The notes under the pieces are model-generated. The model was not told the origin of the DNA and made no database searches. It saw nothing but the letters and a program-made list of their open reading frames with translations. Of a stretch of DNA of 64,000 nt, positions 1-64,000 are shown one piece after another (within the stretch, counting starts at the first letter, position 1; every line of letters begins with the position of its first letter). This DNA is from Actinomycetospora chibensis. Its GTDB lineage: Bacteria; Actinomycetota; Actinomycetes; Mycobacteriales; Pseudonocardiaceae. The DNA lies in contig NZ_JAQZAM010000021.1 of the NCBI RefSeq assembly GCF_028737215.1, positions 1-64,000 of the forward strand, in the 5' to 3' direction. Position numbers and translations under genes: made by a program.

Positions 1-50
1 GTGTCCGCGATGTGCTGAGACATCAACTGTCTCCGATGTCCTGAGCACGA
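1..50. mobile_element. Possible IS481-type terminal sequence remnant
   Basis: The first 50 bases contain two imperfect repeats of a GATGTnCTGAG(A/C)AC-like motif, near 9-22 and 35-48. This resembles terminal regions of IS481-family elements as I remember them. No transposase is present inside the window, so it would be only the edge or a scar of an element extending left. This is a memory-based resemblance and is weak. Confidence 0.2.
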
Positions 51-80
51 GCAGGGGCCTATAGGCCCCAACATCGCTCA
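42..80. repeat. 40-bp-class palindromic repeat, copy A
   Basis: The palindrome has outer arms TGAGC/GCTCA and an inner perfect 16-base palindrome GGGGCCTATAGGCCCC at 54-69. It begins at the stop codon of the glycosyltransferase gene that ends at 78, so it could act as a transcription terminator. Its outer arms and CTATAG centre match the repeat inside the hldE-like gene at 4509-4550, so it belongs to the same repeat family. Confidence 0.65.
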
Positions 81-902
81 CGTGGGCAGGGCGTCCACGG
101 CCGAGACGCCGCGGTCGGGGAGGGCCGTGGGGGACTCCTGGTGGTACGCGCCCGAGGGCAGGATGCCGGCGGCGCCGCGGCGGGCCATGACCTGCTGCTG
201 GGAGTGCACGTCCTCGCCGTGGGCATCGGGCGGGAGGTCGCGCCAGAACTCGAAGCCGCCCGCCTCGACCAGCGCGGCGCGGTCGAACAGGACGCAGCCC
301 GCCAGCCACGCGACCTTGTACGCCACGTAGGACTCCGGCGACGGCGTCGGGCGCCCCGGCCCGTCGAGGTCCAGCGACTCGGCCAGGTGCAGCCCGTTCG
401 CGGCGTTGTGCAGGCGCCACCGGTCCCAGCCCGGCCCGTCCTTGACCAGCGCCTCCGGCGACACCGGCCCGTCCCACGCCGCGAACGACGTCACCTCGTG
501 CGGCCGGCGGTCCTCGGCGTGCCCGAGCGCCTGCATCGCCGCGCCCACCACCCCGCAGCCCAGTTCGCCGAGCGCCCGGTGCAGCCGCGCCAGCACACCC
601 GGCTCGAGCCACACGTCGTCGTCGAGGTAGAGCACCGCCGGCGACGTGGCGCACGACAGCAGGAAGGCGCGCTGCTCGGCCATCCCGCGCGGCGGCAGGT
701 GGCGGTGGAGGTCCACCGAGACCCCGCGCCGACGCAGCCAGCGGATCACCGTCCACGCCGACGGCGTCTCCCACGAGGGGTCGCCGTCGGACTGGTCGGA
801 GATCGTCACCCGGTACGCCACGCCCGTCTGCGCGGCGAGGCCCGCGAGCGTCGTCGCGAGCTCCACCGGACGCCCCCGCGTCGGGATGAGGACGTCGATC
901 AC
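78..902 (-). CDS. Family 2 glycosyltransferase
   Basis: This 274-residue protein begins with a GT-A nucleotide-binding strand (IDVLIPTRGRP) and has an acidic YLDDDVW motif near residue 95, the usual DxD metal and nucleotide-sugar site. A later GEDVHSQQQV stretch is the usual region of the catalytic acid. It probably transfers a sugar from a nucleotide donor at the cytoplasmic face of the membrane; donor and acceptor are unknown. The GTG start at 902 overlaps the TGA of the upstream hldE-like gene by four bases, so the two are translationally coupled. That coupling suggests a role in the same heptose or glycan pathway. A longer reading frame extends upstream in this frame but runs antisense-like through hldE and was not used. 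Confidence 0.85.
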   Translation of the reverse strand: MIDVLIPTRGRPVELATTLAGLAAQTGVAYRVTISDQSDGDPSWETPSAWTVIRWLRRRGVSVDLHRHLPPRGMAEQRAFLLSCATSPAVLYLDDDVWLEPGVLARLHRALGELGCGVVGAAMQALGHAEDRRPHEVTSFAAWDGPVSPEALVKDGPGWDRWRLHNAANGLHLAESLDLDGPGRPTPSPESYVAYKVAWLAGCVLFDRAALVEAGGFEFWRDLPPDAHGEDVHSQQQVMARRGAAGILPSGAYHQESPTALPDRGVSAVDALPT

Positions 903-2437
903 GACCCGCTCCGGATGCGGTCGACCAGCGACGTCGTCGACCGGTCGGGCAGGTAGTCGAGGATGACGACGCGCCCGCCGTAGGCGGTGACGGTCGCGGT
1001 CTCGCGCAGCATCTCGGGGGTGTAGTCGCCGCCCTTGGCGTAGACGTCCGGGCGCAGCAGGTCGAGCAGCTCGGCGGGGGTGTCGGCGTCGAACGCGGTG
1101 ACGTGGTCGACGCAGCTCAGGGCGCCGATCACCGCGGCGCGGTCGGCCAGCGGGTTCAACGGGCGTTCCGGGCCCTTGAGACGCGACACCGACTCGTCGG
1201 AGTTCAGTGCCACCACCAGCACGTCGCCGAGGCGCTTGGCCTGGTTGAGCGACGCGACGTGGCCGCGGTGCACGACGTCGAAGCAGCCGTTGGTGAACAC
1301 CACGCGCCGCCCGGCCACCCGCTGGTCGTGCACGATCGTGGCGAGCGAGGCCGCGTCCAACAACGGGCCCTCCGCGGCGGCGACGCGCTCGGCGAGCTCG
1401 CCGGTGCCGCACACCGAGGTCCCCGGCCGGCCCACGACGACGTCGGCCGCGGCCTGGGCGAGCTCGACGGCGGTGGCCGCCGGCGTGCCCGCGGCCAGCG
1501 CGAGCGCCAGCGCAGCGGTGAACGTGTCGCCCGCCCCGCAGGTGTTCGCCTCCGGCGCGGGGCGCGCGAACGTGCGGTGCGTCGGGGAGCCGTCGTCGGG
1601 CAGCAGCAGGGCCCCGTCGCGGTCGAGGGTGACGACGACCGACGCCGCCCCGGACCGTTCCCGCAGCTCGGGGCCCGCGGCCTCCGCCGCCGCGACGCGG
1701 TCGGGCCCGCCGAGCTCGCGGCCCAGTAGGAGCTTCGCCTCCCCGGCGTTGGGGGTGACGACCTCCGGGCGTGCCGGAGCCCAGCGCGCCGGGTCGTGGG
1801 CGTCGACGACCAGCCGGCAGCTGCGCTCCCCCGGGGCGTCGAGCAGGGAGCCGACCAACGCCACCGTCTCGTCGTCGACGATCCCGCCGCCGTAGTCGCA
1901 GACGACCACGGCGTCGGCGCCCTCGACCGCCGCGCGCAGGGCGTCGTGCACGGCCGCGCGCCGGTCGGCGTCCAGCGGTTCCCGCGACGACGTGTCGAAC
2001 CGCGCGACCAGTGCCTCGTCGGCGAGCACCCGCCGCTTGGCCGCGGTGGGGCGCGAGGGGTCGGTGACGACGCCGGCGGTGCCGACGCCGAAGCCGGCGA
2101 GCACCTCGCGCACCGTCGCCCCGTCCGCGTCGTCGCCGAGCACCGAGACGAACTCGGTGCGGGCGCCGAGCGCCGCGAGGTTGGCGGCCGTGTTCGCCGC
2201 GGCGCCGGGCGAGCCGTGCGTGTGGTCGACCTCGACGACCGGGACCGGCGCCTCGCGCGAGAGGCGGCGCGACGGACCGGTGAGCCACTGGTCGAGCACC
2301 GCATCGCCCACGACGACCACACGCGGGGCGACCGCGGCGAGACGCGCGGGCAGGTCGGCGGCCAGCGGGGCGAGGGCCAGGTCGGGCGACTCGGGTCGCG
2401 ACCATGCCTCAAGGCGCGACATCTCGGGAGCAGCCAT
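899..2437 (-). CDS. hldE: Bifunctional heptose-7-phosphate kinase / heptose-1-phosphate adenylyltransferase (HldE-like), copy 1
   Basis: This 512-residue protein has two domains. The N-terminal ribokinase/PfkB domain carries the substrate segment RRLSREAPVPVVEV and the C-terminal GAGDTFTAAL anion-hole/catalytic-base motif. The C-terminal nucleotidyltransferase domain (from about residue 365) carries TNGCFDVVHRGH, the HxGH motif, and VNSD- and KGGDY-type motifs (ALNSDESVSRLKG, YAKGGDYTPE). In the known pathway HldE phosphorylates D-glycero-D-manno-heptose 7-phosphate and later adenylylates the 1-phosphate, giving ADP-heptose. I chose ATG 2437; ATG 2422 is also possible, and an in-frame start further upstream would cross the divergent promoter region. 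The order and fusion match the enterobacterial enzyme. A second copy lies at 3710-5110. Confidence 0.9.
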   Translation of the reverse strand: MAAPEMSRLEAWSRPESPDLALAPLAADLPARLAAVAPRVVVVGDAVLDQWLTGPSRRLSREAPVPVVEVDHTHGSPGAAANTAANLAALGARTEFVSVLGDDADGATVREVLAGFGVGTAGVVTDPSRPTAAKRRVLADEALVARFDTSSREPLDADRRAAVHDALRAAVEGADAVVVCDYGGGIVDDETVALVGSLLDAPGERSCRLVVDAHDPARWAPARPEVVTPNAGEAKLLLGRELGGPDRVAAAEAAGPELRERSGAASVVVTLDRDGALLLPDDGSPTHRTFARPAPEANTCGAGDTFTAALALALAAGTPAATAVELAQAAADVVVGRPGTSVCGTGELAERVAAAEGPLLDAASLATIVHDQRVAGRRVVFTNGCFDVVHRGHVASLNQAKRLGDVLVVALNSDESVSRLKGPERPLNPLADRAAVIGALSCVDHVTAFDADTPAELLDLLRPDVYAKGGDYTPEMLRETATVTAYGGRVVILDYLPDRSTTSLVDRIRSGS

Positions 2438-2580
2438 CAGCGGACCGTCCGTCCGGGGGAACACGGCCGGGTGCGGACGGGGGTAGGGGTACCTGCCGAC
2501 CGGCGCCCGGCGGGCGGTCTGGGTACTGTCGCTCTCCGCTCCGTCTCCGGCGGGGTGACCCATCCGTCACGGGAGTGCCG

Positions 2581-2979
2581 ATGGCCAGCGACGCGCCCCA
2601 GCCCTCGACGGGCCCCGACACCGTGGGCCCCGACGACCAGACGACGATCGACGCCCGCCTCCTCACACCGAGGGTGGCGGTCGTGGCACCGGCCGGCGAC
2701 GTCGACACCGCCACGGCCGGACCGCTGCGCGCGGCGATCGGCGAGCAGGTCGACGCCGGCGCGGTGCACGTCGTGCTCGACCTCTCCGGCGTGGAGTTCA
2801 TGGGGTCGGCCGGCCTGGCGCTGCTCATCGCCGAGCGCGAGGCGGCGATCGCCCGCGAGGGCGAGCTGCGGCTCGCGGGTGTGCCGCGCACGGCGGGCCG
2901 GGCGCTGAGCCTGACCGGCCTCACCGAGCTCTTCGACACCTACCCCGACGCCGAGGCCGCGGCCGCCGACCTGAGCTGA
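2581..2979 (+). CDS. STAS-domain anti-sigma factor antagonist
   Basis: This 132-residue protein is a single STAS domain after a short disordered N-terminus. The segment LDLSGVEFMGSAGLALL carries the serine that is phosphorylated in SpoIIAA/RsbV proteins (G-S-A-G). Such proteins bind the RsbW-type kinase and free the sigma factor. The ATG at 2581 is preceded by a GGGAGTGCCG stretch. The gene diverges from hldE copy 1 across about 143 bases that must hold promoters for both. An RsbW-like protein and a σF-type sigma factor lie 7 kb away at 9982-11507, so a partner-switching function is a reasonable inference. Confidence 0.85.
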   Translation: MASDAPQPSTGPDTVGPDDQTTIDARLLTPRVAVVAPAGDVDTATAGPLRAAIGEQVDAGAVHVVLDLSGVEFMGSAGLALLIAEREAAIAREGELRLAGVPRTAGRALSLTGLTELFDTYPDAEAAAADLS

Positions 2980-3026
2980 GGCCACCTGGGCTGAGGCGAC
3001 GTGCACTGGGGCGACGTGCGCTGACC

Positions 3027-3713
3027 TCACGGGTACGAGCCCTCCTCCGACGACGTGACGACGAGCTCGCGCACCTCGCTGCCGGCGGGTCGCGTCAGCG
3101 CGTAGAGCACGGCGTCGGCGGTCTGCGCCGGGTCGTTGAGCTTCGCGTCGGCACCCGGCTTGTACTGGTCGGGGCGGTCGTCGAAGAAGTGCGTCCACAT
3201 GCCGCCGGGGACCAGCAGCGTCACCCCGACCGTGCCGGCGGTCTCCGCGGCGAGCGCGCGGGTGAAGCCGACGACGCCGAACTTCGAGGCGCAGTAGGCG
3301 GTCGCGTCCGACACGGCCTTGACCCCGAGGGTCGAGGAGACGGTGACGACCTTGCCCCGGCGCTGCTCGAGCTGCGGGAGGGCGGCGCGCACGACGGCGG
3401 CGGTGCCCAGCAGGTTGACCATGACGACGCGGTCCCACTCGGCGGCGTCGACGTCGACGAGACGCCCGCAGCGGTCGATGCCGGCGGCGGTGACGACGGC
3501 GTCCAGGCCGCCGACCCGGTCGCTCGCCCGCGCCACGGCGTCCTCGGCGGCACGGGGGTCGGCGAGGTCGACCTCGACGAAGGCGTGCCCGGCGTCGGGG
3601 GCCTTGAGGTCGAGGACGACGGGAGTGCCACCGGCGGCGGCGACGGACTCGGCGACGGCGGCGCCGAGGCCGGACGAGCCGCCGGTGATCAGGACGGTGC
3701 CAGGGCTGGTCAC
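3027..3713 (-). CDS. Short-chain dehydrogenase/reductase
   Basis: This 228-residue classical SDR has the NAD(P) motif TGGSSGLG near residue 10, the tetrad Ser in VVTVSSTLG, and YCASK (YxxxK). That arrangement predicts a soluble NAD(P)-dependent oxidoreductase on a hydroxyl or keto group; the substrate cannot be read from sequence. Its GTG start at 3713 follows a strong GGAGGAAC ribosome site and overlaps the TGA of hldE copy 2, making it the last gene of the heptose operon. It is a short SDR and lacks the extended fold of HldD, so I do not call it the ADP-heptose 6-epimerase. Confidence 0.85.
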   Translation of the reverse strand: MTSPGTVLITGGSSGLGAAVAESVAAAGGTPVVLDLKAPDAGHAFVEVDLADPRAAEDAVARASDRVGGLDAVVTAAGIDRCGRLVDVDAAEWDRVVMVNLLGTAAVVRAALPQLEQRRGKVVTVSSTLGVKAVSDATAYCASKFGVVGFTRALAAETAGTVGVTLLVPGGMWTHFFDDRPDQYKPGADAKLNDPAQTADAVLYALTRPAGSEVRELVVTSSEEGSYP

Positions 3714-5110
3714 GATGTTCCTCCAGTGGGGACGGGTTCGGGTTCGAGGCGGGCCAGCAGCCGCGTGGACGAGCGGCCCGCGTGGTACGGCACGGCGACG
3801 ACCTCGCCGCCCCAGCCCCGTACCAGCGGGGTCTCGGGCAGCTCGTCGGTCGCGTAGTCGCCGCCCTTGACCCAGACGTCGGGGCGCAGGCGCTCGAGCA
3901 CCGTGCGCGGGTCGTCCTCGTCGAACACCTCCACGGCGTCGACGGCGACGAGCGCGCGGAGCATCTCGGCGCGGTCGGCCTCGGCGACGACGGGACGGTC
4001 GGGGCCCTTGAGCCGGCGCACGGAGGCGTCGGAGTTCAGGCAGACCACCAGCACGCCGTCCTGGCCGGCCAGACGTCGCGCCGCCGCGAGGGTGCGGGCA
4101 TGCCCGGCGTGCAGGAGGTCGAAGCAGCCACCGGTGGCGACCACGGTCGCGCCCCGCTCGCGGGCGGCGGCGACGACGTCGACGGGGGTGTCCGTGGACG
4201 TCGGGTCGGGCATGTCGTCGAGCGCGCCCGCCCCGCCCGCAGCCACGAAGTCGGCGGCCGCGGCGACGGCGGCGCGCACGGCGTCGTCGAGCGCGGCGCC
4301 GTCGGCGAGGGCGACCGCGGCGGTGGCGGCGAACCGGTCGCCGGCCCCGCACGGGTCGCCGCCGCGGGCGGGCTCGGCGGGCGTCACCGAGGTGCCGGTG
4401 GCCCCGCGCAGCACGGCGCCGCGGCTGCCCGCGGTGACGGCGACGGCGTCGACGCCCCAGTGCTCGCGCAGCGCCTCGCCCAGCGCGGCGGGTTCGTGCG
4501 GGAACCCCCGTGAGCGAACTTCGGTGCTATAGCCCCGGACTTCGCTCACGTAGCCGCGCGCCTCCGACATGTTCGGGGTCACGAGCGTGGCGCCGGGGAC
4601 GGGCGGGGCGCCGTTCGGGTGCGGGTCCCAGACCAGCGGCACCCGGGTCGCGGCGGCGGTGAGGGCCTCGCGGACGGCCGGGTCGGCGGTCAGTCCACGC
4701 CCGTAGTCGGAGACCAGCACCGCGCCGGCCCCGGCGATGGCGTCGAGCACAGGGCGATCGACGGCGACGTCCCCGAGCCCGCCCGCGTCCACCCGCAGCA
4801 GCACGCGGTCACCGGCGAGCATCCGGGTCTTGGTCGGCGTGGTCCCGACGGCGGTCGCGGCGACGACGTCGACGCCGACCAGCAAGGCGCGCAGCGACTC
4901 GGCGTCCTCGCCGAGCGCGGTCACGAGCCGCACGGGTCGCGACGAGGAGCGCGCCGCGAGCAGCGCGGTCAGGCCGGCGCCGCCCGGGCGCTCGCGCCTG
5001 CTCTCGGCCGCCAGCACCGGCGCCGGCGCGTCCGGGCACAGCCGGTCGACGGCGCCGTGGACGTCGACGTCGCGCAGGCAGTCGCCGACGATCACCAGGG
5101 GCGCGCTCAC
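3710..5110 (-). CDS. hldE: HldE-like bifunctional kinase/adenylyltransferase, copy 2, with a palindromic repeat inside the gene
   Basis: This 466-residue protein has the same two-domain layout as copy 1. The PfkB domain has DRLCPDAPAPV and CGAGDRFAATA, with Arg replacing the usual Thr after GAGD. The nucleotidyltransferase domain has TGGCFDLLHAGH, LNSDASVRRLKGPDRPV and VKGGDY. Between the kinase motif TPNMSEA and a VTAGSRGA strand there is an extra stretch encoded by the palindrome at 4509-4550 (residues SEVRGYSTEVRS). The insertion lies in a loop and keeps the frame. GTG 5110 overlaps the gmhA stop and the gene overlaps the SDR start, so it is mid-operon. Whether one of the two copies does only one half-reaction is open. 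Confidence 0.85.
   Translation of the reverse strand: MSAPLVIVGDCLRDVDVHGAVDRLCPDAPAPVLAAESRRERPGGAGLTALLAARSSSRPVRLVTALGEDAESLRALLVGVDVVAATAVGTTPTKTRMLAGDRVLLRVDAGGLGDVAVDRPVLDAIAGAGAVLVSDYGRGLTADPAVREALTAAATRVPLVWDPHPNGAPPVPGATLVTPNMSEARGYVSEVRGYSTEVRSRGFPHEPAALGEALREHWGVDAVAVTAGSRGAVLRGATGTSVTPAEPARGGDPCGAGDRFAATAAVALADGAALDDAVRAAVAAAADFVAAGGAGALDDMPDPTSTDTPVDVVAAARERGATVVATGGCFDLLHAGHARTLAAARRLAGQDGVLVVCLNSDASVRRLKGPDRPVVAEADRAEMLRALVAVDAVEVFDEDDPRTVLERLRPDVWVKGGDYATDELPETPLVRGWGGEVVAVPYHAGRSSTRLLARLEPEPVPTGGTS
4509..4550. repeat. 40-bp-class palindromic repeat, copy B (inside hldE copy 2)
   Basis: A 42-base near-perfect palindrome with arms CGTGAGCGAACTTCGG and CCGGACTTCGCTCACG around a centre containing CTATAG. 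Arm mismatches are two. It lies within the coding sequence of the second hldE-like gene and is translated in frame. Its arms match copy A at 42-80. Confidence 0.8.
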
Positions 5111-5718
5111 GGGACCAGCTCCTGGGTCGCGCGGGCGGAGGCCGAGACCCGCGACGCCAGGGACCGGTCGACCATCTCGCACAGCAGGTGCACGGTCACC
5201 AGGTGCGCCTCCTGCACCGACGGGGTCTCCCCCGGCAGGCACAGTGCCTCGCTCGCGGCGTCGGCGAGCGGGTTCGGTCCCGGTCCGGTCAAGGCCCAGA
5301 CGGTGAGCCCGAGCGAGCGCCCCGCTTCGGCCGCGGCGACGAGGTTGGGGCTGCGGCCGCTGGTCGAGAGCAGCATCAGGACGTCGCCGGGACGGCCGTG
5401 AGCACGCACCTGGCGCGCGAAGACCTCGTCGTAGCCGTAGTCGTTGCCGAGCGCGGTGATCGCCGACGTGTCCGCGTGCAGCGCGATCGCCGACAGCGGC
5501 TCGCGCTCGCCGCGGTAGCGCCCGACGAGCTCGGCGGTCAGGTGCTGGGCCTCCGCCGCGCTCCCGCCGTTGCCGGCCGCGAGCAGGCGCGAGCCACGGC
5601 TCAGGCGGGTGGCGAGGTCGACACCCCAGCGCTCGATGCGTCCCGACTCCCCGGCCAGGCCGTCGAGCGTGGCCCGCAGCCCGCCGAGGTGCCGGTGCAC
5701 GATCCTGTCGGCGCTCAT
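5107..5718 (-). CDS. gmhA: SIS-domain sedoheptulose-7-phosphate isomerase (GmhA-like)
   Basis: This 203-residue protein is a single SIS domain. It shows AAGNGGSAAEAQHLTAELVGRY, with the family's phosphate-binding Ser and the helix bearing His/Glu, then LLSTSGRSPNLV and an ending helix with QEAHLVTVHLLCE. GmhA converts sedoheptulose 7-phosphate to D-glycero-D-manno-heptose 7-phosphate, the first step of nucleotide-heptose synthesis. The ATG at 5718 overlaps the stop of the upstream glycosyltransferase (ATGA), and the gene overlaps hldE copy 2. Length and motifs are normal for the family. Confidence 0.9.
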   Translation of the reverse strand: MSADRIVHRHLGGLRATLDGLAGESGRIERWGVDLATRLSRGSRLLAAGNGGSAAEAQHLTAELVGRYRGEREPLSAIALHADTSAITALGNDYGYDEVFARQVRAHGRPGDVLMLLSTSGRSPNLVAAAEAGRSLGLTVWALTGPGPNPLADAASEALCLPGETPSVQEAHLVTVHLLCEMVDRSLASRVSASARATQELVP

Positions 5719-6959
5719 GCCGGGCTCCCCGTGGTCAGCACGCCCGGGGACACCGTGGTCGATGCCACGACGCCCGCGTAGGCCTGCTCGTGGGCGGCGG
5801 CGACGCGGTCCCAGCCGTACTCGGCGACCGCGCGACGCCGCCCGGCCCGCCCCAGGGCACGGGCACGGCGGGGATGCGCCCGCAGCGCGTCGAGCGCCGC
5901 GGCCACCGCGGCCGGGTCGCCCGCCGGGACGTGGTGGCCGGTGACGTCGTCGACGACGGTGTCGGCGAGCCCGCCCACGGCGGCCGCGACGACGGGGCGC
6001 CCGCAGGCCATCGCCTCGAGCGGGACGAGCCCGAACGGCTCGTAGACCGGGACGCAGGCGACGGCATCGGCACCGCGGTAGAGCGCGGGCAGCGCGTCGT
6101 GGGCGACGGCCCCGAGGAACGTGACGCGGTCGGCGACGCCGGTCCGCGCGGCGAGCGCCCGCAGGCGGCGGACCTCGGGATCGTCGTCGAGACGCCCGGC
6201 GCTCGGGCCGCCCGCCACGGTCAGCTCGACGTCGCGGGGCAGGCGCCCGAGCGCGGCGATCACGGTGTCGACACCCTTGCGCGGCACCAGCCGGCTCACG
6301 GTGAGCACGCGGAACCCGCCGCGGCCGGACGTCGACGCGGCGTCGCCCGCCGGCGTGAAGTGCCCGACGTCGACCCCGCAGGGCACGACCGTCACCTGCT
6401 CGGCGGGCACGCCCAGCGCGGCGAGCTCGTCGGCCTCGTCGCGGCACGTCGCGAGAACCCGGTCGACCGAGGCACCGAGATCGCTCTCCGCCGCGACCCG
6501 GCGGGCCGGGCTCGTGTCGTCGGCGCCTTGGTGGCGGCGCTTCACCGACCCCAGCGCGTGGAAGGTCTGCACGACCGGCACGCCGAGGGCCCGGGCCGAG
6601 GGCAGCGCCGCCAGCCCCGACATCCAGAAGTGGGCGTGGACGACGTCGGGTCGTTCCGCACGCCAGCAGGAGGCGAGGTCGGCCGAGAACGCATCCATGA
6701 GGTCGACGAGCTCGTCCTTCGGCAGCTCGGCCGCCGGTCCGGCGTCGACGTGGTCGACCACGACACCGGGGGCCATCGGCACCCGTCGCGGCGTGCGCGG
6801 GTCGGTGCGGCGGGTGTGGACGACCACCTCGTGCCCGGCGTCGGCGAGCGCCAGCGCGAGCGCGCGCACCGCGACGTTCTGCCCGCCGGCGTCGACGCCG
6901 CCGAGCCCGTTGGACGCCACCAGCGGGCTGGCGTGCTCGGAGACCATCGCGATCCGCAT
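5715..6959 (-). CDS. Family 4 glycosyltransferase (GT-B)
   Basis: This 414-residue protein has an MshA-like N-terminus with GGVDAGGQNVAV near residue 20. The C-terminal half has PVYEPFGLVPLEAMACGRPVV, the E-x7-E donor-binding motif of retaining GT-B enzymes. HAHFWMSG marks the acceptor-side loop. The start at 6959 has a strong GGGAGGAG ribosome site seven bases upstream. It is translationally coupled to gmhA. The likely role is transfer of a sugar, possibly heptose, onto a lipid or glycan intermediate, but the substrate is inferred only from context. Confidence 0.85.
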   Translation of the reverse strand: MRIAMVSEHASPLVASNGLGGVDAGGQNVAVRALALALADAGHEVVVHTRRTDPRTPRRVPMAPGVVVDHVDAGPAAELPKDELVDLMDAFSADLASCWRAERPDVVHAHFWMSGLAALPSARALGVPVVQTFHALGSVKRRHQGADDTSPARRVAAESDLGASVDRVLATCRDEADELAALGVPAEQVTVVPCGVDVGHFTPAGDAASTSGRGGFRVLTVSRLVPRKGVDTVIAALGRLPRDVELTVAGGPSAGRLDDDPEVRRLRALAARTGVADRVTFLGAVAHDALPALYRGADAVACVPVYEPFGLVPLEAMACGRPVVAAAVGGLADTVVDDVTGHHVPAGDPAAVAAALDALRAHPRRARALGRAGRRRAVAEYGWDRVAAAHEQAYAGVVASTTVSPGVLTTGSPA

Positions 6960-7071
6960 GCGCGCACTCCTCCCACGACCCCCGCGCTGGGTGGTCGCGT
7001 CGTCGCTCGGGTGGCGCCACGGGCGCCGGAGAGGTCACGACCGGCGGGTGCCGGTCCAGGGGGGGAAGGGG

Positions 7072-8139
7072 TCAGCCCGCTGGCTGGAGCCGACCCGGTC
7101 CACGGGCGAGGGCGGCGTCCTCGTCGACGCCGCCGGGTCCGCCCTCGACGACCTCGGTGAGCAGCCGGCCCCAGTCGTGCAGGAAGCGGTCAACCCCGTG
7201 GCGGGCCAGGGCGGAGGCCCGTCCCGCGGCACCCGCGGCGCGGGCGAGGTCGGGGTCGTCGCGGAAGGTCCGCAGACCCTCGTGCAGGACCCGCAGGTCG
7301 GTGGCGACGACGCCGGCGTCGGCCGGCACGTCGACCGCCACCTCGGTGGTGGCCAGGGCGACCACCGGCATCCCGAGCATCATCGCCTCGATCAGCGACA
7401 GGCCCAGGGACGTCCAGCGCACCGGGTGCAGGTAGACCCGTCGGCGCGCCATCTCGGTGTGCAGGCGGTCCTGCGGCAGGTCGCCGCCGATCGCGACGTC
7501 CGGGTGGGTCACGGCCTCGCCCAGGCGCTCGCTGCCGATCCCGAAGACGTCGAGACCGACGGTGTCGGCGAACCCGGCCAGCAGGTCCGTGCCGGTGACA
7601 CGTCCGCGGCGCACCGGCTCGTTGACGACGACCGCCGCCCGGCCGATCTCCCCGGTGTAGCGGTCGCCGGGATCGAGCACGCCGTGCTCGATCACCCGGG
7701 TCGGCGCCCGGCCGGTGTCCCACGCCAGGGCGTTGAAGTGGGTGACGTGGACGACGGGGATGTCGTCGCGATCGGCGAGCGGGTGCCGCGTCGTCGGCAC
7801 GTCGCCCTTGGGGGTGTTGTGCTCGACGAACACCGCGGGCAGGTCGACGCCGGGGCGACGACCGGTCCAGCGTTCGGTCAGCTCGATCTCCTCGGGCCGC
7901 TGGAGCACCACCGCGTCGATCTCGTCGGCGCGCTCGCGCAGCTGCTCCGGGGTGGCCTCCAGCGCCCGTGCCGGCCAGTCCCAGGCCGCCGGACGCCCGC
8001 CGCCCCAGGGGCCGCCCTCGGGCAGCACCGGGAGCAGACACGTGTGCCGCCCCTGCACGAAGGCCGTGCTCCAGGAGCCGTGCACGTGCCAGTGCAGGAC
8101 GGTCCTCGGAACGGACGTCGCGGCGGGCGGGAAGGTCAC
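7072..8139 (-). CDS. GT-B glycosyltransferase
   Basis: The 355-residue product looks like a GT-B enzyme. It has an N-terminal half with HWHVHGSW and FVEHNTPKGDV, and a C-terminal donor site around LGLSLIEAMMLGMPVVAL near residues 235-255. The start is GTG at 8139 without a clear ribosome site, so the true start could be slightly downstream. It lies between the GT9 gene and the GT4 gene on the same strand, with gaps of 52 and 112 bases. Substrate unknown; I infer a role in the same heptose-containing glycan. Confidence 0.75.
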   Translation of the reverse strand: MTFPPAATSVPRTVLHWHVHGSWSTAFVQGRHTCLLPVLPEGGPWGGGRPAAWDWPARALEATPEQLRERADEIDAVVLQRPEEIELTERWTGRRPGVDLPAVFVEHNTPKGDVPTTRHPLADRDDIPVVHVTHFNALAWDTGRAPTRVIEHGVLDPGDRYTGEIGRAAVVVNEPVRRGRVTGTDLLAGFADTVGLDVFGIGSERLGEAVTHPDVAIGGDLPQDRLHTEMARRRVYLHPVRWTSLGLSLIEAMMLGMPVVALATTEVAVDVPADAGVVATDLRVLHEGLRTFRDDPDLARAAGAAGRASALARHGVDRFLHDWGRLLTEVVEGGPGGVDEDAALARGPGRLQPAG

Positions 8140-8191
8140 CGGCGAGGTATTGGTTCCCGCCCGGGACCCATAAACTTCTCCCCGGGAACTA

Positions 8192-9256
8192 CTACTCTCC
8201 GTAGATCAGGGCGCCGACCGCGGCGACCACCTGATTCGCTCGCACGCTGTCGAGACACGGATGACCAGGCACGGGACAGTCCCTCGCGCGTGTCCCCCGG
8301 CACGGCGCCCCCTGATCACCGAGCAGAATTCGTCGCACTCCGTAAGGAGCCCACCGTTCCGGGGGCACCACGGGGGCGAACAACGAGACGACCGGCACAC
8401 CCACCGCGGCCGCCAGATGGGCGGGTCCTGTGTTGCCCACCACGACCGCGCGCGCGCCGGCCAGCACGGCCGCCAGGGCACCGAACGACGTCCGCCCGCC
8501 GAGATCCACGCCTTCGCGTCCGGCCACCCGTGCGGTGAGCGCGGCCTCGTCCGGCGCACCCGTCACGACCACCCGGTGGCCGGCGGCCGCGAGGGCCGCG
8601 ACGCCCTCGGTCGCGCGGTGCGGCGACCACGCCCGTGCCGGCACCGAGGCCCCGGGGTGCAGCACAACGTAGGGGCCGTCGACGCCGTGCGCGGCGAGCG
8701 CGTCGGCGGCCTCGCGGCGGGCGTCGTCGCCGACCGTGACGGCGAGCCGCCCGTCGTCGCCCTCGGGGAGCGCGTGGCCGGCGCGGGCGGCGATCGCGAG
8801 CGCGCGCTCGGCCTCGGGGAGGTCGTCGGGCAGGTCGACGGTGGGGTCGAGCGCCGGGTCGCCGGGACGCAGGCGGACGTCGAGCAGGCTGCCGGGGTAG
8901 TCGACCGAGGCCGCGGTGATCCGACCGACGCCCGCCATGCGCAGCACCAGCGCGGTCGGCAGCGGCGACTGGTGGAACGAGGTGAGCACCACCGCCTCGT
9001 CGGCCCCCAGGGCGGCGAGTGTGTCGACGACCTCCTCGGTGCCCTCGCGCGTCATGGGCGGCGGCTCGCCGTCCACCCAGGGACAGCGCCACATCACGAC
9101 GGCATCCACCCCCGGCAGCAGCCCGGCCGCCTGCCGGCCGCGCGGCCCGACGACCATGACGACCTCGTCGGCGCCCGCCGCCACGGCGCGCACCGCCGGC
9201 CCGGCGAGCAGGACGTCGCCGTCGCTGTCGAGGCGGACGACGAGCACCCGGCTCAC
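8192..9256 (-). CDS. Family 9 glycosyltransferase (heptosyltransferase-like)
   Basis: This 354-residue protein matches the ADP-heptose:LPS heptosyltransferase fold. It has N-terminal RLDSDGDVLLAGPAV, a central VVLHPGASVPARAWSP, and GNTGPAHLAAAVGVPVVSLF, the family's donor-binding region. The C-terminal end has several Cys residues (CRGTRARDCPVPGHPC) seen in many GT9 proteins. The GTG start overlaps the stop of gmhB. A GT9 enzyme next to gmhA, gmhB and hldE genes strongly suggests that the nucleotide-heptose is used in a transfer reaction, although the organism should not make LPS. Confidence 0.87.
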   Translation of the reverse strand: MSRVLVVRLDSDGDVLLAGPAVRAVAAGADEVVMVVGPRGRQAAGLLPGVDAVVMWRCPWVDGEPPPMTREGTEEVVDTLAALGADEAVVLTSFHQSPLPTALVLRMAGVGRITAASVDYPGSLLDVRLRPGDPALDPTVDLPDDLPEAERALAIAARAGHALPEGDDGRLAVTVGDDARREAADALAAHGVDGPYVVLHPGASVPARAWSPHRATEGVAALAAAGHRVVVTGAPDEAALTARVAGREGVDLGGRTSFGALAAVLAGARAVVVGNTGPAHLAAAVGVPVVSLFAPVVPPERWAPYGVRRILLGDQGAPCRGTRARDCPVPGHPCLDSVRANQVVAAVGALIYGE

Positions 9257-9801
9257 GGTGCGGATCCGGAGGGTCGGAACCCCAGCAGCGCGACGGCACC
9301 CGCCAGGTCGTCGGCGAGGATCCCGCGCGCTGCCGCGTCCTCGATCTCCTCGCGGCGGGTCGCGGCGGTCGGCACGAGGACCGCCCGCGCCCCGGCGGCG
9401 TCGGCGGCCCCGACGTCCGCGGCGATGTCACCGATCACGGCCACGTCGGCGGGCGCGACACCCAGGGCAGCGGCCGCGTCGAGCACCATGCCGGGCGCCG
9501 GCTTGCGGCAGGCGCACCCGTCGTCGCTGCCGTGCGGGCACCACCGCCACACCGCGAACGGACCGAGGAGCTCGGCGACCCGGGCGTTGACTGCCTCGAC
9601 CTGCCCGGCGTCGAGCAGGCCCCGCGCGATCCCGGACTGGTTGCTGACGACGCCGACCGGGACGCCCGCCGCGCGGACACGCCCCAGCGCCGCCGCCGCG
9701 CCGGGCATGGCGCGCACGGCGTCCGGGTCGCCGTTGTAGGGGACGTCGACGACGAGGGTGCCGTCGCGGTCGAACAGCACCGCACGGGGTCGGGTGCTCA
9801 C
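9253..9801 (-). CDS. gmhB: HAD-IIIA phosphatase, heptose-1,7-bisphosphate phosphatase-like (GmhB)
   Basis: The 182-residue protein starts with the HAD motif I LFDRDGTLVVDVPY and has motif II SNQSGIA. It also has the GmhB-type Cys-rich loop CPHGSDDGCACRKP, whose Cys and His residues bind zinc in the family, and motif IV VIGDIAADVGAA. GmhB removes the 7-phosphate from heptose 1,7-bisphosphate before adenylylation. I placed the GTG start at 9801, just before motif I. It is the first gene of the minus-strand heptose operon and diverges from the sigma-factor operon. Confidence 0.87.
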   Translation of the reverse strand: MSTRPRAVLFDRDGTLVVDVPYNGDPDAVRAMPGAAAALGRVRAAGVPVGVVSNQSGIARGLLDAGQVEAVNARVAELLGPFAVWRWCPHGSDDGCACRKPAPGMVLDAAAALGVAPADVAVIGDIAADVGAADAAGARAVLVPTAATRREEIEDAAARGILADDLAGAVALLGFRPSGSAP

Positions 9802-9884
9802 GGTCCGGGAGCACACCACGGACCAGGTGGCCCCGCACCGCCCGCCCCCGCGGTGTGGGAAGCGTGTGGCCCGCGAGCCGCATC

Positions 9885-9909
9885 GGTTTGTGGGTGGGGG
9901 CCCCGGGTA
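9885..9909 (+). promoter_or_regulatory. σF-type promoter of the anti-sigma/sigma operon
   Basis: A GGTTT box at 9885-9889 and a GGGTA box at 9905-9909 are separated by exactly 15 bases. This matches the known mycobacterial σF/σB-type consensus GGTTT-N15-17-GGGTA. The promoter lies about 73 bases before the TTG start of the RsbW-like gene, and the operon encodes a σF-type sigma factor, so autoregulation is the expected reading. Confidence 0.65.
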
Positions 9910-9981
9910 CACGCCCGGAGACCGGGATTCGCGCCGGTCCTGTCCGCCCGAACCGGACGCGACCGCCTGGAGGGAACCGCG

Positions 9982-10515
9982 TTGATCCGTACCCAGCCCC
10001 CTGAGGACCGGGGACCGGGTGCGCCGCGTGACGTGGAACTGCGTGTCCTGGCCCAGCCGGAGGCGCTTGTCACCGTGCGCACCGTGGCCGGCGATCTCGC
10101 GGCCCGTGCCGAGTTCCCCCTCGACGCCGTCGATGATCTCCGGCTCGCCGTGGACGAGGCGTGCACGTGCCTGGCCGGGCTGGCCCGCCCGGGCACCAAG
10201 CTGACGGTCACCTTCACGGTGGACGACGACCGGATCACGGTCACCGCGTCCGTCTCGACGACGGGACCGACCGGCCTGCCCACCACGACGTTCGCGTGGC
10301 GGGTGCTGACGGTCCTGGCCGACGACGTGCGGGTGCTCTCCGAGGCGCCCACCGCTCCCGGTGAGGCGCACCGCCTGGCCCTGCGGATGACGTTGGTCCG
10401 TCCCGCGCTCGGGGCCTCGCTCGGGGCGTTCGGGGCCTGCGACGCCGACGCCGCGGCGCCCCGGGACGCCGCCGTCTCCTTCATGCCCGAGCGTCCCGGG
10501 AGCCCGGGGCCGTGA
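9982..10515 (+). CDS. RsbW-like ATP-binding anti-sigma factor
   Basis: This protein of about 177 residues has an HATPase_c-like fold. LRLAVDEACTCLAG is the N-box helix, with the Glu and following residues that bind magnesium-ATP. A second conserved core follows, with a degenerate G-box, as is common in actinobacterial RsbW/UsfX proteins. I chose the TTG at 9982 because GGAGGGAA lies six bases upstream. The gene overlaps the sigma-factor start by four bases, the usual anti-sigma/sigma coupling. It should hold the downstream sigma factor inactive until a STAS antagonist such as the product of 2581-2979 displaces it. Confidence 0.82.
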   Translation: MIRTQPPEDRGPGAPRDVELRVLAQPEALVTVRTVAGDLAARAEFPLDAVDDLRLAVDEACTCLAGLARPGTKLTVTFTVDDDRITVTASVSTTGPTGLPTTTFAWRVLTVLADDVRVLSEAPTAPGEAHRLALRMTLVRPALGASLGAFGACDADAAAPRDAAVSFMPERPGSPGP

Positions 10516-11507
10516 CGCCGTCCCCCGACCCGGCGCCCCCTTCCACTCCAGAGACGACGGATGTGACCTCCATCGACGCCATGGCTGCGACCACCACGAC
10601 GAGCGACACGGCCGACGCCGTCGCCACCGCCGAGTCCGACGACACCGCCGACTCCACCTACTCCACCACCGACACCGCCCCGCGCCCGGCCGCGGACACC
10701 GCGACGAAGGACAACGGCGGCCGGTCGAACGGGCGGCGCAGCTCCTCGCGGGGCGAGTACGACCACCTCATGCCGAAGCTCGCCGAGCACGCCAAGCTCG
10801 AGATGGGCTCCCCGGAGCGGCTGCGGCTGCGCGACGAGCTCGTGCGCGGGCACCTGCCGGTCGCCCAGCACATCGCGCGGCGGTTCTCGCGGCGCGGCGA
10901 GCCGGAGGAGGACCTCGAGCAGGTCGCGACCCTCGGACTGATCAACGCCGTCGACCGGTACGACCCGGACCGCGGCACCGACTTCCTGTCCTACGCGGTA
11001 CCGACGATCACCGGCGAGGTCCGTCGCCACTTCCGTGACCAGGCGTGGTCGATGCGTGTCCCGCGCCGGCTCAAGGACCTCAACGTCACGCTGTCGGCGG
11101 CGATGTCGCAGATGTCGCAGACCCTGGGCCGCGCCCCGAACGCCCCCGAGCTGGCCGAGCACCTGGGCATCTCCAAGGAGGAGGTGCTCGAGGCGCTCGA
11201 GGCGTCGAACGCCTACCGCAGCGGCTCGCTCGACGAGATGCTCGTCGACGACCCCGACTCCGGGAAGGTCTCCGACCTGCTCGGCGAGGCCGACGCGGCG
11301 CTCGAGCAGGTCGAGTACCAGCAGACGCTGGCCCCGCTGCTGGAGAAGCTGCCCCAGCGCGAGCGGACGATCATCAAGCTGCGCTTCTTCGGCAACCTGA
11401 CGCAGTCGCAGATCGCCGAGCACGTCGGCATCTCCCAGATGCACGTCTCCCGGCTGCTCGCGAAGACGCTGGTCCAGCTGCGCGGGGACGTCGGCGACGC
11501 TCGGTGA
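10512..11507 (+). CDS. sigF: SigB/SigF/SigG-family RNA polymerase sigma factor
   Basis: The 331-residue protein has a disordered Thr/Asp-rich N-terminus of about 75 residues. Region 2 follows (LVRGHLPVAQHIARRF, EDLEQVATLGLINAVDRYDP, FLSYAVPTITGEVRRHFRD), then region 3 and a region 4 helix-turn-helix (LTQSQIAEHVGISQMHVSRLLAKTL). These are hallmarks of the group 3 stress and sporulation sigma factors. It is coupled to the upstream anti-sigma gene and, unusually, also coupled at its 3' end to a GT9 glycosyltransferase. The promoter at 9885-9909 fits its own predicted specificity. Confidence 0.9.
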   Translation: MTPSPDPAPPSTPETTDVTSIDAMAATTTTSDTADAVATAESDDTADSTYSTTDTAPRPAADTATKDNGGRSNGRRSSSRGEYDHLMPKLAEHAKLEMGSPERLRLRDELVRGHLPVAQHIARRFSRRGEPEEDLEQVATLGLINAVDRYDPDRGTDFLSYAVPTITGEVRRHFRDQAWSMRVPRRLKDLNVTLSAAMSQMSQTLGRAPNAPELAEHLGISKEEVLEALEASNAYRSGSLDEMLVDDPDSGKVSDLLGEADAALEQVEYQQTLAPLLEKLPQRERTIIKLRFFGNLTQSQIAEHVGISQMHVSRLLAKTLVQLRGDVGDAR

Positions 11508-12505
11508 GCCCCCGCCCGACGGCCGTCGTCCTGCGCGACCTCGGCCTGGGCGACCTGCTCGTCGCCGTCCCCGCCCTGCGGCTGCTGCGCCGGGCCCTGC
11601 CCGACCACGAGATCGTCCTCGTCGCCCCGGACGCCCTCGCGCCCCTCGTGGCGCGCATCGAGGCGGTGGACTCCCATGTGCGTGATCTTCTGGGCTATCG
11701 CTCAGAAGATCACGCACGACCCGACGTCGCCGTGAACCTCCACGGGCGTGGGCCCGAGAGCCACGCGCGCCTCGACGCGCTCGCCCCGCGCCGGCGGATC
11801 GGGCACGCGGCACCGGGCTGGGACGGGCCGGCGTGGGTCGACGACCCCGCGCGCCCCGAACGACAGCGCTGGTGCGACCTGCTCGTCGAGACCGGACTGG
11901 TCGATGAGGTGAACGACGCCGACGACCTCACGCTGCCCGGGCGCCGGGCCGTCGCCTCCGGGCCCGTCGTCGTGCACCCCGGCGCCGCCTACGGCGCCAA
12001 ACGCTGGCCGGCGCCGCGGTTCGCCGCGTGCGCCGCCGCCCTGCAGGCGCGGGGTCACCCGGTGGTCGTCACCGGCGGCCCGGGTGAGCACCGACTGACC
12101 GCCGAGGTCGTGGCCCGGGCGGGACTGCCCGTCGACGCCGACCTCGGCGGGCGCACCGACCTCGCCGGCCTGCTCGACCTCGTCGCCGCCTCCGCGCTCG
12201 TCCTCGCGGGTGACACGGGCATCAGCCACGTCGCGACGGCCTTCGGCACGCCCTCGGTGACCCTGTTCGGCCCCGTGCCCCCGACGCAGTGGGGTCCGCC
12301 CCCCGGCGGCCCCCACGTCGTGCTCGGCGACGACACCGTCCGGCGCGGCGAGCGCTTCGCCGACGACCCCGACCCCGCGCTGCTCGCCGTCACCCCCGAC
12401 GACGTCCTGGCCGCGCTCCCCTACCCCGCGGTCCCCTACCCCGCGGTCCCCTACCCCGCGGTCTCGAGCATCGTGGGAACCCCTGTCGGTCGCCGGCGCT
12501 CATGA
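11504..12505 (+). CDS. Family 9 glycosyltransferase coupled to the sigma factor gene
   Basis: This 333-residue GT9 protein has VVLRDLGLGDLLVAVPALRLL at the N-terminus, VVVHPGAAYGAKRWP in the middle and LAGDTGISHVATAFGTPSVTLFGP in the donor site. Its GTG overlaps the sigma-factor TGA, so it is expressed with the stress sigma factor. A 40-bp palindrome at 11678-11717 is translated in frame near residues 59-71. The C-terminus carries a 5-residue tandem repeat (PYPAV three times). It is the second heptosyltransferase-like gene of the region, and it links glycan modification to the σF regulon. Confidence 0.85.
   Translation: MSPRPTAVVLRDLGLGDLLVAVPALRLLRRALPDHEIVLVAPDALAPLVARIEAVDSHVRDLLGYRSEDHARPDVAVNLHGRGPESHARLDALAPRRRIGHAAPGWDGPAWVDDPARPERQRWCDLLVETGLVDEVNDADDLTLPGRRAVASGPVVVHPGAAYGAKRWPAPRFAACAAALQARGHPVVVTGGPGEHRLTAEVVARAGLPVDADLGGRTDLAGLLDLVAASALVLAGDTGISHVATAFGTPSVTLFGPVPPTQWGPPPGGPHVVLGDDTVRRGERFADDPDPALLAVTPDDVLAALPYPAVPYPAVPYPAVSSIVGTPVGRRRS
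11678..11717. repeat. 40-bp-class palindromic repeat, copy C (inside GT9 gene)
   Basis: A 40-base palindrome with perfect 15-base arms (GTGCGTGATCTTCTG and its complement) around a 10-base centre containing GCTAT. It lies inside the GT9 coding sequence and is translated without breaking the frame. The same arms, with two changes, recur at 29155-29194. Confidence 0.85.
12418..12462 (+). repeat. Three exact 15-base tandem repeats in the GT9 C-terminus
   Basis: The unit CCCCTACCCCGCGGT occurs three times head to tail and encodes PYPAV three times near the GT9 C-terminus. Exact in-frame repeats of this kind are prone to copy-number change by slippage. Confidence 0.9.
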
Positions 12506-12520
12506 GGACGCGGCGGCGGC

Positions 12521-12675
12521 CCGGCGTCTGCCTCGTCCGCGACGCTTCGGTTTCCGAAGCATCTTCGGCTCCCCGTCGGTGGGCCGCTCTCACGGACGGT
12601 GCGACGCGGCGCCGGCGTCCACCTCGTCCACGACGCTTCGGTTTTCGAAGCTTCTTCCGCACCCGTGTCGGGCCA
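12521..12675 (+). repeat. Two imperfect direct repeats with a hairpin, 91-base spacing
   Basis: Intergenic sequence between the GT9 gene and the DUF2127 gene holds two copies of a roughly 60-base block, at 12521-12585 and 12612-12675. Each contains GACGCTTCGGTTT(C/T)CGAAGC, which forms a GCTTCG/CGAAGC hairpin. It could work as a pair of terminators after the σF operon or as a regulatory site for the next gene. Confidence 0.6.
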
Positions 12676-12701
12676 GCCGTGTCCGCCTAGCATCACGAAC
12701 C

Positions 12702-13511
12702 GTGAGGCTGCGCTACGAGCTCCTGGGCTGTGCGCTGCACGGGCACGCGCTCGTCGGCACCGACGCGGCCACGGTCCGTGCTCAGGACGCCCAGCTCGTG
12801 CGGGAGGACGCCGACGGCCTGCGCTGGCACCGCTGCCTGCGCTGCGACGCCTGGGAGCCCCGCGCGGCGCCCACGACACCCACCCGCGACACCCCGCCGG
12901 GCCCCGACGAGATCGAGGTCCCGCTGCGCGGCCGCCCGCTGCGCGACCGCTACGTGCTGCGCCTCATCGCCCTCGACCGCACCCTGCACGTCGTCGGCCT
13001 CGGGCTGCTCGGCACCGCGGTGCTGCTGTTCGCCGCCTACCGCGAGAGCTGGGGCCCGACCGCGGGCCAGATCGTCGGCATCCTGCAGGCGAGCCTCGGC
13101 GGACCGGTCGGTCACGGCGGCCCGACGCTGCTCACCGAGGTGGAGCGCGCCTTCGCCGTTCCCAGCGCCACGCTCTACTGGCTCGCGCTCGCGCTGCTGG
13201 CCTACGCGGCGCTCGAGGCCGTCGAAGCGGTCGGGCTCTGGTACGCGCGGCGCTGGGCGGAGTACCTGACGTTCGTCGCCACCACCGTCCTGCTCGCGCC
13301 CGAGCTCTGGGAGCTGAGCCACGGACCGACGCCGACGAAGATCGCCGCGCTGGTGGTCAACATCGCCGTGATCGTCTATCTCCTCGTCGCCAAGCGCCTG
13401 TTCGGGGTGCGGGGCGGCGGCCGCGCCGAGGAGGCCGAGCGCGCCCACGACACCGGGTGGCCCGCGGTGGAACGGACCGGTCCCGGCGTCGATCGGCTGA
13501 CGTCGCGCTGA
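12702..13511 (+). CDS. DUF2127-type membrane protein
   Basis: The 269-residue protein has an N-terminal cytoplasmic part with HRCLRCDAW, a CxxC pair. A transmembrane segment (VVGLGLLGTAVLLFAAY) follows, then two further hydrophobic segments with YWLALALLAYAALEAVEAVGLW and a final IAALVVNIAVIVYLLVAKRLF. That pattern matches the DUF2127 integral membrane family; its biochemical function is not known. I took the GTG at 12702 as start. It stands alone, with 150 bases to the next gene. Confidence 0.75.
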   Translation: MRLRYELLGCALHGHALVGTDAATVRAQDAQLVREDADGLRWHRCLRCDAWEPRAAPTTPTRDTPPGPDEIEVPLRGRPLRDRYVLRLIALDRTLHVVGLGLLGTAVLLFAAYRESWGPTAGQIVGILQASLGGPVGHGGPTLLTEVERAFAVPSATLYWLALALLAYAALEAVEAVGLWYARRWAEYLTFVATTVLLAPELWELSHGPTPTKIAALVVNIAVIVYLLVAKRLFGVRGGGRAEEAERAHDTGWPAVERTGPGVDRLTSR

Positions 13512-13667
13512 CGACTCGTCACGTGACGGCGCCGATCGGCCGTCCGAGGTATCGGACGCATGCCCCGACGAGATCCACGCCGGCCGCGCCGGCCCTGGCG
13601 ATCGCCGCTCGGCTGTGACCCGCGCCGCGACCGGTTGTGCCGCCTCCACCTCGGGTACGCCCGGCCG

Positions 13668-14555
13668 GTGCCCCGTCGACCCGCGCCGATCGCCACCTCC
13701 ATGGCGCTCGTCCGGGACGTCGGGACGACGTTGCGCGGGCGCGACCTGGCTGCCGTCGCCGCAGGCTTGACCTACTTCGCCGCCCTCGGCGTCGTGCCGT
13801 GGCTGCTGCTCGCGGTGTGGGGCGCGGCGCTGCTCACGTCGCCGGAGACGGTCGGCGCGTACCTCGCCGACCTGCGCCTGCTCGTGCCGCCCGAGATGGG
13901 CGCGCGGCCGGTCTACGACGCCCTCGTGCGCGCCGGGCTCGACCTCGGTGCGTGGGGTGCGCTCGTCACCGTCCTGCCCGCGACGTTCTACGGCGAGGGC
14001 CTGCGACGGGCGTGCCTGCGCCTGTCCCCGCGGCGCGACCGCTTCACGGGCTGGCGGGCCCGGCTGAGCCTCCTGCCCCTCGTGCTCGTGGTGCCCGTCC
14101 TCGCCCTCGGGGTGTTCGCCGGGGCGCCGCTGCTCGCCGACCTCGCCCGCACCGGCGGGTTCCTGGCCACCGCCGGCTGGGTCGTCGTCGCGTTCCACCT
14201 CTCCTTCGTCGCTCTCGGCGTGGTGCTGGCCTGGGGGTTCCGGGTCGTCGCGCCCGGCGGCCCGGGATGGCGGGCCACCCTGCTCGGGGCCTTCGGGACC
14301 GGGGCGGTGCTCGCCGGGTTCCTGCAGGGTTTCCTGCTGTTCCTCGCCCTGCCGATCGACCTGGGAATCCCGTTCGGCGGGCTCGACGTCGTCGGCGCGG
14401 CGGTCGCGATCGCCCTCTGGATGTTCGTGCTGCACGTGCTGCTGCTGACGGGCTGGGCGGCCACCGACGCGCTGGACCGGCGTCTGCGGTCGGTCCGGGT
14501 CGCGGAGCCGCCCGTCCCGGAGACCGCGGCCGTCGCGGTCGGGGCAGGCCGATGA
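13668..14555 (+). CDS. YihY/BrkB-family membrane protein
   Basis: About 295 residues with the typical YihY start (RDLAAVAAGLTYFAALGVVPWLLL) and six hydrophobic segments, including a long C-terminal pair. The family consists of inner-membrane proteins of uncertain transport function. Start choice is uncertain: GTG 13668, ATG 13701 and an ATG at 13560 are all in frame; the residues before 13668 are Arg/Pro-rich and look non-coding. The stop overlaps the ATG of the carotenoid-type gene by four bases, so the genes form one operon. Confidence 0.78.
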   Translation: MPRRPAPIATSMALVRDVGTTLRGRDLAAVAAGLTYFAALGVVPWLLLAVWGAALLTSPETVGAYLADLRLLVPPEMGARPVYDALVRAGLDLGAWGALVTVLPATFYGEGLRRACLRLSPRRDRFTGWRARLSLLPLVLVVPVLALGVFAGAPLLADLARTGGFLATAGWVVVAFHLSFVALGVVLAWGFRVVAPGGPGWRATLLGAFGTGAVLAGFLQGFLLFLALPIDLGIPFGGLDVVGAAVAIALWMFVLHVLLLTGWAATDALDRRLRSVRVAEPPVPETAAVAVGAGR

Positions 14556-15370
14556 GCCACGCGACCCGCGTCCGGCCCGCCGTCGCCGGCCAGCCGGGCA
14601 TCCACCCGACCCGGCACGCCGTGCCCTGGGCGCTCGGTGCGGGCGTCGTCGGCGTGCAGATCGCCTTCCCGCTCACCGGCGGCGGGACGCCGACGCTCAC
14701 CGTGCTCGCGGTGGTCCTCTTCGCGTGCGCCTCGGTGACGCACGCGCTGCTCACCCGCGGCCCCGCCGCCGCCGTCGGCCTCGTCGTCGTCGCGGGCGGG
14801 GGTGGCCTGGCCGCCGAGGCGATCGGCCTCGCGACCGGCCTGCCGTTCGGGCAGTACGCCTACACCGGCTCGCTCGGAGCCGCTGTGCTCGGCGTGCCGC
14901 TGGTCGTCCCGGCGGCGTGGATCATGATGGCGTACCCGTCGCTGATCGTCGGGCGACGTCTGACCGCGGCGCTCGGCCGGGGGCGGGGCGTCACCACCGT
15001 GCTCGGGGCCTGGGCGCTCGCCACCTGGGACGTCTTCCTCGACCCGCAGATGGTCGAGGCCGGCCACTGGTACTGGCTCGAGCCGTGGCCGACGCTGCCC
15101 GGGGTCCCGGGCATCCCGGTGTCCAACTTCGCGGGCTGGCTGCTCGTCGCCCTGCTGATGATCGCCGCCCTGGACCGCGTGCTGCCCGACCGCCACGACG
15201 GCGACGACCGACTGCCGCTGGCGCTGTGGTGCTGGACGTTCCTTTCCTCGACGATGGCCGCCGCGGTGTTCTTCGGACGGCCCTCGGTCGCGCTCGTCGG
15301 CGGGCTGCTCATGGGTGTCGTCGGGGTGCCGCTGCTGGTGGTGCTCTCCCGCCGCGGGAGCGACGCGTGA
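14552..15370 (+). CDS. CruF-like carotenoid biosynthesis membrane protein (DUF422)
   Basis: The 272-residue polytopic protein has seven or eight predicted membrane spans and the family motifs GLPFGQYAYT and WDVFLDPQMVEAGHWYW. CruF is the known C-1',2' hydratase of monocyclic carotenoids. The neighbours fit: a GT2 glycosyltransferase and a CrtI/CrtD-like desaturase follow with 4-base overlaps, the gene set of glycosylated carotenoid pathways. Assignment rests on these motifs and context. Confidence 0.8.
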   Translation: MSHATRVRPAVAGQPGIHPTRHAVPWALGAGVVGVQIAFPLTGGGTPTLTVLAVVLFACASVTHALLTRGPAAAVGLVVVAGGGGLAAEAIGLATGLPFGQYAYTGSLGAAVLGVPLVVPAAWIMMAYPSLIVGRRLTAALGRGRGVTTVLGAWALATWDVFLDPQMVEAGHWYWLEPWPTLPGVPGIPVSNFAGWLLVALLMIAALDRVLPDRHDGDDRLPLALWCWTFLSSTMAAAVFFGRPSVALVGGLLMGVVGVPLLVVLSRRGSDA

Positions 15371-16521
15371 GGCTCGTCGGGATCGGCACCGCCCTCGCCC
15401 TCGCCTCGCTCGGCCTCACCGTCGACAACCTGCGGCGCCTGCCCGTCCCCGACCCGGCCGCGCGGCCCCCGGGCGAGCGCGTCGCGGTCCTCGTGCCGGC
15501 CCGCGACGAGGCCGCGGGCATCGGTGAGGCCGTGCGGGCCCTGCTCGCGGCCGTCGAGGGCTGGTCGGCCCCGGTGGAGATCGTGGTGCTCGACGACGGG
15601 TCCACCGACGGCACCGGCGCGCGGGTGCGGGAGCTCGGCGACCCGCGGGTGCGCGTGCTCGACGGCGTGCCACCGCCGCCCGGCTGGCTGGCGAAGCCCT
15701 GGGCCTGCCACCAGCTCGTGGGCGCGGCGCACACGCGCACCGGGGTGTTCGTCTTCGTCGACGCCGACGTCCGCGTCGCGCCGCACGGCCTCGCCGCCAC
15801 CGTCGACCTGCTGCGCCGCCGCGGGCTCGACCTCGTCTCGCCGCACCCGCGCCAGCTCGCCGAGGGGGGCGCCGAGCGCCTGGTCCAGCCGCTGCTGGCG
15901 TGGTCGTGGCTCGCGATGCTGCCGCTGCGGGTCGCCGAGCTCTCGTCCCGTCCGACGCTGACCGCGGCCAACGGGCAGCTGCTCGCCGTCGACGCGCAGG
16001 CGTACCGGGCGGCCGGCGGCCACGCCCGTGGCGAGGTCCTCGACGACCTCGCCCTGCTCCGGGCGCTCAAGCGGGTCGGGGGACACGGGATCGTCGCCGA
16101 CGGCACGGACGTCGCGACGTGCCGCATGTACCGGGGCGCCGCCGAGCTGCGCGAGGGCTACGCGAAGTCGTTGTGGGCCGCGTTCGGGTCACCGGTGGGC
16201 GCCGCCGGAGTGCTCGCCCTCCTCGGTCTGACCTACGTCCTGCCCGCGCTGGCGGCCCTGGGCGGCTCGCGGGTCGGCCTGGTGGGCTACCTCGCAGGGG
16301 TCGCGAGCCGGGCGCTCGCCGCCCGGCGGACGGGCGCCCGCGTCCGCGACGCGGTCGCCCACCCGGTGTCCGTGCTCGCGGTCGGGGCGCTGACCGTCGA
16401 CTCCCTGCGGCGCCGTCGCGCAGGCACGCTGCGCTGGCGGGGCCGCCCCGTCGAGGCCGCGCCGGGGCCGCCAGCCGAGCGGCGATCCGAGCAGCGGTCC
16501 GAGCAGCGGCCCGCGGCGTGA
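15367..16521 (+). CDS. Family 2 glycosyltransferase of the carotenoid-type cluster
   Basis: The 384-residue protein has an N-terminal membrane anchor and a GT-A domain with VLVPARDEAAGIGEAV, VVLDDGSTDGTG and VFVDADVRVAP (the DxD motif). A GEVLDDLAL segment and two C-terminal hydrophobic segments follow. It resembles CruC-like or hopene-associated glycosyltransferases. The C-terminal tail has repeated SEQR residues. It overlaps cruF upstream and crtI downstream by four bases, so it probably glycosylates the hydroxylated carotenoid, which remains an inference. Confidence 0.8.
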   Translation: MRLVGIGTALALASLGLTVDNLRRLPVPDPAARPPGERVAVLVPARDEAAGIGEAVRALLAAVEGWSAPVEIVVLDDGSTDGTGARVRELGDPRVRVLDGVPPPPGWLAKPWACHQLVGAAHTRTGVFVFVDADVRVAPHGLAATVDLLRRRGLDLVSPHPRQLAEGGAERLVQPLLAWSWLAMLPLRVAELSSRPTLTAANGQLLAVDAQAYRAAGGHARGEVLDDLALLRALKRVGGHGIVADGTDVATCRMYRGAAELREGYAKSLWAAFGSPVGAAGVLALLGLTYVLPALAALGGSRVGLVGYLAGVASRALAARRTGARVRDAVAHPVSVLAVGALTVDSLRRRRAGTLRWRGRPVEAAPGPPAERRSEQRSEQRPAA

Positions 16522-17765
16522 CCGACCCGCGCGTCGTGGTCGTCGGCGGCGGGCTCGGCGGGCTGGCGACGGCGGCGCGACTGGCCGCCGCGGGCTCCCC
16601 GGTGACGGTGCTCGAGCAGGCCGACCGGGTCGGCGGGAAGCTCGGCACCGTCGAGCTCGGCGGCTTCCGCTTCGACACCGGCCCGTCGTTGGTGACCATG
16701 CCCGCGGTGTTCGAGCGGCTCTTCGCCGACACCGGGGCGCCCCTGCACGACGTCCTCGACCTCCGGCGCCTCGACGTCGCCGCCCGCTACCGGTTCGGCG
16801 ACGGCGTGGAGCTCGACCTGCCCGGCGAGCGCCCGGCGATCGGACCGGCGATGGACGCCGCGCTCGGCGACGGCGCCGGCGCGCAGTGGGAGGCGTTCCT
16901 GCGCCACGCCGAGCGCGTGTGGGACGCGACCCACGAGCACTTCCTGGAGTCGCCGGTCTCCCCCGGCGGGCTCGCGCGCCTGTCGCTGCGGGTCCGCGAC
17001 CTGATCGCCGTCGCCCCCTGGCGCAGCCTGCGCGGGGTGGGCGCGCGCCACCTCCACGACCCGCGCCTGGGCCTGCTGCTCGACCGTTACGCCACCTACT
17101 CCGGCTCCGACCCGCGTCGCGCCCCCGCCGCGCTGGCCGTCGTGCCGTACGTGGAGCAGCAGTTCGGGTCCTGGTACGTGCCCGGCGGGCTGCGCCGTCT
17201 CGCGGAGGTGGTCGCGGACCGGTGCCGGGCGCTGGGGGTGACGCTGCGGACCGGGGAGCGGGTGACGTCGATCGACACCTCCGATGGGCACGTGCGCGGG
17301 GTGCGGCTCGGGTCCGGGGAGGGTGTCCCGGCCGACGTCGTCGTCGCGAACTCCGACGCGGCGACCGTGTACGGGCCCGGCGGGCTCCTCCCCCACGCGC
17401 CGTCGGCCCGCCGGCTGGCAGCACCACGCCGTCGTCGTCGGGGTTCGTGCTGCTGCTCGGGCTCGACGGCCGGGACCCGGCGACCCCGCACCACCGGGTG
17501 CTCTTCCCGCCATCGCGCGCGGCCTACGACGCGGAGTTCGACGCGTACCGCGGCGCCGACCCGCCGGCCGCCCCGGCGGTGTACGTGCACGCCCCCGACG
17601 ACCCCGCGCTGCGCCCCCACGACGGCTCCGAGGCGTGGTTCGTGCTGGTCACCGCCCCACGTCACGACCCGGGCGGCGGCGTGGACTGGGACGCGCCGGG
17701 GCTTGCGGAGCGGTACGCCGAGCGCATCCTGGCGCTGATGGCCGAGCGGGGCGTCGACGTCCGGC
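16518..17765 (+). pseudogene. crtI: CrtI/CrtD-family carotenoid desaturase, N-terminal part, frameshifted and cut by inversion breakpoint
   Basis: The product starts with the FAD-binding VVVVGGGLGGLATAARLAAAG motif, followed by EQADRVGGKLGTV and FDTGPSLVTMP, as in phytoene desaturases. A one-base loss between about 17400 and 17425 shifts the frame just after SARRLA, and the family sequence resumes as TTPSSSGFVLLLGLDGRDP. Coding similarity then stops at 17763-17765 after GVDVR, where an FtsK-like ATPase begins. The missing C-terminus is at 29151-29434 on the other strand. Joined at GGC with the missing base restored, the two parts total 1530 bases, a normal 509-residue CrtI. As present, the gene cannot make a whole enzyme. 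Confidence 0.85.
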
Positions 17766-18467
17766 ACCGGTTCGGGCAAGACGCAGTTCGCGAACGGGCT
17801 GCTCACCCAGATCGCCGCCGCCTCCGACGTGCTGATCACCGGCTCGGACATCACCGGGCTGCTGCTCGGGCGCCCGTTCGAAGGCACGGTCCACCGCCCG
17901 CATCAGGTCGTGGGCACCGGCGACATCGGGGCCCACGCGGTGCTGCTGGAGGGCCTGGTCGCCGAGATGGACCGCCGGCTCGCGGCGATCCCGCCACGGG
18001 AGGACCGCATCGAGCCCACCCCGGCCACACCGACGGTGCTCGTCGTCCTGGAGGAGTTCCCCGGTCTGCTGCGCGCCGCCGACTCACTGCCCAAGCCCAA
18101 GCGCGGTGAGGGTGTCCCGGTCGGCGACCGCATCCGCACCGCGGTGCTCCGTCTCCTCTCCGAGGGCCGCAAGGCGGCGTTCCGGGTGCTGATGCTGGCC
18201 CAGCGTTTCGAGGCCACCGCTGTGGCTGGCGGCTACGCCCGCGACCAGTTCGCGCTGCGTCTGTCGTTCCGGGTGCCGGCGGATTCCCTTGAGATGCTCC
18301 ACGGCACCGACGCCCGACCCCTGGGCCAGGAGCACGCCAACGCCGCTCCCGGCGTGGCCTACCTCTCGGGGCTCGGCCGCGACTGCGAACGCATCCGCGT
18401 CCCGTACCTCGGCGACTACGGCACCTACGTCGACCGCATCCAGGCCCACGGACGGCGGGCCGCGTGA
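17763..18467 (+). pseudogene. FtsK/TraB-type DNA translocase, C-terminal part (N-terminus at 29432-29992)
   Basis: The reading frame opens directly on the Walker A motif GTGSGKTQFANGLLTQIAA with no start codon or N-terminal domain. It continues through VLVVLEEFPGLLRAAD (Walker B) and MLAQRFEATA, and ends RIQAHGRRAA. This is the motor domain of the FtsK/SpoIIIE-like TraB proteins that move double-stranded DNA between mycelia in actinomycete integrative elements. The missing 186 codons are on the minus strand at 29432-29992. Rejoining at GGC gives a 420-residue protein in frame. The gene overlaps the next small ORF (TGATG), so it belongs to the integrative element operon. Confidence 0.85.
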
Positions 18468-18691
18468 TGAACCTCGTCGCCATCGTCATCATCGCCGGCC
18501 TGGTCACCGCGCTGCTGATCAAGAGCCGCCGTGCCGCGCCCGCGCTCGTCTCCGGCGTCGTGACCCTCGTGCTGCTGTTCGCCGCCTTCCCGACGCTCGG
18601 CCCGGCCGTCACGTCCTCGGCTGGCGAGTTCGCCCACCAGCTCGGCGCCGCCACCGACCGCGCCGCCGACGTCCCGGAGGACACCCGATGA
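18467..18691 (+). CDS. Small two-span membrane protein of the integrative element
   Basis: This 74-residue protein has two hydrophobic segments (LVAIVIIAGLVTALLI and LVSGVVTLVLLFAAF), separated by a basic turn, and an acidic tail. Its ATG overlaps the ftsK TGA (TGATG); a GTG three bases upstream is an alternative. Small membrane proteins beside traB are common in these elements and are linked to plasmid spread, but no specific family was recognised. Confidence 0.6.
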   Translation: MNLVAIVIIAGLVTALLIKSRRAAPALVSGVVTLVLLFAAFPTLGPAVTSSAGEFAHQLGAATDRAADVPEDTR

Positions 18692-19047
18692 ACGATCAGC
18701 CCCTCAGCCTCGCCGGCTGCGTCGCCGAAGCCGCTGAGACCGTCCGCGAGGCCAACCACGCCGTCACGACAGCCCTCTTCGCGGCCACCGACGCCTACGA
18801 CGTTGTCGGACACGTCAGCGTCCTGGTCCACCGTCACGGCCAGCTCCTCGACTTCCTGACCGATCAGCTCCGCCGGGCCGATCCCGCCGGCTACGTCGAC
18901 GACCGCGGCCACGACCCGTCGACGGCGCTGCGTGACGCCCACGGCGCCCTCACCGATGCCCGCGGCCTGGTCGCCGATGTCGGCGCCTTCCTCGACCGCG
19001 CCCACAACCACCTCGGCCACCTCGGCCGGATTGCCCTGGAGGACTGA
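18688..19047 (+). CDS. Hypothetical helical protein of the integrative element
   Basis: This 119-residue protein is predicted to be all helical and rich in His/Ala/Asp, with no motif I recognise. Its ATG overlaps the TGA of the small membrane protein gene, and it ends four bases before the excisionase start, so it is part of the int-xis-ftsK operon. A role in transfer or spread is possible from position alone. Confidence 0.6.
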   Translation: MNDQPLSLAGCVAEAAETVREANHAVTTALFAATDAYDVVGHVSVLVHRHGQLLDFLTDQLRRADPAGYVDDRGHDPSTALRDAHGALTDARGLVADVGAFLDRAHNHLGHLGRIALED

Positions 19048-19050
19048 CCT

Positions 19051-19299
19051 GTGAGCACTTACGACGTCGTCCGGCCCGTCGGCCAGCGCCCCACGCCCAC
19101 CCCGCCGGCCGCCCGCCCGGAACGACGTTGGAGCGCCCAGGACGTTGCCGACTACCTCGGGATCGCGCTGAGCACCGTCTACCAGTGGCGCTGCTCGGGC
19201 TACGGGCCCCGCGGCCGCCGTGTCGGGCGTTACCTGCGCTACGACCCCGACGAGGTCCGGGCCTGGTTCGACGGCCTCGCCGACCCGCAGGCCGGCTGA
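19051..19299 (+). CDS. Helix-turn-helix excisionase-like protein
   Basis: This 82-residue protein has a winged helix-turn-helix of the MerR/AlpA type: WSAQDVADYLGIALSTVYQW, then a wing with GRYLRYDPDEVRAWF. Such proteins act as recombination directionality factors (Xis) for tyrosine integrases. It ends seven bases before the integrase start, the classic xis-int arrangement. GTG start at 19051. Confidence 0.82.
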   Translation: MSTYDVVRPVGQRPTPTPPAARPERRWSAQDVADYLGIALSTVYQWRCSGYGPRGRRVGRYLRYDPDEVRAWFDGLADPQAG

Positions 19300-19305
19300 C
19301 CGGCG

Positions 19306-20472
19306 ATGCCTCGTCCACCCACCGCGGTCGGCACCTACGGAACGATCAGGGTCAACGGCGAGCCCGGCCACTACGTCGCGCGGGCCTGGTTCCGCGACCT
19401 CGACGGCAAGGCCCGCCAGGTCGAGCGCAGCGGCCCGACCAAGGCCAAGGCCCGCGACGCGCTGAAGCTCGCCCTGCGCGACCGGGCCCGCACCGCCACC
19501 GGCATCGGCGGCGACACCCGCATCCGCGAGATCGCCCCGGAGTGGCTGGCCGGGATCGACGCCGCGGTGAACGCGGGGGAGCGGTCACCGAGTACCGCCG
19601 AGCAGTACCGCCGTCAGCTCGACGGGGTGGTCCTGCCCGGCGTGGGGGAGCTGCGGGTCCGGGAGGCGACGGTGCCGCTGCTCGACAGCTTCATCCAGAC
19701 GGTGCAGGTCCACCGCGGCACCGCGTCGGCGAAGCTCGCCCGCTCGGTGCTCTCGGGCCTGCTCGGGGTCGCGGTGCGCCACGGTGCGATCCCGACCAAC
19801 CCGGTCCGCGACCTCTCGCGCATCCACACCGGCCGGCGCAAGGCCACCCGCTCACTGACCCCGCCCGAGTGCCGCGCGTGGCTGGCCCAGCTCGACGCCG
19901 ACGAGGACGCTCGCGACAAGGACCTGCCCGACCTCTGCCGGTTCATGATCGGCACCGGGGTGCGCATCGGGGAGGCGCTGGCCGTGGCGTGGCCGGAGGT
20001 CGACCTCGACGAGGCCACCGTGGACGTGTCCCGCACGCTGATCCGGCTCAGGGGCGTCGGCCTGATCCGGAAGTCGACCAAGACCGAGACCGGTGAGCGC
20101 ATCCTGACCCTGCCGCGGTTCGTGGTCACGATGTTGCGTCGGCGCAATCCCGACGGCGACGCCCTTGGGCCGGTGTTTCCCGACACCCTCGGCGGCTGGC
20201 GCGACCCGTCGAACACCCGCCGGGCGCTGCGCGATGCCCGCGGTAGCGAGGGCTTCGCGTGGGTCACCAGCCACGTGTTCCGCCGGACCTGCGCCACGAT
20301 CCTCGACCAGTCCGGCCAGTCGTCGCGCTCGATCGCCGACCAGCTCGGGCACGCCCAGGTGTCGATGACCCAGAACCACTATTTCGGGCGGCGCATCGCC
20401 AACCCGGCTGCGGCCGCGGCGCTCGACGCGTGGCACGACCAGCACGATCAGGAGGACGCAAATCGTGGGTAA
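19306..20472 (+). CDS. Tyrosine recombinase integrase of the tRNA-Lys element
   Basis: The 388-residue protein has an N-terminal arm-binding domain, a SAM-like core-binding domain (about 75-170), and a catalytic domain. Catalytic residues visible are Arg in GTGVRIGEAL, His-x-x-Arg in SHVFRRT, the LGHAQ His, and the Tyr in NHYFGRR. It ends 57 bases from the 38-base att copy in tRNA-Lys, which identifies its target site. An in-frame start ATG 19306 follows xis directly. Confidence 0.9.
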   Translation: MPRPPTAVGTYGTIRVNGEPGHYVARAWFRDLDGKARQVERSGPTKAKARDALKLALRDRARTATGIGGDTRIREIAPEWLAGIDAAVNAGERSPSTAEQYRRQLDGVVLPGVGELRVREATVPLLDSFIQTVQVHRGTASAKLARSVLSGLLGVAVRHGAIPTNPVRDLSRIHTGRRKATRSLTPPECRAWLAQLDADEDARDKDLPDLCRFMIGTGVRIGEALAVAWPEVDLDEATVDVSRTLIRLRGVGLIRKSTKTETGERILTLPRFVVTMLRRRNPDGDALGPVFPDTLGGWRDPSNTRRALRDARGSEGFAWVTSHVFRRTCATILDQSGQSSRSIADQLGHAQVSMTQNHYFGRRIANPAAAAALDAWHDQHDQEDANRG

Positions 20473-20528
20473 ATCATGGACCCCGGCCCGGGCACGGAGG
20501 GTGGTCCGGCCTCTGAGCTGGAAAGACT

Positions 20529-20566
20529 GTGCGCCGTCAGGGACTCGAACCCCGAACCCAGTGATT
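20529..20566 (-). other. Attachment site copy within tRNA-Lys 3' end
   Basis: These 38 bases, read on the minus strand, are identical to 36851-36888 on the plus strand. They span the anticodon-stem 3' side, TΨC arm and acceptor end of tRNA-Lys. In the present arrangement the two copies are inverted relative to each other, which a simple integrase event cannot give. They become direct repeats once the 17763-29434 inversion is undone. Confidence 0.85.
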
Positions 20567-20602
20567 AAGAGTCACTTGCTCTGCCCATTGAGCTAACGGC
20601 GC
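20530..20602 (-). tRNA. tRNA-Lys (CTT anticodon)
   Basis: The minus strand folds as a full cloverleaf: acceptor GCGCCGT/ACGGCGC, D arm with AGCTCAATGGGCAGAGC, and anticodon stem AGTGA/TCACT with loop CTCTTAA giving anticodon CTT. The TΨC arm carries GGTTCGAGTCC. CCA is not encoded. It is intact and serves as the integration site of the element. Confidence 0.95.
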
Positions 20603-20663
20603 GTGATCGAAACCCTAGCAAAGCCAGCGTTCCGATCCGACAGCGGGTGGACCACTGCCGTCC

Positions 20664-20738
20664 GGGTGAGTGACGGGACTTGAACCCGCGACACCTGGGA
20701 TCACAACCCAGTGCTCTGCCAACTGAGCTACACCCACC
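20664..20738 (-). tRNA. tRNA-His (GTG anticodon)
   Basis: The minus strand gives a cloverleaf with an 8-pair acceptor, including the extra 5' G typical of tRNA-His. It has a D arm with AGCTCAGTTGGCAGAGC, anticodon stem CTGGG/CCCAG with loop TTGTGAT (anticodon GTG), and a TΨC arm with GGTTCAAGTCC. It lies about 60 bases upstream of tRNA-Lys on the same strand and close to orn, a common actinobacterial arrangement. Confidence 0.95.
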
Positions 20739-20813
20739 ATTGGCCTCTCCGGGGAGGCCCCGGTGAGTCGTGTACGAGCCTACAAGCCGGGTGCGAGCGG
20801 CTTGCGACCGCCC

Positions 20814-21488
20814 TCAGGCCCCCGGCGGGGGCGCCTGGCCACCCGCCGGACCCGGCTCGGTGGCCTCGGCGGAAAGGACGCCGGAACGGTCGTCGGCCAC
20901 CACTGAGGCGGCCGCAGCCTGGGCCTCGTCGGTGGTCGGCCCGGGCAGGGGTACGAAGGCCGTGCGGCGGTAGTACTCGAGCTCGCGGATCGACTCGCGG
21001 ATGTCGGCGAGCGCGCGGTGGGCGAGCCCCTTCTCCGGCTGCGCGTAGTAGATGCGCGGGTACCAGCGCCGGCACAACTCCTTGATCGAGCTGACGTCGA
21101 CCATCCGGTAGTGCAGGTAGCCGTCGAGCTCGGGCATGTCGCGGGCGAGGAAGCCGCGGTCGGTGGCGATCGAGTTGCCGCACAGGGGCGCCGAGCGGCC
21201 CTCGGGCACGTGCTCGCGGATGTAGTCGAGGACGAGCTTCTCGGCCTCGGCCATCGTCACCGTCGACTGCCGCACCTCGTCGGTCAGGCCCGACTTGGCG
21301 TGCATGTCGCGGACGACGTCCGGCATGGCCTCGAGGGCCTCGTCGGACGCGTGGATGACGACGTCGACACCCTCACCGAACGGGACGAGGTCCGCGTCGG
21401 TCACCAGGGCCGCGATCTCGATGAGCGCGTCGTGGCCCAGGTCGAGTCCGGTCATCTCGCAGTCGATCCACACCAGCCGGGCACTCAC
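20814..21488 (-). CDS. orn: Oligoribonuclease
   Basis: The 224-residue DEDDh exonuclease has [12 protein letters not shown] (first DE), the second Asp in [13 protein letters not shown], and [14 protein letters not shown] with the catalytic His and last Asp. Orn degrades 2-5-mer RNA and pGpG to nucleotides. The last 35 residues are a Pro/Ala-rich tail beyond the usual family length. tRNA-His lies just downstream on the same strand. Confidence 0.93.
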
Positions 21489-21498
21489 CCGGACGACC

Positions 21499-22983
21499 TT
21501 AACGGCGCACGAGCCGCCCGGCTCCCCGACCGTCGATCACGAAAGGTGCCAGCAGGCCGGGGGTGACGTCCTCGACCAGCTCGAGGGCGCGGTCGACGCC
21601 GACGTCGAGCACCTCGTAGCGACCGCGTCCGGCGGCGGTCACCGCATGCAGGGTGACCAGCCCGGCGCGGCGCTGGGTCAGCGACTGGGTGAGCCGCCAG
21701 CCGATCACCCCGCCGCGGCGCAGGACGACGGTGCGCCGCACCCAGGCCCCGTGGCGGCTGACGAGGTGCGTGCCCGTGAGCGCGTGCCCCAGCGACCTGA
21801 TCCGGTCGACGGCGAGCAGCACGGAGGCGCCGAGCAGGATCGGCACGACAACGGGGTCGGCCGGGGCCTCGGGCCGGGCGAGCAGCACGGCGCACACGAC
21901 CAGCACCGGGCCGACGCCGCGGGTCAGCCGACGGACGACGGCCGCGCGGGGGTGGCGGACGAGCGGGGCGCGCGTGCCCTCCTCCTCCCCGACGCCGAGC
22001 ACGCCGGCGGCCACCTGGTGGGCCCTGCGCCGCGGCATCGCCGGGCCGACGGCGCCGACGTGCTCGCCCTGGCCGTCGGCCCGCAGGCCGGTGGTCAGGG
22101 CCAGCGGGCGCGCCCCACGGCCGAGGCGCACCAGCAGCGGTTCGTCGAGCTCGACGCCGCGCAGGCGCCGGCCCTCGAGGGACAGGGTCCGGCGGGTCAG
22201 CAGGCCGCGCCGCAGCACGAGCCCGCCGTCGTCGGCGCGCGTGAGCCGGTAGCCCCACCAGCCCTCGACGAACACGACGGCGGCCCCGAAGACCGCCGTG
22301 GCGAGCAGGGCCACCGCGCCGAGCCACACCGGCGCGCGCCCGGCGCCCTCGCGCAGGGTCTCGGTGACCGGCGCCCGCAGCGAGAACTCCTCGGCGAGGC
22401 GGAAGAGCCCGAGCCACACCACACCCACGACGGCGATCGCCGAGAACGTCAGCGGGGCGAACCGCACCCAGGTCCAGCGCAGGCGGGCGAGCTCGGGCAC
22501 CGGTGCGTCGGCGTCGACCGGGGCCTCGCCGAGCAGCAGGGCGCGGAGCCGCTCGGCCTCGACGCGGCGGACGGCGTCGAGGGTCAGCTCGGCGTCGTCG
22601 CCACCCTCACGCCGTCCCGTGCCCACGCGTACCACGGCGAGCCCGAACAGGCGGTGCGCCGGGTTGGCCGTGAGGTCGGCGGTGCGGATGCGGTCGCGGT
22701 GCACGCTGCGGTGGTGGCGGCGCAGCAGGCCCGTGCGCAGCTCCACGCGGTCGGTGCCGATCCGGTAGGACGTCGTGAACCAGCGCGAGATCCCGAACGC
22801 GAGCACCGCGACGGCGAGCGCGATGCCCCCGCCGAGACGCCATCGATCGTCGCTGGTGCCGCCGGTGATCGCGATGACGAGCAGGACCGGGACGAGCTTG
22901 ATCAGGTCGACGGCGGGGTGGACCACGAGCATCCGGCGGTCGAGGCGCTGCCAGCCGAGGCCGTCGGACGGGGAGGAGGTCAC
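21499..22983 (-). CDS. Large bacterial PH-domain membrane protein (YdbT-like)
   Basis: The 494-residue protein has several pairs of transmembrane segments, each followed by a beta-rich bPH_2 domain ([54 protein letters not shown]). This three-domain arrangement is that of YdbT. Its GTG start overlaps the stop of the smaller PH-domain gene at 22980, forming the well-known ydbS-ydbT pair. Function is not established; some members are linked to membrane stress or transport. Confidence 0.85.
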
Positions 22984-23486
22984 GTCGCGTCGCCCCCGAG
23001 GGTCTCGGTGACCCTCGTCAGCCGGTCGGCGAGGTCGACCGCGGCGTCGGCGTCGAGCCCGTCGATCGTCAGTGCGCCGCTGGCGGAGGCCGTCGTGACC
23101 GTCACCGAGGACAGACCGAAGGCGCGCTGCAGCGGCCCGCGGTCGGTGTCGACGGTCTGGACCCGCGAGATCGGGGCGATGCGCCACTCGAGGCGCAGCC
23201 AGCCCGAGAGGGTGTGGACGGCGTCGTCGGTGATCTCCCAGCGGTGCAGGGCGTAGCGCCAGCGGGGGACGACGAGCATGTGTGCGACGCCGACGACGGC
23301 CGTCGCCACCCCCGTGACGATCATCAGCGAGGTGTAGGTCGGGAGGACGACGGCGACGGCGACCTGGGGGACGAGCAGGCCGACGGTCGTGATCGCCGAC
23401 CGCAGCGCCCACCACGACCGGGCGCGGGGGCTCACGCGGTGCGCGGGCGCGCGCAACCGCGAGGCGCCCGGCTCCGGCGTGGTCAC
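22980..23486 (-). CDS. Small bacterial PH-domain membrane protein (YdbS-like)
   Basis: The 168-residue protein has two transmembrane segments followed by one bPH_2 domain (HRWEITDDAVHTLSGWLRLEWRIAPISRVQTVDT). It is the first gene of a two-gene operon with the larger PH protein. The region before it (23487-23609, 123 bases) holds no gene and should contain its promoter. Confidence 0.85.
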   Translation of the reverse strand: MTTPEPGASRLRAPAHRVSPRARSWWALRSAITTVGLLVPQVAVAVVLPTYTSLMIVTGVATAVVGVAHMLVVPRWRYALHRWEITDDAVHTLSGWLRLEWRIAPISRVQTVDTDRGPLQRAFGLSSVTVTTASASGALTIDGLDADAAVDLADRLTRVTETLGGDAT

Positions 23487-23609
23487 CGGGCCAGTCTGCC
23501 CAATCCCGGCATCCGTCTGCTCGCTCGCGAGCCGCCCCGGCCAGTGATCGAAGTACCGTGACGGACACTGAACGTCTGCGACGGCACTTCGCTGACACTC
23601 ACGAGGCCC

Positions 23610-25235
23610 TCACGAGTCCGAGGACCCGAGCTCCGACTTGAGCACCTTGCCGGTGTTGTTGCGCGGGAGCTCGTCGAGGAACTCGACGTCGCGGGGGGTC
23701 GCGAAGCGGGCGAGGTTGTTCTTGACGTGGTCACGCACGGCGTCCGCGTCGACCTTCGCCCCGGACTCGAGCACGAGGTAGGCCGCCAGGCGCTGGCCGT
23801 ACTCGTCGTCGTCGACGCCGACGACCGCGGCCTCCTTGACGCCCTCCATGTCGGACAGCAGGCCCTCGACCTCCCCGGCGTGGATGTTCTCGCCCCCGGA
23901 GACGATCATGTCGTCGGCGCGGCCGGAGATGAACAGCAGGCCGTGGCGGTCGTAGTGCCCGAGGTCGCCGGTGCCGAGCATGTCGTCGACGACCTCGGTC
24001 TCGCCGCGCCCGCCGGTGTAGCCGGTGAACAGCATGTCGTTGCCGACGAAGATGCGGCCGGTCTCGCCGGCGGGGAGCTCCTGGTCGTCGTCACCCAGGA
24101 TCTTCACCGTGGTGCCGACGGGCGGGCGGCCGGCGGTACCGGGCTCGGAGCGCAGCTCCTCGGGGCGGGCGATCGACGCCCACGACACCTCGGTGGAGCC
24201 GTAGAGCATGTAGAGCTTGTCGCCGAAGGTCTCGAGGAACTCGGTGACCTTCGCCGGCGGCATCGCCGAGCCGGTGGCGGTGACGGTCTTGAGCGCCGAC
24301 ACGTCGTAGCGGGCCTTGACCTCGTCGTCGAGCTCGAGGATGCGCTGGAGCATCACCGGCACCGCGAACATCGACGTGCAGCGGTGCTGGGCGAGCTGGG
24401 CCAGCGCGTCCTCGGGGTCGAACTTGCGCCGCAGCACCAGCGTCGAGCCCATCAGCGACCCGATCTGGAACGCCGCGAACCCCCATGTGTGGAACAGCGG
24501 CGCCGAGACCAGGGCGTGCTCGCGGGCCGTGAGCGGGATGCGGGAGAGGATCGCGTTGACGACGCCGATGCCGTTCGGCGACGGCCGCTCGGCGCCCTTG
24601 GGCGTGCCCGTGGTGCCCGAGGTCAGCACGATCGTCTTGCCGACCGGCGGCTTGGTGGCCAGCGGCTTGGAGCCGTCGGCGCCGATGAGGCCCTCGAGGG
24701 TGTCGTCGCCCCAGCACCCGGCGGCCTCGGTCCAGGCGAAGACGCGCTTCACGGTGTCGGGCACCTCGTCGAGGCGGTCGGTGAGGTCGGAGTCGACGAC
24801 GATCGTGCCGATCTCCTGCTCCTCGGCGACGGCCTTCATCTGCGACGGCGAGAGCCCGGTGTTGAGCAGGACGACGTCGGCGCCGAGCTTGGAGACGGCG
24901 AGGATCGTCTCGATGGGGCCGCGGTGGTTGCGGCACAGCACGGCGACGCGGCTGCCGGGGCCGACGCGGCGGTCCGCGAGGGCGCGGGCGAGCCGGTCGG
25001 TGCGCTCGTGGATCTCCTTGAACGTCACCGTCCCGCGGTCGTCGACGATCGCGACGCGGTCGGGGTGGCGCCAGCGGCCGACGACGAACGCCGTGGTGGG
25101 CGTGAAGCCGTAGCGGTACAGCGCGGTCGGGAACAACGCGGCCCGGTGCGGTGCCACCGGGGCGATGACGCCCGCGTCCGTCAGCAGCCGCAGCCCGGTC
25201 GCGAGCTCGGAGGGGGTGCCGAACGGGGTCTTCAC
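23610..25235 (-). CDS. Acyl-CoA synthetase (AMP-forming, FadD-like)
   Basis: The 541-residue ANL-superfamily enzyme has the P-loop-like IVLTSGTTGTPKGAERP (A3), LYGSTEVSW (A5), GTGDLGHYDRHGLLFISGR with the hinge Asp, and a C-terminal domain with NNTGKVLKSEL carrying the catalytic Lys. It activates a fatty or carboxylic acid to acyl-AMP and then acyl-CoA. It overlaps the two-domain reductase by four bases, so the pair probably activates and then reduces a fatty acyl chain. Confidence 0.9.
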   Translation of the reverse strand: MKTPFGTPSELATGLRLLTDAGVIAPVAPHRAALFPTALYRYGFTPTTAFVVGRWRHPDRVAIVDDRGTVTFKEIHERTDRLARALADRRVGPGSRVAVLCRNHRGPIETILAVSKLGADVVLLNTGLSPSQMKAVAEEQEIGTIVVDSDLTDRLDEVPDTVKRVFAWTEAAGCWGDDTLEGLIGADGSKPLATKPPVGKTIVLTSGTTGTPKGAERPSPNGIGVVNAILSRIPLTAREHALVSAPLFHTWGFAAFQIGSLMGSTLVLRRKFDPEDALAQLAQHRCTSMFAVPVMLQRILELDDEVKARYDVSALKTVTATGSAMPPAKVTEFLETFGDKLYMLYGSTEVSWASIARPEELRSEPGTAGRPPVGTTVKILGDDDQELPAGETGRIFVGNDMLFTGYTGGRGETEVVDDMLGTGDLGHYDRHGLLFISGRADDMIVSGGENIHAGEVEGLLSDMEGVKEAAVVGVDDDEYGQRLAAYLVLESGAKVDADAVRDHVKNNLARFATPRDVEFLDELPRNNTGKVLKSELGSSDS

Positions 25236-27253
25236 CAGTGCACTCCAGGGAGAAGTCGGGCCATGGCCTGGGCGCCGCGCGAGAGCGGGCCCGTGTCGAG
25301 CGTCCGGTCGTCGTCACGCCGTTCCTGCTCACTACCCTCACGGGCCGCGGCGGATTCGGGGAACACCCGATATGCGACGTGCATGACGGCGTCCTTCAAC
25401 CGTGGTGTCAGTGCTCCGGACACCGCGCCGAGCGTCCCCAGCAGCGTGCCGACGTGCTTGGGACGGTCGATGAGCGCGTGCAGCACCTTGTCCGCCGCCT
25501 CCTCGGGGGAGTCGGTGGGGAAGGCGTCGTAGATGCGGGTCGGGGCGATCATCGGCGTGCGCACCAGCGGCATGTGCACGGTCGTGAACGTGACGCCCTC
25601 GCCGAGCACCTCGGTGGCGACGATGTCGGCCCAGGCGTCCATCGCGGCCTTGCTCGCGACGTACGCGGAGAACCGCGGCGGGCCCGTCTGCACCCCGATC
25701 GACGAGATGTCGACGACGTGCCCGAACCGCCGCTCGAGCATGTGCGGCAGCAGCGCGAGCGTCAGCCGGACGGCGCCGAAGTAGTTGATCGCCATCGTGC
25801 GCTCGAAGTCGTGGAAGCGGTCGACCTCGAGGCGCACGCCGCGGCGGATCGAGCGGCCGGCGTTGTTGACCAGCATGTCGATGCCCGTGTCGGGCCCGCT
25901 GTGATCGTTGATCATCGCCTTGACCAGGGCGTCGACCGACTCGCCGTCGGTGATGTCGCACGAGTACACCCAGGCCTGACCGCCGTCGCGCTCGATCTCG
26001 GTGCGGACCTCCTCGAGCTCCTCGGTACGGCGCGCCACGAGCAGCGGCACGCCGCCGGCGCGCGCGACCTTGAACGCGGTCTCGCGCCCGATGCCCGAGG
26101 AGGCGCCGGTGATGACCACGCGCCGGCCCTGCAGCGGCCCGCCGGGGCGGGGCCTGCGGTGGCGGTTGGGGTCGAGGTGCTCGCGCCACCAGTCGACGAG
26201 CACCCGGGCGTACTCGCCGATCTCCGGGCTCGCGATGCCGGTGCCCGCGAGGGCGCGGCGGGTCTCGTCGCTGCTGAAGGTGGCGCCGAACGTCAGGTGG
26301 GGGAGCACCTCGGGCGGGATGTCGAGCTCGGCGAGGGCGATGTCGCGGGCGGCGGCGAGCGCGGGGACCCGCGCGGCCTGCTCGGCCCCGCGCTTCACGA
26401 GGGAGCCCACGGCCGTCGGCATCGTGGCCTGCAGCTTCGGGGCGCCGAGCGCGTCGGCGAGGGCGTTGTAGACCTCGGAGAGCGGCTGCGGACGCGGGTG
26501 GACGAGGTGGAACGCGCGGTGGTCCATGCCCGGCTCGTGGACGAGGTGGACCATCGCGTCGGCGACGAAGTCGACCGGGACGACGTTGGTGGCGCCGAGC
26601 TCGGGCACGGCGAAGCGCAGGGCGCTCGGTAGCCGACCCAACAGCGAGATCGCGGTGAGCAGGTAGTACGGCCCGTCGATCTTGTCCATATCGCCGGTCT
26701 GCGAGTCGCCCACGACCACCGCGGGTCGGTAGACGCGCCACGGCACCGTCGACTCCTCGCGGACGATGCGCTCGGCCCGGTACTTCGTCTCGTGGTACGG
26801 GTTGCCGAACTCCTGGCCGACGTCGAGGTCGTCCTCGGTGAAGGTGCCCTCGTACTCGCCGGCGACGGCCACCGAGGACACGTGGTGCAGGCAGGAGACG
26901 CCGAGGCGCGAGGCCAGCTCGACCACCCCGCGCGTGCCGTCGACGTTGGCCGCGCGGTTGGTGTCGTCGTCGGCGGTGATGTCGTAGATCGCGCCGAGGT
27001 GCAGGACGTGGTCGACCCGCCCGGACAGGCCGTCGATCTCGGCGTCGTGCAGGCCGAGCCGCGGCCGCGTCAGGTCGCCGACGACCGGGACGACCTTCTC
27101 GTGCCCCTCCACGTGGGTGAGCCGGCGCAGCAGCCGGTCACGTGAGCCCTCACGGACGAGCGCGTACACCGCATCGCAGTCGTCGCGCTGGAGCAGACGG
27201 GTGAGGACCGCTCGGCCCAGGAACCCGGTACCGCCGGTCACCAGATACCGCAT
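25232..27253 (-). CDS. Two-domain acyl-CoA reductase-like SDR protein
   Basis: The 673-residue protein joins an extended-SDR/thioester-reductase-like N-terminal domain (YLVTGGTGFLGRAVL at the start, YHETKYRAE active site) to a classical SDR domain from about residue 375 (VVITGASSGIGRETAF, YVASKAAMDAW). The same architecture is found in mycobacterial AcrA1-type acyl-CoA reductases. I chose ATG 27253, right before the Rossmann motif, over an ATG six codons upstream. With the downstream acyl-CoA synthetase it suggests fatty aldehyde or alcohol formation, as for wax esters. Confidence 0.82.
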   Translation of the reverse strand: MRYLVTGGTGFLGRAVLTRLLQRDDCDAVYALVREGSRDRLLRRLTHVEGHEKVVPVVGDLTRPRLGLHDAEIDGLSGRVDHVLHLGAIYDITADDDTNRAANVDGTRGVVELASRLGVSCLHHVSSVAVAGEYEGTFTEDDLDVGQEFGNPYHETKYRAERIVREESTVPWRVYRPAVVVGDSQTGDMDKIDGPYYLLTAISLLGRLPSALRFAVPELGATNVVPVDFVADAMVHLVHEPGMDHRAFHLVHPRPQPLSEVYNALADALGAPKLQATMPTAVGSLVKRGAEQAARVPALAAARDIALAELDIPPEVLPHLTFGATFSSDETRRALAGTGIASPEIGEYARVLVDWWREHLDPNRHRRPRPGGPLQGRRVVITGASSGIGRETAFKVARAGGVPLLVARRTEELEEVRTEIERDGGQAWVYSCDITDGESVDALVKAMINDHSGPDTGIDMLVNNAGRSIRRGVRLEVDRFHDFERTMAINYFGAVRLTLALLPHMLERRFGHVVDISSIGVQTGPPRFSAYVASKAAMDAWADIVATEVLGEGVTFTTVHMPLVRTPMIAPTRIYDAFPTDSPEEAADKVLHALIDRPKHVGTLLGTLGAVSGALTPRLKDAVMHVAYRVFPESAAAREGSEQERRDDDRTLDTGPLSRGAQAMARLLPGVHW

Positions 27254-27322
27254 GGCGGAGGATCGTGGCACAGCCCACGACGCTCCGCACGTGCCGGTTA
27301 CCGACGGGTCACACCGGCGGCG

Positions 27323-27511
27323 TCACCGCTCGGGGTCGGTCATCTCGTCGACGTGCTCCTCGACGTCGTCGCCCGATGCGGCGACCGCGTCGGTGGTCTT
27401 CTGCTCGCGGGGCTTCGCGGGGTCGAGACCCTCGACCAGCGCCTCCTCGTCGTTCTGCTCGGCGACGTAGCGCTGCTCGATGTTCGCGGCCTCGTTGCGC
27501 TGCTCGCTCAT
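27323..27511 (-). CDS. Small acidic hypothetical protein
   Basis: This 62-residue protein is highly charged and acidic, with many Glu, Asp and Gln residues and no hydrophobic core, so it is probably disordered. It starts with MSEQRNEAANIEQRY at ATG 27511 and is divergent from the DNA ligase gene, only 29 bases apart. I do not recognise a family. Confidence 0.55.
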   Translation of the reverse strand: MSEQRNEAANIEQRYVAEQNDEEALVEGLDPAKPREQKTTDAVAASGDDVEEHVDEMTDPER

Positions 27512-27540
27512 GGCGCGACCGTAGGCGGTAGGAAGGCGGG

Positions 27541-28539
27541 GTGCCGGACGACGTGTGGGATCTCCTGCCCGAGCAGCAGCGTGCGCTACGTCGGGCCGAC
27601 GACGCGGGGTTCCGGGCACCGATGCTCGCGACGCTGTCGAAGGACCATCCGCCGGGCGCGGGCTGGGTGTTCGAGCGCAAGCTCGACGGTGTCCGGATGA
27701 TCGCGACGCGGGAGCGCGGGCAGTCGACGCGGCTGTGGTCGCGCAACCAGAAGCCGATGGACGCGAGCTATCCCGAGATCGTCGAGGCCCTCGACGAGCA
27801 CGGGCCGGCGCGCTTCGTGCTCGACGGGGAGATCACGGCGGCCGACGGGACGTTCTCGAGCCTGCAGGCGCGCATGCACCTCCAGGACCCGAACCGGGCG
27901 CGGCGCACCGGGGTGGAGGTGCAGGCGCACCTGTTCGACCTGCTGGTGCTCGACGACGTCGACGTCACGCGGCTCCCGCAGTCGACGCGGCACCGGATCC
28001 TGGACGCGATCGTCGACGCGGCGGCGCCGCTGTTCCGCTCGCCCGCCCTCGAGGGCGACCCGTCCGCCCTGCTCGCCGAGGCGTGCGCCGGGGGCTGGGA
28101 GGGACTGATCGCCAAGCGCAGCGAGGCGCCGTACGTGGTCGGGGGGCGCAGCCGCGACTGGCTCAAGCTCAAGTGCGTCCGCGACCAGGAGTTCGTCATC
28201 GGCGGCTGGACCGATCCCTCGGGATCGCGGCGCGGGCTGGGGGCGCTGCTGGTGGGCTACCACGCTTCCGGGGTGGACGGGTTGCGCTACGCGGGCAAGG
28301 TCGGCACCGGCTATGACGCCGCGACGCTGACGATGCTGCGCGACCGCCTCGACCCGCTGGCGACCGACGAGTGCCCCTTCGTCGACGCCCCGCGGGAGAA
28401 GGGGCAGCACTGGGTACGGCCGGAGATGGTCTGCGCGGTCGGGTTCGGCGAGTGGACCACCGACGGTCGGCTGCGCCACCCGCGCTACCAGGGCCTGCGC
28501 CTCGACAAGGACCCGGCGGAGGTCGTGCGGGAGCAGTGA
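27541..28539 (+). CDS. ATP-dependent DNA ligase (LigC/LigD-type)
   Basis: The 332-residue protein has the nucleotidyltransferase motif I with the adenylated Lys (FERKLDGVRMIA), motif III region HLFDLLVLDD, motif IV EGLIAKR and motif V DWLKLKC, followed by an OB-fold domain from about residue 215. Length and order fit stand-alone actinobacterial ATP-dependent ligases used in repair. Its GTG start and its 4-base overlap with the CDP-alcohol phosphatidyltransferase gene make a two-gene operon. Confidence 0.9.
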   Translation: MPDDVWDLLPEQQRALRRADDAGFRAPMLATLSKDHPPGAGWVFERKLDGVRMIATRERGQSTRLWSRNQKPMDASYPEIVEALDEHGPARFVLDGEITAADGTFSSLQARMHLQDPNRARRTGVEVQAHLFDLLVLDDVDVTRLPQSTRHRILDAIVDAAAPLFRSPALEGDPSALLAEACAGGWEGLIAKRSEAPYVVGGRSRDWLKLKCVRDQEFVIGGWTDPSGSRRGLGALLVGYHASGVDGLRYAGKVGTGYDAATLTMLRDRLDPLATDECPFVDAPREKGQHWVRPEMVCAVGFGEWTTDGRLRHPRYQGLRLDKDPAEVVREQ

Positions 28540-29162
28540 ACGACTTCCTTGCACGGTGGTCGGCGGCGCACGGGGGGATCGAGCCGCGTGGGCTGGTCCT
28601 CGCGTGGCTGCGGGTCGTGTTCGTCGTCGTGCGGCCGCTGGCGCGCCGGCGCGTGCCGCCGTGGGTGCTGACGGGGGCGTCGGCGCTGTGCGGGGTGGCG
28701 GTGCCCCTCGCGGTCCTCACCGGCCGGTGGGGCCTGCTGGCCGGGGCGGTGCTGGCGGTGGTGTGCGCGCTGCTCGACGGACTGGACGGCGCCGTGGCCG
28801 TGCTCACCGACACCGCGACGGCGTGGGGGCGCGTGCTCGACCCGCTGGTCGACCGGATCGGGGACGTCGCGTTCCTCGTGGCGCTGGTGCTGGCGGGTGG
28901 GCCGGGGTGGCTCGCGGCCGGGGTGGGGGTGCTGACGCTGCTCCAGGAGTCGGTGCGGGCCTCGGCGCGGCTGCCCGACGTCGGCGTCGTGAGCGTGTGG
29001 GAGCGCCCGTCGCGCGTGATCGTCACGGCGCTCGGGCTGGTGGGGGCGTTCGTCAGCCCGGCCCTGCCGGTGGCGACGATCGCGCTGGCGATCGCGGCCG
29101 TCCTCGCCGTCGTCGGCTTCGCCCAGGTGGTCGTGACGGTCCGCCGCCGCCTACGTGCGTGA
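28536..29162 (+). CDS. CDP-alcohol phosphatidyltransferase family protein
   Basis: The 208-residue membrane protein has about six hydrophobic segments. A CDP-alcohol motif DGLDGAVAVLTDTATAWGRV continues into LDPLVDR; the canonical pattern is D-G-x2-A-R-x8-G-x3-D-x3-D. Here the Arg after Ala is Val, although the four acidic residues are kept. The last codons and stop lie in the palindromic repeat at 29153-29196. In the re-inverted arrangement the gene would be convergent with crtI. Substrate unknown. Confidence 0.75.
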   Translation: MNDFLARWSAAHGGIEPRGLVLAWLRVVFVVVRPLARRRVPPWVLTGASALCGVAVPLAVLTGRWGLLAGAVLAVVCALLDGLDGAVAVLTDTATAWGRVLDPLVDRIGDVAFLVALVLAGGPGWLAAGVGVLTLLQESVRASARLPDVGVVSVWERPSRVIVTALGLVGAFVSPALPVATIALAIAAVLAVVGFAQVVVTVRRRLRA

Positions 29163-29434
29163 TCCTCTGAGCTGTGGCTCAGAAGACCACGCACGTGAGG
29201 TGATCAGCCCGGCGGTGATCTCGGCGGACAGGGTGACGAGGGGGAGGCCGCCGCCGGGGTGGGCGGAGCCGCCGACGAGGTAGAGCCCGTCGACGGGTGA
29301 GCGGTTGGCCGGGCGCAGGAACGCCGCGAGGGCGCCGTCGGACGAGGTGCCGTAGATCGAGCCGCCGGGCGAGAGGGTCTCGCGCTCGAGGTCGGCGGGC
29401 GTGCGCACCGCGCAGTGGCGGATGCGTTCTGGCC
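29151..29434 (-). pseudogene. crtI: CrtI/CrtD-family desaturase, C-terminal part
   Basis: The frame gives CAVRTPADLERETLSPGGSIYG, SPVDGLYLVGGSAHPGGGLP and a final helix. This is the FAD/NAD-binding C-terminus of phytoene desaturases. It has no start and is preceded by the ftsK N-terminus. Codon phase at 29432 matches that of the crtI N-terminal fragment at 17765. The last 14 residues and the TAG stop are read from the palindromic repeat, so that repeat forms the C-termini of both crtI and the convergent phosphatidyltransferase. Confidence 0.85.
29153..29196. repeat. 40-bp-class palindromic repeat, copy D
   Basis: The 40-base core 29155-29194 has arms GTGCGTGATCCTCTGAGC and GCTCAGAAGACCACGCAC around TGTG, with two mismatches, and an extra ACGT-complementary pair outside. 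The arms match copy C at 11678-11717. It overlaps the 3' ends of the two convergent coding regions and could terminate both. Confidence 0.8.
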
Positions 29435-29992
29435 CTGCACCCCGAGGTGCCCGGCCTCGGACAGGGCGTGCCCGAGGGTCAGCCCGTTCTCGGTCCGGCC
29501 GATGATCACCGGGTCGTGGACCGAGGCGAGGGTGAGCGAGGGCAGCCCGTAGCCGTCGCGCAGGGGGTCGTGGTCGAGCAGGTGCAGACGCACCCACCGC
29601 CCGGCGATCGGCTCGACGCGCAGCCCGTGGGCGCCCAGGGTGTGGGCCAGTCGCGGCCCGCGGTCCTTGGCGGTGAAGTCGCCTGGCTCCTGGCCGGCCA
29701 TCAGCTCCACGGTCAGCGAGGTCGGCGGCCCGAGGCGGACCTCCCCGACCCGCGGGGTGCGCACCGTGATCCCGGAGGCCACCGACACGTACTGGCACAG
29801 CCCGATCCCGGCGCAGGCCTCGCGGAACACCCCGCGCAGGGAGTTGGCGAACATGACCACCGAGGCCTCGTACTCGCGGCGGGCCCGCTTCTCACGCAGC
29901 CGGGCGAAAAGACCCGGCCGGTGAGCGCCGGGACCATGGCTGCGCCCGGACCGGTGCTCGAGGTGGCGGGTGTGCTCGACGGCGGGCATCAC
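29432..29992 (-). pseudogene. FtsK/TraB-type DNA translocase, N-terminal part
   Basis: The 187 codons from GTG 29992 (an ATG follows at 29989) encode an Arg-rich leader and a domain ending DPVIIGRTENGLTLGHAL and HLGVQG, just before where Walker A should lie. Instead the sequence switches to the crtI C-terminus. The last codon GGC joins exactly to ACCGGTTCGGGC at 17766, restoring GVQGTGSGKT. Its start overlaps the whiB stop by four bases, so it is transcribed with whiB in the element operon. Confidence 0.85.
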
Positions 29993-30360
29993 GCGGCCCC
30001 CCGCTCAGTGCAGGCCGGGCACAGCGACCCGTCGACCGCGGGCATCGGGAACAGCAGCGAGCACGCCGGGCACATCGGCTCGGCGTCCGCGACCGGGTCC
30101 GGCACGCCGTGGGCGCGCAGGTAGCGCATCACCCGGCGCTCACCGGGCGTAGTGGCCGCCCAGATGCCGTGGTCCTGCCCGGAGTCCAGCGCCCACGCCA
30201 GGCACTCGCGCTGCACCGGGCAGAACCGGCACACCTGCCGGGCGGCGGCCACCTGGACCTGCACACCCTCGGTGTCGGCGAGGCCCTGGCCGTCGTCGGG
30301 CGGGAAGAACAGCTCCGGGTCGGTGTCGCGGCACGCGCCGCGGGTCTGCCAGCGCATCAC
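29989..30360 (-). CDS. WhiB-like transcriptional regulator of the integrative element
   Basis: The roughly 122-residue protein has the four-Cys [4Fe-4S] set of the Wbl family: GACRD, then CRFCPVQREC, followed by the turn GIWAATTPGER. A C-terminal extension adds a second CPAC...CPAC pair that could bind zinc. GTG 30360 or ATG 30357 may start it; the gene overlaps both neighbours by four bases. Wbl proteins in elements usually regulate transfer or host development genes, which is inferred here. Confidence 0.85.
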   Translation of the reverse strand: MMRWQTRGACRDTDPELFFPPDDGQGLADTEGVQVQVAAARQVCRFCPVQRECLAWALDSGQDHGIWAATTPGERRVMRYLRAHGVPDPVADAEPMCPACSLLFPMPAVDGSLCPACTERGAA

Positions 30361-30761
30361 GCCGCCTCGCCCTCGGCCGAGCGGCGGGCCGGACGCGGAG
30401 CCGAGCCGGCCGCGGGAGCGATGCCGTCGGCGGTGAACGACACGTCCACGCCCTTGCCGCCGTTGCGGGCCTGCCGGACCTTCGCCCGCAGGCCCGGCAG
30501 CTCCACCGCCGAGTACGGCGCCAGCGCCGGGACCTCGTGGGAGGCAACCCGGATGCCGTGGAGCTCGTGGCGACCGTCCCGACCGGTCGGCAGCATCACG
30601 TCGTAGATGCGGACCGGCGCGTTGGTCTCCTCGTCGATCAGCGGCTGACCGGACGAGCGTCGGCCGTTCGGACCGTCCTCCCAGCGCTCCATCGTCTGCG
30701 CGTGACCTGTAGCTATGGCCGCCATCTGCCCGGTGTCGATCGGGGCATTGAATTCGAACAT
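30357..30761 (-). CDS. Hypothetical protein, first gene of the transfer operon
   Basis: The 134-residue protein starts with MFEFNAPIDTGQMAAIATG after a good AGAAGGGA ribosome site and ends in a basic, Ala-rich tail. No known motif is visible. It leads the whiB-ftsK operon. Position resembles Pra-like or SpdB-like accessory genes of pSAM2-type elements, but sequence does not show this. The 211-base gap to the divergent regulator contains the promoters of both units. Confidence 0.6.
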   Translation of the reverse strand: MFEFNAPIDTGQMAAIATGHAQTMERWEDGPNGRRSSGQPLIDEETNAPVRIYDVMLPTGRDGRHELHGIRVASHEVPALAPYSAVELPGLRAKVRQARNGGKGVDVSFTADGIAPAAGSAPRPARRSAEGEAA

Positions 30762-30972
30762 GTCTCTCGCGTCCCTTCTGCTCGTCACCGCCAATTGCGG
30801 CACGGAAACAGCTTGGGATGCGGGCCCTTAATCCGTCATCTACGCTTCCCTGCACGCCCGCCACTCGATTCGACGGGAGCCACTTGCGCGCACGCAAATG
30901 CCCTTGCCCTACACAGTTGACTTGTCTAGAGTGGTCGACAGTTGCTCGCCGTCGAATTCCGAGGTCACGGCT

Positions 30973-32055
30973 ATGGCTGTCGCTCCGAAATCTCTCGCAC
31001 GAATCGCCGAGTCCTCGGGCTTCGGAATGGCCGATGTCGCATTCCTGACGGGTCTCGACGAGAGCACCGTGTGCCGGCTGTGGGACAACCCCGACTGGCT
31101 CGACCGCGTGAAGGGCAGCTCCCTCCAGGCGATCGTGGCGGTGGTGCCGGGCGTTGGTGAGTACGTCCTCGGCTACTCGTTGGCTGATCGGCGCAACCGG
31201 CTCGCGGACCGCCTGAGCGATCAGAACGTCGAAGTCGACACCGCCGCGTTCCGCCGGCTGGTCCAGGAGCGCCGTATCCCCGAGCAGTACCTCAGCAATG
31301 CCCTCGACACCGCAGCGTGCGTGCTCGATGGAGACGTCCGCCAGGCCGCCGCGCACCTGGCCCGCTTCTGGGGCCGAGAGCAGGACTACGCGCTCGGGTT
31401 CGTGTTCGGGACGAACGACAGCGACGCCCTACTAGTAGACGCCGTCCCGCTCGTGGCCGCTGCCTCCGCCATGGTCGATCAGCTGAGCAGCCGCTCGAAC
31501 TCCTTCCACGCGATCGTGGCGCAGGCGAACCTCCTGCACCACATCTCGCGCAGCACGGGTCAGCCGGCGAGTGTCGACGCGGACGAGGTGAACCGGAACA
31601 CCGCACTCGCGTTTCGCAGCTCGGTCATCGGACAGATCATGGCGACCAACGATGCCGACCTGGCCAACGGCTACAGCCGATCGGTGAAGTCCTCCCCGCT
31701 ACTGGCGATGGTGGAGGACTGGGCGTTCCCGACCTACACGCACGACGCCAAGCCCACGCCCGACTTCTCTTTGCCGCGCTCGCTACTCCTCCGGCACACC
31801 GCGGACGAGGTGATCCGCGAAGTCGACGAGTACAACGACGCTTACCTGATCTACCTCGCCGAGACGTCGATCCCGACCATCATCGCTACCGACGAGACGT
31901 TCGGCCTCCGCCGCGACGACCTGCGGTCGAGGCTGCGAGCCCGTCGAGAGCGGGTGTTGCTGCCGCAGGCTGCCACCGCCTGCGACGCTATCCTCGGACA
32001 GCTAGACGGGACGGCGAGCGCAGTCGGAGGCAGTGGCTTTGACCAGCAGTGGTAG
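30973..32055 (+). CDS. HTH-type regulator-like protein (cargo)
   Basis: The 360-residue protein has an N-terminal helix-turn-helix-like stretch (GMADVAFLTGLDESTVCRLW, residues about 15-35) and a long helical C-terminal region of unknown type. ATG 30973 has GAGG eight bases upstream; a longer start at 30898 is possible. It overlaps the methyltransferase gene by 23 bases. Its divergent position from the transfer operon suggests it may control that operon or act with the methyltransferase; neither is shown directly. Confidence 0.55.
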   Translation: MAVAPKSLARIAESSGFGMADVAFLTGLDESTVCRLWDNPDWLDRVKGSSLQAIVAVVPGVGEYVLGYSLADRRNRLADRLSDQNVEVDTAAFRRLVQERRIPEQYLSNALDTAACVLDGDVRQAAAHLARFWGREQDYALGFVFGTNDSDALLVDAVPLVAAASAMVDQLSSRSNSFHAIVAQANLLHHISRSTGQPASVDADEVNRNTALAFRSSVIGQIMATNDADLANGYSRSVKSSPLLAMVEDWAFPTYTHDAKPTPDFSLPRSLLLRHTADEVIREVDEYNDAYLIYLAETSIPTIIATDETFGLRRDDLRSRLRARRERVLLPQAATACDAILGQLDGTASAVGGSGFDQQW

Positions 32056-32788
32056 CGAGTCCGACACCTACGCGCGGAATGCCGACTTCTGGATCAAGAT
32101 CATCCGCGAGGGGCTAGACCGCTACCGCACCGAGCTGACAGACGATGCAGTACTGGATGCCGTCGGTCCGTGCGACGGCTTGGACGTGCTCGACGCTGGC
32201 TGCGGCGAGGGCTACATGGGACGGCTGCTCGCGGAGCGCGGCGCGCGAGTCGTCGGCGCGGACATCTCCGACTCGCTCGTCGATGCCGCCAGGGCGCACG
32301 AAGACGCCGAACGCCTGGGCCTCCGATACGAGGTCGCGAGTCTCGAAGACCTCACGGAGCCAGACGACAGTTTCGACCTCGTCGTCTGCAACCACGTCCT
32401 GAGCGATGTGGCAGACCCCGGACGAGCACTGGCCGAACTGGGCCGGGTTCTCCGGCCCGGCGGGAGGCTCGTGGCGCTGATGCTTCACCCGTGCTTCTAC
32501 ACAGCACACGCGGAACGAGACGCCTCGGGATCAATCCCCGTAACTACGTACTTCACGGAGAGAACGATCTCGCAGCCGTTCAACGTGGCGGGGATCGAAT
32601 CTCCGGATCAGGTACATATGAATTTCCGGCCGCTTGAGTTCTACGCGTCCGCACTAGCTAGTGCAGGATTCGCGATAACCATGCTTAGCGAACCGCACCC
32701 ATCTCCGGAGTGTCTAAAGACCGACGATTGGTGGCGCAGCAACTTCAAGAGGCCCCTCTTTCTCCTTATTTCGGCTGCTCACGGTTAG
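32033..32788 (+). CDS. Class I SAM-dependent methyltransferase (cargo)
   Basis: The 251-residue protein has the SAM motif LDVLDAGCGEGYMGRLLAER, motif II VVGADISDSLV, motif III FDLVVCNHVLSDVADP and a C-terminal substrate domain. It resembles small-molecule or lipid methyltransferases of the Methyltransf_11 class. The GTG start at 32033 lies inside the upstream regulator gene. GC content is lower than in flanking chromosomal genes, consistent with element cargo. Confidence 0.82.
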   Translation: MALTSSGSESDTYARNADFWIKIIREGLDRYRTELTDDAVLDAVGPCDGLDVLDAGCGEGYMGRLLAERGARVVGADISDSLVDAARAHEDAERLGLRYEVASLEDLTEPDDSFDLVVCNHVLSDVADPGRALAELGRVLRPGGRLVALMLHPCFYTAHAERDASGSIPVTTYFTERTISQPFNVAGIESPDQVHMNFRPLEFYASALASAGFAITMLSEPHPSPECLKTDDWWRSNFKRPLFLLISAAHG

Positions 32789-32801
32789 GCGTAAGAGAAT
32801 C

Positions 32802-32820
32802 GCAGCAGCAGCAGCAGCAG
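32802..32820 (+). repeat. GCA trinucleotide microsatellite
   Basis: Six GCA units follow the methyltransferase stop in non-coding sequence. Such runs can change length by slippage. No hairpin or reading frame depends on it. Confidence 0.8.
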
Positions 32821-32913
32821 AGAATTTCGACGATCCCGGTCTCCCTCTCGTGCGCGTTGCCCAGTGGTCAGGGCCGGCGAACTTGACGCCGAGACCTCGC
32901 CAACCCCTCATGC

Positions 32914-33144
32914 ATGACCGAGCCGACAGCGCGACGGGGGCAAAGTAGATTGCCTAGCAACGCAGGCTCCTCAAATGCCGTGTTTACACTTCTCGGCGTG
33001 TTAGTAACAGGAGTTGTAACCCTGATTGCAATTCTAGTCAAGTACCGATTCGACAGACGGATCGAACAGGCCCGTCACGAGCGCCAGATGGAGATCGATC
33101 TCTTAGAGGCGCTCCGCGCTACCTTCACCACGTCAACGAAGTGA
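32914..33144 (+). CDS. Small single-span membrane protein
   Basis: This 76-residue protein has one strong hydrophobic segment (TLLGVLVTGVVTLIAILV) followed by a basic, charged helix. ATG start at 32914 lacks a clear ribosome site. Its last 70 bases overlap the convergent hypothetical gene at 33075. The low local GC and the clear membrane span make it credible but not certain. Confidence 0.45.
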   Translation: MTEPTARRGQSRLPSNAGSSNAVFTLLGVLVTGVVTLIAILVKYRFDRRIEQARHERQMEIDLLEALRATFTTSTK

Positions 33145-33680
33145 GTAGTCAAGCGGGCCATCGCATGGGCTGTCACGCTTCCCTCGATGACTGTCAGATA
33201 TGCGTACATGGTCTTTGCGGCATCCCGGAATGCGTTCCTCAATTGACGCTCTCCGGTGTCAAAGCTCCGCTGCACATAATCCACAGCAGCGCTACGAAGC
33301 CCCGCTGCTGCCTGATGGAATTTAGAAGTCTCGTCGCTATGGTCGGTTCCGTCCGACTCGCCAAGGAGGGGCTCGACTAGCTCCCTACGCTGCGTTTCGC
33401 TCAAATAGATTTCGTTGTGCCCTGTCTGGTAGCGGAGTCTAGCCAAAGTCTCTGCGACATCGATCGGTGTCCTCTTGAACTGCTTGGGCCGGGTCTCGAA
33501 GGCCCTGGCCGCTCGTCCGCCGACTGACGGCACGATATCTAAAGTCCATAGCTCGTAAAGGTCCGCCGTACGACTGCGGCGCATTGGGACCGCAAAATCA
33601 CGACCTTGATCGTCGGGTGCGGCCTGGCCCTCGGGCTCACTCTGGTCGGCGGGTCCGGCCTGGTCATCTGGTCCCGTCAT
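33075..33680 (-). CDS. Hypothetical protein of the integrative element
   Basis: This 201-residue protein has a Pro/Asp/Gln-rich first 30 residues and then a mixed helical domain (ETLARLRYQTGHNEIYLSET). No family recognised. ATG 33680 is preceded by AAGGGGAAGGACC, a strong ribosome site. It overlaps the convergent small membrane gene at the 3' end. Confidence 0.6.
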   Translation of the reverse strand: MTGPDDQAGPADQSEPEGQAAPDDQGRDFAVPMRRSRTADLYELWTLDIVPSVGGRAARAFETRPKQFKRTPIDVAETLARLRYQTGHNEIYLSETQRRELVEPLLGESDGTDHSDETSKFHQAAAGLRSAAVDYVQRSFDTGERQLRNAFRDAAKTMYAYLTVIEGSVTAHAMARLTTHFVDVVKVARSASKRSISIWRS

Positions 33681-34160
33681 CGTGAGGTCCTTCCCCTTTT
33701 CCGGCTCTCATTTTCGGTAGGGGTACTATCTATCCCTAGGCATGCATCGCCGCATTTATCGTCACGATCACATCGGTGGCGGCCCGCTATTGTTGCTGGA
33801 CAGCGCGAGCCGAGCCCAAGATCGTTATCCCCCTCGGCCTGCCTCCTTATGAGAGCTGTCGCGCACGCCCCGTTCCCCCATGTGCCACAGCGTAGAAGCG
33901 GCGGCTTGTGTTGGATATAGGCGAAGCGGGCGACTCGCGGGCACGACTGATTCCCCTGTTGGTCAGCACGGGTCGCGATGCATACGGGATGTGACAGTCC
34001 GGGCGCTCTACGTATCCCCGAAACTCTCCCTACAAGCGCGTGCGCGCGCCCTGAATTGCTCGGGTCGATCACTGCGACTTCGCTGGAGAAGCCCGACGTT
34101 GTGATCGGACGCGTTGGGCGCGCCTTCACCTCGCGGCAGCGCGCCCCGCGCACGCGCGGT
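33681..34160. other. Gap without a supported gene
   Basis: These 480 bases separate the hypothetical gene at 33680 from the 3' end of the rep-like gene. Open frames here are short or antisense-like. The left end holds the ribosome site of the hypothetical gene. No strong hairpin or known RNA is evident. Confidence 0.5.
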
Positions 34161-35510
34161 TCAGCCGACTGGGTCTCGTGGCCTGGCGGGGTGCTCGTCT
34201 GGGGTGTAGTGCCATCGCAGGTCCCGGATCGTGAGCCAGGCCCGTGCGGCATCGAGGCCGCCGTTCTCGGCCACGGCCAGCAACTCCGGCCCGAGCTGGG
34301 CGCGTTCGACGTAGTCCCATGCGTCCACGCTGAGTCCGAGCCGGACGTCGGCGTCCAGGTCGTCGGCCGCGATGTCCTCGTCTGTGGCCTCGGCTCCGAG
34401 ACCGGCGAGCTTGCGGAGGTCCCGCCGACCGGTGGACCAGGTGAGCTGACGGCGGCCCTCGCTGGCCTGCTCCCACTCCCACCAACGGGCCACGGCTGAC
34501 TCCTCGTAGGTGTCGACGGCGTCGGCGAGGAGCTGCATCGAAGTGCGGCCCCCGCGGCGACGGCCCTCTTTGCGGTGCGAGCCGGTGACCTCGTGGGCGA
34601 TCTTGGTGAAGTAGTCGGCCAAGTCCCCGTCACCGAGCTGCACCCGGCGCAGGTCGCATCCGTGTTCCTCGCTGGCGTGGAAGCCCTTGCGCTTCAACGC
34701 GGCGCGCCACCGAAAGAACATGCGGGCACCGACCGAGCCGGCGACCAGCTCGGCGGAGACCTGCTGGCCGAAGCAGAGCAGGGCGTGGATGTGGACGTGC
34801 CAGCCGTTCTCGCCGTCGGTGACCTCCACGACGCGTGCCCACCCGAGCAGCCCGCCGAACAGTTCTTGATCGGCCTGCCATGCCCCGCCGGAGGTGACGC
34901 GGGCCCACGCGTCGGATAGCACGTCCCAGCAGCCGCGGGCCTGCCGAAGCGTGTGTTCCTCGATGGCGTCGGCCTCGGCCTCGCGCTCGTCGAACTCCCA
35001 CAAGTTCGAGTTCGCCGCCTCGTAGCGCGACCGGTTCTCCTCGAGGCGCCGCAACCGGGCGCGCTCGTCCTTGGTCAACCCGAGCCGGTCACCGCGACCG
35101 TGGCGCATCGTCAGAGTCAGCAGGAACGCCGACCCGCCGGCCTCCTCAACCGCACGCATCACCGTCGACAGCTCGTCCGCTCGCCGTGTGGCGATCTTGG
35201 CCGCGCATTGCGGGCACGCCCACACCGACCCGCACGACGCCAGACCTGAGTAGCCCGCCGAGCGGGAGCCATCCACCCCGGTCGTGAGCGCGAGCGTGAC
35301 CCCGGCGTCGGGGTCGAGTGGCGCACCGCAGTTCCGAACCCGGCGCAAGCTGGTGATCAGACGTAGCTGCGACCGGCGCGCCCAGCGGGTCTCGCGTCGG
35401 TGCTGGGCCTTGGCCACCCGCTCATCCGGGGTCAGTCGCTCGTTGGCTCCCCGGCGCTGCCTGGTCCGGTGAAGACCTGTTCGCCCATTACCGAGAGCCG
35501 GCCCGCTCAC
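34161..35510 (-). CDS. RepSA-like rolling-circle replication initiator
   Basis: The 449-residue protein has a zinc-knuckle region CGSVWACPQCAAKI near residue 92 and the HUH metal motif HVHIHALL near residue 240. A Rep Tyr/Lys segment DYFTKIAHEV follows. This matches RepSA/pSAM2-type initiators that nick the element's double-strand origin after excision. GTG 35510 is the furthest start; shorter starts are possible, since the first 30 residues are Arg-rich. Hairpins at 35532-35630 lie directly upstream. Confidence 0.85.
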   Translation of the reverse strand: MSGPALGNGRTGLHRTRQRRGANERLTPDERVAKAQHRRETRWARRSQLRLITSLRRVRNCGAPLDPDAGVTLALTTGVDGSRSAGYSGLASCGSVWACPQCAAKIATRRADELSTVMRAVEEAGGSAFLLTLTMRHGRGDRLGLTKDERARLRRLEENRSRYEAANSNLWEFDEREAEADAIEEHTLRQARGCWDVLSDAWARVTSGGAWQADQELFGGLLGWARVVEVTDGENGWHVHIHALLCFGQQVSAELVAGSVGARMFFRWRAALKRKGFHASEEHGCDLRRVQLGDGDLADYFTKIAHEVTGSHRKEGRRRGGRTSMQLLADAVDTYEESAVARWWEWEQASEGRRQLTWSTGRRDLRKLAGLGAEATDEDIAADDLDADVRLGLSVDAWDYVERAQLGPELLAVAENGGLDAARAWLTIRDLRWHYTPDEHPARPRDPVG

Positions 35511-35531
35511 TGGGCACCACCAGCGGTCAGG

Positions 35532-35630
35532 GCCGGCGCTGGCGCGCCGGCGGTGGCCGGCCCTTCCGGGCCGGCCACGCTCTCACTCCTGACTTCGTCC
35601 CGTGCCGCGCGGCCGGCCCCCGGGCCGGCC
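35532..35630. other. Cluster of three strong hairpins, candidate replication origin region
   Basis: Successive stem-loops lie at 35532-35551 (7-base arms), 35553-35578 (11-base perfect arms GTGGCCGGCCC around TTCC) and 35611-35630 (9-base arms). They sit in the 566-base non-coding gap between rep and the next gene. They may form an origin, a rep regulatory site or terminators. Nothing else is seen in 35631-36076, apart from the ribosome site of the next gene. Confidence 0.5.
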
Positions 35631-36076
35631 ATCCACCGGGCAGCGACAACGACGACCTGGACCACGGCGGCGACCAGGAGCAAGACGAGACTCGGCCTCC
35701 GGCGGCCAGGCGCTCCGCCCTGGACCAGGGCACCGACCTCAGGAGAGCCCACCCATGCGACGAGCTCGGGACAGAGGTGGTGGTCGAGGCGGGGCCTCAC
35801 CCACGACGACGCGCCCGAGGGCTGCCAGGCCGCCCGCACAGCCGCAAGCGCCATCCGGCAGCACATGCGCCGGTCATCGACGACAGGGGCGCTTGCACCT
35901 GCGCGAGCGGCCAGGCAGGACAGAGCCCGCGCCGCCGAGGGAGAGACCCCGAGGGCCGGCCGCGAGCTGAGACGCGTGACCGTGAGCAGGCCGCAGTATG
36001 AAGTACGGTCCGTCGGGGGATCATCGAGGCCCCCCTTCTCCGCAACGAACCGAGTGCCACAGTTGAAAGGACCCAG

Positions 36077-36655
36077 GTGGACGGTGGAGACATCGCCTCG
36101 CTGTTGAGCGCGATCTTTGCCGGCGGCGCTCTCGTAGTCGCCAGCTGGGCAGCGTGGCTGAGTCTCCGGTCCGCACGCGCGGCTGAATCGTCGGCCTCTG
36201 CCTCGGAAGCAAGCGCCCAAGCGACTGAGACTCAGGCAAACATCACCGTTCGCTCGTTCGCGGCTGAACACGCACCAAAATTCGACTTCACGTTCGCCAC
36301 CAGGGATGGTCGCTGTCGCCGAGACTGGCAGATCAGGGTTGAATACCTGGCCGGCCCTTCGATGCTCTATGTGCGTCCGAAGTTCTTCTCGATCGCTTCT
36401 CCTGGTGACAACGGGAAGAAGAGGGAGCGCTACGACGAGCAGCGGAACGACTGGCGACTGATCCAGCTCGGCGAGACGTTTCCGATCTTCCAGCCGGACG
36501 GCTGGCCCCTTAGCTCTACCGCAATCATCGCCGAGGTCTCGATCGAGAGCACTGACGACCCTGGTGATGAGAGGGTCCGATGGCGGTCGGGCCGCCGTTT
36601 CCTGTGGCACGAGCACCTGGACGGCGCGCACGAGACCGCGCCGTTTGAGGTCTGA
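36077..36655 (+). CDS. Membrane-anchored hypothetical protein
   Basis: The 192-residue protein has an N-terminal transmembrane segment (LLSAIFAGGALVVASWAAWLSL) followed by an Ala/Ser-rich coiled-coil-like linker and a beta-rich soluble domain (FDFTFATRDGR...). GTG start 36077 follows AAAGGA by seven bases. Lower GC than flanking chromosomal DNA. It is the last gene before the distal att copy; function unknown. Confidence 0.6.
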   Translation: MDGGDIASLLSAIFAGGALVVASWAAWLSLRSARAAESSASASEASAQATETQANITVRSFAAEHAPKFDFTFATRDGRCRRDWQIRVEYLAGPSMLYVRPKFFSIASPGDNGKKRERYDEQRNDWRLIQLGETFPIFQPDGWPLSSTAIIAEVSIESTDDPGDERVRWRSGRRFLWHEHLDGAHETAPFEV

Positions 36656-36850
36656 CCGCACGGGGCCGTCGGACGGCAGCCCGAGCGGGCTGTTGGCGGC
36701 TGCGCAAGATCGTCCCATGAGGTACCCATGAGATTCATCGGGCAACGGTCCTCTGACGATCGCAACTAAAGCCAGACCCGGTGAGCCGTCTTCGCAGGTC
36801 ATCCGGGGTAGACACGAATCGTCGATGACTCCGAAAAATTCGCCGTCGGG

Positions 36851-36888
36851 AATCACTGGGTTCGGGGTTCGAGTCCCTGACGGCGCAC
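36851..36888 (+). other. Distal attachment site copy (tRNA-Lys 3' end duplicate)
   Basis: The 38 bases from AATCACTGGG to ACGGCGCAC match the tRNA-Lys 3' half at 20529-20566 without change. The rest of the tRNA is absent. It therefore marks the far end of the integrated element. A second integrase gene starts 91 bases further on. Confidence 0.88.
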
Positions 36889-36978
36889 CCATCGTTGCAG
36901 GTGTCGGGCCTGCGGTGCTTTCCTCCGGTAGATCGACGGTCCGTTTACGGGCCGGAAACTCCTCCGGAGGCGCTCCAC

Positions 36979-38205
36979 ATGGCCCGTCCACCCCTCCCGC
37001 TCGGCACCCCCGGGACCATCTCCGTCGCCGAGGAAGAGCCCGGCTCCTGGGTCGCTCGCTGCCGCTTCCGCGACCACGACGGTGTCACCCGTCGGCTCCG
37101 CAAGCACGGTGCGTCGAAGACGGCCGCGAAGGCGGCCCTGCACGAGCTCATCCAGCAGCGACAGCGAGGGAAGACGGGGCACAGCGCTGTGCTGACGCCG
37201 GCGTCGCGCTTCCGCGAGGCGACCGTGCTCTACCTCGCGAAGGTGGACCGCAAGCGCGAGGACTCGACGCACGCGCTGTACACCTACCACCTCGAACGCA
37301 CAGTTCTCCCCGCCCTCGGCGCGCTCCAGCTGCGTGAGTGCACCGTCGCGCGCCTCGATGCCTTCCTCGAGGCCCTCGAGCCGCGCTATGCGCCGTCGAC
37401 CCGCCGCACGCTGCGATCGATCGTGAGCGGCGTCCTCCAGATTGGGGTGCTCCACGAGGCGCTGCCGGCCAACCCGGTCCGCGAGCTCGACCGCATCGAG
37501 CAGCCCAGGGGCCAGGCCAAGAAGAAGCCGCGGGGCTTGACCGTCGACGAGCGCCAGGCCCTACTTGACTGGTTCGACCAGGGCTCGGACGACGATCGAG
37601 TCCGGCGTCTGCAGCGGGTTGCTCGGGCGGCGGAGCTGCCGGACCTGGTGCGCTTCTCCCTCGGCACAGGCCTCCGCATCGGCGAGGCACTGGCGGTCCG
37701 CCGACTCGATGTGAACCTGGACGGAGTACCGGTCCGCAACAAGAACGGGCTGCTGCGGGTCCCGGTGGTCACCATCGCCGGCAACGTCACATGGGTGAGG
37801 GGCAAGGGCCTCGTACGCCACGACGGGAAGAGCGAAGCAGCCCTCCGCGTCATCCCGCTCCCTCGGTTCACCGCCGAACTCCTCCGTGAGCGACTCGCGC
37901 TGCCTGGCGAGGACAGCTGGCCGCTGTTTCCTGCTGCTGGCCGAGACGGCCGCATCACCTATCGCTGGCCGTCGAATGTCAGGCGGACCCTGCGGTCCGT
38001 TCGCCAGGAAGTCGGCCTCGAGTGGATGACCCCGCACACCTGGCGCCGCACCTACGCCGCCATCCTCGACGATGAGATCACCTTCACCGACCGCATGAAG
38101 GCAGACCTCATGGGCCAGGCTCAGTTCCTCAAGGACACCTACGTGAGTCGCGGCGAACTTCATGTCGGCGCAGCCGTCCTCCTAGATGCGGCCATCGCCG
38201 CTTAA
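36979..38205 (+). CDS. Second tyrosine recombinase integrase
   Basis: The 408-residue protein is related to but distinct from the integrase at 19306. It has arm-binding residues 1-60 and a core-binding domain. The catalytic domain shows Arg in GTGLRIGEAL, His-x-x-Arg in HTWRRTY and, near the C-terminus, a Tyr in KDTYVSRGEL. The usual LGH third motif appears as MGQAQ, so the second His is replaced by Gln. ATG 36979 has CGGAGG nearby. Its 5' end abuts the att copy, which suggests a second element or a remnant using the same tRNA-Lys site. Confidence 0.85.
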   Translation: MARPPLPLGTPGTISVAEEEPGSWVARCRFRDHDGVTRRLRKHGASKTAAKAALHELIQQRQRGKTGHSAVLTPASRFREATVLYLAKVDRKREDSTHALYTYHLERTVLPALGALQLRECTVARLDAFLEALEPRYAPSTRRTLRSIVSGVLQIGVLHEALPANPVRELDRIEQPRGQAKKKPRGLTVDERQALLDWFDQGSDDDRVRRLQRVARAAELPDLVRFSLGTGLRIGEALAVRRLDVNLDGVPVRNKNGLLRVPVVTIAGNVTWVRGKGLVRHDGKSEAALRVIPLPRFTAELLRERLALPGEDSWPLFPAAGRDGRITYRWPSNVRRTLRSVRQEVGLEWMTPHTWRRTYAAILDDEITFTDRMKADLMGQAQFLKDTYVSRGELHVGAAVLLDAAIAA

Positions 38206-39240
38206 CGTCGCGCAAGGCAACAGATCCGGCAAGAGCGCCCTCCGACCGACGGCTTGTCAGCACAATTCGCCTCCAGACTGTGCTCGCCAGCCTCTACGCA
38301 GGTAAAGCGAGAGCGCTGTGCCCCTTGTTCTCCAGGCGCTGAACGATCACCTTCGATTCTGCTTGCGGCGAGGAGGCGCTCAGGCGGACGCCGAGAGCCT
38401 GTCGCGCGCCGCGGTAGGAGTCTATGTCCGCCGACACAGCCCCTTTCCGGCCCTCGGGGTGCGCCGCACGCTCTCTATAGCCGGGGTGGGCCACGTTCGG
38501 TAACGATGCGAAGTGCTCTGCCGAGGGGAATCACCCCAGGTAGACAGCGACTCCCGCTGCGGCAAATCCAGGGCCCCGTGCGCTGAACTACGAAGACAAT
38601 CGAATGCGGTACCAAGGCAGGCTCTTCACCTCCCTGCCGGCACCGAAGTTCGCATGTGAGCGGAGGCCGCAACCCCATCCCGTCAGGTCGGTGCGCAGCT
38701 CTGATCTGCGCCCGGGCCCGCGCCCTCTCAGGTGACAGGCCAGTGCATGGAACGCACCTCGTCGGACCACTCCTGCTGCTCTCTGAGCAACGACGTGACG
38801 AGCAGGAGGGCTCGAGCGAAGTTTGATTCGCTGAACTGGTTAGGCCCGGGACCGTGGGCAAGAGCGTGGCGAGAGAGGAGGATTGGTTGCGGTTGCCCCG
38901 AGTCGGGGAACCAGTTCGTAAAATACTGTGGAATTGGCGCGATGAGCAGCCGGTAGAGATATGGGTGCCGGCCCCGCCCCTCTTCGAACGAGGCCCGCCG
39001 GTACCGCGACCGGAGGTCCTTAAGGTCCTTGCTGTAGCGACCTTCGTCCTGCCGAGGTTGAACGAACCGAAAGTCGCGCGCGTCATCACCGCGGCGCCCA
39101 TTCAGTTTCTTCTTGTCGGTGCATCAGGTATCATGGCGTCCTTATCACTACTTAGCGCTTCGTAGATGGCGAACCGCAGCGAGGAAGGTGAGCCGCGATG
39201 GGCCGCGTGAACTTTCTGCGAGACGGCGGGGTGGTCGCCG

Positions 39241-39510
39241 GTGCCTCTTCCTGGCGAGAAGCGTGAGTTAGAGAAGGCCACAGCAGAGGTTGATGCTCTG
39301 CTTTCGCTCTCGGAACCGAGCCCGCCTGCGACGTCGACGGAAAAAGAGGAACAAGACGACCCGCCCACACAGTCTAAGCGCGGCGAGTATCGTGAGGAAA
39401 GATTCGATGGAGTGTATGGGTCAACTCCTATTCGAACCTTCGATTTGGACCAAATCTTTGAAGGGGCAATCGGCTCCCCTGGAGCGGTTGCCGAAGTGTT
39501 GACGAGATAG
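39241..39510 (+). CDS. Doubtful small acidic ORF
   Basis: The frame would give 89 residues rich in Glu, Ser and Pro, beginning with GTG at 39241. No ribosome site or family is visible. It lies in a decayed region. I list it only because its composition is protein-like. Confidence 0.25.
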   Translation: MPLPGEKRELEKATAEVDALLSLSEPSPPATSTEKEEQDDPPTQSKRGEYREERFDGVYGSTPIRTFDLDQIFEGAIGSPGAVAEVLTR

Positions 39511-39589
39511 CTCGTTATGCGCGGCTGGAGAAGGTTCAAGTAAGCTACAGTCCTGCGCACCCCAGCGCCAAATCCTTCGAGCTGTCCAT

Positions 39590-39880
39590 TCTCGGCGAGC
39601 CATCGCCGAGCCAGCGACCGCAGCACGTGGCGCATCGCCGCGTCGGGATTGACCGGGTCGTGGTCGGCCCACTGGGCAGCGTAGAACGCCTGCTCGTACT
39701 CGGCGCAGCTCGTCGAGCGCGGTAACCAGGGTGGCCTTGAGGGTGATCATGGCGCTGGTGCGGGCCTTGACCGCGGTGTCTCGGCCGCAACGCGGCCACC
39801 CGCGGCGGCCAGCTGAACTACCGGGCCCCCGAGCTGCTGGGCCCGCAGCAGCGCGATCTCCTCACGCTCGCGACTGCATC
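39590..39880 (-). pseudogene. Probable IS110-family transposase remnant
   Basis: Fragments on the minus strand read AMITLKATLVTALDELR and, in another frame, AAMRHVLRSLARRWLAEN. This order resembles the central part of IS110-type transposases (a KALxVTAPDELR-like segment, then LRSLARR). The fragments lie in different frames with no start, so the gene is dead. Recognition is from memory and moderate at best. Confidence 0.35.
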
Positions 39881-40129
39881 GGAGCCCGTCCCGCCCGCTC
39901 CGAGACTCGAGTTCGCAGAGTGTCGGGCATGCCTTGTACCGGTCTCGCCCGTCAACGGGCCTACAGATGTACTACGAGATGACGGCGAGCATCACGACAC
40001 CGCCACGGCGCTCGACCGAGTGCCGCGCCACTCGCCACTTGCGTCATCGATACACCGGCGCTCAGCCAGGCAGCCTCCTGCGGAGGCACGCTGTGATGTC
40101 GCGGGCGGCGCACGCTGCCGGGCCCACGC

Positions 40130-41839
40130 TCACCGGCTGTACAGGCTCGGTGGCTTCTTCAGCTCGAAGTGCATGAAGTCCCGCGTATCGCCCATGTGGT
40201 CCGCGCTGCCGAGCCACTTCAGGTCTCCGCCTGCCGGGTCGCGCAAAGCGAGCACCAGGTCCCGCGGCAGGTTCAGGAAGCCGGAGCCTGCGATCTGCTG
40301 CAGCGCGTCCGCACCCGGGTTGGCCGAGGGCTTGACCCGCAGCGGGGCCGGCACGGGGCCCGCCTTCGCCAACTTCGGCTGCGGAAGGAAGGACCGGCGG
40401 TAGACCCCGGCCATCTGCACGAGCAGTTCGACGACGGGCCTACGCACGACGGCGAGCCGAGGGTCCTCCGGCAGCGGGGCACCGTGCGTGGGCAGCGGGA
40501 ACACCAGGGCCGCGAGCGTGTCCTGGGCAGGCCCGTCCTTGGCCGCCCGCCGCCGCCAGACGGTCGGATCGGCGAAGCGCCACCGCAGGGGTTGGCCGAG
40601 GCTCCGCCGCTCCTCTTCCGCGTCCTGCGCCGCAGCGAGCAGCCTGGCCGGGTCCGGTTGCGACCCGGTCTGCCGTACGACGACCGCAGCCATCCCCGCT
40701 CCGAGCCGCTCCTCCGAGGAGAACGCCTCCACCAGCGCGGCGTCGGCGGCGATCAGACGGTCGATCTCGCGCTCCGCCGGGGCCTTCTGCGTGAACCAGT
40801 CCGCCACGCCGCGCGCGTCGAAGACCTGCACGTCCGTTCCGCCACGCGCCTTCGTGAGCAGGGTGATGCCGGTGATCTGTTCGATGAACTCGACGGGGAA
40901 CCCCGTGATGTTGGGGTTCGTGTTGGCGTCGATGTCCACGGCGAACCCGAACGAGTGCTCGGACAGGCGCATCTTGTTGTTCGCGTTGGGCCGGATCTTC
41001 GCGCCGTTGACCACGATCCCCGCAGCGGCCAGTGCCGCACGTCGCGCGGGGGCCAGCGTTCGCAGGGCCCTGTCGATCGCCGCACCCAGGTCGGGGTGCA
41101 CCGGGACGTCCGGGTAGCCGAGCACCGTGCGTTTCTTGATCGTCGTGCCGTAGTAGGCGTTGATCCGTTCGATGGCCTTGGCGCTGCCGTCGGCGAGGGC
41201 ACCGAAGTGGGCGAGCAGGTCGGCCCGGATCACCTGGTAGCCCGCGCGGCCATCGAGGACGTAGCGCTGCGTCGTTCCTGAGAGCGTCTCCCACTCCTGC
41301 AAGGCGTCCGCGGGACCGCCTCCCGGCGTCGTCTGCTGCACGCCGGAAAGCAGTTCCGCGAAGACGTGGTCGACGACCTGACGGCGCCGCCAGAGCGTCA
41401 GGTCGTGGTCCTCCTTCGCCTGCTGCTTGCGGTCGGCGGGGGTGGTCCGCACCGGGGTCAGCGCGAGGAGGGCGGCCACCACGTCAGGCTCGTAGAGCTC
41501 GGGGGTGGCTCCCTTGCGCCTCGTGGACCTCGGTTCGTCGACCTGCCTGAGGAGGTGCAGCCACGCCCCGTCCGCCGCAGGCGTGCCGCGATAGCTGCTC
41601 AGAGCCCGCTCCACGACACGGATCGCCGTCTCCACGACATCCGGCGGATCCAGCAGCCGCAGCCCGAACGGCGCGTCGCCCGCAGGCACTCGGCTGAGGT
41701 CCAGGTCGGTGTCCAGGACCGGCACCGGTGGCGCTGCCTCAGAGTCGATCTTCGGCGCCGCCAGCGGCGGCGCTCCCAGCGAAAAGTTGCGGAACCGCCG
41801 TGGCGTCGGTTCGGCCACGTCGCGTTGGGGAGGCGCCAT
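40130..41839 (-). CDS. M15-type D,D-peptidase-like protein, candidate injection-system cargo or lysin
   Basis: The 569-residue protein contains a VanY-like M15 domain. SEHSFGFAVDIDA near residue 290 gives the zinc His and Asp (SxHxxGxAxD), and DFMHFEL near the C-terminus gives the last zinc His. Upstream and downstream regions are unrelated helical segments. It is the last gene of the contractile injection cluster, seven bases after the DUF6519 gene. The family cleaves peptidoglycan cross-bridges, so it could be a delivered lysin or help the machine cross the producer's own wall. No signal peptide is seen. Confidence 0.8.
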   Translation of the reverse strand: MAPPQRDVAEPTPRRFRNFSLGAPPLAAPKIDSEAAPPVPVLDTDLDLSRVPAGDAPFGLRLLDPPDVVETAIRVVERALSSYRGTPAADGAWLHLLRQVDEPRSTRRKGATPELYEPDVVAALLALTPVRTTPADRKQQAKEDHDLTLWRRRQVVDHVFAELLSGVQQTTPGGGPADALQEWETLSGTTQRYVLDGRAGYQVIRADLLAHFGALADGSAKAIERINAYYGTTIKKRTVLGYPDVPVHPDLGAAIDRALRTLAPARRAALAAAGIVVNGAKIRPNANNKMRLSEHSFGFAVDIDANTNPNITGFPVEFIEQITGITLLTKARGGTDVQVFDARGVADWFTQKAPAEREIDRLIAADAALVEAFSSEERLGAGMAAVVVRQTGSQPDPARLLAAAQDAEEERRSLGQPLRWRFADPTVWRRRAAKDGPAQDTLAALVFPLPTHGAPLPEDPRLAVVRRPVVELLVQMAGVYRRSFLPQPKLAKAGPVPAPLRVKPSANPGADALQQIAGSGFLNLPRDLVLALRDPAGGDLKWLGSADHMGDTRDFMHFELKKPPSLYSR

Positions 41840-41845
41840 CGAGGC

Positions 41846-43207
41846 TCAGCCGCAGGCGACGGGAGGGTTGACGTGCCGCACGAACGACTGCTCGACCTTC
41901 ACCGCGCCGTTGGCGGCGACCGTCGCCCAGGCGAGCGGCGCGTAGTGGTGCTCGATCCCGCGCGGGGGGAGCGCGGCGGGCACGACGTGCCCCGCCGTGT
42001 CCTGGGTCTGGGGCCAGATCACGTCGCCGATGGCCGTGCGGGCCTCGATCAACCAGAAGTCCCCGCTGCGGTACTCGGTGCCCGCGACCTGCTGGAACTG
42101 CACCTGGACGCCATGGGCCAGGTCGATGTAGGGGCCGTCGGCGTTGGCGGACTCGGCGATGGCGACCGTGCCCTTGTCGGTGAGCGGGGTCAAGGTGCTG
42201 TTCTTCTGGTCCCAGCGCCGCAGCCGCGGGTGCTGGTCGGGTGGGATCACCGGGGGCGCGGGCGTCACCTTCACGGTCAGCGCCGGACGGTCGACCTCGG
42301 TGACCCTGTACAGGCACTCGGCGGGCTCGTGCTGCAGGACGTAGTCGTCGGACTCCAACTCGACGAAGTCGCCGACGTCGAGGGTGAGGCGCGGGTCTCG
42401 ACCCAGCGTGGCCAGGTGCAGGGTCTCGCCGCGGAACTCGGTGACCGCTAGGGCGACGGAGCCGTTGTCCAGCGACCACTTGAACGTCGCCGTCCCGGCG
42501 GGTCCGCCCTGGTGCACCTCGACGCGGATGAGCGCGTTCTCGTCGAATCGGTACGACGCTCGCGGGTCGATGGCGCACGGTTGGTCGATGTACTCGTCCC
42601 GCACCCGTGCGCGGGCTCGCAGCTCGCCGCGCTGCGGCTTCGCGATGAGGTCCTGCAGCGTGGTCGCCCACAGGTCCGGCATCTTCTCGCAGGTCGCCCC
42701 GGAGAGCGCCGTCTCGGTGAGGCGGGCGGTGCGCACCTGCCACACCGGCTGGGTGCGGGCGGCGGTGTCGAGTCCGCCGAGCGCGACGTCGAGCAGGGAC
42801 GCGTCCTCGTCCGCCGTGACCAGCCTCTCGAACACGTCGAGGTAGAGCAGGTGGTTGTCGGTGCCGCTCGTGGGGGCGGTCAGCTTGTCGCGATCGGGCA
42901 CCCGATAGTAGGGCTGGTTCAGGTAGCGCACCCCGGGGTCGTTCTCCACGCGGATGCCGTCGACGTAGTAGACGCCTGCGCCGAGCTCGAGGTCAGCGGA
43001 CGCGTCGGTGCTGACGGCGAGCGCGAACGCGCCCTGGGTGCCACCCCAGGGGCCGATCAGGTCGGCCGCAAGCGTGCGCACCGCGTGCAGCAGGATCGCG
43101 ACCTGCTCGTTCCAGTCGGACTCGACCTGCACCCGGCCCTGCTGCAGCACCACCTGGGCGAACCGCTTCGCCGGGTCGAAGGTCAGGCGCCCGATGTCGG
43201 CCTTCAT
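41846..43207 (-). CDS. DUF6519 tail/baseplate protein
   Basis: The 453-residue protein begins MKADIGRLTFDPAKRFAQVVLQQGRVQVE, typical of the eCIS-linked DUF6519 family, and is mostly beta. ATG 43207 was chosen over an upstream in-frame extension that overlaps the previous gene. It follows the tail protein gene by eight bases. Homologues lie in contractile injection loci and are thought to be part of the tail tip or fibre apparatus; no enzyme motif is present. Confidence 0.75.
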   Translation of the reverse strand: MKADIGRLTFDPAKRFAQVVLQQGRVQVESDWNEQVAILLHAVRTLAADLIGPWGGTQGAFALAVSTDASADLELGAGVYYVDGIRVENDPGVRYLNQPYYRVPDRDKLTAPTSGTDNHLLYLDVFERLVTADEDASLLDVALGGLDTAARTQPVWQVRTARLTETALSGATCEKMPDLWATTLQDLIAKPQRGELRARARVRDEYIDQPCAIDPRASYRFDENALIRVEVHQGGPAGTATFKWSLDNGSVALAVTEFRGETLHLATLGRDPRLTLDVGDFVELESDDYVLQHEPAECLYRVTEVDRPALTVKVTPAPPVIPPDQHPRLRRWDQKNSTLTPLTDKGTVAIAESANADGPYIDLAHGVQVQFQQVAGTEYRSGDFWLIEARTAIGDVIWPQTQDTAGHVVPAALPPRGIEHHYAPLAWATVAANGAVKVEQSFVRHVNPPVACG

Positions 43208-43215
43208 GGCTCTCC

Positions 43216-45315
43216 CTAGTTCACCAGGATGACCGCGGAATAGACCCCGGCCGGAGTCTGGTCCCGCAGTCGGTTGCGGACGTTCGCCAGCCGTTGCGGC
43301 TGGAAGAGGTCGTGGTAGACACCCATCTCGGCGCCGTCTTCGGCACCGGTGCGGATCTCGTCGGCACACGTCAGGTCGAGCTGGGCGTAGTTCGGCGTGC
43401 CGTAGCGGGTGCTCACGAAATCCGGGGACAGCCGCAGGCGTTCGCTGCGCGCGAGATCGGCCGCCGCGGTCGCTAGAGCCGTGTCCGGTTGGCAGCGGAA
43501 GCGCCGCGGCGTGCGCGATCCCTCGGGCACCGACGAGAACCGGACGCAACCGAGCTGGCGGCGCGCCACCCGCAGCGGACCGGTGAAGATGCAGTTCTCG
43601 GCCAGCTCCACCGCGTGCGTGCGGATCGACCCGAACACGGTGACCCGGCGCAGCAGCAGCTCGGCGTGGGCGGTGTCGCCGTTGGCGGCGGAGACGGCCA
43701 GCGCGTGGGGGTCGGAGGCGTCGAGCACGCTGTCAGTGACGGTGAGGCGCTCCGGCTCGCTCCGCACCTCGTCGTGCACGACCCGGATCGGTCCGAGGAT
43801 GCTGTGCGCGATGGTGACGACGGCGTCGACGTCGTCCAGCTCGAGGCTGGCCTCACCCGGCCGTCGCGGCCTGCAGTCCGGCCGGAGCCCCCATCCGGGC
43901 ACCAGCGTGCAGTGACCGATCTCCAGGTGGGCCAGCTCCCCCGCGACACGCATGCCGCGGCCGGTGACCAGGAACCCGTCGATGGTGAAGCAGCTGCCTT
44001 CCTCGCCGGTGACCGTGAGCGCGTCAGGCTGGTCGGTCTGCCAGTCCAACAGCCGCAGCACGGGCGCTGTGCCGGATGCGGCGCGCAGCTCCAGCGACTG
44101 GCCCTCCCCCAGCTCCACCGAGATCGGTTCCGTGTACGTGCTGGAGTCCACCACTTCGATCACCGCCGCGTCGGGCCGATCGAGGTACCAGTGCCGCAGC
44201 GCTTGACCCAGCCGTGCAAACGGGGCACCCGCACCGACCCTGTACAGGCGGCTGTGCGCGGCAGGCGTTGGGAGCGCCCGCTCGTACTCGCCGCCACCGA
44301 GCTGGGCCGGGAACCCGTACCGGTAGCTCACCCAGATGCCGCGTCGGGGCTGCTCGGTGGTCGCGCTGGGGAACGCGATCCGGCCGAGCACGGGGTCGAC
44401 GGCGACCTTGCCGCGCGGCGTGCGATAGGTCCAGTCGGTGAGGTCGGCGACGACGATCCGCTCGCGCGAGATCAGCTCCCGCGGCGGCGGGTCGGCCGGG
44501 GTGCCGCCGGGCGGCACCCACCAGATCTGGACGTCGCGATCGGCGCCGTAAAGCTCGTCGAGCCTGCGGACGAACGTGTGCCTCCGCAGCGGAGCCGGGA
44601 CGGCCAGCTCGCCCGCGCCACCACCCCGGCCGAAAAGCGTCGTGTCCACCCCCAGCACACTGAAGGTGTACGCCTGCGGCCCGACGGACTCCTGGGCGTA
44701 GGGCTGGCGCAGGGTCACCGGCACGGCCGCGAGCCGCCACGCGAACAGGCCCACCGCGCTGGGCGCGTGCCTACCCAACGCGCTGCGGGCGCTGAGCTGC
44801 CGCGTGTCGACCACGGGCGCCGTCGACTCGAACGGCCCGTCGAGGCGGTCGAGCGCGTCGGCGTCGCGCAGGTCGACGATCCGCCCACGCTCGACGTTCG
44901 GGTGCACGAGCGACTGCAGGCCCGCGGTCAGCCGGGAGAACTCCACCGCTGTGGCGGGCCAGCCGCCCGCGTTGCGGGCGAGCTTCTCCAGCACCGCCAG
45001 CGTGCCGCGACGGCGGCGGTCCCCGATCGTGTTCGCGACCTGCGCGCGCGGGAACAGCACGCGGGCCAGCTCCCCCGAGGTGGCGACGGGTACGTCGGAA
45101 TCGGGCGTGAACCCGACCAGCTCACCGATGTAGGGCAGCACCCATTCGCTGCAGGTCTCGACGAACCAGTCGTCGTAGAGGCGCTCGATGTCCTGTTCGA
45201 CGACGTCCAACTGCTCGGCCACGATGGCCAACAACGCTCGCAGTGGCTGCTTGACGTCGGCGTCGCGGCGCCGGTGCACGGCGGGCAGCAGGTCGTAGAG
45301 CCGGTCCGTGGTCAT
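43216..45315 (-). CDS. Phage tail protein I-like protein with beta-helix region
   Basis: The 699-residue protein has an N-terminal gpI-like region (YDLLPAVHRRRDADVKQPLRAL, VLPYIGELVGF) and a long C-terminal beta-rich repeat region with many hydrophobic strands, as in right-handed beta-helices. It should link the baseplate to fibres or to the outer tip. Its ATG overlaps the stop of the large baseplate gene (ATGA). Confidence 0.8.
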   Translation of the reverse strand: MTTDRLYDLLPAVHRRRDADVKQPLRALLAIVAEQLDVVEQDIERLYDDWFVETCSEWVLPYIGELVGFTPDSDVPVATSGELARVLFPRAQVANTIGDRRRRGTLAVLEKLARNAGGWPATAVEFSRLTAGLQSLVHPNVERGRIVDLRDADALDRLDGPFESTAPVVDTRQLSARSALGRHAPSAVGLFAWRLAAVPVTLRQPYAQESVGPQAYTFSVLGVDTTLFGRGGGAGELAVPAPLRRHTFVRRLDELYGADRDVQIWWVPPGGTPADPPPRELISRERIVVADLTDWTYRTPRGKVAVDPVLGRIAFPSATTEQPRRGIWVSYRYGFPAQLGGGEYERALPTPAAHSRLYRVGAGAPFARLGQALRHWYLDRPDAAVIEVVDSSTYTEPISVELGEGQSLELRAASGTAPVLRLLDWQTDQPDALTVTGEEGSCFTIDGFLVTGRGMRVAGELAHLEIGHCTLVPGWGLRPDCRPRRPGEASLELDDVDAVVTIAHSILGPIRVVHDEVRSEPERLTVTDSVLDASDPHALAVSAANGDTAHAELLLRRVTVFGSIRTHAVELAENCIFTGPLRVARRQLGCVRFSSVPEGSRTPRRFRCQPDTALATAAADLARSERLRLSPDFVSTRYGTPNYAQLDLTCADEIRTGAEDGAEMGVYHDLFQPQRLANVRNRLRDQTPAGVYSAVILVN

Positions 45316-48300
45316 GGGGGCATCTCCGTGAGCGAGAGGAGGGCGGGCACGCCGGGCCGCAGCAACGCGAGCTCGGCCGGGACGATCTCGGCGCCCACGC
45401 GCCGCGCGGGGCGGACGAACACCCGCTTCCGCAGTCCGGGATCGAGTCCCCCGGCCTTCGGATCGGTCAACAACGCGGCCACCGTCGCCTCGCTGATCGT
45501 GTCCAGCTTGTCGAGGTCGACGAAGTCGACGCCGGGTACCGCCTGGATCGCCGCGGTCACCTCACCCGCAGTCACGTCCTGGGCGAGGTCGCGGCGGGCG
45601 AAGCCGAAGCAATCTATTAGCGCGGTGCGGATCGCGGGCTGCACGTCGTCCCAGCGCCGGTCCGGGAGTACCGCGACCTTCGCCGCGACGACCAGCGCGA
45701 GCAGCTGCCGCACCTCGATCAGGAACGGCTGGTCGGGGTCGCCGAAGCGGATCAGCGCGGCCCGCAGATTGGCCACGACGTCGGAGCCCTCCAGGGGCGC
45801 GTCGTCCACCCCCGCCACGGTGAGGTGCACGATCCGGCTGCGGCCTTGCGCAAGCTCCGCGACGGCGGCCTTCCCGATCCCCGCGAACGTGACGGCGAAG
45901 TCGCGGTAGTCGTCCACCGACACCACGCGGTCGAGCGCGGTCACCCCGAGGGGGATCCGCCTGCGAGTCTCCGCACCGGGCTCGGGATCGGCGCCGCCGG
46001 TGGCCCGCAGCGGATTGACCACCTCCAGCACCCCCTGCGGACGGGTGCTCGCCACCGTGATCGTGCCTGCGGCCACGTTGCCCGCTGCGCCCATGCCGAA
46101 GCGGTAGTCGGCCGCGACGTTCTCGCTCCCCGTCGGCAGCCGGGCACCCTCGCGGCCGTCCCCGAAGACGACGTCGGTCTGCTCGCCGGTCGCCGTGACG
46201 AAGGCGCGCGCGGTCGGCCCTGCGTCGATGAAGTCGGGGAGCTCACGCCACCGCACGCCGTCGACCCGCACCGAAAGCGTGCTCTCCACGCCGCTGTCGG
46301 TGGGCGCCGAGACGAACGTCAGCGGGTGGTGCACCAACGTGAAGACCTGGTGGGACGCGGTGCCGTCGCCGCTGCCCAGCATCTCCGTGGTGCTCTCCCC
46401 CTGTGTCGCCTTGACGACGTTGCCGAGCAGCGTGATCGTGTCGCGGCGGTAGCAGTAGGCCAACTCTTCAGCGAGCAGCAGCGTCGTGCGGGTGCGCGCA
46501 CCCGGCTCTTCCTGGTGGAACTCCTGTCGGACCCCGCCGAGCATCACCAGCTCCGTGGCGGGCACGCCGGGAACGGCAACGCCTGCGTCACCGGTAATGT
46601 CGGTGCGCTCGCCGCTCACCACGAGCCAGCGGCCGGGGCGAAGGCCGTCGTAGAGGTCGTCCAGCTCGATCTCAGCGCCGCAGACGGCCTCGGTCACCGG
46701 GTCGAGCGGCGTCTCGGCCAACGTCAGCAGCTCACTGTCGGCGTACACGGCCGTGCCGCGGATCACCGCGAACGTGTCGTCCTCCAGGTCCAGCCAGGGC
46801 GCGTCGATGCCGACGAAGGTGCTCTTGCCGGTGATGCCGTAGTCGGACCGGCTCGCCTCCCGGACGGCCCTGATGCGCCGGAGAAGTACGGCGTCGGGCC
46901 GGTCGAGCACGATCCAGCCGCCGGGGGTGAGGGTCGGGTAGGTGGTGTCGAGCGACACGACAGAGGGCTCCTCGGAGGCGGTCCGCCCCGCCCCGGTGTG
47001 CCTGCCTGCGACGGTGAACCGCAGCTCGGAGGCCCGACTGCCGAAGAATTCCAAGCCACCTTCGCCGAACCCCAGCGCATAGGTGAGGTCGACCGGGTCG
47101 CTGCCGAGGCTCGACGCGGTGACCGCCACCTCCGGTGGATCGACGCCGAAGTCCAGTGTGGTCTCGACGGTGATCCGACGATTGGCGAACTCGATGGTGA
47201 GCCGGGCGGTGGGCCCGTCCGGTGGCCGCAACAGCTGGACGAGCACCGTCTCCTTCGCGGCCGGCACGGCGACCGGCACGCCCGCGAGCAGCTCCGCCGG
47301 GGTGACCGAACGCGGATCGGCCGTGACCTCCCCGATCGTGATCTCGATCTGTGCGGGGTCCTGAGGCGGGACTTCGCCTTCGGGTATGCCGCCGCCGCCC
47401 ACCAGCGTCCCGGTGAGCGGGAGGGCGACGGTCACGGTGAACAGTTCCGGCGGCCCACCCGATGCGCGGAACAGCGCCCACTCGCGCTCCTCGACGATCT
47501 TGCCGTTCTCGTCGTCCGTGATCACCTCGGGGCGCGCGGCGTGCCCGAACGCCGAGGCTCGCTTGCGCAGCGCGTAGCAGCGCAGCGTCCCGGCCGGCGT
47601 GGCGGGAACGCCCTGCCACGCCGAGTAGAGCGTCGACGCCAGGTCGGGGCGGAGGGACAGGAGCAGGTCGGGCAGCGCGTCGGAGGTGGGAGCGAGGTCG
47701 GTGGCTAGATCCGGCGGCCGGTTCTGGGCGCTGCTGGGCGGCACCGAGGCGGGCTTGGCCAAGCCGCCGAGGGCCGCCCCGATCGTCGTGGTGCCGGGCG
47801 ATTCGCCGCCCTGCTGGAGCAGGCTGGTGGCTTCGCGTGCCGCCACCACCGGGTCGGTCAGCTCCCGCATCCGGGCGATCATCGTGGTGAGCCACGCCCG
47901 CAGCGGTCCGGTCGGCGCGCGCAGCGCCGCGAGCTCGGCCCGCAGCGACGGCAGCACCTCGTCGGCGATCACCGTGGTGAGCGCTTCCGGTGTCGCTCCG
48001 CCCGTTGCCGTCCCCCGCAGTGTCGCCAACACGGCGAGCACGTTCTTCGCGGTGATCCGGGTGGGGTCCACACCGGCCGCGACGAGGTCGCTGAACCGTT
48101 CGACCGCCGCCAGCACGATGGCCGGGCTCAGGCCGTTCGGCCCGGGGGGTGTCCAGGGCAGCACCGCGACCCGGGTGCGGTCGGCGGCCGCGTCCGACTC
48201 GACCTCGATCACGCGGAAGAGCACCTGGGTCTCACCGAAGTCGGCCAGCAGCGGGTCGCCTGGGTTCAGCCCGGTCGAGGTGCCCGCCAGCGCGATCGAC

Positions 48301-48872
48301 GGCGGCGGCCCAGTCGGGGTCGAGAGCTTCGCCGCGTCGTCGAGGATCGCGGCGTTGCGGTCGCGCGTCGTGCGGACGGGCAGCGTGTTCCACTCACCGC
48401 GCGCGTCCAGCTCCTCCACCGTCTCGAACGTCTGCGCCTGTTCCCCCGGACCGGGCACGCTCTGCACCCGGCTGCCACGGGGCAACAGAGCCCGAACGTC
48501 GTCATCCAGGGTGTAGGAAAGAAACGTCGTCGCGGCGACGCCGGGGCGGGGCGCGTAGCCCACCAGCCTGCCCAGCTCCCGGATCGAGCCGTCCTCCGTG
48601 GCTGTGCGCAGGTAGCCCTCGTTGGCGATACGCTCCTGGTAGAACGTGAGGACGTCGGCGAGGCTCGCGGCCGCGTCCAGCAGCGCGAGCGCGGGGTCGT
48701 CGGGCTGCCGCGTGGTGAGCGCGGGCAGGCCATCGGTCGCCGAGAGCCGAGCCGTCATCGCGTCCAGGAACTGCCGGTGTGTGCCGACGCGGTACGCGAT
48801 CGCGTCGAGGCCCGGCCGATTCTGCACCGCCGCGGGCGTGGCTCCGCTAGTGCATCCGCAGTCGCAGCTCAT
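45312..48872 (-). CDS. Large putative baseplate assembly protein (Pvc12/Afp12-like)
   Basis: The 1186-residue protein starts MSCDCGCTSG and has the baseplate motif DPALALLDAAASLADVLTFYQERIANEGYL. It ends with gpJ-like domains (RIPLGVTALDRVVSVDDYRDFAVTFAGIGKA and a later PALLSLTEMPP tail). This resembles T4 gp7/Afp12-type wedge proteins. It overlaps its neighbours at both ends by four bases. Confidence 0.85.
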   Translation of the reverse strand: MSCDCGCTSGATPAAVQNRPGLDAIAYRVGTHRQFLDAMTARLSATDGLPALTTRQPDDPALALLDAAASLADVLTFYQERIANEGYLRTATEDGSIRELGRLVGYAPRPGVAATTFLSYTLDDDVRALLPRGSRVQSVPGPGEQAQTFETVEELDARGEWNTLPVRTTRDRNAAILDDAAKLSTPTGPPPSIALAGTSTGLNPGDPLLADFGETQVLFRVIEVESDAAADRTRVAVLPWTPPGPNGLSPAIVLAAVERFSDLVAAGVDPTRITAKNVLAVLATLRGTATGGATPEALTTVIADEVLPSLRAELAALRAPTGPLRAWLTTMIARMRELTDPVVAAREATSLLQQGGESPGTTTIGAALGGLAKPASVPPSSAQNRPPDLATDLAPTSDALPDLLLSLRPDLASTLYSAWQGVPATPAGTLRCYALRKRASAFGHAARPEVITDDENGKIVEEREWALFRASGGPPELFTVTVALPLTGTLVGGGGIPEGEVPPQDPAQIEITIGEVTADPRSVTPAELLAGVPVAVPAAKETVLVQLLRPPDGPTARLTIEFANRRITVETTLDFGVDPPEVAVTASSLGSDPVDLTYALGFGEGGLEFFGSRASELRFTVAGRHTGAGRTASEEPSVVSLDTTYPTLTPGGWIVLDRPDAVLLRRIRAVREASRSDYGITGKSTFVGIDAPWLDLEDDTFAVIRGTAVYADSELLTLAETPLDPVTEAVCGAEIELDDLYDGLRPGRWLVVSGERTDITGDAGVAVPGVPATELVMLGGVRQEFHQEEPGARTRTTLLLAEELAYCYRRDTITLLGNVVKATQGESTTEMLGSGDGTASHQVFTLVHHPLTFVSAPTDSGVESTLSVRVDGVRWRELPDFIDAGPTARAFVTATGEQTDVVFGDGREGARLPTGSENVAADYRFGMGAAGNVAAGTITVASTRPQGVLEVVNPLRATGGADPEPGAETRRRIPLGVTALDRVVSVDDYRDFAVTFAGIGKAAVAELAQGRSRIVHLTVAGVDDAPLEGSDVVANLRAALIRFGDPDQPFLIEVRQLLALVVAAKVAVLPDRRWDDVQPAIRTALIDCFGFARRDLAQDVTAGEVTAAIQAVPGVDFVDLDKLDTISEATVAALLTDPKAGGLDPGLRKRVFVRPARRVGAEIVPAELALLRPGVPALLSLTEMPP

Positions 48873-51376
48873 CGGCCCCCCTCCACCTTCACCGTGAGCC
48901 GACCGTTCTCCGGGGCGTCCGGGTCGCGGTCGAGGCGGGCCACCTCGAGCGGCCCGATCCGCAGCACGCCGTCGTCGACGACGTTGTCCCCGCCTTCAAG
49001 CCGCCGCAGGCAGGTGACCTGGGCGTTATCCACCCCGGCCACCGCGAGCACGGCCACGACGAGCCTGCTGACTCGCACGTCGTCGCCGAACGTGAGCCGG
49101 TCGGGGTCGAAGAAGGCGGCGAGGACGTCGAGCACCGCGGCGCGCACGTGTCCGGCGATCCGGTCCGGCCGCACGCAGACGGTGATCGCGACGTCCAGCG
49201 GCACGGTGGTCGCGGGCAAGACCACGATCTCGTGGCCGATGCGGCGGAACGGCTCCAGCGCCGCCGCCACCCGAGCGACCAGCGCCGGGTCCGCCACTCC
49301 GCCATAGGCGTCGATCGCGACGTGCACCTCGATGCGGCTTCCGGTGAACCGCCGCACGCCCGCGGCCCGCTGGACGTGCGGGTCGCGCTCGGCGAGGCGC
49401 GCGTAGTCCTCGGCCACGACGGCGCGCACCATCTCGCGCCGGAACGCCGAGGGAGCGCGCAGCTTGACGCTCTGGACCGGCTCGCGGTCGGTGCCGCCCC
49501 AGGCGGGCAGTGGGTTGCGCGCGGTCAGCACCGCCATGTCCGAGCCCGGTGTGCGGCGGCCGACGCACACGATCGTGTCCGCCCCGACGTTGCCCGCGCT
49601 GCCGCCGCCCACGCGGTAGTCGGCGGAGAACCGCTCGTGGGCTTCGGGACGGCGGCCCAAGCGCCCGTCCCCGAGGCGCAGGTGGGCGCGGCCGTTGTTG
49701 TCGACCTCGACGACGACGTGCCGGTCGGTCGGCGCGCTGGTGAGCAGGTCGTACACCGGCGCCCACCGCTGCAGCAGCGCCCGCAACTCCGAGCGCAGCG
49801 CCTCGGCCTCGTCCCGCGCGGCCGCGGACACCATCGCGAAGAGCGCGTGGTCGGCGGGCGTGGCCGGATCTTGCAATCGGGCGGCCACGGCGACGACGTC
49901 CAGCAGGTCGGCCCGGTCGAACAGGTCGTCGACCTGGCCCGGTGCGGACGGCAGGCTGGTCAGGTCCAGCGCGGGCAACGCCGCCCGCGGGTCCGGCGGC
50001 GCCATGAGCGCGGCGGCGGACGTGGTCGCGGGCGGCGGCGCTCGGAACGTGACGGGCGACTGGGCGAGCACCGGCGCGAACCGGCCCGGCGTGAACGTGG
50101 CCGACCGCCCGCAGGCGGCCTCGGCGCACGGCATCACGGCCGACAGCTGCGGCACCGCACCGAGGTCCTCGTCGCTCACCAGGCGGCCGTGGTCGACCAG
50201 CACGACGTTGCCGCGCGCGACGCTGACGTCGGTGAGCTCGGCGCACGCGGGCGGCGGCCCGACCGCCGACAGGTACAGCGGGAACGGCAACGCGTCCTCG
50301 GGCGCCCAGCAGATCTCGACGAGCAGAGCGCCGTTGAGCGGATCGCGAGCCCGGTCGACCGCGATGAGCATCACCGCGTGCCGCCGCCGCGGATCCCGAT
50401 CGGCCGCCGCGCCCGTCTTCGGGCTCAGCACCTCTTCGAAGATCAACACTTGGCCTGCGCGCAGGTGCAACGCGTCGTGCTCGTCGAGCAGGGTGGCGCT
50501 CGTAGCGCCCTTTGGGAGCACGCACTCGCCGTCGCCCCAGGTGTAGAAGCAGATGCGACTGTGCGCCGCACGGATCGTCCGAGCGCGCGGCCACATCGGC
50601 TCGAACACCTCGCGGTCGCCGCGTGTGGCGAAGAAGGCGTCCTCGGGCAGGGTGACGTCGGTGTCGGTGGCGAGGCAGACGAACGCGCGGGCGTTGGCGC
50701 CCTCGTGCATCCGGTAGTCGACCAGGCGGGCGTGTCGGCGCACCGAGATCCGCTGCCGGGCGGTGCCGAGGTAGGCCTCGGTGGCGACGGCGTCCTGGTG
50801 GTAGCTGAGCTGGTCGCCGACGAAGGCCAGCAGCTCGACGAGCGTGATCCCGAGATCGGGGACGTGGTCCTCGTGCCACTGCGGCATCACCACCGCCAGC
50901 CGGTCGAGCAGCATCTGTCGGAAGCTCGCGTAGTCCTTGGCCAGGTAGCTGATCTCCGGGCCGTACGTCGGGGGCGGCGGCGGGGGCGGCTCCGCCACGC
51001 AATCCAGCTCGGCCGGGCAGTTGACCTTGAAGGAGAAGGGCAGCACCGAGTAGCGGGGGTCGAGGTCGGCCGAGTTCACGCGCAGCTCGTAGGTCGAGAA
51101 GTCGCCCGCCTTATCGAGGGTGACGACCATGCAGTCGTCGCGATCGGGGTCCTCGGCGCGGCCCATCCGGACGTCGACGACGCAGATGTCGCGCACCCGC
51201 CTGCCGCCGACGACGGCCACGTCCGCTGCCGTGATCCGCGCGGGCCCCTTGACCAGGAAGAACGCGGTGAGGGTGCGCTGGTCGTCGCCGACCTCGAGGT
51301 AGTCGAGCCCGTTGTGGCCGGACGCCCGGAGCGCGGCACGGCGGCGGTTGTCTCGACAGATCAGCTCGGACATCAC
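48869..51376 (-). CDS. Baseplate J-like assembly protein (Pvc11/Afp11-like)
   Basis: The 835-residue protein carries YLAKDYASFRQMLLDRLAVV and LGITLVELLAFVGDQLSYHQDAVA, hallmarks of the gp6/Afp11 wedge family. Its C-terminus has FRRIGHEIVVLPATTVPLDVAITV, also typical. GTG 51376 overlaps the gp25 stop; an ATG follows directly. It should form the inner wedge of the baseplate with gp25 and the 1186-residue protein. Confidence 0.87.
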   Translation of the reverse strand: MMSELICRDNRRRAALRASGHNGLDYLEVGDDQRTLTAFFLVKGPARITAADVAVVGGRRVRDICVVDVRMGRAEDPDRDDCMVVTLDKAGDFSTYELRVNSADLDPRYSVLPFSFKVNCPAELDCVAEPPPPPPPTYGPEISYLAKDYASFRQMLLDRLAVVMPQWHEDHVPDLGITLVELLAFVGDQLSYHQDAVATEAYLGTARQRISVRRHARLVDYRMHEGANARAFVCLATDTDVTLPEDAFFATRGDREVFEPMWPRARTIRAAHSRICFYTWGDGECVLPKGATSATLLDEHDALHLRAGQVLIFEEVLSPKTGAAADRDPRRRHAVMLIAVDRARDPLNGALLVEICWAPEDALPFPLYLSAVGPPPACAELTDVSVARGNVVLVDHGRLVSDEDLGAVPQLSAVMPCAEAACGRSATFTPGRFAPVLAQSPVTFRAPPPATTSAAALMAPPDPRAALPALDLTSLPSAPGQVDDLFDRADLLDVVAVAARLQDPATPADHALFAMVSAAARDEAEALRSELRALLQRWAPVYDLLTSAPTDRHVVVEVDNNGRAHLRLGDGRLGRRPEAHERFSADYRVGGGSAGNVGADTIVCVGRRTPGSDMAVLTARNPLPAWGGTDREPVQSVKLRAPSAFRREMVRAVVAEDYARLAERDPHVQRAAGVRRFTGSRIEVHVAIDAYGGVADPALVARVAAALEPFRRIGHEIVVLPATTVPLDVAITVCVRPDRIAGHVRAAVLDVLAAFFDPDRLTFGDDVRVSRLVVAVLAVAGVDNAQVTCLRRLEGGDNVVDDGVLRIGPLEVARLDRDPDAPENGRLTVKVEGGR

Positions 51377-51729
51377 ACCGTCCCGACGAACGTGTCTTCG
51401 CGCGGCGCCCCGGTGGCCTTTACGACATGACGCACCGTGATCTGGATGATCGACTCGTCGCTCTCGACGTCGACGTCCTGCAGCTCGATCACGTCGCCGA
51501 GCCAGCGCTGCAGTGCGGCCTGGATGGTGAACTGGAGCGCCGTGGCGAGCTCGGGGCTGTTCGGGGCATGGACGAGCTGGATCAGCCCGCAGCCGAAGTC
51601 GGGGCGGTTCACCCGCTCACCCGGCGCGGTGAACAGCACCTGCTCAATCATGTCCCGGACGTGGCCGTCGTCCGCAACCGTGGCAGTCCGGCCGCGGACG
51701 TCGACCGTGAAGGGGAAATCGATGTTCAC
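51373..51729 (-). CDS. GPW/gp25-family baseplate protein
   Basis: The 118-residue protein shows the gp25 pattern MIEQVLFTAPGERVNRPDFGCGL followed by LQFTIQAALQRWL. gp25 joins the sheath to the baseplate and starts sheath assembly in T4 and in injection systems. GTG 51729 overlaps the PAAR gene stop. Length is normal. Confidence 0.9.
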   Translation of the reverse strand: MNIDFPFTVDVRGRTATVADDGHVRDMIEQVLFTAPGERVNRPDFGCGLIQLVHAPNSPELATALQFTIQAALQRWLGDVIELQDVDVESDESIIQITVRHVVKATGAPREDTFVGTV

Positions 51730-52079
51730 AGCGCACTCACCTTGTTCTGCACGGCGGTCAGACTCGGTGCGCCCTGCGGGATTTTCTCGGCGCTCTGGCA
51801 GACGCCCGGCACCGTCCCCGGCGCTCCGAGCAAGAGGGCCTTGCCGCCCGCGGTGACCTTCGTGCTCGTCGAGCCCCAGGTGATCGTCACGCACGGCTGC
51901 GGCTTGGCTGGGGTCGCGGGGACAGTGAACGGGCAGGGGCCGGTCACGTTGATCGCGTTTTCCGTCGTCGCCGCGGGCTGCCCACCGAGCAGCACCTTGG
52001 TCTGGCCCGCGCCGATCGCGGCCGTCGCGGCGTGAAAGCACAGCACACCCGCGTTCAGCGGGACCACCGAGCCGGGCAT
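51726..52079 (-). CDS. PAAR-like spike tip protein
   Basis: The 117-residue protein has repeated Gly-rich beta turns with several Cys (GVLCFHAATA, CVTITWGSTSTKVTAGGKALLLG) and ends in a short helical tail. It fits the PAAR/DUF4280-type tip that caps the spike. ATG 52079 follows the gpV-like gene by nine bases. Confidence 0.75.
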   Translation of the reverse strand: MPGSVVPLNAGVLCFHAATAAIGAGQTKVLLGGQPAATTENAINVTGPCPFTVPATPAKPQPCVTITWGSTSTKVTAGGKALLLGAPGTVPGVCQSAEKIPQGAPSLTAVQNKVSAL

Positions 52080-52088
52080 GTCACGCTC

Positions 52089-52586
52089 CTACTTCTGCAC
52101 CGTCAGCGCGCCGTCGTTGATGGTCGTCAGACCCTTGATGTTGATCTTCTCGGCACTGATCGTGATTCCGTCCGGGCGGATGACGACCGTTGACGACCCG
52201 CTCTTGAGCACGATCCCGCCCGAACCGGTGAGCGGCTTGGCCGCGCCGTCACAGAGGTGGATGCTGTTCTTTCCGGTGGTCAGGAGGATGTGCGGGGTCG
52301 GAGGCGCCGGGTCCAACGCCTCGGACGGCACGGTCTTCTTCTCCCAGAAGCCGCCGCACCAGATCGGCTTGGCCCGATCGCCTTCCTCGAACTCGACCCA
52401 GACCCGCGCCTTCTCCGGTGGCACCACGTACACGCCCGCCTGCGGGCCGGTGAACGGCACCGACGGCATCGCCCATTGCGGCTTGTCGAACAGCGGGTTG
52501 TCGAGGGTGACCCGGACGCGTCCGATCTTGTCGGGATCCTTGTTGTCGACCACCGTCGCGCGGTACTTGCCGAAGTAGCACGTCAT
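52089..52586 (-). CDS. gp5/gpV-like OB-fold spike base protein
   Basis: The 165-residue protein has an OB-fold start (GKYRATVVDNKDPDKIGRVRV) with the motif VWVEFEEGDRAKPIWCGGFW, then a triple-beta-helix-like end (INIKGLTTINDGALTVQK). This is the spike base that sits under the PAAR tip. The ATG overlaps the gpD-like gene by four bases. Confidence 0.87.
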   Translation of the reverse strand: MTCYFGKYRATVVDNKDPDKIGRVRVTLDNPLFDKPQWAMPSVPFTGPQAGVYVVPPEKARVWVEFEEGDRAKPIWCGGFWEKKTVPSEALDPAPPTPHILLTTGKNSIHLCDGAAKPLTGSGGIVLKSGSSTVVIRPDGITISAEKINIKGLTTINDGALTVQK

Positions 52587-53767
52587 CCGAACACCCCCAC
52601 GCGGGCGACGGTCGAGCCGACGCCCTCCCGGCTGAGGGTGAACCGCTGCTTGTAGGAGCCCGCGCGGATCGTGTGGGTGACGCTGTTGACGAGGTACTTG
52701 CCGTCGAAGGTGAAACCCGCGCCGCGCAGTCCGACCAGTGCGTGGGGGCGCAGCAGACCGCCGTAGCGCAACGCGTCCAGCTCGCCGGACACCGACACCG
52801 TCTGCTCTGCCGCGGCGTCCACCTTGGCCTGGGCGAACTGCTGAGCCTCCGGGACGGTCATGCTGCCACGGCGTGCAGGACCGTGGTCGGAGGCGTCGGG
52901 CCTCTGGTAGAGGAGGGCGGTGCGGCGGCGGGCCAGCGCGGTGGGTGCCTGCTGCACGGCTAGCGCAGGCGTGCGGGAGGTGCGCTCCGCCGTGATCGTC
53001 TGGGTCTTGTCCGAGTCGGCGTCGCGGATCGTGCCCGTCACCACAGTGGCGGCCAGCGCGTTGAACGTGAAGTTGATGGAGTCGACGTTGCTCTCAGGTC
53101 CCATGTTGACGGTCAGGGCGGACTGGCCGCTGGTGCGCTCCGGAGGACCCCAGTACGCTCTGTTCTGCCCGATCTCGGGTCCGGGCGTCACGTAGAAGAC
53201 GTGCCCGACCTGCTGGGCCAGCTCGTTGAGGTAGGCTAGGTCGGTCTGTGATCCCTGGGCGGGGGTCGGGTCGTTCAGCGACGGGCTTCGCGGGTTGCGC
53301 GGCGGCTTGACGTCCGGTTTGGACGCCAGGTAGCGCTGGTACGTGGGGGTGAGGATGGCCTCGGCGATCTTGTCCTCGGAGCCTTGGTACGTCGCGTTCC
53401 GCTCCTCCAGGTCCATGATCACACTGACGTCCTCACCGGTGACGGTGAACGTCGAGGCGCCCGGCTGCTCGCTCGGCGCGAGCTGCGTGGTGGTGATGAA
53501 GCCGTCCATGAGCACGCTCTCGGCCCCGTTGAACGTGACCACGAGGATGACCCGGTTGAACGGGCGCAACAGCGGGTTGGCCAACAGCGTGTAGTCCGTG
53601 AGGTCGGCGGCGCCGCTGCGGCCCGTCTGGAACGATAGTTGGAAGCCGCTGCGTCCGGTGTCGGCGAGCGTCACCTCAACACCGACCAGCGCCTCGGCGA
53701 GCGTCCCCGGCACCGGTACGGGCTTCACCTGGCCGATCAGCAGTCGCAGCTTGATCCCGAGCAGCAT
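52583..53767 (-). CDS. gpD/VgrG-N-like hub spike protein (Pvc8-like)
   Basis: The 394-residue protein has the late-control-D fold: GVEVTLADTGRSGFQLSFQ, then SQTDLAYLNELAQQVGHVFYV. These match phage gpD and the N-terminal half of VgrG. It lacks the OB and needle part, which is in the next gene. It follows the LysM gene by ten bases. Confidence 0.87.
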   Translation of the reverse strand: MLLGIKLRLLIGQVKPVPVPGTLAEALVGVEVTLADTGRSGFQLSFQTGRSGAADLTDYTLLANPLLRPFNRVILVVTFNGAESVLMDGFITTTQLAPSEQPGASTFTVTGEDVSVIMDLEERNATYQGSEDKIAEAILTPTYQRYLASKPDVKPPRNPRSPSLNDPTPAQGSQTDLAYLNELAQQVGHVFYVTPGPEIGQNRAYWGPPERTSGQSALTVNMGPESNVDSINFTFNALAATVVTGTIRDADSDKTQTITAERTSRTPALAVQQAPTALARRRTALLYQRPDASDHGPARRGSMTVPEAQQFAQAKVDAAAEQTVSVSGELDALRYGGLLRPHALVGLRGAGFTFDGKYLVNSVTHTIRAGSYKQRFTLSREGVGSTVARVGVFG

Positions 53768-53777
53768 GGCGGGCCCG

Positions 53778-54068
53778 CTACGGCTGCGGGGCGGGCACCC
53801 GCAGGCGCCTGCCCGGCTCGGCGGCGAGCGCGGCGGGATCGAGGGCGTCGTTGGCGTCGGCGATGCGCCAGAACACCTCCGGCACCCCCAGCGTCCGCGC
53901 GGCGATGAGGTCGATCCGGTCCCCCTGGTTCACCCGCACCTCGGCGAGCACCGGCAGCGTCGACCCGTCGGGGACGAAGCGGCGGCGCACGTAAGCGAGC
54001 TCGCGTCCGTCGGCGCCGACGAAGACGGTCGTCGGCAGGCTCGCGTAGCGGCTGGTGAAGTCGAACAC
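53778..54068 (-). CDS. LysM-like hub protein
   Basis: The 96-residue protein has a LysM-like end with VNQGDRIDLIAARTLGVPEVFWRIADAN. In injection systems such domains connect the hub with the inner tube (split form of Pvc7/Afp7, phage gpX-like). GTG start. It lies nine bases after the CIS-tube gene. Confidence 0.8.
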   Translation of the reverse strand: MFDFTSRYASLPTTVFVGADGRELAYVRRRFVPDGSTLPVLAEVRVNQGDRIDLIAARTLGVPEVFWRIADANDALDPAALAAEPGRRLRVPAPQP

Positions 54069-54077
54069 CCGGGCTCC

Positions 54078-54722
54078 TCAGATGACCTTGACGTCGGCGC
54101 CGATGACGGCGGCCAGGTTGATCCCGCTGCCGACCTTGGCCAGCGCCTCTTTGACGATCTGGTGGGAAAGGAAGACGTAGTAACCGGGGTGGGTGATCGA
54201 CAGGTCGGTGTAGCTGAGCACCCGCAGGCCGAGCGACACCTTGGCGCGCAATGGATTCAGGTCCGCGTCGTGCAACTCCTCGGTGATGCTGAACTCGGTG
54301 AGCCGCACCGGCAGCACCCGCTTGGGCCCCCACACCAGCAGCGTGAACGGCCCGACCGGCGGCATCACCTCGATCGTGCCCGTGGCCAGCGCTTTGGTGT
54401 TCGCCACCGCCAGCGCGCTGGCCGGGTAGAGAAGCATCTCCAGGGCGGCGAGCTGCGGGTAGATGCCCAGGTCGGGATCGCCCACCCCCGACTCCTCGGC
54501 CAGCCGGTCGATCTCGACGTCGATTTTGATCGTCTCGATCGGCGGCCCTTTGAGCCGCGTGGCCTCCGACCGAGCCCCGCCATCACCCGACGCCTGCCCC
54601 TGCAGCGTCCGGGTGACCGTCTCCGGGTTGTACTGGAAGACGATCACCGAGGTGAGGGGGCTGAACAGATCCAGCCCGACGAGCGCACCCTTGACCACGC
54701 GCGGTGAGAAGGGGGTGCTCAT
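54078..54722 (-). CDS. Contractile injection system tube/hub protein (CIS_tube, Pvc7-like)
   Basis: The 214-residue protein has VIVFQYNPETVTRTLQGQ near residue 25 and FTLLVWGPKRVLPVRLTEFSITEELHD. Both are diagnostic of the CIS_tube family. It forms the transition between spike hub and inner tube. ATG 54722 is 88 bases after the DUF4157 protein gene, the largest internal gap here, so a promoter may lie at 54723-54810. Confidence 0.85.
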   Translation of the reverse strand: MSTPFSPRVVKGALVGLDLFSPLTSVIVFQYNPETVTRTLQGQASGDGGARSEATRLKGPPIETIKIDVEIDRLAEESGVGDPDLGIYPQLAALEMLLYPASALAVANTKALATGTIEVMPPVGPFTLLVWGPKRVLPVRLTEFSITEELHDADLNPLRAKVSLGLRVLSYTDLSITHPGYYVFLSHQIVKEALAKVGSGINLAAVIGADVKVI

Positions 54723-54810
54723 CGCGCCGGACCTCCTCTGGCCACTACGGATCGGTGACCGTTAGAGCGTGCGGGGAGCCCGTCACCACGTCGTCACGCG
54801 CGAGATCCCG

Positions 54811-56448
54811 TCACCGGCTGCGGCGCTCCGGGACGGCCATCGAGCCGTAGAACATCGCCCAGATCCGTCTCCGGTGGGTGAAGAGCCAGGCTCGGCTGCG
54901 GTCGCTGTCCAGCGCCTCCCAGAACCACCAACCGCTGGTGGGCACGGCCTCCTCGGCTCCGGCCTCGAGCTTGTCTCGGTGGTCGTAGAGGTATTCCGCC
55001 ACCCGGTCCCGAATAGGGGGCACCTCAGACGCCGTGCTCGCACGCATGACCGCGACCATCACATCAAACATCTCCTGCCCGCCCGGCTCGGCGCCGGGGT
55101 ACATCAGGTTGCCGGTGACCTCGACGCTGATCCGGTTGACCTCGCCGAGCTGCTCGACCAGCACACCGATCTGCTTGGAGATCACCTTCAATGCCGGCTT
55201 GATCCACAGCGTGGACATCAGCGACATGTGCGGCGGCAGCGAAACGGGCGACAGCGTCGCCAGGTCGGTCGCAATGCCCACGACGTCTTCCAGGTCTTTC
55301 ATGCCCTGCTCGACGTCGGTTGCGCGCTTGCGCCGGTCGGCGATCGTGAGTGCGATGTTGATCACAGCCAGGCCGCGGTTCAGCTTGGTGAGCATGTCGG
55401 TGTACTTGCCGACGTTGACGATCGTGACTTTGACCCGACCAATCTGCGACGACCACCTGTCGATGGACATCGTGGTGCCCTTCGGCAACGGCAGCTTAAA
55501 GATGTCGGTCGTGATGTCCCGGGCGAGCGTGTTGAGGTTGCGCGCGGCGCTCAACCCGGTCTTCACCGTACTGACGGCGGTCTTGACTGCGCTCGAGTCG
55601 CCCATGCGGTACGCCACCCGGAGCGCGTCGTCCAGCCTCGGTTGCAGCGCCTCGGCCGCCGCGGCCGCCTTCTCCGCAGCGCGCTGCTCCGCTACCAGTG
55701 CGGCCCGCAGACGCTCGACCTGCTCCTCGCGAATCGCCTCCCGGATCGCGACGAGCTGCTCGGCCTGATGATTGATCAGCGGCACCATGGCGTCGTCGAT
55801 GGGCTCCGCCGCGTGCTGCTCGAAGTACGGGAGAGCCTTGGCGGTCGTGTCCAGCCAGTTGCGCGCTCGAGCCCGCAGCTCGACGGATTCGACGTCGTCC
55901 AGGTCCGACTCAAGGGTCCCGGCGACGAAGCGGGCGAACGCCACCAGATTGGCGTTGGTCTGCGGAGTGCCCTCGATGCCGAAGACGTTCAGCTCGAACG
56001 TCAGCTTCGGACGCTCCTTGGGTTGGCGATGGATGGCAGGCGGGGAGACGACCGTCGGGGCACCGGGAACGGCGACGGCGTGGTCGGCCGCCCGCTCGGC
56101 AGCGGCGTGCGGCATGGCCACCGGCATCCGCTCGACGGCGGTCGGGTCGACCGCGGGCTGCTGCGCGACGTGCGCCAGCTCGTGCATGAGCAGCCGCCGA
56201 CCGCCCGGCGACACGGGCGTGTACTTGCCGTCGCCGAACGCGATGTGGTGGCCGACCGTGTAGGCGTCGGCGCCCAGTGCGTCGGCGGACTTCGCCGCGA
56301 GAGCGTCGGTGTGGACCCGGACGGCGTCGAAGTCGGCTCCGAAATGCGCTTCGGCCACGCGCCGGACCGACTCTTCGAGCGGTCGGCCTGGCGTAGCCAC
56401 CATCTTGCGCGCGCCGGCGCGTGGCTCACCCGGCTCCGCAACGGTCAT
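54811..56448 (-). CDS. DUF4157 protein with intact HExxH and long helical C-terminus, candidate effector
   Basis: The 545-residue protein begins with a DUF4157 domain: [26 protein letters not shown] and [10 protein letters not shown] with the zinc motif HExxH near residue 90. After a Pro-rich linker, about 380 mostly helical residues follow, with alternating amphipathic and hydrophobic stretches ([30 protein letters not shown]). DUF4157 is known to mark proteins of contractile injection loci, often as the leader of toxins. The ATG is coupled to the shorter DUF4157 gene. A pore-forming or membrane-acting C-terminus is possible but unproven. Confidence 0.78.
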
Positions 56449-57110
56449 GGGTGCTCCTCGGGGTCGCGGGCGAGCTCGTGGGCCAGGAGCCGTCGGCCCC
56501 CGGCGGATTGCGGGGCGTAGCGGCCGGGGGCGAAGAACACGTCCGGACCGCGGGCGAACGCCGCGGCGCCCAGGTCGTGGGCCAGCGTGCCCGCTGCCGG
56601 ATCCGTGTGCACACGAACGTTCGCCAGGTCCGCGCCGAAGCGCGGCTCGAAGTACGCGCGCTCCGAAGGGGCGAGCGGGCACGCCACCGCCACGGGCGAG
56701 GTCGAGCCGGTGCTCGATGCCGCCGGATCGGCGGCCCGAGGAGGTGGGGTCGGAGATGGGGTCGGATGCGGGGTCGGCGGCCGGTTCGGCCCGCCGGATT
56801 TGGTCGCGGAGAGCGGGGGGCGGCCGGTCCGTCGGCGACGACGGGGGTCCGGCATGTGCAGGACCTCGTCGGCCGCCCGGTCGGCTTCAATCTCCGCCGG
56901 ATCGCCGGGGGTGGAGACCTCCAGCTGCGGGAAGATGCGCACGGTGGTGTCCGCCCCGACACGGCCGACGTCCAGCGTCCGCAGCACGGCGCCGGGGGCG
57001 GGCGGCTCGGCGTGGCACGAGCACTCCCTCGCGCCGTGCGCGCACCCGCGAGAGCGCCGCACCGGGGCCGAGCGGGCCGGTGCGGCTTCAACGGCGGCGG
57101 CCTTACCCAT
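56445..57110 (-). CDS. Shortened DUF4157 protein with degenerate zinc motif
   Basis: The 221-residue protein has the eCIS-type [19 protein letters not shown] and the DUF4157 core [27 protein letters not shown] and [11 protein letters not shown]. It ends after [11 protein letters not shown], so the second His of HExxH is missing and the sequence after it is lost. The DNA encoding these last residues contains GAGGAG, which also serves as the ribosome site of the next gene. It could be a structural adaptor that has lost protease activity. Confidence 0.75.
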
Positions 57111-57342
57111 CTCCGCCCAGCCCTCGATACACCGCGCCGGCGATGCCGACGCCCAAGGCCGCGCCGCTGGTCGCCGTGCTCACCGGCGGCGCGGCGAGTA
57201 CGGAGGCGGGGCGGGCGGGCGGCGGCCCGCCCACCGTGAGGAGCCGGGTGAGTTCGGCGGCGACGGCCGCGCCGAGCGCGCGCTCGTCCTCGGGCCCCAA
57301 TCGGGCGCCGTAAACGACGATCCGCTCGATGTGCAGGTTCAT
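57103..57342 (-). CDS. Small injection-cluster protein
   Basis: This 79-residue protein has an N-terminal strand ([12 protein letters not shown]) and a Gly/Ala/Pro-rich end. It is not a known enzyme. Its position between the AAA+ ATPase and DUF4157 genes, with overlaps at both ends, and the pattern of similar short genes in actinobacterial injection loci support it as a true gene. Confidence 0.65.
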
Positions 57343-59348
57343 CCGCCCACCGCGAGCAGCTCGAAGTCCCGCTCGCTGAACGGCCGCTCCAGCTTGTGCG
57401 CCTCGGTGCGGGCCGCGTCGAGCACGTGCGGCATCCCGATCGGGACGCCCTGCGCGGCGGCGAGGAACGCGGCGTTCACGGCGATCGTGACGATGTTGCC
57501 GCCGGTGAAGTTGAGCCGTCCGAGCCGTTCGGCGTCGATGCCATCGGTTTCGGCCTCGGCCGGGAAGGCCCTGCGCCAGATCTGCGTGCGCTCCCGGGGC
57601 CCCGGCGACGGGAAGTCGACCACACAGCGGAGCCTGCGGATGAAGGCGGGGTCGAGCGCGCTCTTCATGTTGGTGGCGAGGATCGCCAGGCCACCGAAGG
57701 CCTCCAGCCGTTGCAGCAGGTAGCTACTCTCGATGTTGGCGTAGCGGTCGTGGCTGTCGCGCACCTCGGTGCGCTTGCCGAACAGCGCGTCGCACTCGTC
57801 GAAGAAGAGCACTACGCCGCGGTGCTCGGCCTGGTCGAACACCCGGGCCAGGTTCTTCTCGGTCTCCCCAATGTATTTGTCGACTATTTTGGACAGATCG
57901 ATGCAGTACAGGCTGAGCCGCAGGTGGTTGGCGATGACCGCGGCCATCATGGTCTTGCCGCAGCCGGGCGGCCCGGTGAAGAGCGCGTTGATGCCGAGGC
58001 CACGGGAGCTCTTCGCGCCGAACCCCCACGTCTCGTAGACCTGACGACGCTGCGCCACCTGGTCGGCCAACGTCCGTAGGAGGCGCAGCTCCCGATCGGG
58101 AAGCACGATGTCGTCCCAGCCCGCGCTCGACTCGACCCGCTCGGCCAGCGCGTCCATCCCGCGGCGGGTCTCGGCCAGGCACATCGACCAGGCCCGGTCC
58201 GCGACGCTCCCGCCCACCCCGCGCCGCGCTGTCTGCGCGATGCGGCGGATGGTCGGCGTCGGGAGGTGGAACTGATTGGCGAGCCCGGGAGCCGCGGCCT
58301 GCCCTTCGGTGTCCAGCTCCGTGCACCACACCGCTTCCTGTTCGGCTGTCGACGGTCCGACGACCTCGCTCACCACCACCGTGCGTCCGGGCGCGGACGG
58401 CACGTCGTGGGTGTCGACGAAGACCGTGCCCGACGTTCGGGCGACCAGCCGGTCCAGCGCCGGGCCCGCGCCCGTCAGGTAGAGCGCTACGGGCGAGAGC
58501 ATGCTCTCCCGCTCCCACCGCCGGGCCAGCAGCTCCAGCTCGCCGGGGTCGGCGGGCAGAAGCGCTGACGGCAGTTGGTACAGCGTCAGCTCCAGCCGTC
58601 GACAGGCGGCCTGCGCCACGAGCAGCTTGCTCGTCGACTCCGCCCCGAGCAGCGCCACCACCGGCTCGTAGCCCGGTCGGACGGCGTTCACTTCGGCAAG
58701 CATCCGGTCGACGACGGCCACGACGCTGCCCGGCTCTCCGTCGGACTCGTCCGGCGGCCGGGTGAGCAGAAGCGCCAGCCGGTCGTCGAGGTAGCTGATG
58801 CCCTTGGCGAACGCCACGGTGCGCTCGCCCGCGCGGAGGGCGGCCGCGGTGAGGACGGTGGGCTGCGGCTGGTGGACCTCGACGAGCTGGTAGCGGCGCA
58901 GTGGCCGGTCGGGCAGCAGGGGTTCCCACGTCGGGTCGTCGAAGAGGGTGAACGCGAGCGCGAACGTCGGGTAGGACAGGCGCGGGTCGCCCTGCGCATC
59001 GCCGCAGAGCGCGGCGAGGCCGGGCTGCAGCTCGATCGCGACGCACAGCAGCAGCACGTTGCGCTCGAACGGGGTCAGGCTGAAGCGGTCGCCGAGCAGC
59101 ACGAGGGCGGGCGGCGGCTCGACGGCGGCTTCCACCTCGGGGACGGGGACCTCCGACGCGGTGGCGAGCGCGGGCCGCTCGTCCGGAGTGCGGAATAGCC
59201 AACGGCGGGGCGGCTCGGGCGAGGTGATTACCTGTCGTTCGGCGGGCCTCTGGCGGGCGACCGCCTGTTCGAGCAGGAGTCGGGTCCTGGCGACCGATGC
59301 GGCCAGGTAGTCCTCGTTGCGCTGGTCCCAGGAGGCCAGATCGGTCAC
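57339..59348 (-). CDS. AAA+ ATPase of the injection system (Pvc15/Afp15-like)
   Basis: The 669-residue protein has an N-terminal helical domain and a C-terminal AAA+ module with Walker A GPPGCGKT near residue 465, Walker [13 protein letters not shown], sensor 1 [11 protein letters not shown] and an Arg finger region [11 protein letters not shown]. This is the ATPase found in every PVC/Afp-type locus; it is needed for assembly or cargo loading. Overlaps both neighbours. Confidence 0.9.
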
Positions 59349-60553
59349 GGAACGGTCACCTCCAGCGTGGAGTCGAACCGAGGCGGGTCCGAACCGGGCG
59401 CGACGACCCGGCTGACGAAGCCGTCGACCGACAGCCGCGCGAGGTACTTGCCCGCCGGAACCCCGGTGCCGGTGAACACCGCAGTACCCGGGGGCAACGG
59501 CGGATCGAGGGGTTCCGGCGGTGGCGCGAGCAACAGTTCGCGGTCGGCGAGGAGCAGCCGAACCCGCTGCTCGACGCGAACACGCGGGACGGTGCTCACG
59601 GTCACGGTCAAACCGCCCGCCGCGGCGCTCGGCGTGACGGTCAGTATCCGCGGCCCCAGGGCGAGCGCGATGCTGTTGGACGTCTGTTCGAGCGTGCCCG
59701 GCACGACCAACTGCACGGTGTACGCCCCTGACGGCAACGCGGCTGCCGCTGTCTCCGGCAACAGGACCGATACCTCACGGTCCGTCCCGCCTCCCTGCAC
59801 GTCCAACTCGTGCGGGGCAGCGAGCAGCGGATGGCTGAGCCGCAGCTTGGTGGCGCCGCCGAGGCGGTGCCCGGTGAGCCGGACGACGTCGCCGAGAGCC
59901 GCAGCGCCGCTCGGGTCGGGCACAGCGACGGCGTCGATCGTCGGGAACGGGCTCTCGAGGCCGCCGAGCACGTCTGCGCCGCGGTCGTCGGGTCCACGGG
60001 TGAGGACGGGCAGCGACGTCGCCGAGGGCAGCGTGCTGTCGATCAGCACGACGGACACCTCGTAAGCGGCCGAGATCCGGTAGTCGCCGGGGAAGGTCGT
60101 CCACAGGTTGGACATCTCGTCGAGCGTGAGGGGCTGGAACGTGATGCGCAGCCGTTCCCGCTGGTTGCGGACGTCGTCGGTAGCGGCGAAGTCGGCCGGG
60201 CCGAGCACGGGGTGGTCGTGCAGGGAGCTCATCGCGCGGCCGAGCACCTCGTGACCGAGGACCTCGTTGTCGTCCCGGCCGTAGGCGGTGATCATGTAGT
60301 AGAGGCACAGCGGCAGCGGCGGGCGGGCATCTATGCCGGTGCGTACCGGACCGGGAACCGCCATGTTGCGCCAGCTCGCGTCGGGTGCGATGTGGTAGAG
60401 GAACACGTTGAGCTGGTTGCCGAGCTGGGTGTCGCGCGCCTTGTCGGGCGGCAGTGTGGTGACCGAGGTGCCGGGCGGCGAGTCGTGGATCGCCCGGTCG
60501 AGCAGGTCCCGCAGGGCCGCCGTCACCGCGGACACCGACAGCGCGTTGCTCAC
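59345..60553 (-). CDS. DUF4255/Pvc16-like sheath terminator protein
   Basis: The 402-residue protein has the DUF4255 domain at its N-terminus (LNVFLYHIAPDASWRNM, YYMITAYGRDD) and a beta-rich C-terminus with Ig-like strands. Pvc16 caps the distal end of sheath and tube. GTG 60553 overlaps the stop of the repeat-rich protein gene. Confidence 0.85.
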   Translation of the reverse strand: MSNALSVSAVTAALRDLLDRAIHDSPPGTSVTTLPPDKARDTQLGNQLNVFLYHIAPDASWRNMAVPGPVRTGIDARPPLPLCLYYMITAYGRDDNEVLGHEVLGRAMSSLHDHPVLGPADFAATDDVRNQRERLRITFQPLTLDEMSNLWTTFPGDYRISAAYEVSVVLIDSTLPSATSLPVLTRGPDDRGADVLGGLESPFPTIDAVAVPDPSGAAALGDVVRLTGHRLGGATKLRLSHPLLAAPHELDVQGGGTDREVSVLLPETAAAALPSGAYTVQLVVPGTLEQTSNSIALALGPRILTVTPSAAAGGLTVTVSTVPRVRVEQRVRLLLADRELLLAPPPEPLDPPLPPGTAVFTGTGVPAGKYLARLSVDGFVSRVVAPGSDPPRFDSTLEVTVP

Positions 60554-61731
60554 GTCCGACCTCCTCGGGTGCGTTGCCGCAGGTACTCCTGCAGGTTGAC
60601 GGCCCGCTGCTCCGCCCGCTGCTCGGGGGTCACAGCGGTTGTGGTCGTCGGCGGCCGCCCGCCGGTGGCTCGCACCTCGATGCGTCCGATCGTCACGGTC
60701 ACGGAGGGCGCGGGCGGGACGGGTTGCTCAGCGGCGGCGAGGGCGCTCGCCCGTCGGGGGACGGGACCGGGGCGCAGTATCGGGACGGGTGGATCCGGCG
60801 GCGCCCCGCGCACGGCGGGTGCCGGGTCGGGCGTCAGTGCCCGGCGGCGCGCGGCCTGCGGTGGGTCCGGCAGCTGTAGGATGGACCCTGCGGCGGGGCG
60901 AACGGTGCTCGGCGGCGCCGACAGTTCGCCGGTTGGCGTGAGCGCGTTCTGGTGGGACGGCCCTAACGGCGGGGGGACTGCGGTCGGCTGGCGCTCGGAC
61001 ACGGGCGTGGCGGGGCCGCGCGAAGTCGCCCGGCGAACAGCGGGCCGGGTCGCCACCTCTTGGCTGGCTGTGGGTGGTCCTGCCTGCGGTGAACTGGCAG
61101 TGGGTGCTCCCGCCCGGGGTGCAGCGGTCGTCACGATGGGCTGCGCGACGTTCACGGTCTCGGCCGTCGGCTGCGGGCCTGCCGCCGCGCGCCGGATCTC
61201 GTCGGCCCCCGACCACCCCGTCACATGGGCGTGGTCGGATGCCCGACGGGCCGCACTCGACGCCAGGAGGATCTGCTCTGGAGCCCGTGAAGGCCGGTCG
61301 GCCGCGTCCGACCACGCACGGTCGGCCCCTCGGGCCACGTCGTCCGCTCGCGGCGCGTGGTCGACCGCCGCCTGGGTCGCCTCGGCCGCCAGCGGGGACT
61401 CGTCGGACGCCGCCCGCTGTGGGGACGCGTCGGACGCCGCCCACGGCGCGACGGCCGCCGATGCTGGATCACCCGATGCTGGATCACCCGATGCTGGATC
61501 ACCCGCGCAGGCCCGCACTCGGGCGAGATCGTCGACCGCTGCCCGCGGAGCCACCGCCTCCAGCCCGAGGTGTGTGGGCGGTGGCGCTGCGCGTGTGCGG
61601 TCTTCCACACCGGCCGCGACCTCCGCCCACGGCGCTACGGCGTCGGGCTCGAAAAGCGACCGGAGGCGCGGCTGCACCGGCGCGGGCTCGCCGAGCGCCC
61701 GTCGGGCGAGGGTGTGCAGGTAGCCGTTCAC
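60550..61731 (-). CDS. Disordered Pro/Ala-rich injection-cluster protein with tandem repeats
   Basis: The 393-residue protein is mostly low complexity, rich in Ala, Pro, Ser and Thr. It contains a GDPAS triple repeat encoded by 61459-61503. Near its C-terminus it has VTVTIGRIEVRATGG, a short motif I have seen in other contractile injection loci, and ends in a helix QRAVNLQEYLRQR. Its GTG start overlaps the stop of the zinc-ribbon gene. The likely role is a flexible linker or length-control protein; this is inference. Confidence 0.65.
   Translation of the reverse strand: MNGYLHTLARRALGEPAPVQPRLRSLFEPDAVAPWAEVAAGVEDRTRAAPPPTHLGLEAVAPRAAVDDLARVRACAGDPASGDPASGDPASAAVAPWAASDASPQRAASDESPLAAEATQAAVDHAPRADDVARGADRAWSDAADRPSRAPEQILLASSAARRASDHAHVTGWSGADEIRRAAAGPQPTAETVNVAQPIVTTAAPRAGAPTASSPQAGPPTASQEVATRPAVRRATSRGPATPVSERQPTAVPPPLGPSHQNALTPTGELSAPPSTVRPAAGSILQLPDPPQAARRRALTPDPAPAVRGAPPDPPVPILRPGPVPRRASALAAAEQPVPPAPSVTVTIGRIEVRATGGRPPTTTTAVTPEQRAEQRAVNLQEYLRQRTRGGRT
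61459..61503 (+). repeat. Three exact 15-base repeats in the Pro/Ala-rich gene
   Basis: The unit CGATGCTGGATCACC occurs three times, encoding GDPAS three times on the minus strand. The sequence around it also shows weaker Ala/Ser repeats. Confidence 0.9.
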
Positions 61732-62420
61732 CCGGCCACCAGCTGCAGGTAGATCGCGCGGCGCTGCGGGCTGAGCGCCAGCACCTCCGGCTCGCTCCAG
61801 CCGTAGGCGGAGGCGAGTCGGTGGACGTCGGCCAGCAGCCGCCAGGCCCAGGCGTCGAGCTCGGCCCAGAGGAAGGCGGCGACGTCGAACGGAGCCGACC
61901 ACGCCGTGCCGCACGCGTCGCACCGTAGGGCGAAGGTGACGTCGGCTTGGGGGTCCGCCCGCGCCATCCGCTCCTCGACCAACGCCAGCGCAGCGGCGGG
62001 CGCCCCCGGCGCGCAAGCGCGCAGGAGCTCCGCCACCGCTTGCTCGACGTCGCCGGTGGCAGCGGCTCGTTCGACATCCGCGCTGGTCGGCAGGCGCAGG
62101 GTGAGCTCGACCCCGTCGACGCCGAGGTGGAGTTGACCGCCATCGGGCACTGCCCGGATCTCCCCCACGCGGAACGCGAGTTCCTGGCGCTCGGCGCATC
62201 CGGGGCACGCAACGACCGCGGCCAGGAGCGGCCCGAACAGCCGCTCCCTCAGGTCGAGCAGGGCGGCGTCGCGTTCCCCGACGCCGCGCTCGGCCCAGTC
62301 CGTTTCGTCGACGACCGAGAGCAGCGCGAGCGCCCGCCGGGTGGAGGACAAGCGCCCGCCGTGCTCCCAGACGTCGAGAAGCGCGGCGGGCGTCGGGTCA
62401 CGCCAGTCCGCCGACGGCAT
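61728..62420 (-). CDS. Zinc-ribbon baseplate-associated protein (T4 gp26-like)
   Basis: The 230-residue protein has a CxxC pair in VACPGCAERQ and another in LRCDACGTAW, which together could bind one zinc. It ends with a helical segment (ASAYGWSEPEVLALSPQRRAIYLQ) common in T4-type baseplate proteins of injection loci. ATG 62420 lies two bases from the tube gene stop. Confidence 0.75.
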   Translation of the reverse strand: MPSADWRDPTPAALLDVWEHGGRLSSTRRALALLSVVDETDWAERGVGERDAALLDLRERLFGPLLAAVVACPGCAERQELAFRVGEIRAVPDGGQLHLGVDGVELTLRLPTSADVERAAATGDVEQAVAELLRACAPGAPAAALALVEERMARADPQADVTFALRCDACGTAWSAPFDVAAFLWAELDAWAWRLLADVHRLASAYGWSEPEVLALSPQRRAIYLQLVAG

Positions 62421-62422
62421 GG

Positions 62423-62959
62423 TCAGACGCCGGGGTTGGTGAAGGTGGGCTCGGTCGGCTCGACGACGGTCTGGTCGCGCTCCCAGCCCTCGTTCTCCAG
62501 CTTGATGTGCTGGATCGCGACGGCGTTGGCGTTGGCGTCCAGGTCGGGCAGCGCTTGGAACTCCGAGACCCAGCAGCGGAGGAGGTTGTAGGCGATCGCG
62601 AGCTGCCCGGCCTCGTTGTAGACCTCGAGGATGACGTCTTTGCGGAAATCGGCCAGCGAGACCTCGGCCCCGGAGCCCGCGCCGCCCACGCCCACCTGGA
62701 ACGCTTTGTTCGCCCACTTCTCGAACTCGGTGTCGTGGGTGACCCCGCGTTCGAGCGTGATCGCCTCGAACTCGGTGCGACCAGGGGACTTGCGGCTGGT
62801 CGACGGGTCGCCGCCTTCGCGGTGCTTGACCACCTCGGTGGTGCGCTTCATAGCGCCGACCTTGGAGATGCCCGCGACGTAGCGCCCGTCCCACTTCACG
62901 CGGAACTTGAAGTTCTTGTACGGGTCGAACCGGTTCTGGTTGACGGTGAACTGAGCCAC
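62423..62959 (-). CDS. Inner tube protein (gp19-like)
   Basis: The 178-residue protein is the typical tube protein of contractile injection systems: FDPYKNFKFRVKWDGRYVAGISKVGAM, then TLERGVTHDTEFEKWANK and YNLLRCWVSEFQALPDLDANANAVAIQHIKLENEGW. It polymerises in rings inside the sheath. It is ten bases downstream of the sheath gene. Confidence 0.92.
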   Translation of the reverse strand: MAQFTVNQNRFDPYKNFKFRVKWDGRYVAGISKVGAMKRTTEVVKHREGGDPSTSRKSPGRTEFEAITLERGVTHDTEFEKWANKAFQVGVGGAGSGAEVSLADFRKDVILEVYNEAGQLAIAYNLLRCWVSEFQALPDLDANANAVAIQHIKLENEGWERDQTVVEPTEPTFTNPGV

Positions 62960-62969
62960 GATGGCCTCC

Positions 62970-64000
62970 CTAGACCTGGACCTGGCCGGCCATCTGCTGG
63001 ATCTTGAGCACCACGAACTCGGCGGGTTTCAGCGGCGCGAACCCGACCACCACGTTGACGATGCCGTTGTCGATGTCATTCTGCGTGGTCGTGTCCTTGT
63101 CGACCTTGACGAAGTACGCGTCGCGCGACGTGCGGCCCTGGAAGGCGCCCTGGCGGAACAGGTTGTTCATGAACGCGCCGACGTTGAGCCGGATCTGCGC
63201 CCACAACCCCTCGTCGTTGGGCTCGAACACCACCCACTTGAGCGCCTGGAACAAGCTCTCCTCGATGAAGAGCGCCGTCCGGCGGACGGGGATGTACTTC
63301 CACTCGCTGGCCTTGGTGTCGGCGCCATCGAGCGTCCGGGCGCCCCAGACGATGTTCCCGAAGATCGGGAAGTTGCGGAGGACGTTGACGCCCAGCGGGT
63401 TCAGCTGGCCGCTCTGGTCGTCGGAGATCACGGTGGCCAGGTCGGCGCCGACGATAACGGCCTCGGTGCCCGCCGGGGCCTTCCAGGCGCCGCGGGCCAC
63501 GTCGGTGCGTCCGTAGATCCCGGCGATCGTGCCGCTGGCCGCGACGTCGCGGGGCTGGCCGCCGTCCAGCGGGTCGGGCATGGACAGCCGGGGGAAGTAG
63601 ACCGCGGAGTGGTTGTCGGTGGTGATGTTGTTCAGCGCCCGCCGCATACCTGCCGGGGTCGTCACGGAACCCGGGATGTCCACGAGCAGGAATGCGCGCT
63701 TCGTGATGCAGTACCTGAGTGCCTTGTCGTAAATGTCCTTGCGTGCCGTGTCCTCGACCCCCTTCCGCGCGGCGGCCGGGAGGCAAAGGATGTTGAACAC
63801 CTCGGGGGCGATCGTGTCGAGCGTGCGGAGGTGCTCTTCCGATGCACCGAGCAGATCGGTGGCCGACGCCGGGACCGTGCCGTTCGACCCGTTGCCCAGC
63901 GGGAACCACGAATCCCTGGTCGGGTTGCCGGTCGGTCCACCATTAGTGGTCGTGGGTGGAGGCGCAGGCACCGGAGGCTGGTTTTCCACCTGCTTGGGGT
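62970..64000 (-). CDS. Contractile sheath protein, C-terminal part (cut by window end)
   Basis: At least 343 residues of a sheath protein are present, running off the right edge with no clear start. The C-terminal domain is complete: GVNVLRNFPIFGNIVWGARTLDG, EWKYIPVRRTALFIEESL, KWVVFEPNDEGLWAQIRLNV and VVVGFAPLKPAEFVVLKIQQ. These are strongly conserved in phage_sheath_1 proteins of eCIS. It is the first gene of the cluster inside the window; further injection genes may lie to the right. Confidence 0.92.
   Translation of the reverse strand, partial: PKQVENQPPVPAPPPTTTNGGPTGNPTRDSWFPLGNGSNGTVPASATDLLGASEEHLRTLDTIAPEVFNILCLPAAARKGVEDTARKDIYDKALRYCITKRAFLLVDIPGSVTTPAGMRRALNNITTDNHSAVYFPRLSMPDPLDGGQPRDVAASGTIAGIYGRTDVARGAWKAPAGTEAVIVGADLATVISDDQSGQLNPLGVNVLRNFPIFGNIVWGARTLDGADTKASEWKYIPVRRTALFIEESLFQALKWVVFEPNDEGLWAQIRLNVGAFMNNLFRQGAFQGRTSRDAYFVKVDKDTTTQNDIDNGIVNVVVGFAPLKPAEFVVLKIQQMAGQVQV

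Follow-up and report, generated by a model that had tools for sequence, protein, structure and literature searches.

Elements of the AICE type (actinomycete integrative and conjugative elements) are known from tRNA genes, including tRNA-Lys, and also occur in tandem arrays, according to the available text of their description (PMC3218068). The locus analysed here lies in the window, by which we refer to the whole stretch of 64,000 nucleotides under study (positions 1-64000 of contig C13, which is 80,446 bp long and belongs to G000, a draft genome of 6.18 Mb in 55 contigs), and resembles these elements, as far as that text covers them, in a tyrosine integrase and a xis-like gene located at the 3' end of a tRNA-Lys gene, in an identical pair of 38-bp att sequences, in a putative FtsK-type translocase, and in a WhiB-like and a candidate Rep-like gene. 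It differs from them in that the att copies are inverted, ftsK is split, the Rep match remains below the cut-off and an inversion cuts through the element. The replication initiators of AICEs are of the RepSA, RepAM or Prim-Pol type. As expected for an AICE, the integrase (PF00589) resides at an att site in a tRNA gene, here in the 3' end of tRNA-Lys, while the att flanks do not form direct repeats today and become direct only after the inversion has been taken into account. With regard to the inversion itself, two further systems serve for comparison. In Streptomyces, rearrangements are driven by NHEJ, and small additions were found in 40% of the scars (available text of PMC5869714). The present locus is similar to these actinobacterial rearrangements in that there is little or no homology at the joints and in that the genome has genes for Ku and for an NHEJ-type ligase, but both joints are lossless, and a natural event is deduced by comparison rather than induced; moreover, the part of the published text available to us deals with deletions and with circularisation, without a single use of the word 'inversion'. 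In Thermococcales, chromosomal inversions are driven by an integrase (available text of PMC5495485), and both cases have a mobile-element integrase and an inverted segment in common. However, the breakpoints described there are located in tRNA gene pairs or in other homologous pairs, whereas those found here are in neither att nor tRNA. No earlier report of the inversion was identified among the titles and abstract openings searched.

The inversion is apparent from two chimeric junctions, both of which had been proposed in an initial annotation and are present in the sequence. On the plus strand, the left part of crtI, a gene of the phytoene/carotenoid desaturase family (16518..17769, GTG start at 16518), continues into the C-terminal part of an ftsK/TraB-like DNA translocase gene (17770..18467), and on the minus strand the N-terminal part of the translocase gene (29425..29992) continues into the C-terminal part of crtI (29151..29424, the stop ending at 29151). 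The ftsK halves, separated here, match full-length proteins, some of which are listed as FtsK-domain proteins or with PF01580, and no FtsK domain was recognised by Pfam in either half searched alone. By coordinate arithmetic, the rejoined gene has 568 + 698 = 1266 bases, corresponding to 421 amino acids and a stop, which agrees with the 421 codons predicted earlier for the re-inverted gene and with the 421 amino acids of the best-scoring full-length relative, P0002. The rejoined crtI has 1252 + 274 = 1526 bases by the same arithmetic. It thus lacks one base to complete its last codon, which is explained by a frame change within ~17420-17440, where residues 1-298 of G017 crtI match frame 3 and residues 300-425 match frame 2. 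The missing base and the independent frameshift had already been recognised, with the length given as 1529 bases. crtI carries two lesions, namely the inversion breakpoint and an independent frame change. Matches of its left piece to CrtD and TIGR02734 cover 16521-17420 and are below the whole-protein cut-offs, the query having been the piece only.

The remaining genes of the element are distributed over both sides of the rearrangement. The xis-like HTH protein (19051..19299, plus strand; PF12728 HTH_17, E 2.2e-10), named from its position, and the tyrosine integrase (19306..20472, plus strand; PF00589, E 5.8e-16) both have open frames and are followed by a 38-bp att copy (20529..20566, plus strand) within the 3' end of the tRNA-Lys gene (CTT; 20529..20602, minus strand), the integration target. 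A WhiB-like regulator (29992..30357, minus strand; PF02467), a Rep-like protein (34161..35510, minus strand; PF01446, 31.0 bits at a cut-off of 33.2) and the second att copy (36851..36888, minus strand), which is identical to the first and inverted relative to it, are located on the far side. Summing the pieces 17770-20566 and 29425-36888 gives an ancestral element of ~10.3 kb. Between the two parts, the inverted segment contains a tRNA-His gene (GTG; 20664..20737, minus strand), an exonuclease gene (oligoribonuclease-like; 20814..21488, minus strand; PF00929), a gene for an NHEJ-type ATP-dependent DNA ligase (27541..28539, plus strand; TIGR02779, 253.9 bits at a cut-off of 227.75) and, adjoining the C-terminal part of crtI, a CDP-alcohol phosphatidyltransferase gene (28537..29162, plus strand; queries began upstream at 28371). 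Three more AICE-type ftsK paralogues are present in the same genome (C5:77254, C51:243169 and C20:45497); they are 80-83% identical to the C-terminal part in the window, at 83-86% protein identity. Further downstream, an open frame of 569 amino acids without a Pfam match is found at 40130-41839.

To determine which arrangement is ancestral, stretches of 20-60 kb from seven relatives of the same genus (G004, G005, G008, G010, G011, G012 and G017) were compared by blastn, using alignments of at least 250 bp. In 7/7, the inverted segment (17770..29424, 11,655 bp), or the matched part of it, is oriented opposite to the left flank, with which it shares its orientation in the window. In G004, G008, G011 and G017 an alignment extending up to 17769 abuts one running backwards from 29426-29429, that is, at the crtI breakpoint. 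The next aligned row is the tRNA block in G004, G011 and G017, and in G008 the att sequence of that block; in G004, G008 and G011 the window bases from 36851 on come next. The alignments have gaps in G005 and G010, and G012 yields no crtI row; in the six relatives other than G012 (6/6) the two crtI pieces adjoin on one strand, and the inverted state is absent from all 6 aligned over the crtI junctions. Similarly, the ftsK paralogues on C5, C51 and C20 are contiguous in 3/3. The opposite segment in the relatives, the contiguous crtI pieces and the contiguous ftsK paralogues together indicate that the window carries a derived inversion, and, as judged from this gene order, the present arrangement is derived by one reciprocal inversion of 17770-29424. 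The relatives therewith back the earlier proposal that an integrated element and the host DNA took part in an inversion that was reciprocal and base-conservative, and the att copies do turn into direct repeats once it is undone. That the pieces are mere remnants beside an intact same copy elsewhere in the genome was ruled out for ftsK, as its own paralogues are only 80-83% identical, and for crtI, as the next match to the left piece, on C2, is distant (37% identity). A stretch of ~2.3 kb of extra sequence is present in G017 at window position 13558-13612.

The crossover was located by aligning both junctions with the six crtI genes of the relatives and the three ftsK paralogues of the genome itself. 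On the plus strand, crtI extends up to 17769 with ftsK from there on, and on the minus strand the N-terminal part of ftsK extends up to 29425 with the C-terminal part of crtI from there on. Both junctions have a CG in common (17768..17769, plus strand, and 29425..29426, minus strand). This CG occurs once in each inferred parent and in each product, with 0 bases lost or gained, where the evidence for a lossless ftsK joint comes from paralogues with a DNA identity of no more than ~73-83% at that place. The GGC triplet, which had been put forward as the point of exchange, is indeed present at both junctions; as the crossover it is ruled out by the relatives and the ftsK paralogues, which move the exchange to the CG, ending 4 bp further on at junction 1 and 7 bp further on at junction 2. 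Apart from these 2 bases, no further base is shared at the two crossover sites. Random position pairs between the left piece of crtI and the right piece of ftsK share at least 2 bases with a probability of 0.23, and two shared bases are chance level. The 80-base flanks of the two breakpoints have 31 identical positions compared with 25.3 +/- 4.5 by chance, a value reached by 12% of random pairs. Neither joint contains a palindrome, no att-like sequence was found in a search of the joints, and no recombinase-like site was seen at the breakpoints. None of the 12 inverted repeat pairs of at least 20 nt within 15000-45000 (14-nt seed) coincides with the breakpoints, which rules out an IS- or repeat-mediated or homologous inversion.

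We consider it likely that the AICE-like element and the host crtI were broken by two breaks and crosswise rejoining, most probably through Ku/ligase end joining. An element of ~10.3 kb would have occupied the tRNA-Lys 3' end, at a distance of ~8.5 kb on the downstream side of crtI. One double-strand break would have occurred in crtI and one in the Walker A region of the element's ftsK, and the ends would have been rejoined crosswise without loss of bases, leaving the 11,655-bp stretch between the breaks inverted. Both components for such a repair are encoded, Ku on C51 (PF02735, 174.3 bits, above the cut-off) in addition to the NHEJ-type ligase, and both joints have little or no homology (2 bp at each). 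No additions are present at either joint; as both are clean, the reaction would have needed four unprocessed ends, which counts against end joining. The location of the ligase gene within the flipped segment is probably a coincidence, as its DNA sits in the same block in the relatives.

An alternative is that both junctions are artefacts of the assembly or of the library, made by an assembler flip or by chimeric molecules, for example from amplification. The draft state of the assembly, with its 55 contigs, would be compatible with this, as would the report that most chimeras from amplification are inversions, with priming at complementary segments that occur by chance (available text of PMC1855051). 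The same text, however, describes these chimeras as mostly accompanied by an intervening deletion, while no bases are missing at either joint in comparison with the relatives' crtI and the ftsK paralogues. A flip by the assembler would depend on an inverted repeat, and the lack of any of at least 20 nt at the breakpoints, with 2 bp shared only, argues against it; in addition, a reciprocal, lossless pair would require two coincident accidents. The control contig C51 (351 kb) was collinear with G017 in the same run in which the C13 inversion was visible, with 47/47 aligned blocks on the same strand, these being blocks of at least 400 bp and >86% identity that miss inversions <400 bp and unaligned stretches (one of ~40 kb).

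The chimera also occurs on two contigs, apparently from differently built assemblies. P0001, the chimeric protein of ftsK-N and crtI-C, is listed on 2 contigs, the longest of 80446 bp, and the same holds for P0169, the frameshifted and truncated crtI piece. Two of the ftsK paralogues are listed on contigs longer than ours, P0017 (exact in C20, 53586 bp; a cluster of 3 member sequences) on one of 103309 and P0024 (exact in C5, 213783 bp) on one of 383078. From these listed contig sizes alone, it appears that a second, differently built assembly probably shares the ftsK-N/crtI-C junction, although it may rest on the same reads. No exact match to the C51 paralogue was found among the proteins compared, and no chimeric protein of junction 1 among the 66 matches listed (7989 candidates sharing most words were scored). 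Two censuses of ORFs split on the same strand, affecting 2/132 G017 ORFs in G000 and 2/122 in the reverse direction, and 7/220 and 12/222, respectively, revealed no excess in G000, the counts including stop-to-stop ORF artefacts. Such a census is uninformative on inversions: the known crtI split was missed, or flagged only as same-strand, and escaped the opposite-strand census because the C-terminal alignment ran into foreign sequence (50% identity) and fell below the filter. Taken together, misassembly is unlikely, the clean mis-join considered in the initial annotation finds little backing, and an artefact at the level of the molecules would be similarly improbable.

Erroneous strand exchange by a topoisomerase such as DNA gyrase would likewise be illegitimate, reciprocal and conservative, and would not depend on Ku. 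Gyrase-mediated illegitimate recombination is a known process, and clean, lossless joints are the direct outcome of subunit exchange; however, nothing in the present data points to a topoisomerase, and we regard this explanation as decidedly unlikely. It is very improbable that the element's tyrosine integrase joined two non-att sequences in the way of the pTN3 integrase of Thermococcales. Its frame and that of the xis-like gene are open, one breakpoint is inside the element, and inversions driven by integrases are known (available text of PMC5495485), but the breakpoints are not at att, the two sites share no more than the 31/80 bases given above, and the pTN3 integrase used pairs of similar sequence, down to 100 bp, according to the same text. 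Action of the integrase at att is ruled out, as the breakpoints are not att. A programmed or reversible switch, for which crtI and ftsK would each provide a site, would fit the conservative exchange alone and is scarcely credible, as no site or repeat is shared and the inverted state occurs in 0/6 relatives; recombinase-like sites were likewise ruled out by the two shared bases and a flank identity within chance, and the idea that the inversion is possibly reversible is left unsupported.

If crosswise rejoining after two breaks took place as proposed, both ftsK and crtI would be inactive. With ftsK split and the att pair inverted, the element should no longer excise, as predicted from its present arrangement; its integrase could do no more than invert the 16.3 kb that separate the att copies. 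With these copies now inverted and the integrase and xis-like frames apparently intact, it might be speculated that a new invertible segment has arisen, in which Int/Xis flip these 16.3 kb while keeping tRNA-Lys whole, and an excisable element would then have been turned into a resident DNA inversion switch. We regard this as rather unlikely; the 16.3 kb carry the NHEJ-type ligase, the exonuclease gene and tRNA-His, and only the unflipped state is present in the sequence. As to the integration site, the att sequence is single in the stretches of G004, G005, G008, G011 and G012 (5/5 searched; G010 left out) and present four times in G017, and tRNA-Lys therefore looks like an integration hot spot. 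The four 38-bp copies at tRNA-Lys of G017 (C22:60642-86294), two exact and two with 3 mismatches, and an integrase region 81% identical to that of the window suggest a tandem array of elements in G017. Directly past attR, a second integrase-like gene is located at 36895-38205. The sequence from 36851 to ~38200 aligns at 81-88% beside the att sequence in G004, G005, G008, G011 and G012, the alignment stopping near ~38200 in G008 and G004 and the other stretches themselves ending near there.

The age of the lesions can be approached through crtI. Compared with G017, the dN/dS values of its three pieces are 0.21, 0.17 and 0.21, based on small counts of synonymous and non-synonymous changes (23.5/12.5, 14/7 and 11/6), and fall inside the range of seven neighbouring genes (0.14-0.26). 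It thus seems that crtI remained under selection during the greater part of its divergence from G017, and on that scale both lesions appear young; values near 0.2 therefore argue for a recent break. In summary, the inversion is probably a real, recent, one-off illegitimate joining that left an AICE-like element stranded.

The mechanism is not new, and the locus is a good teaching case rather than a system of a new kind. As the two products are readable and the two parents can be deduced from relatives and paralogues, the joint is defined at single-base resolution. The locus also illustrates that a conspicuous triplet shared by two junctions may be an illusion of alignment, which relatives serve to correct. 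For the biology of such elements, it would show clearly how an accident of repair can strand a mobile element in the chromosome.
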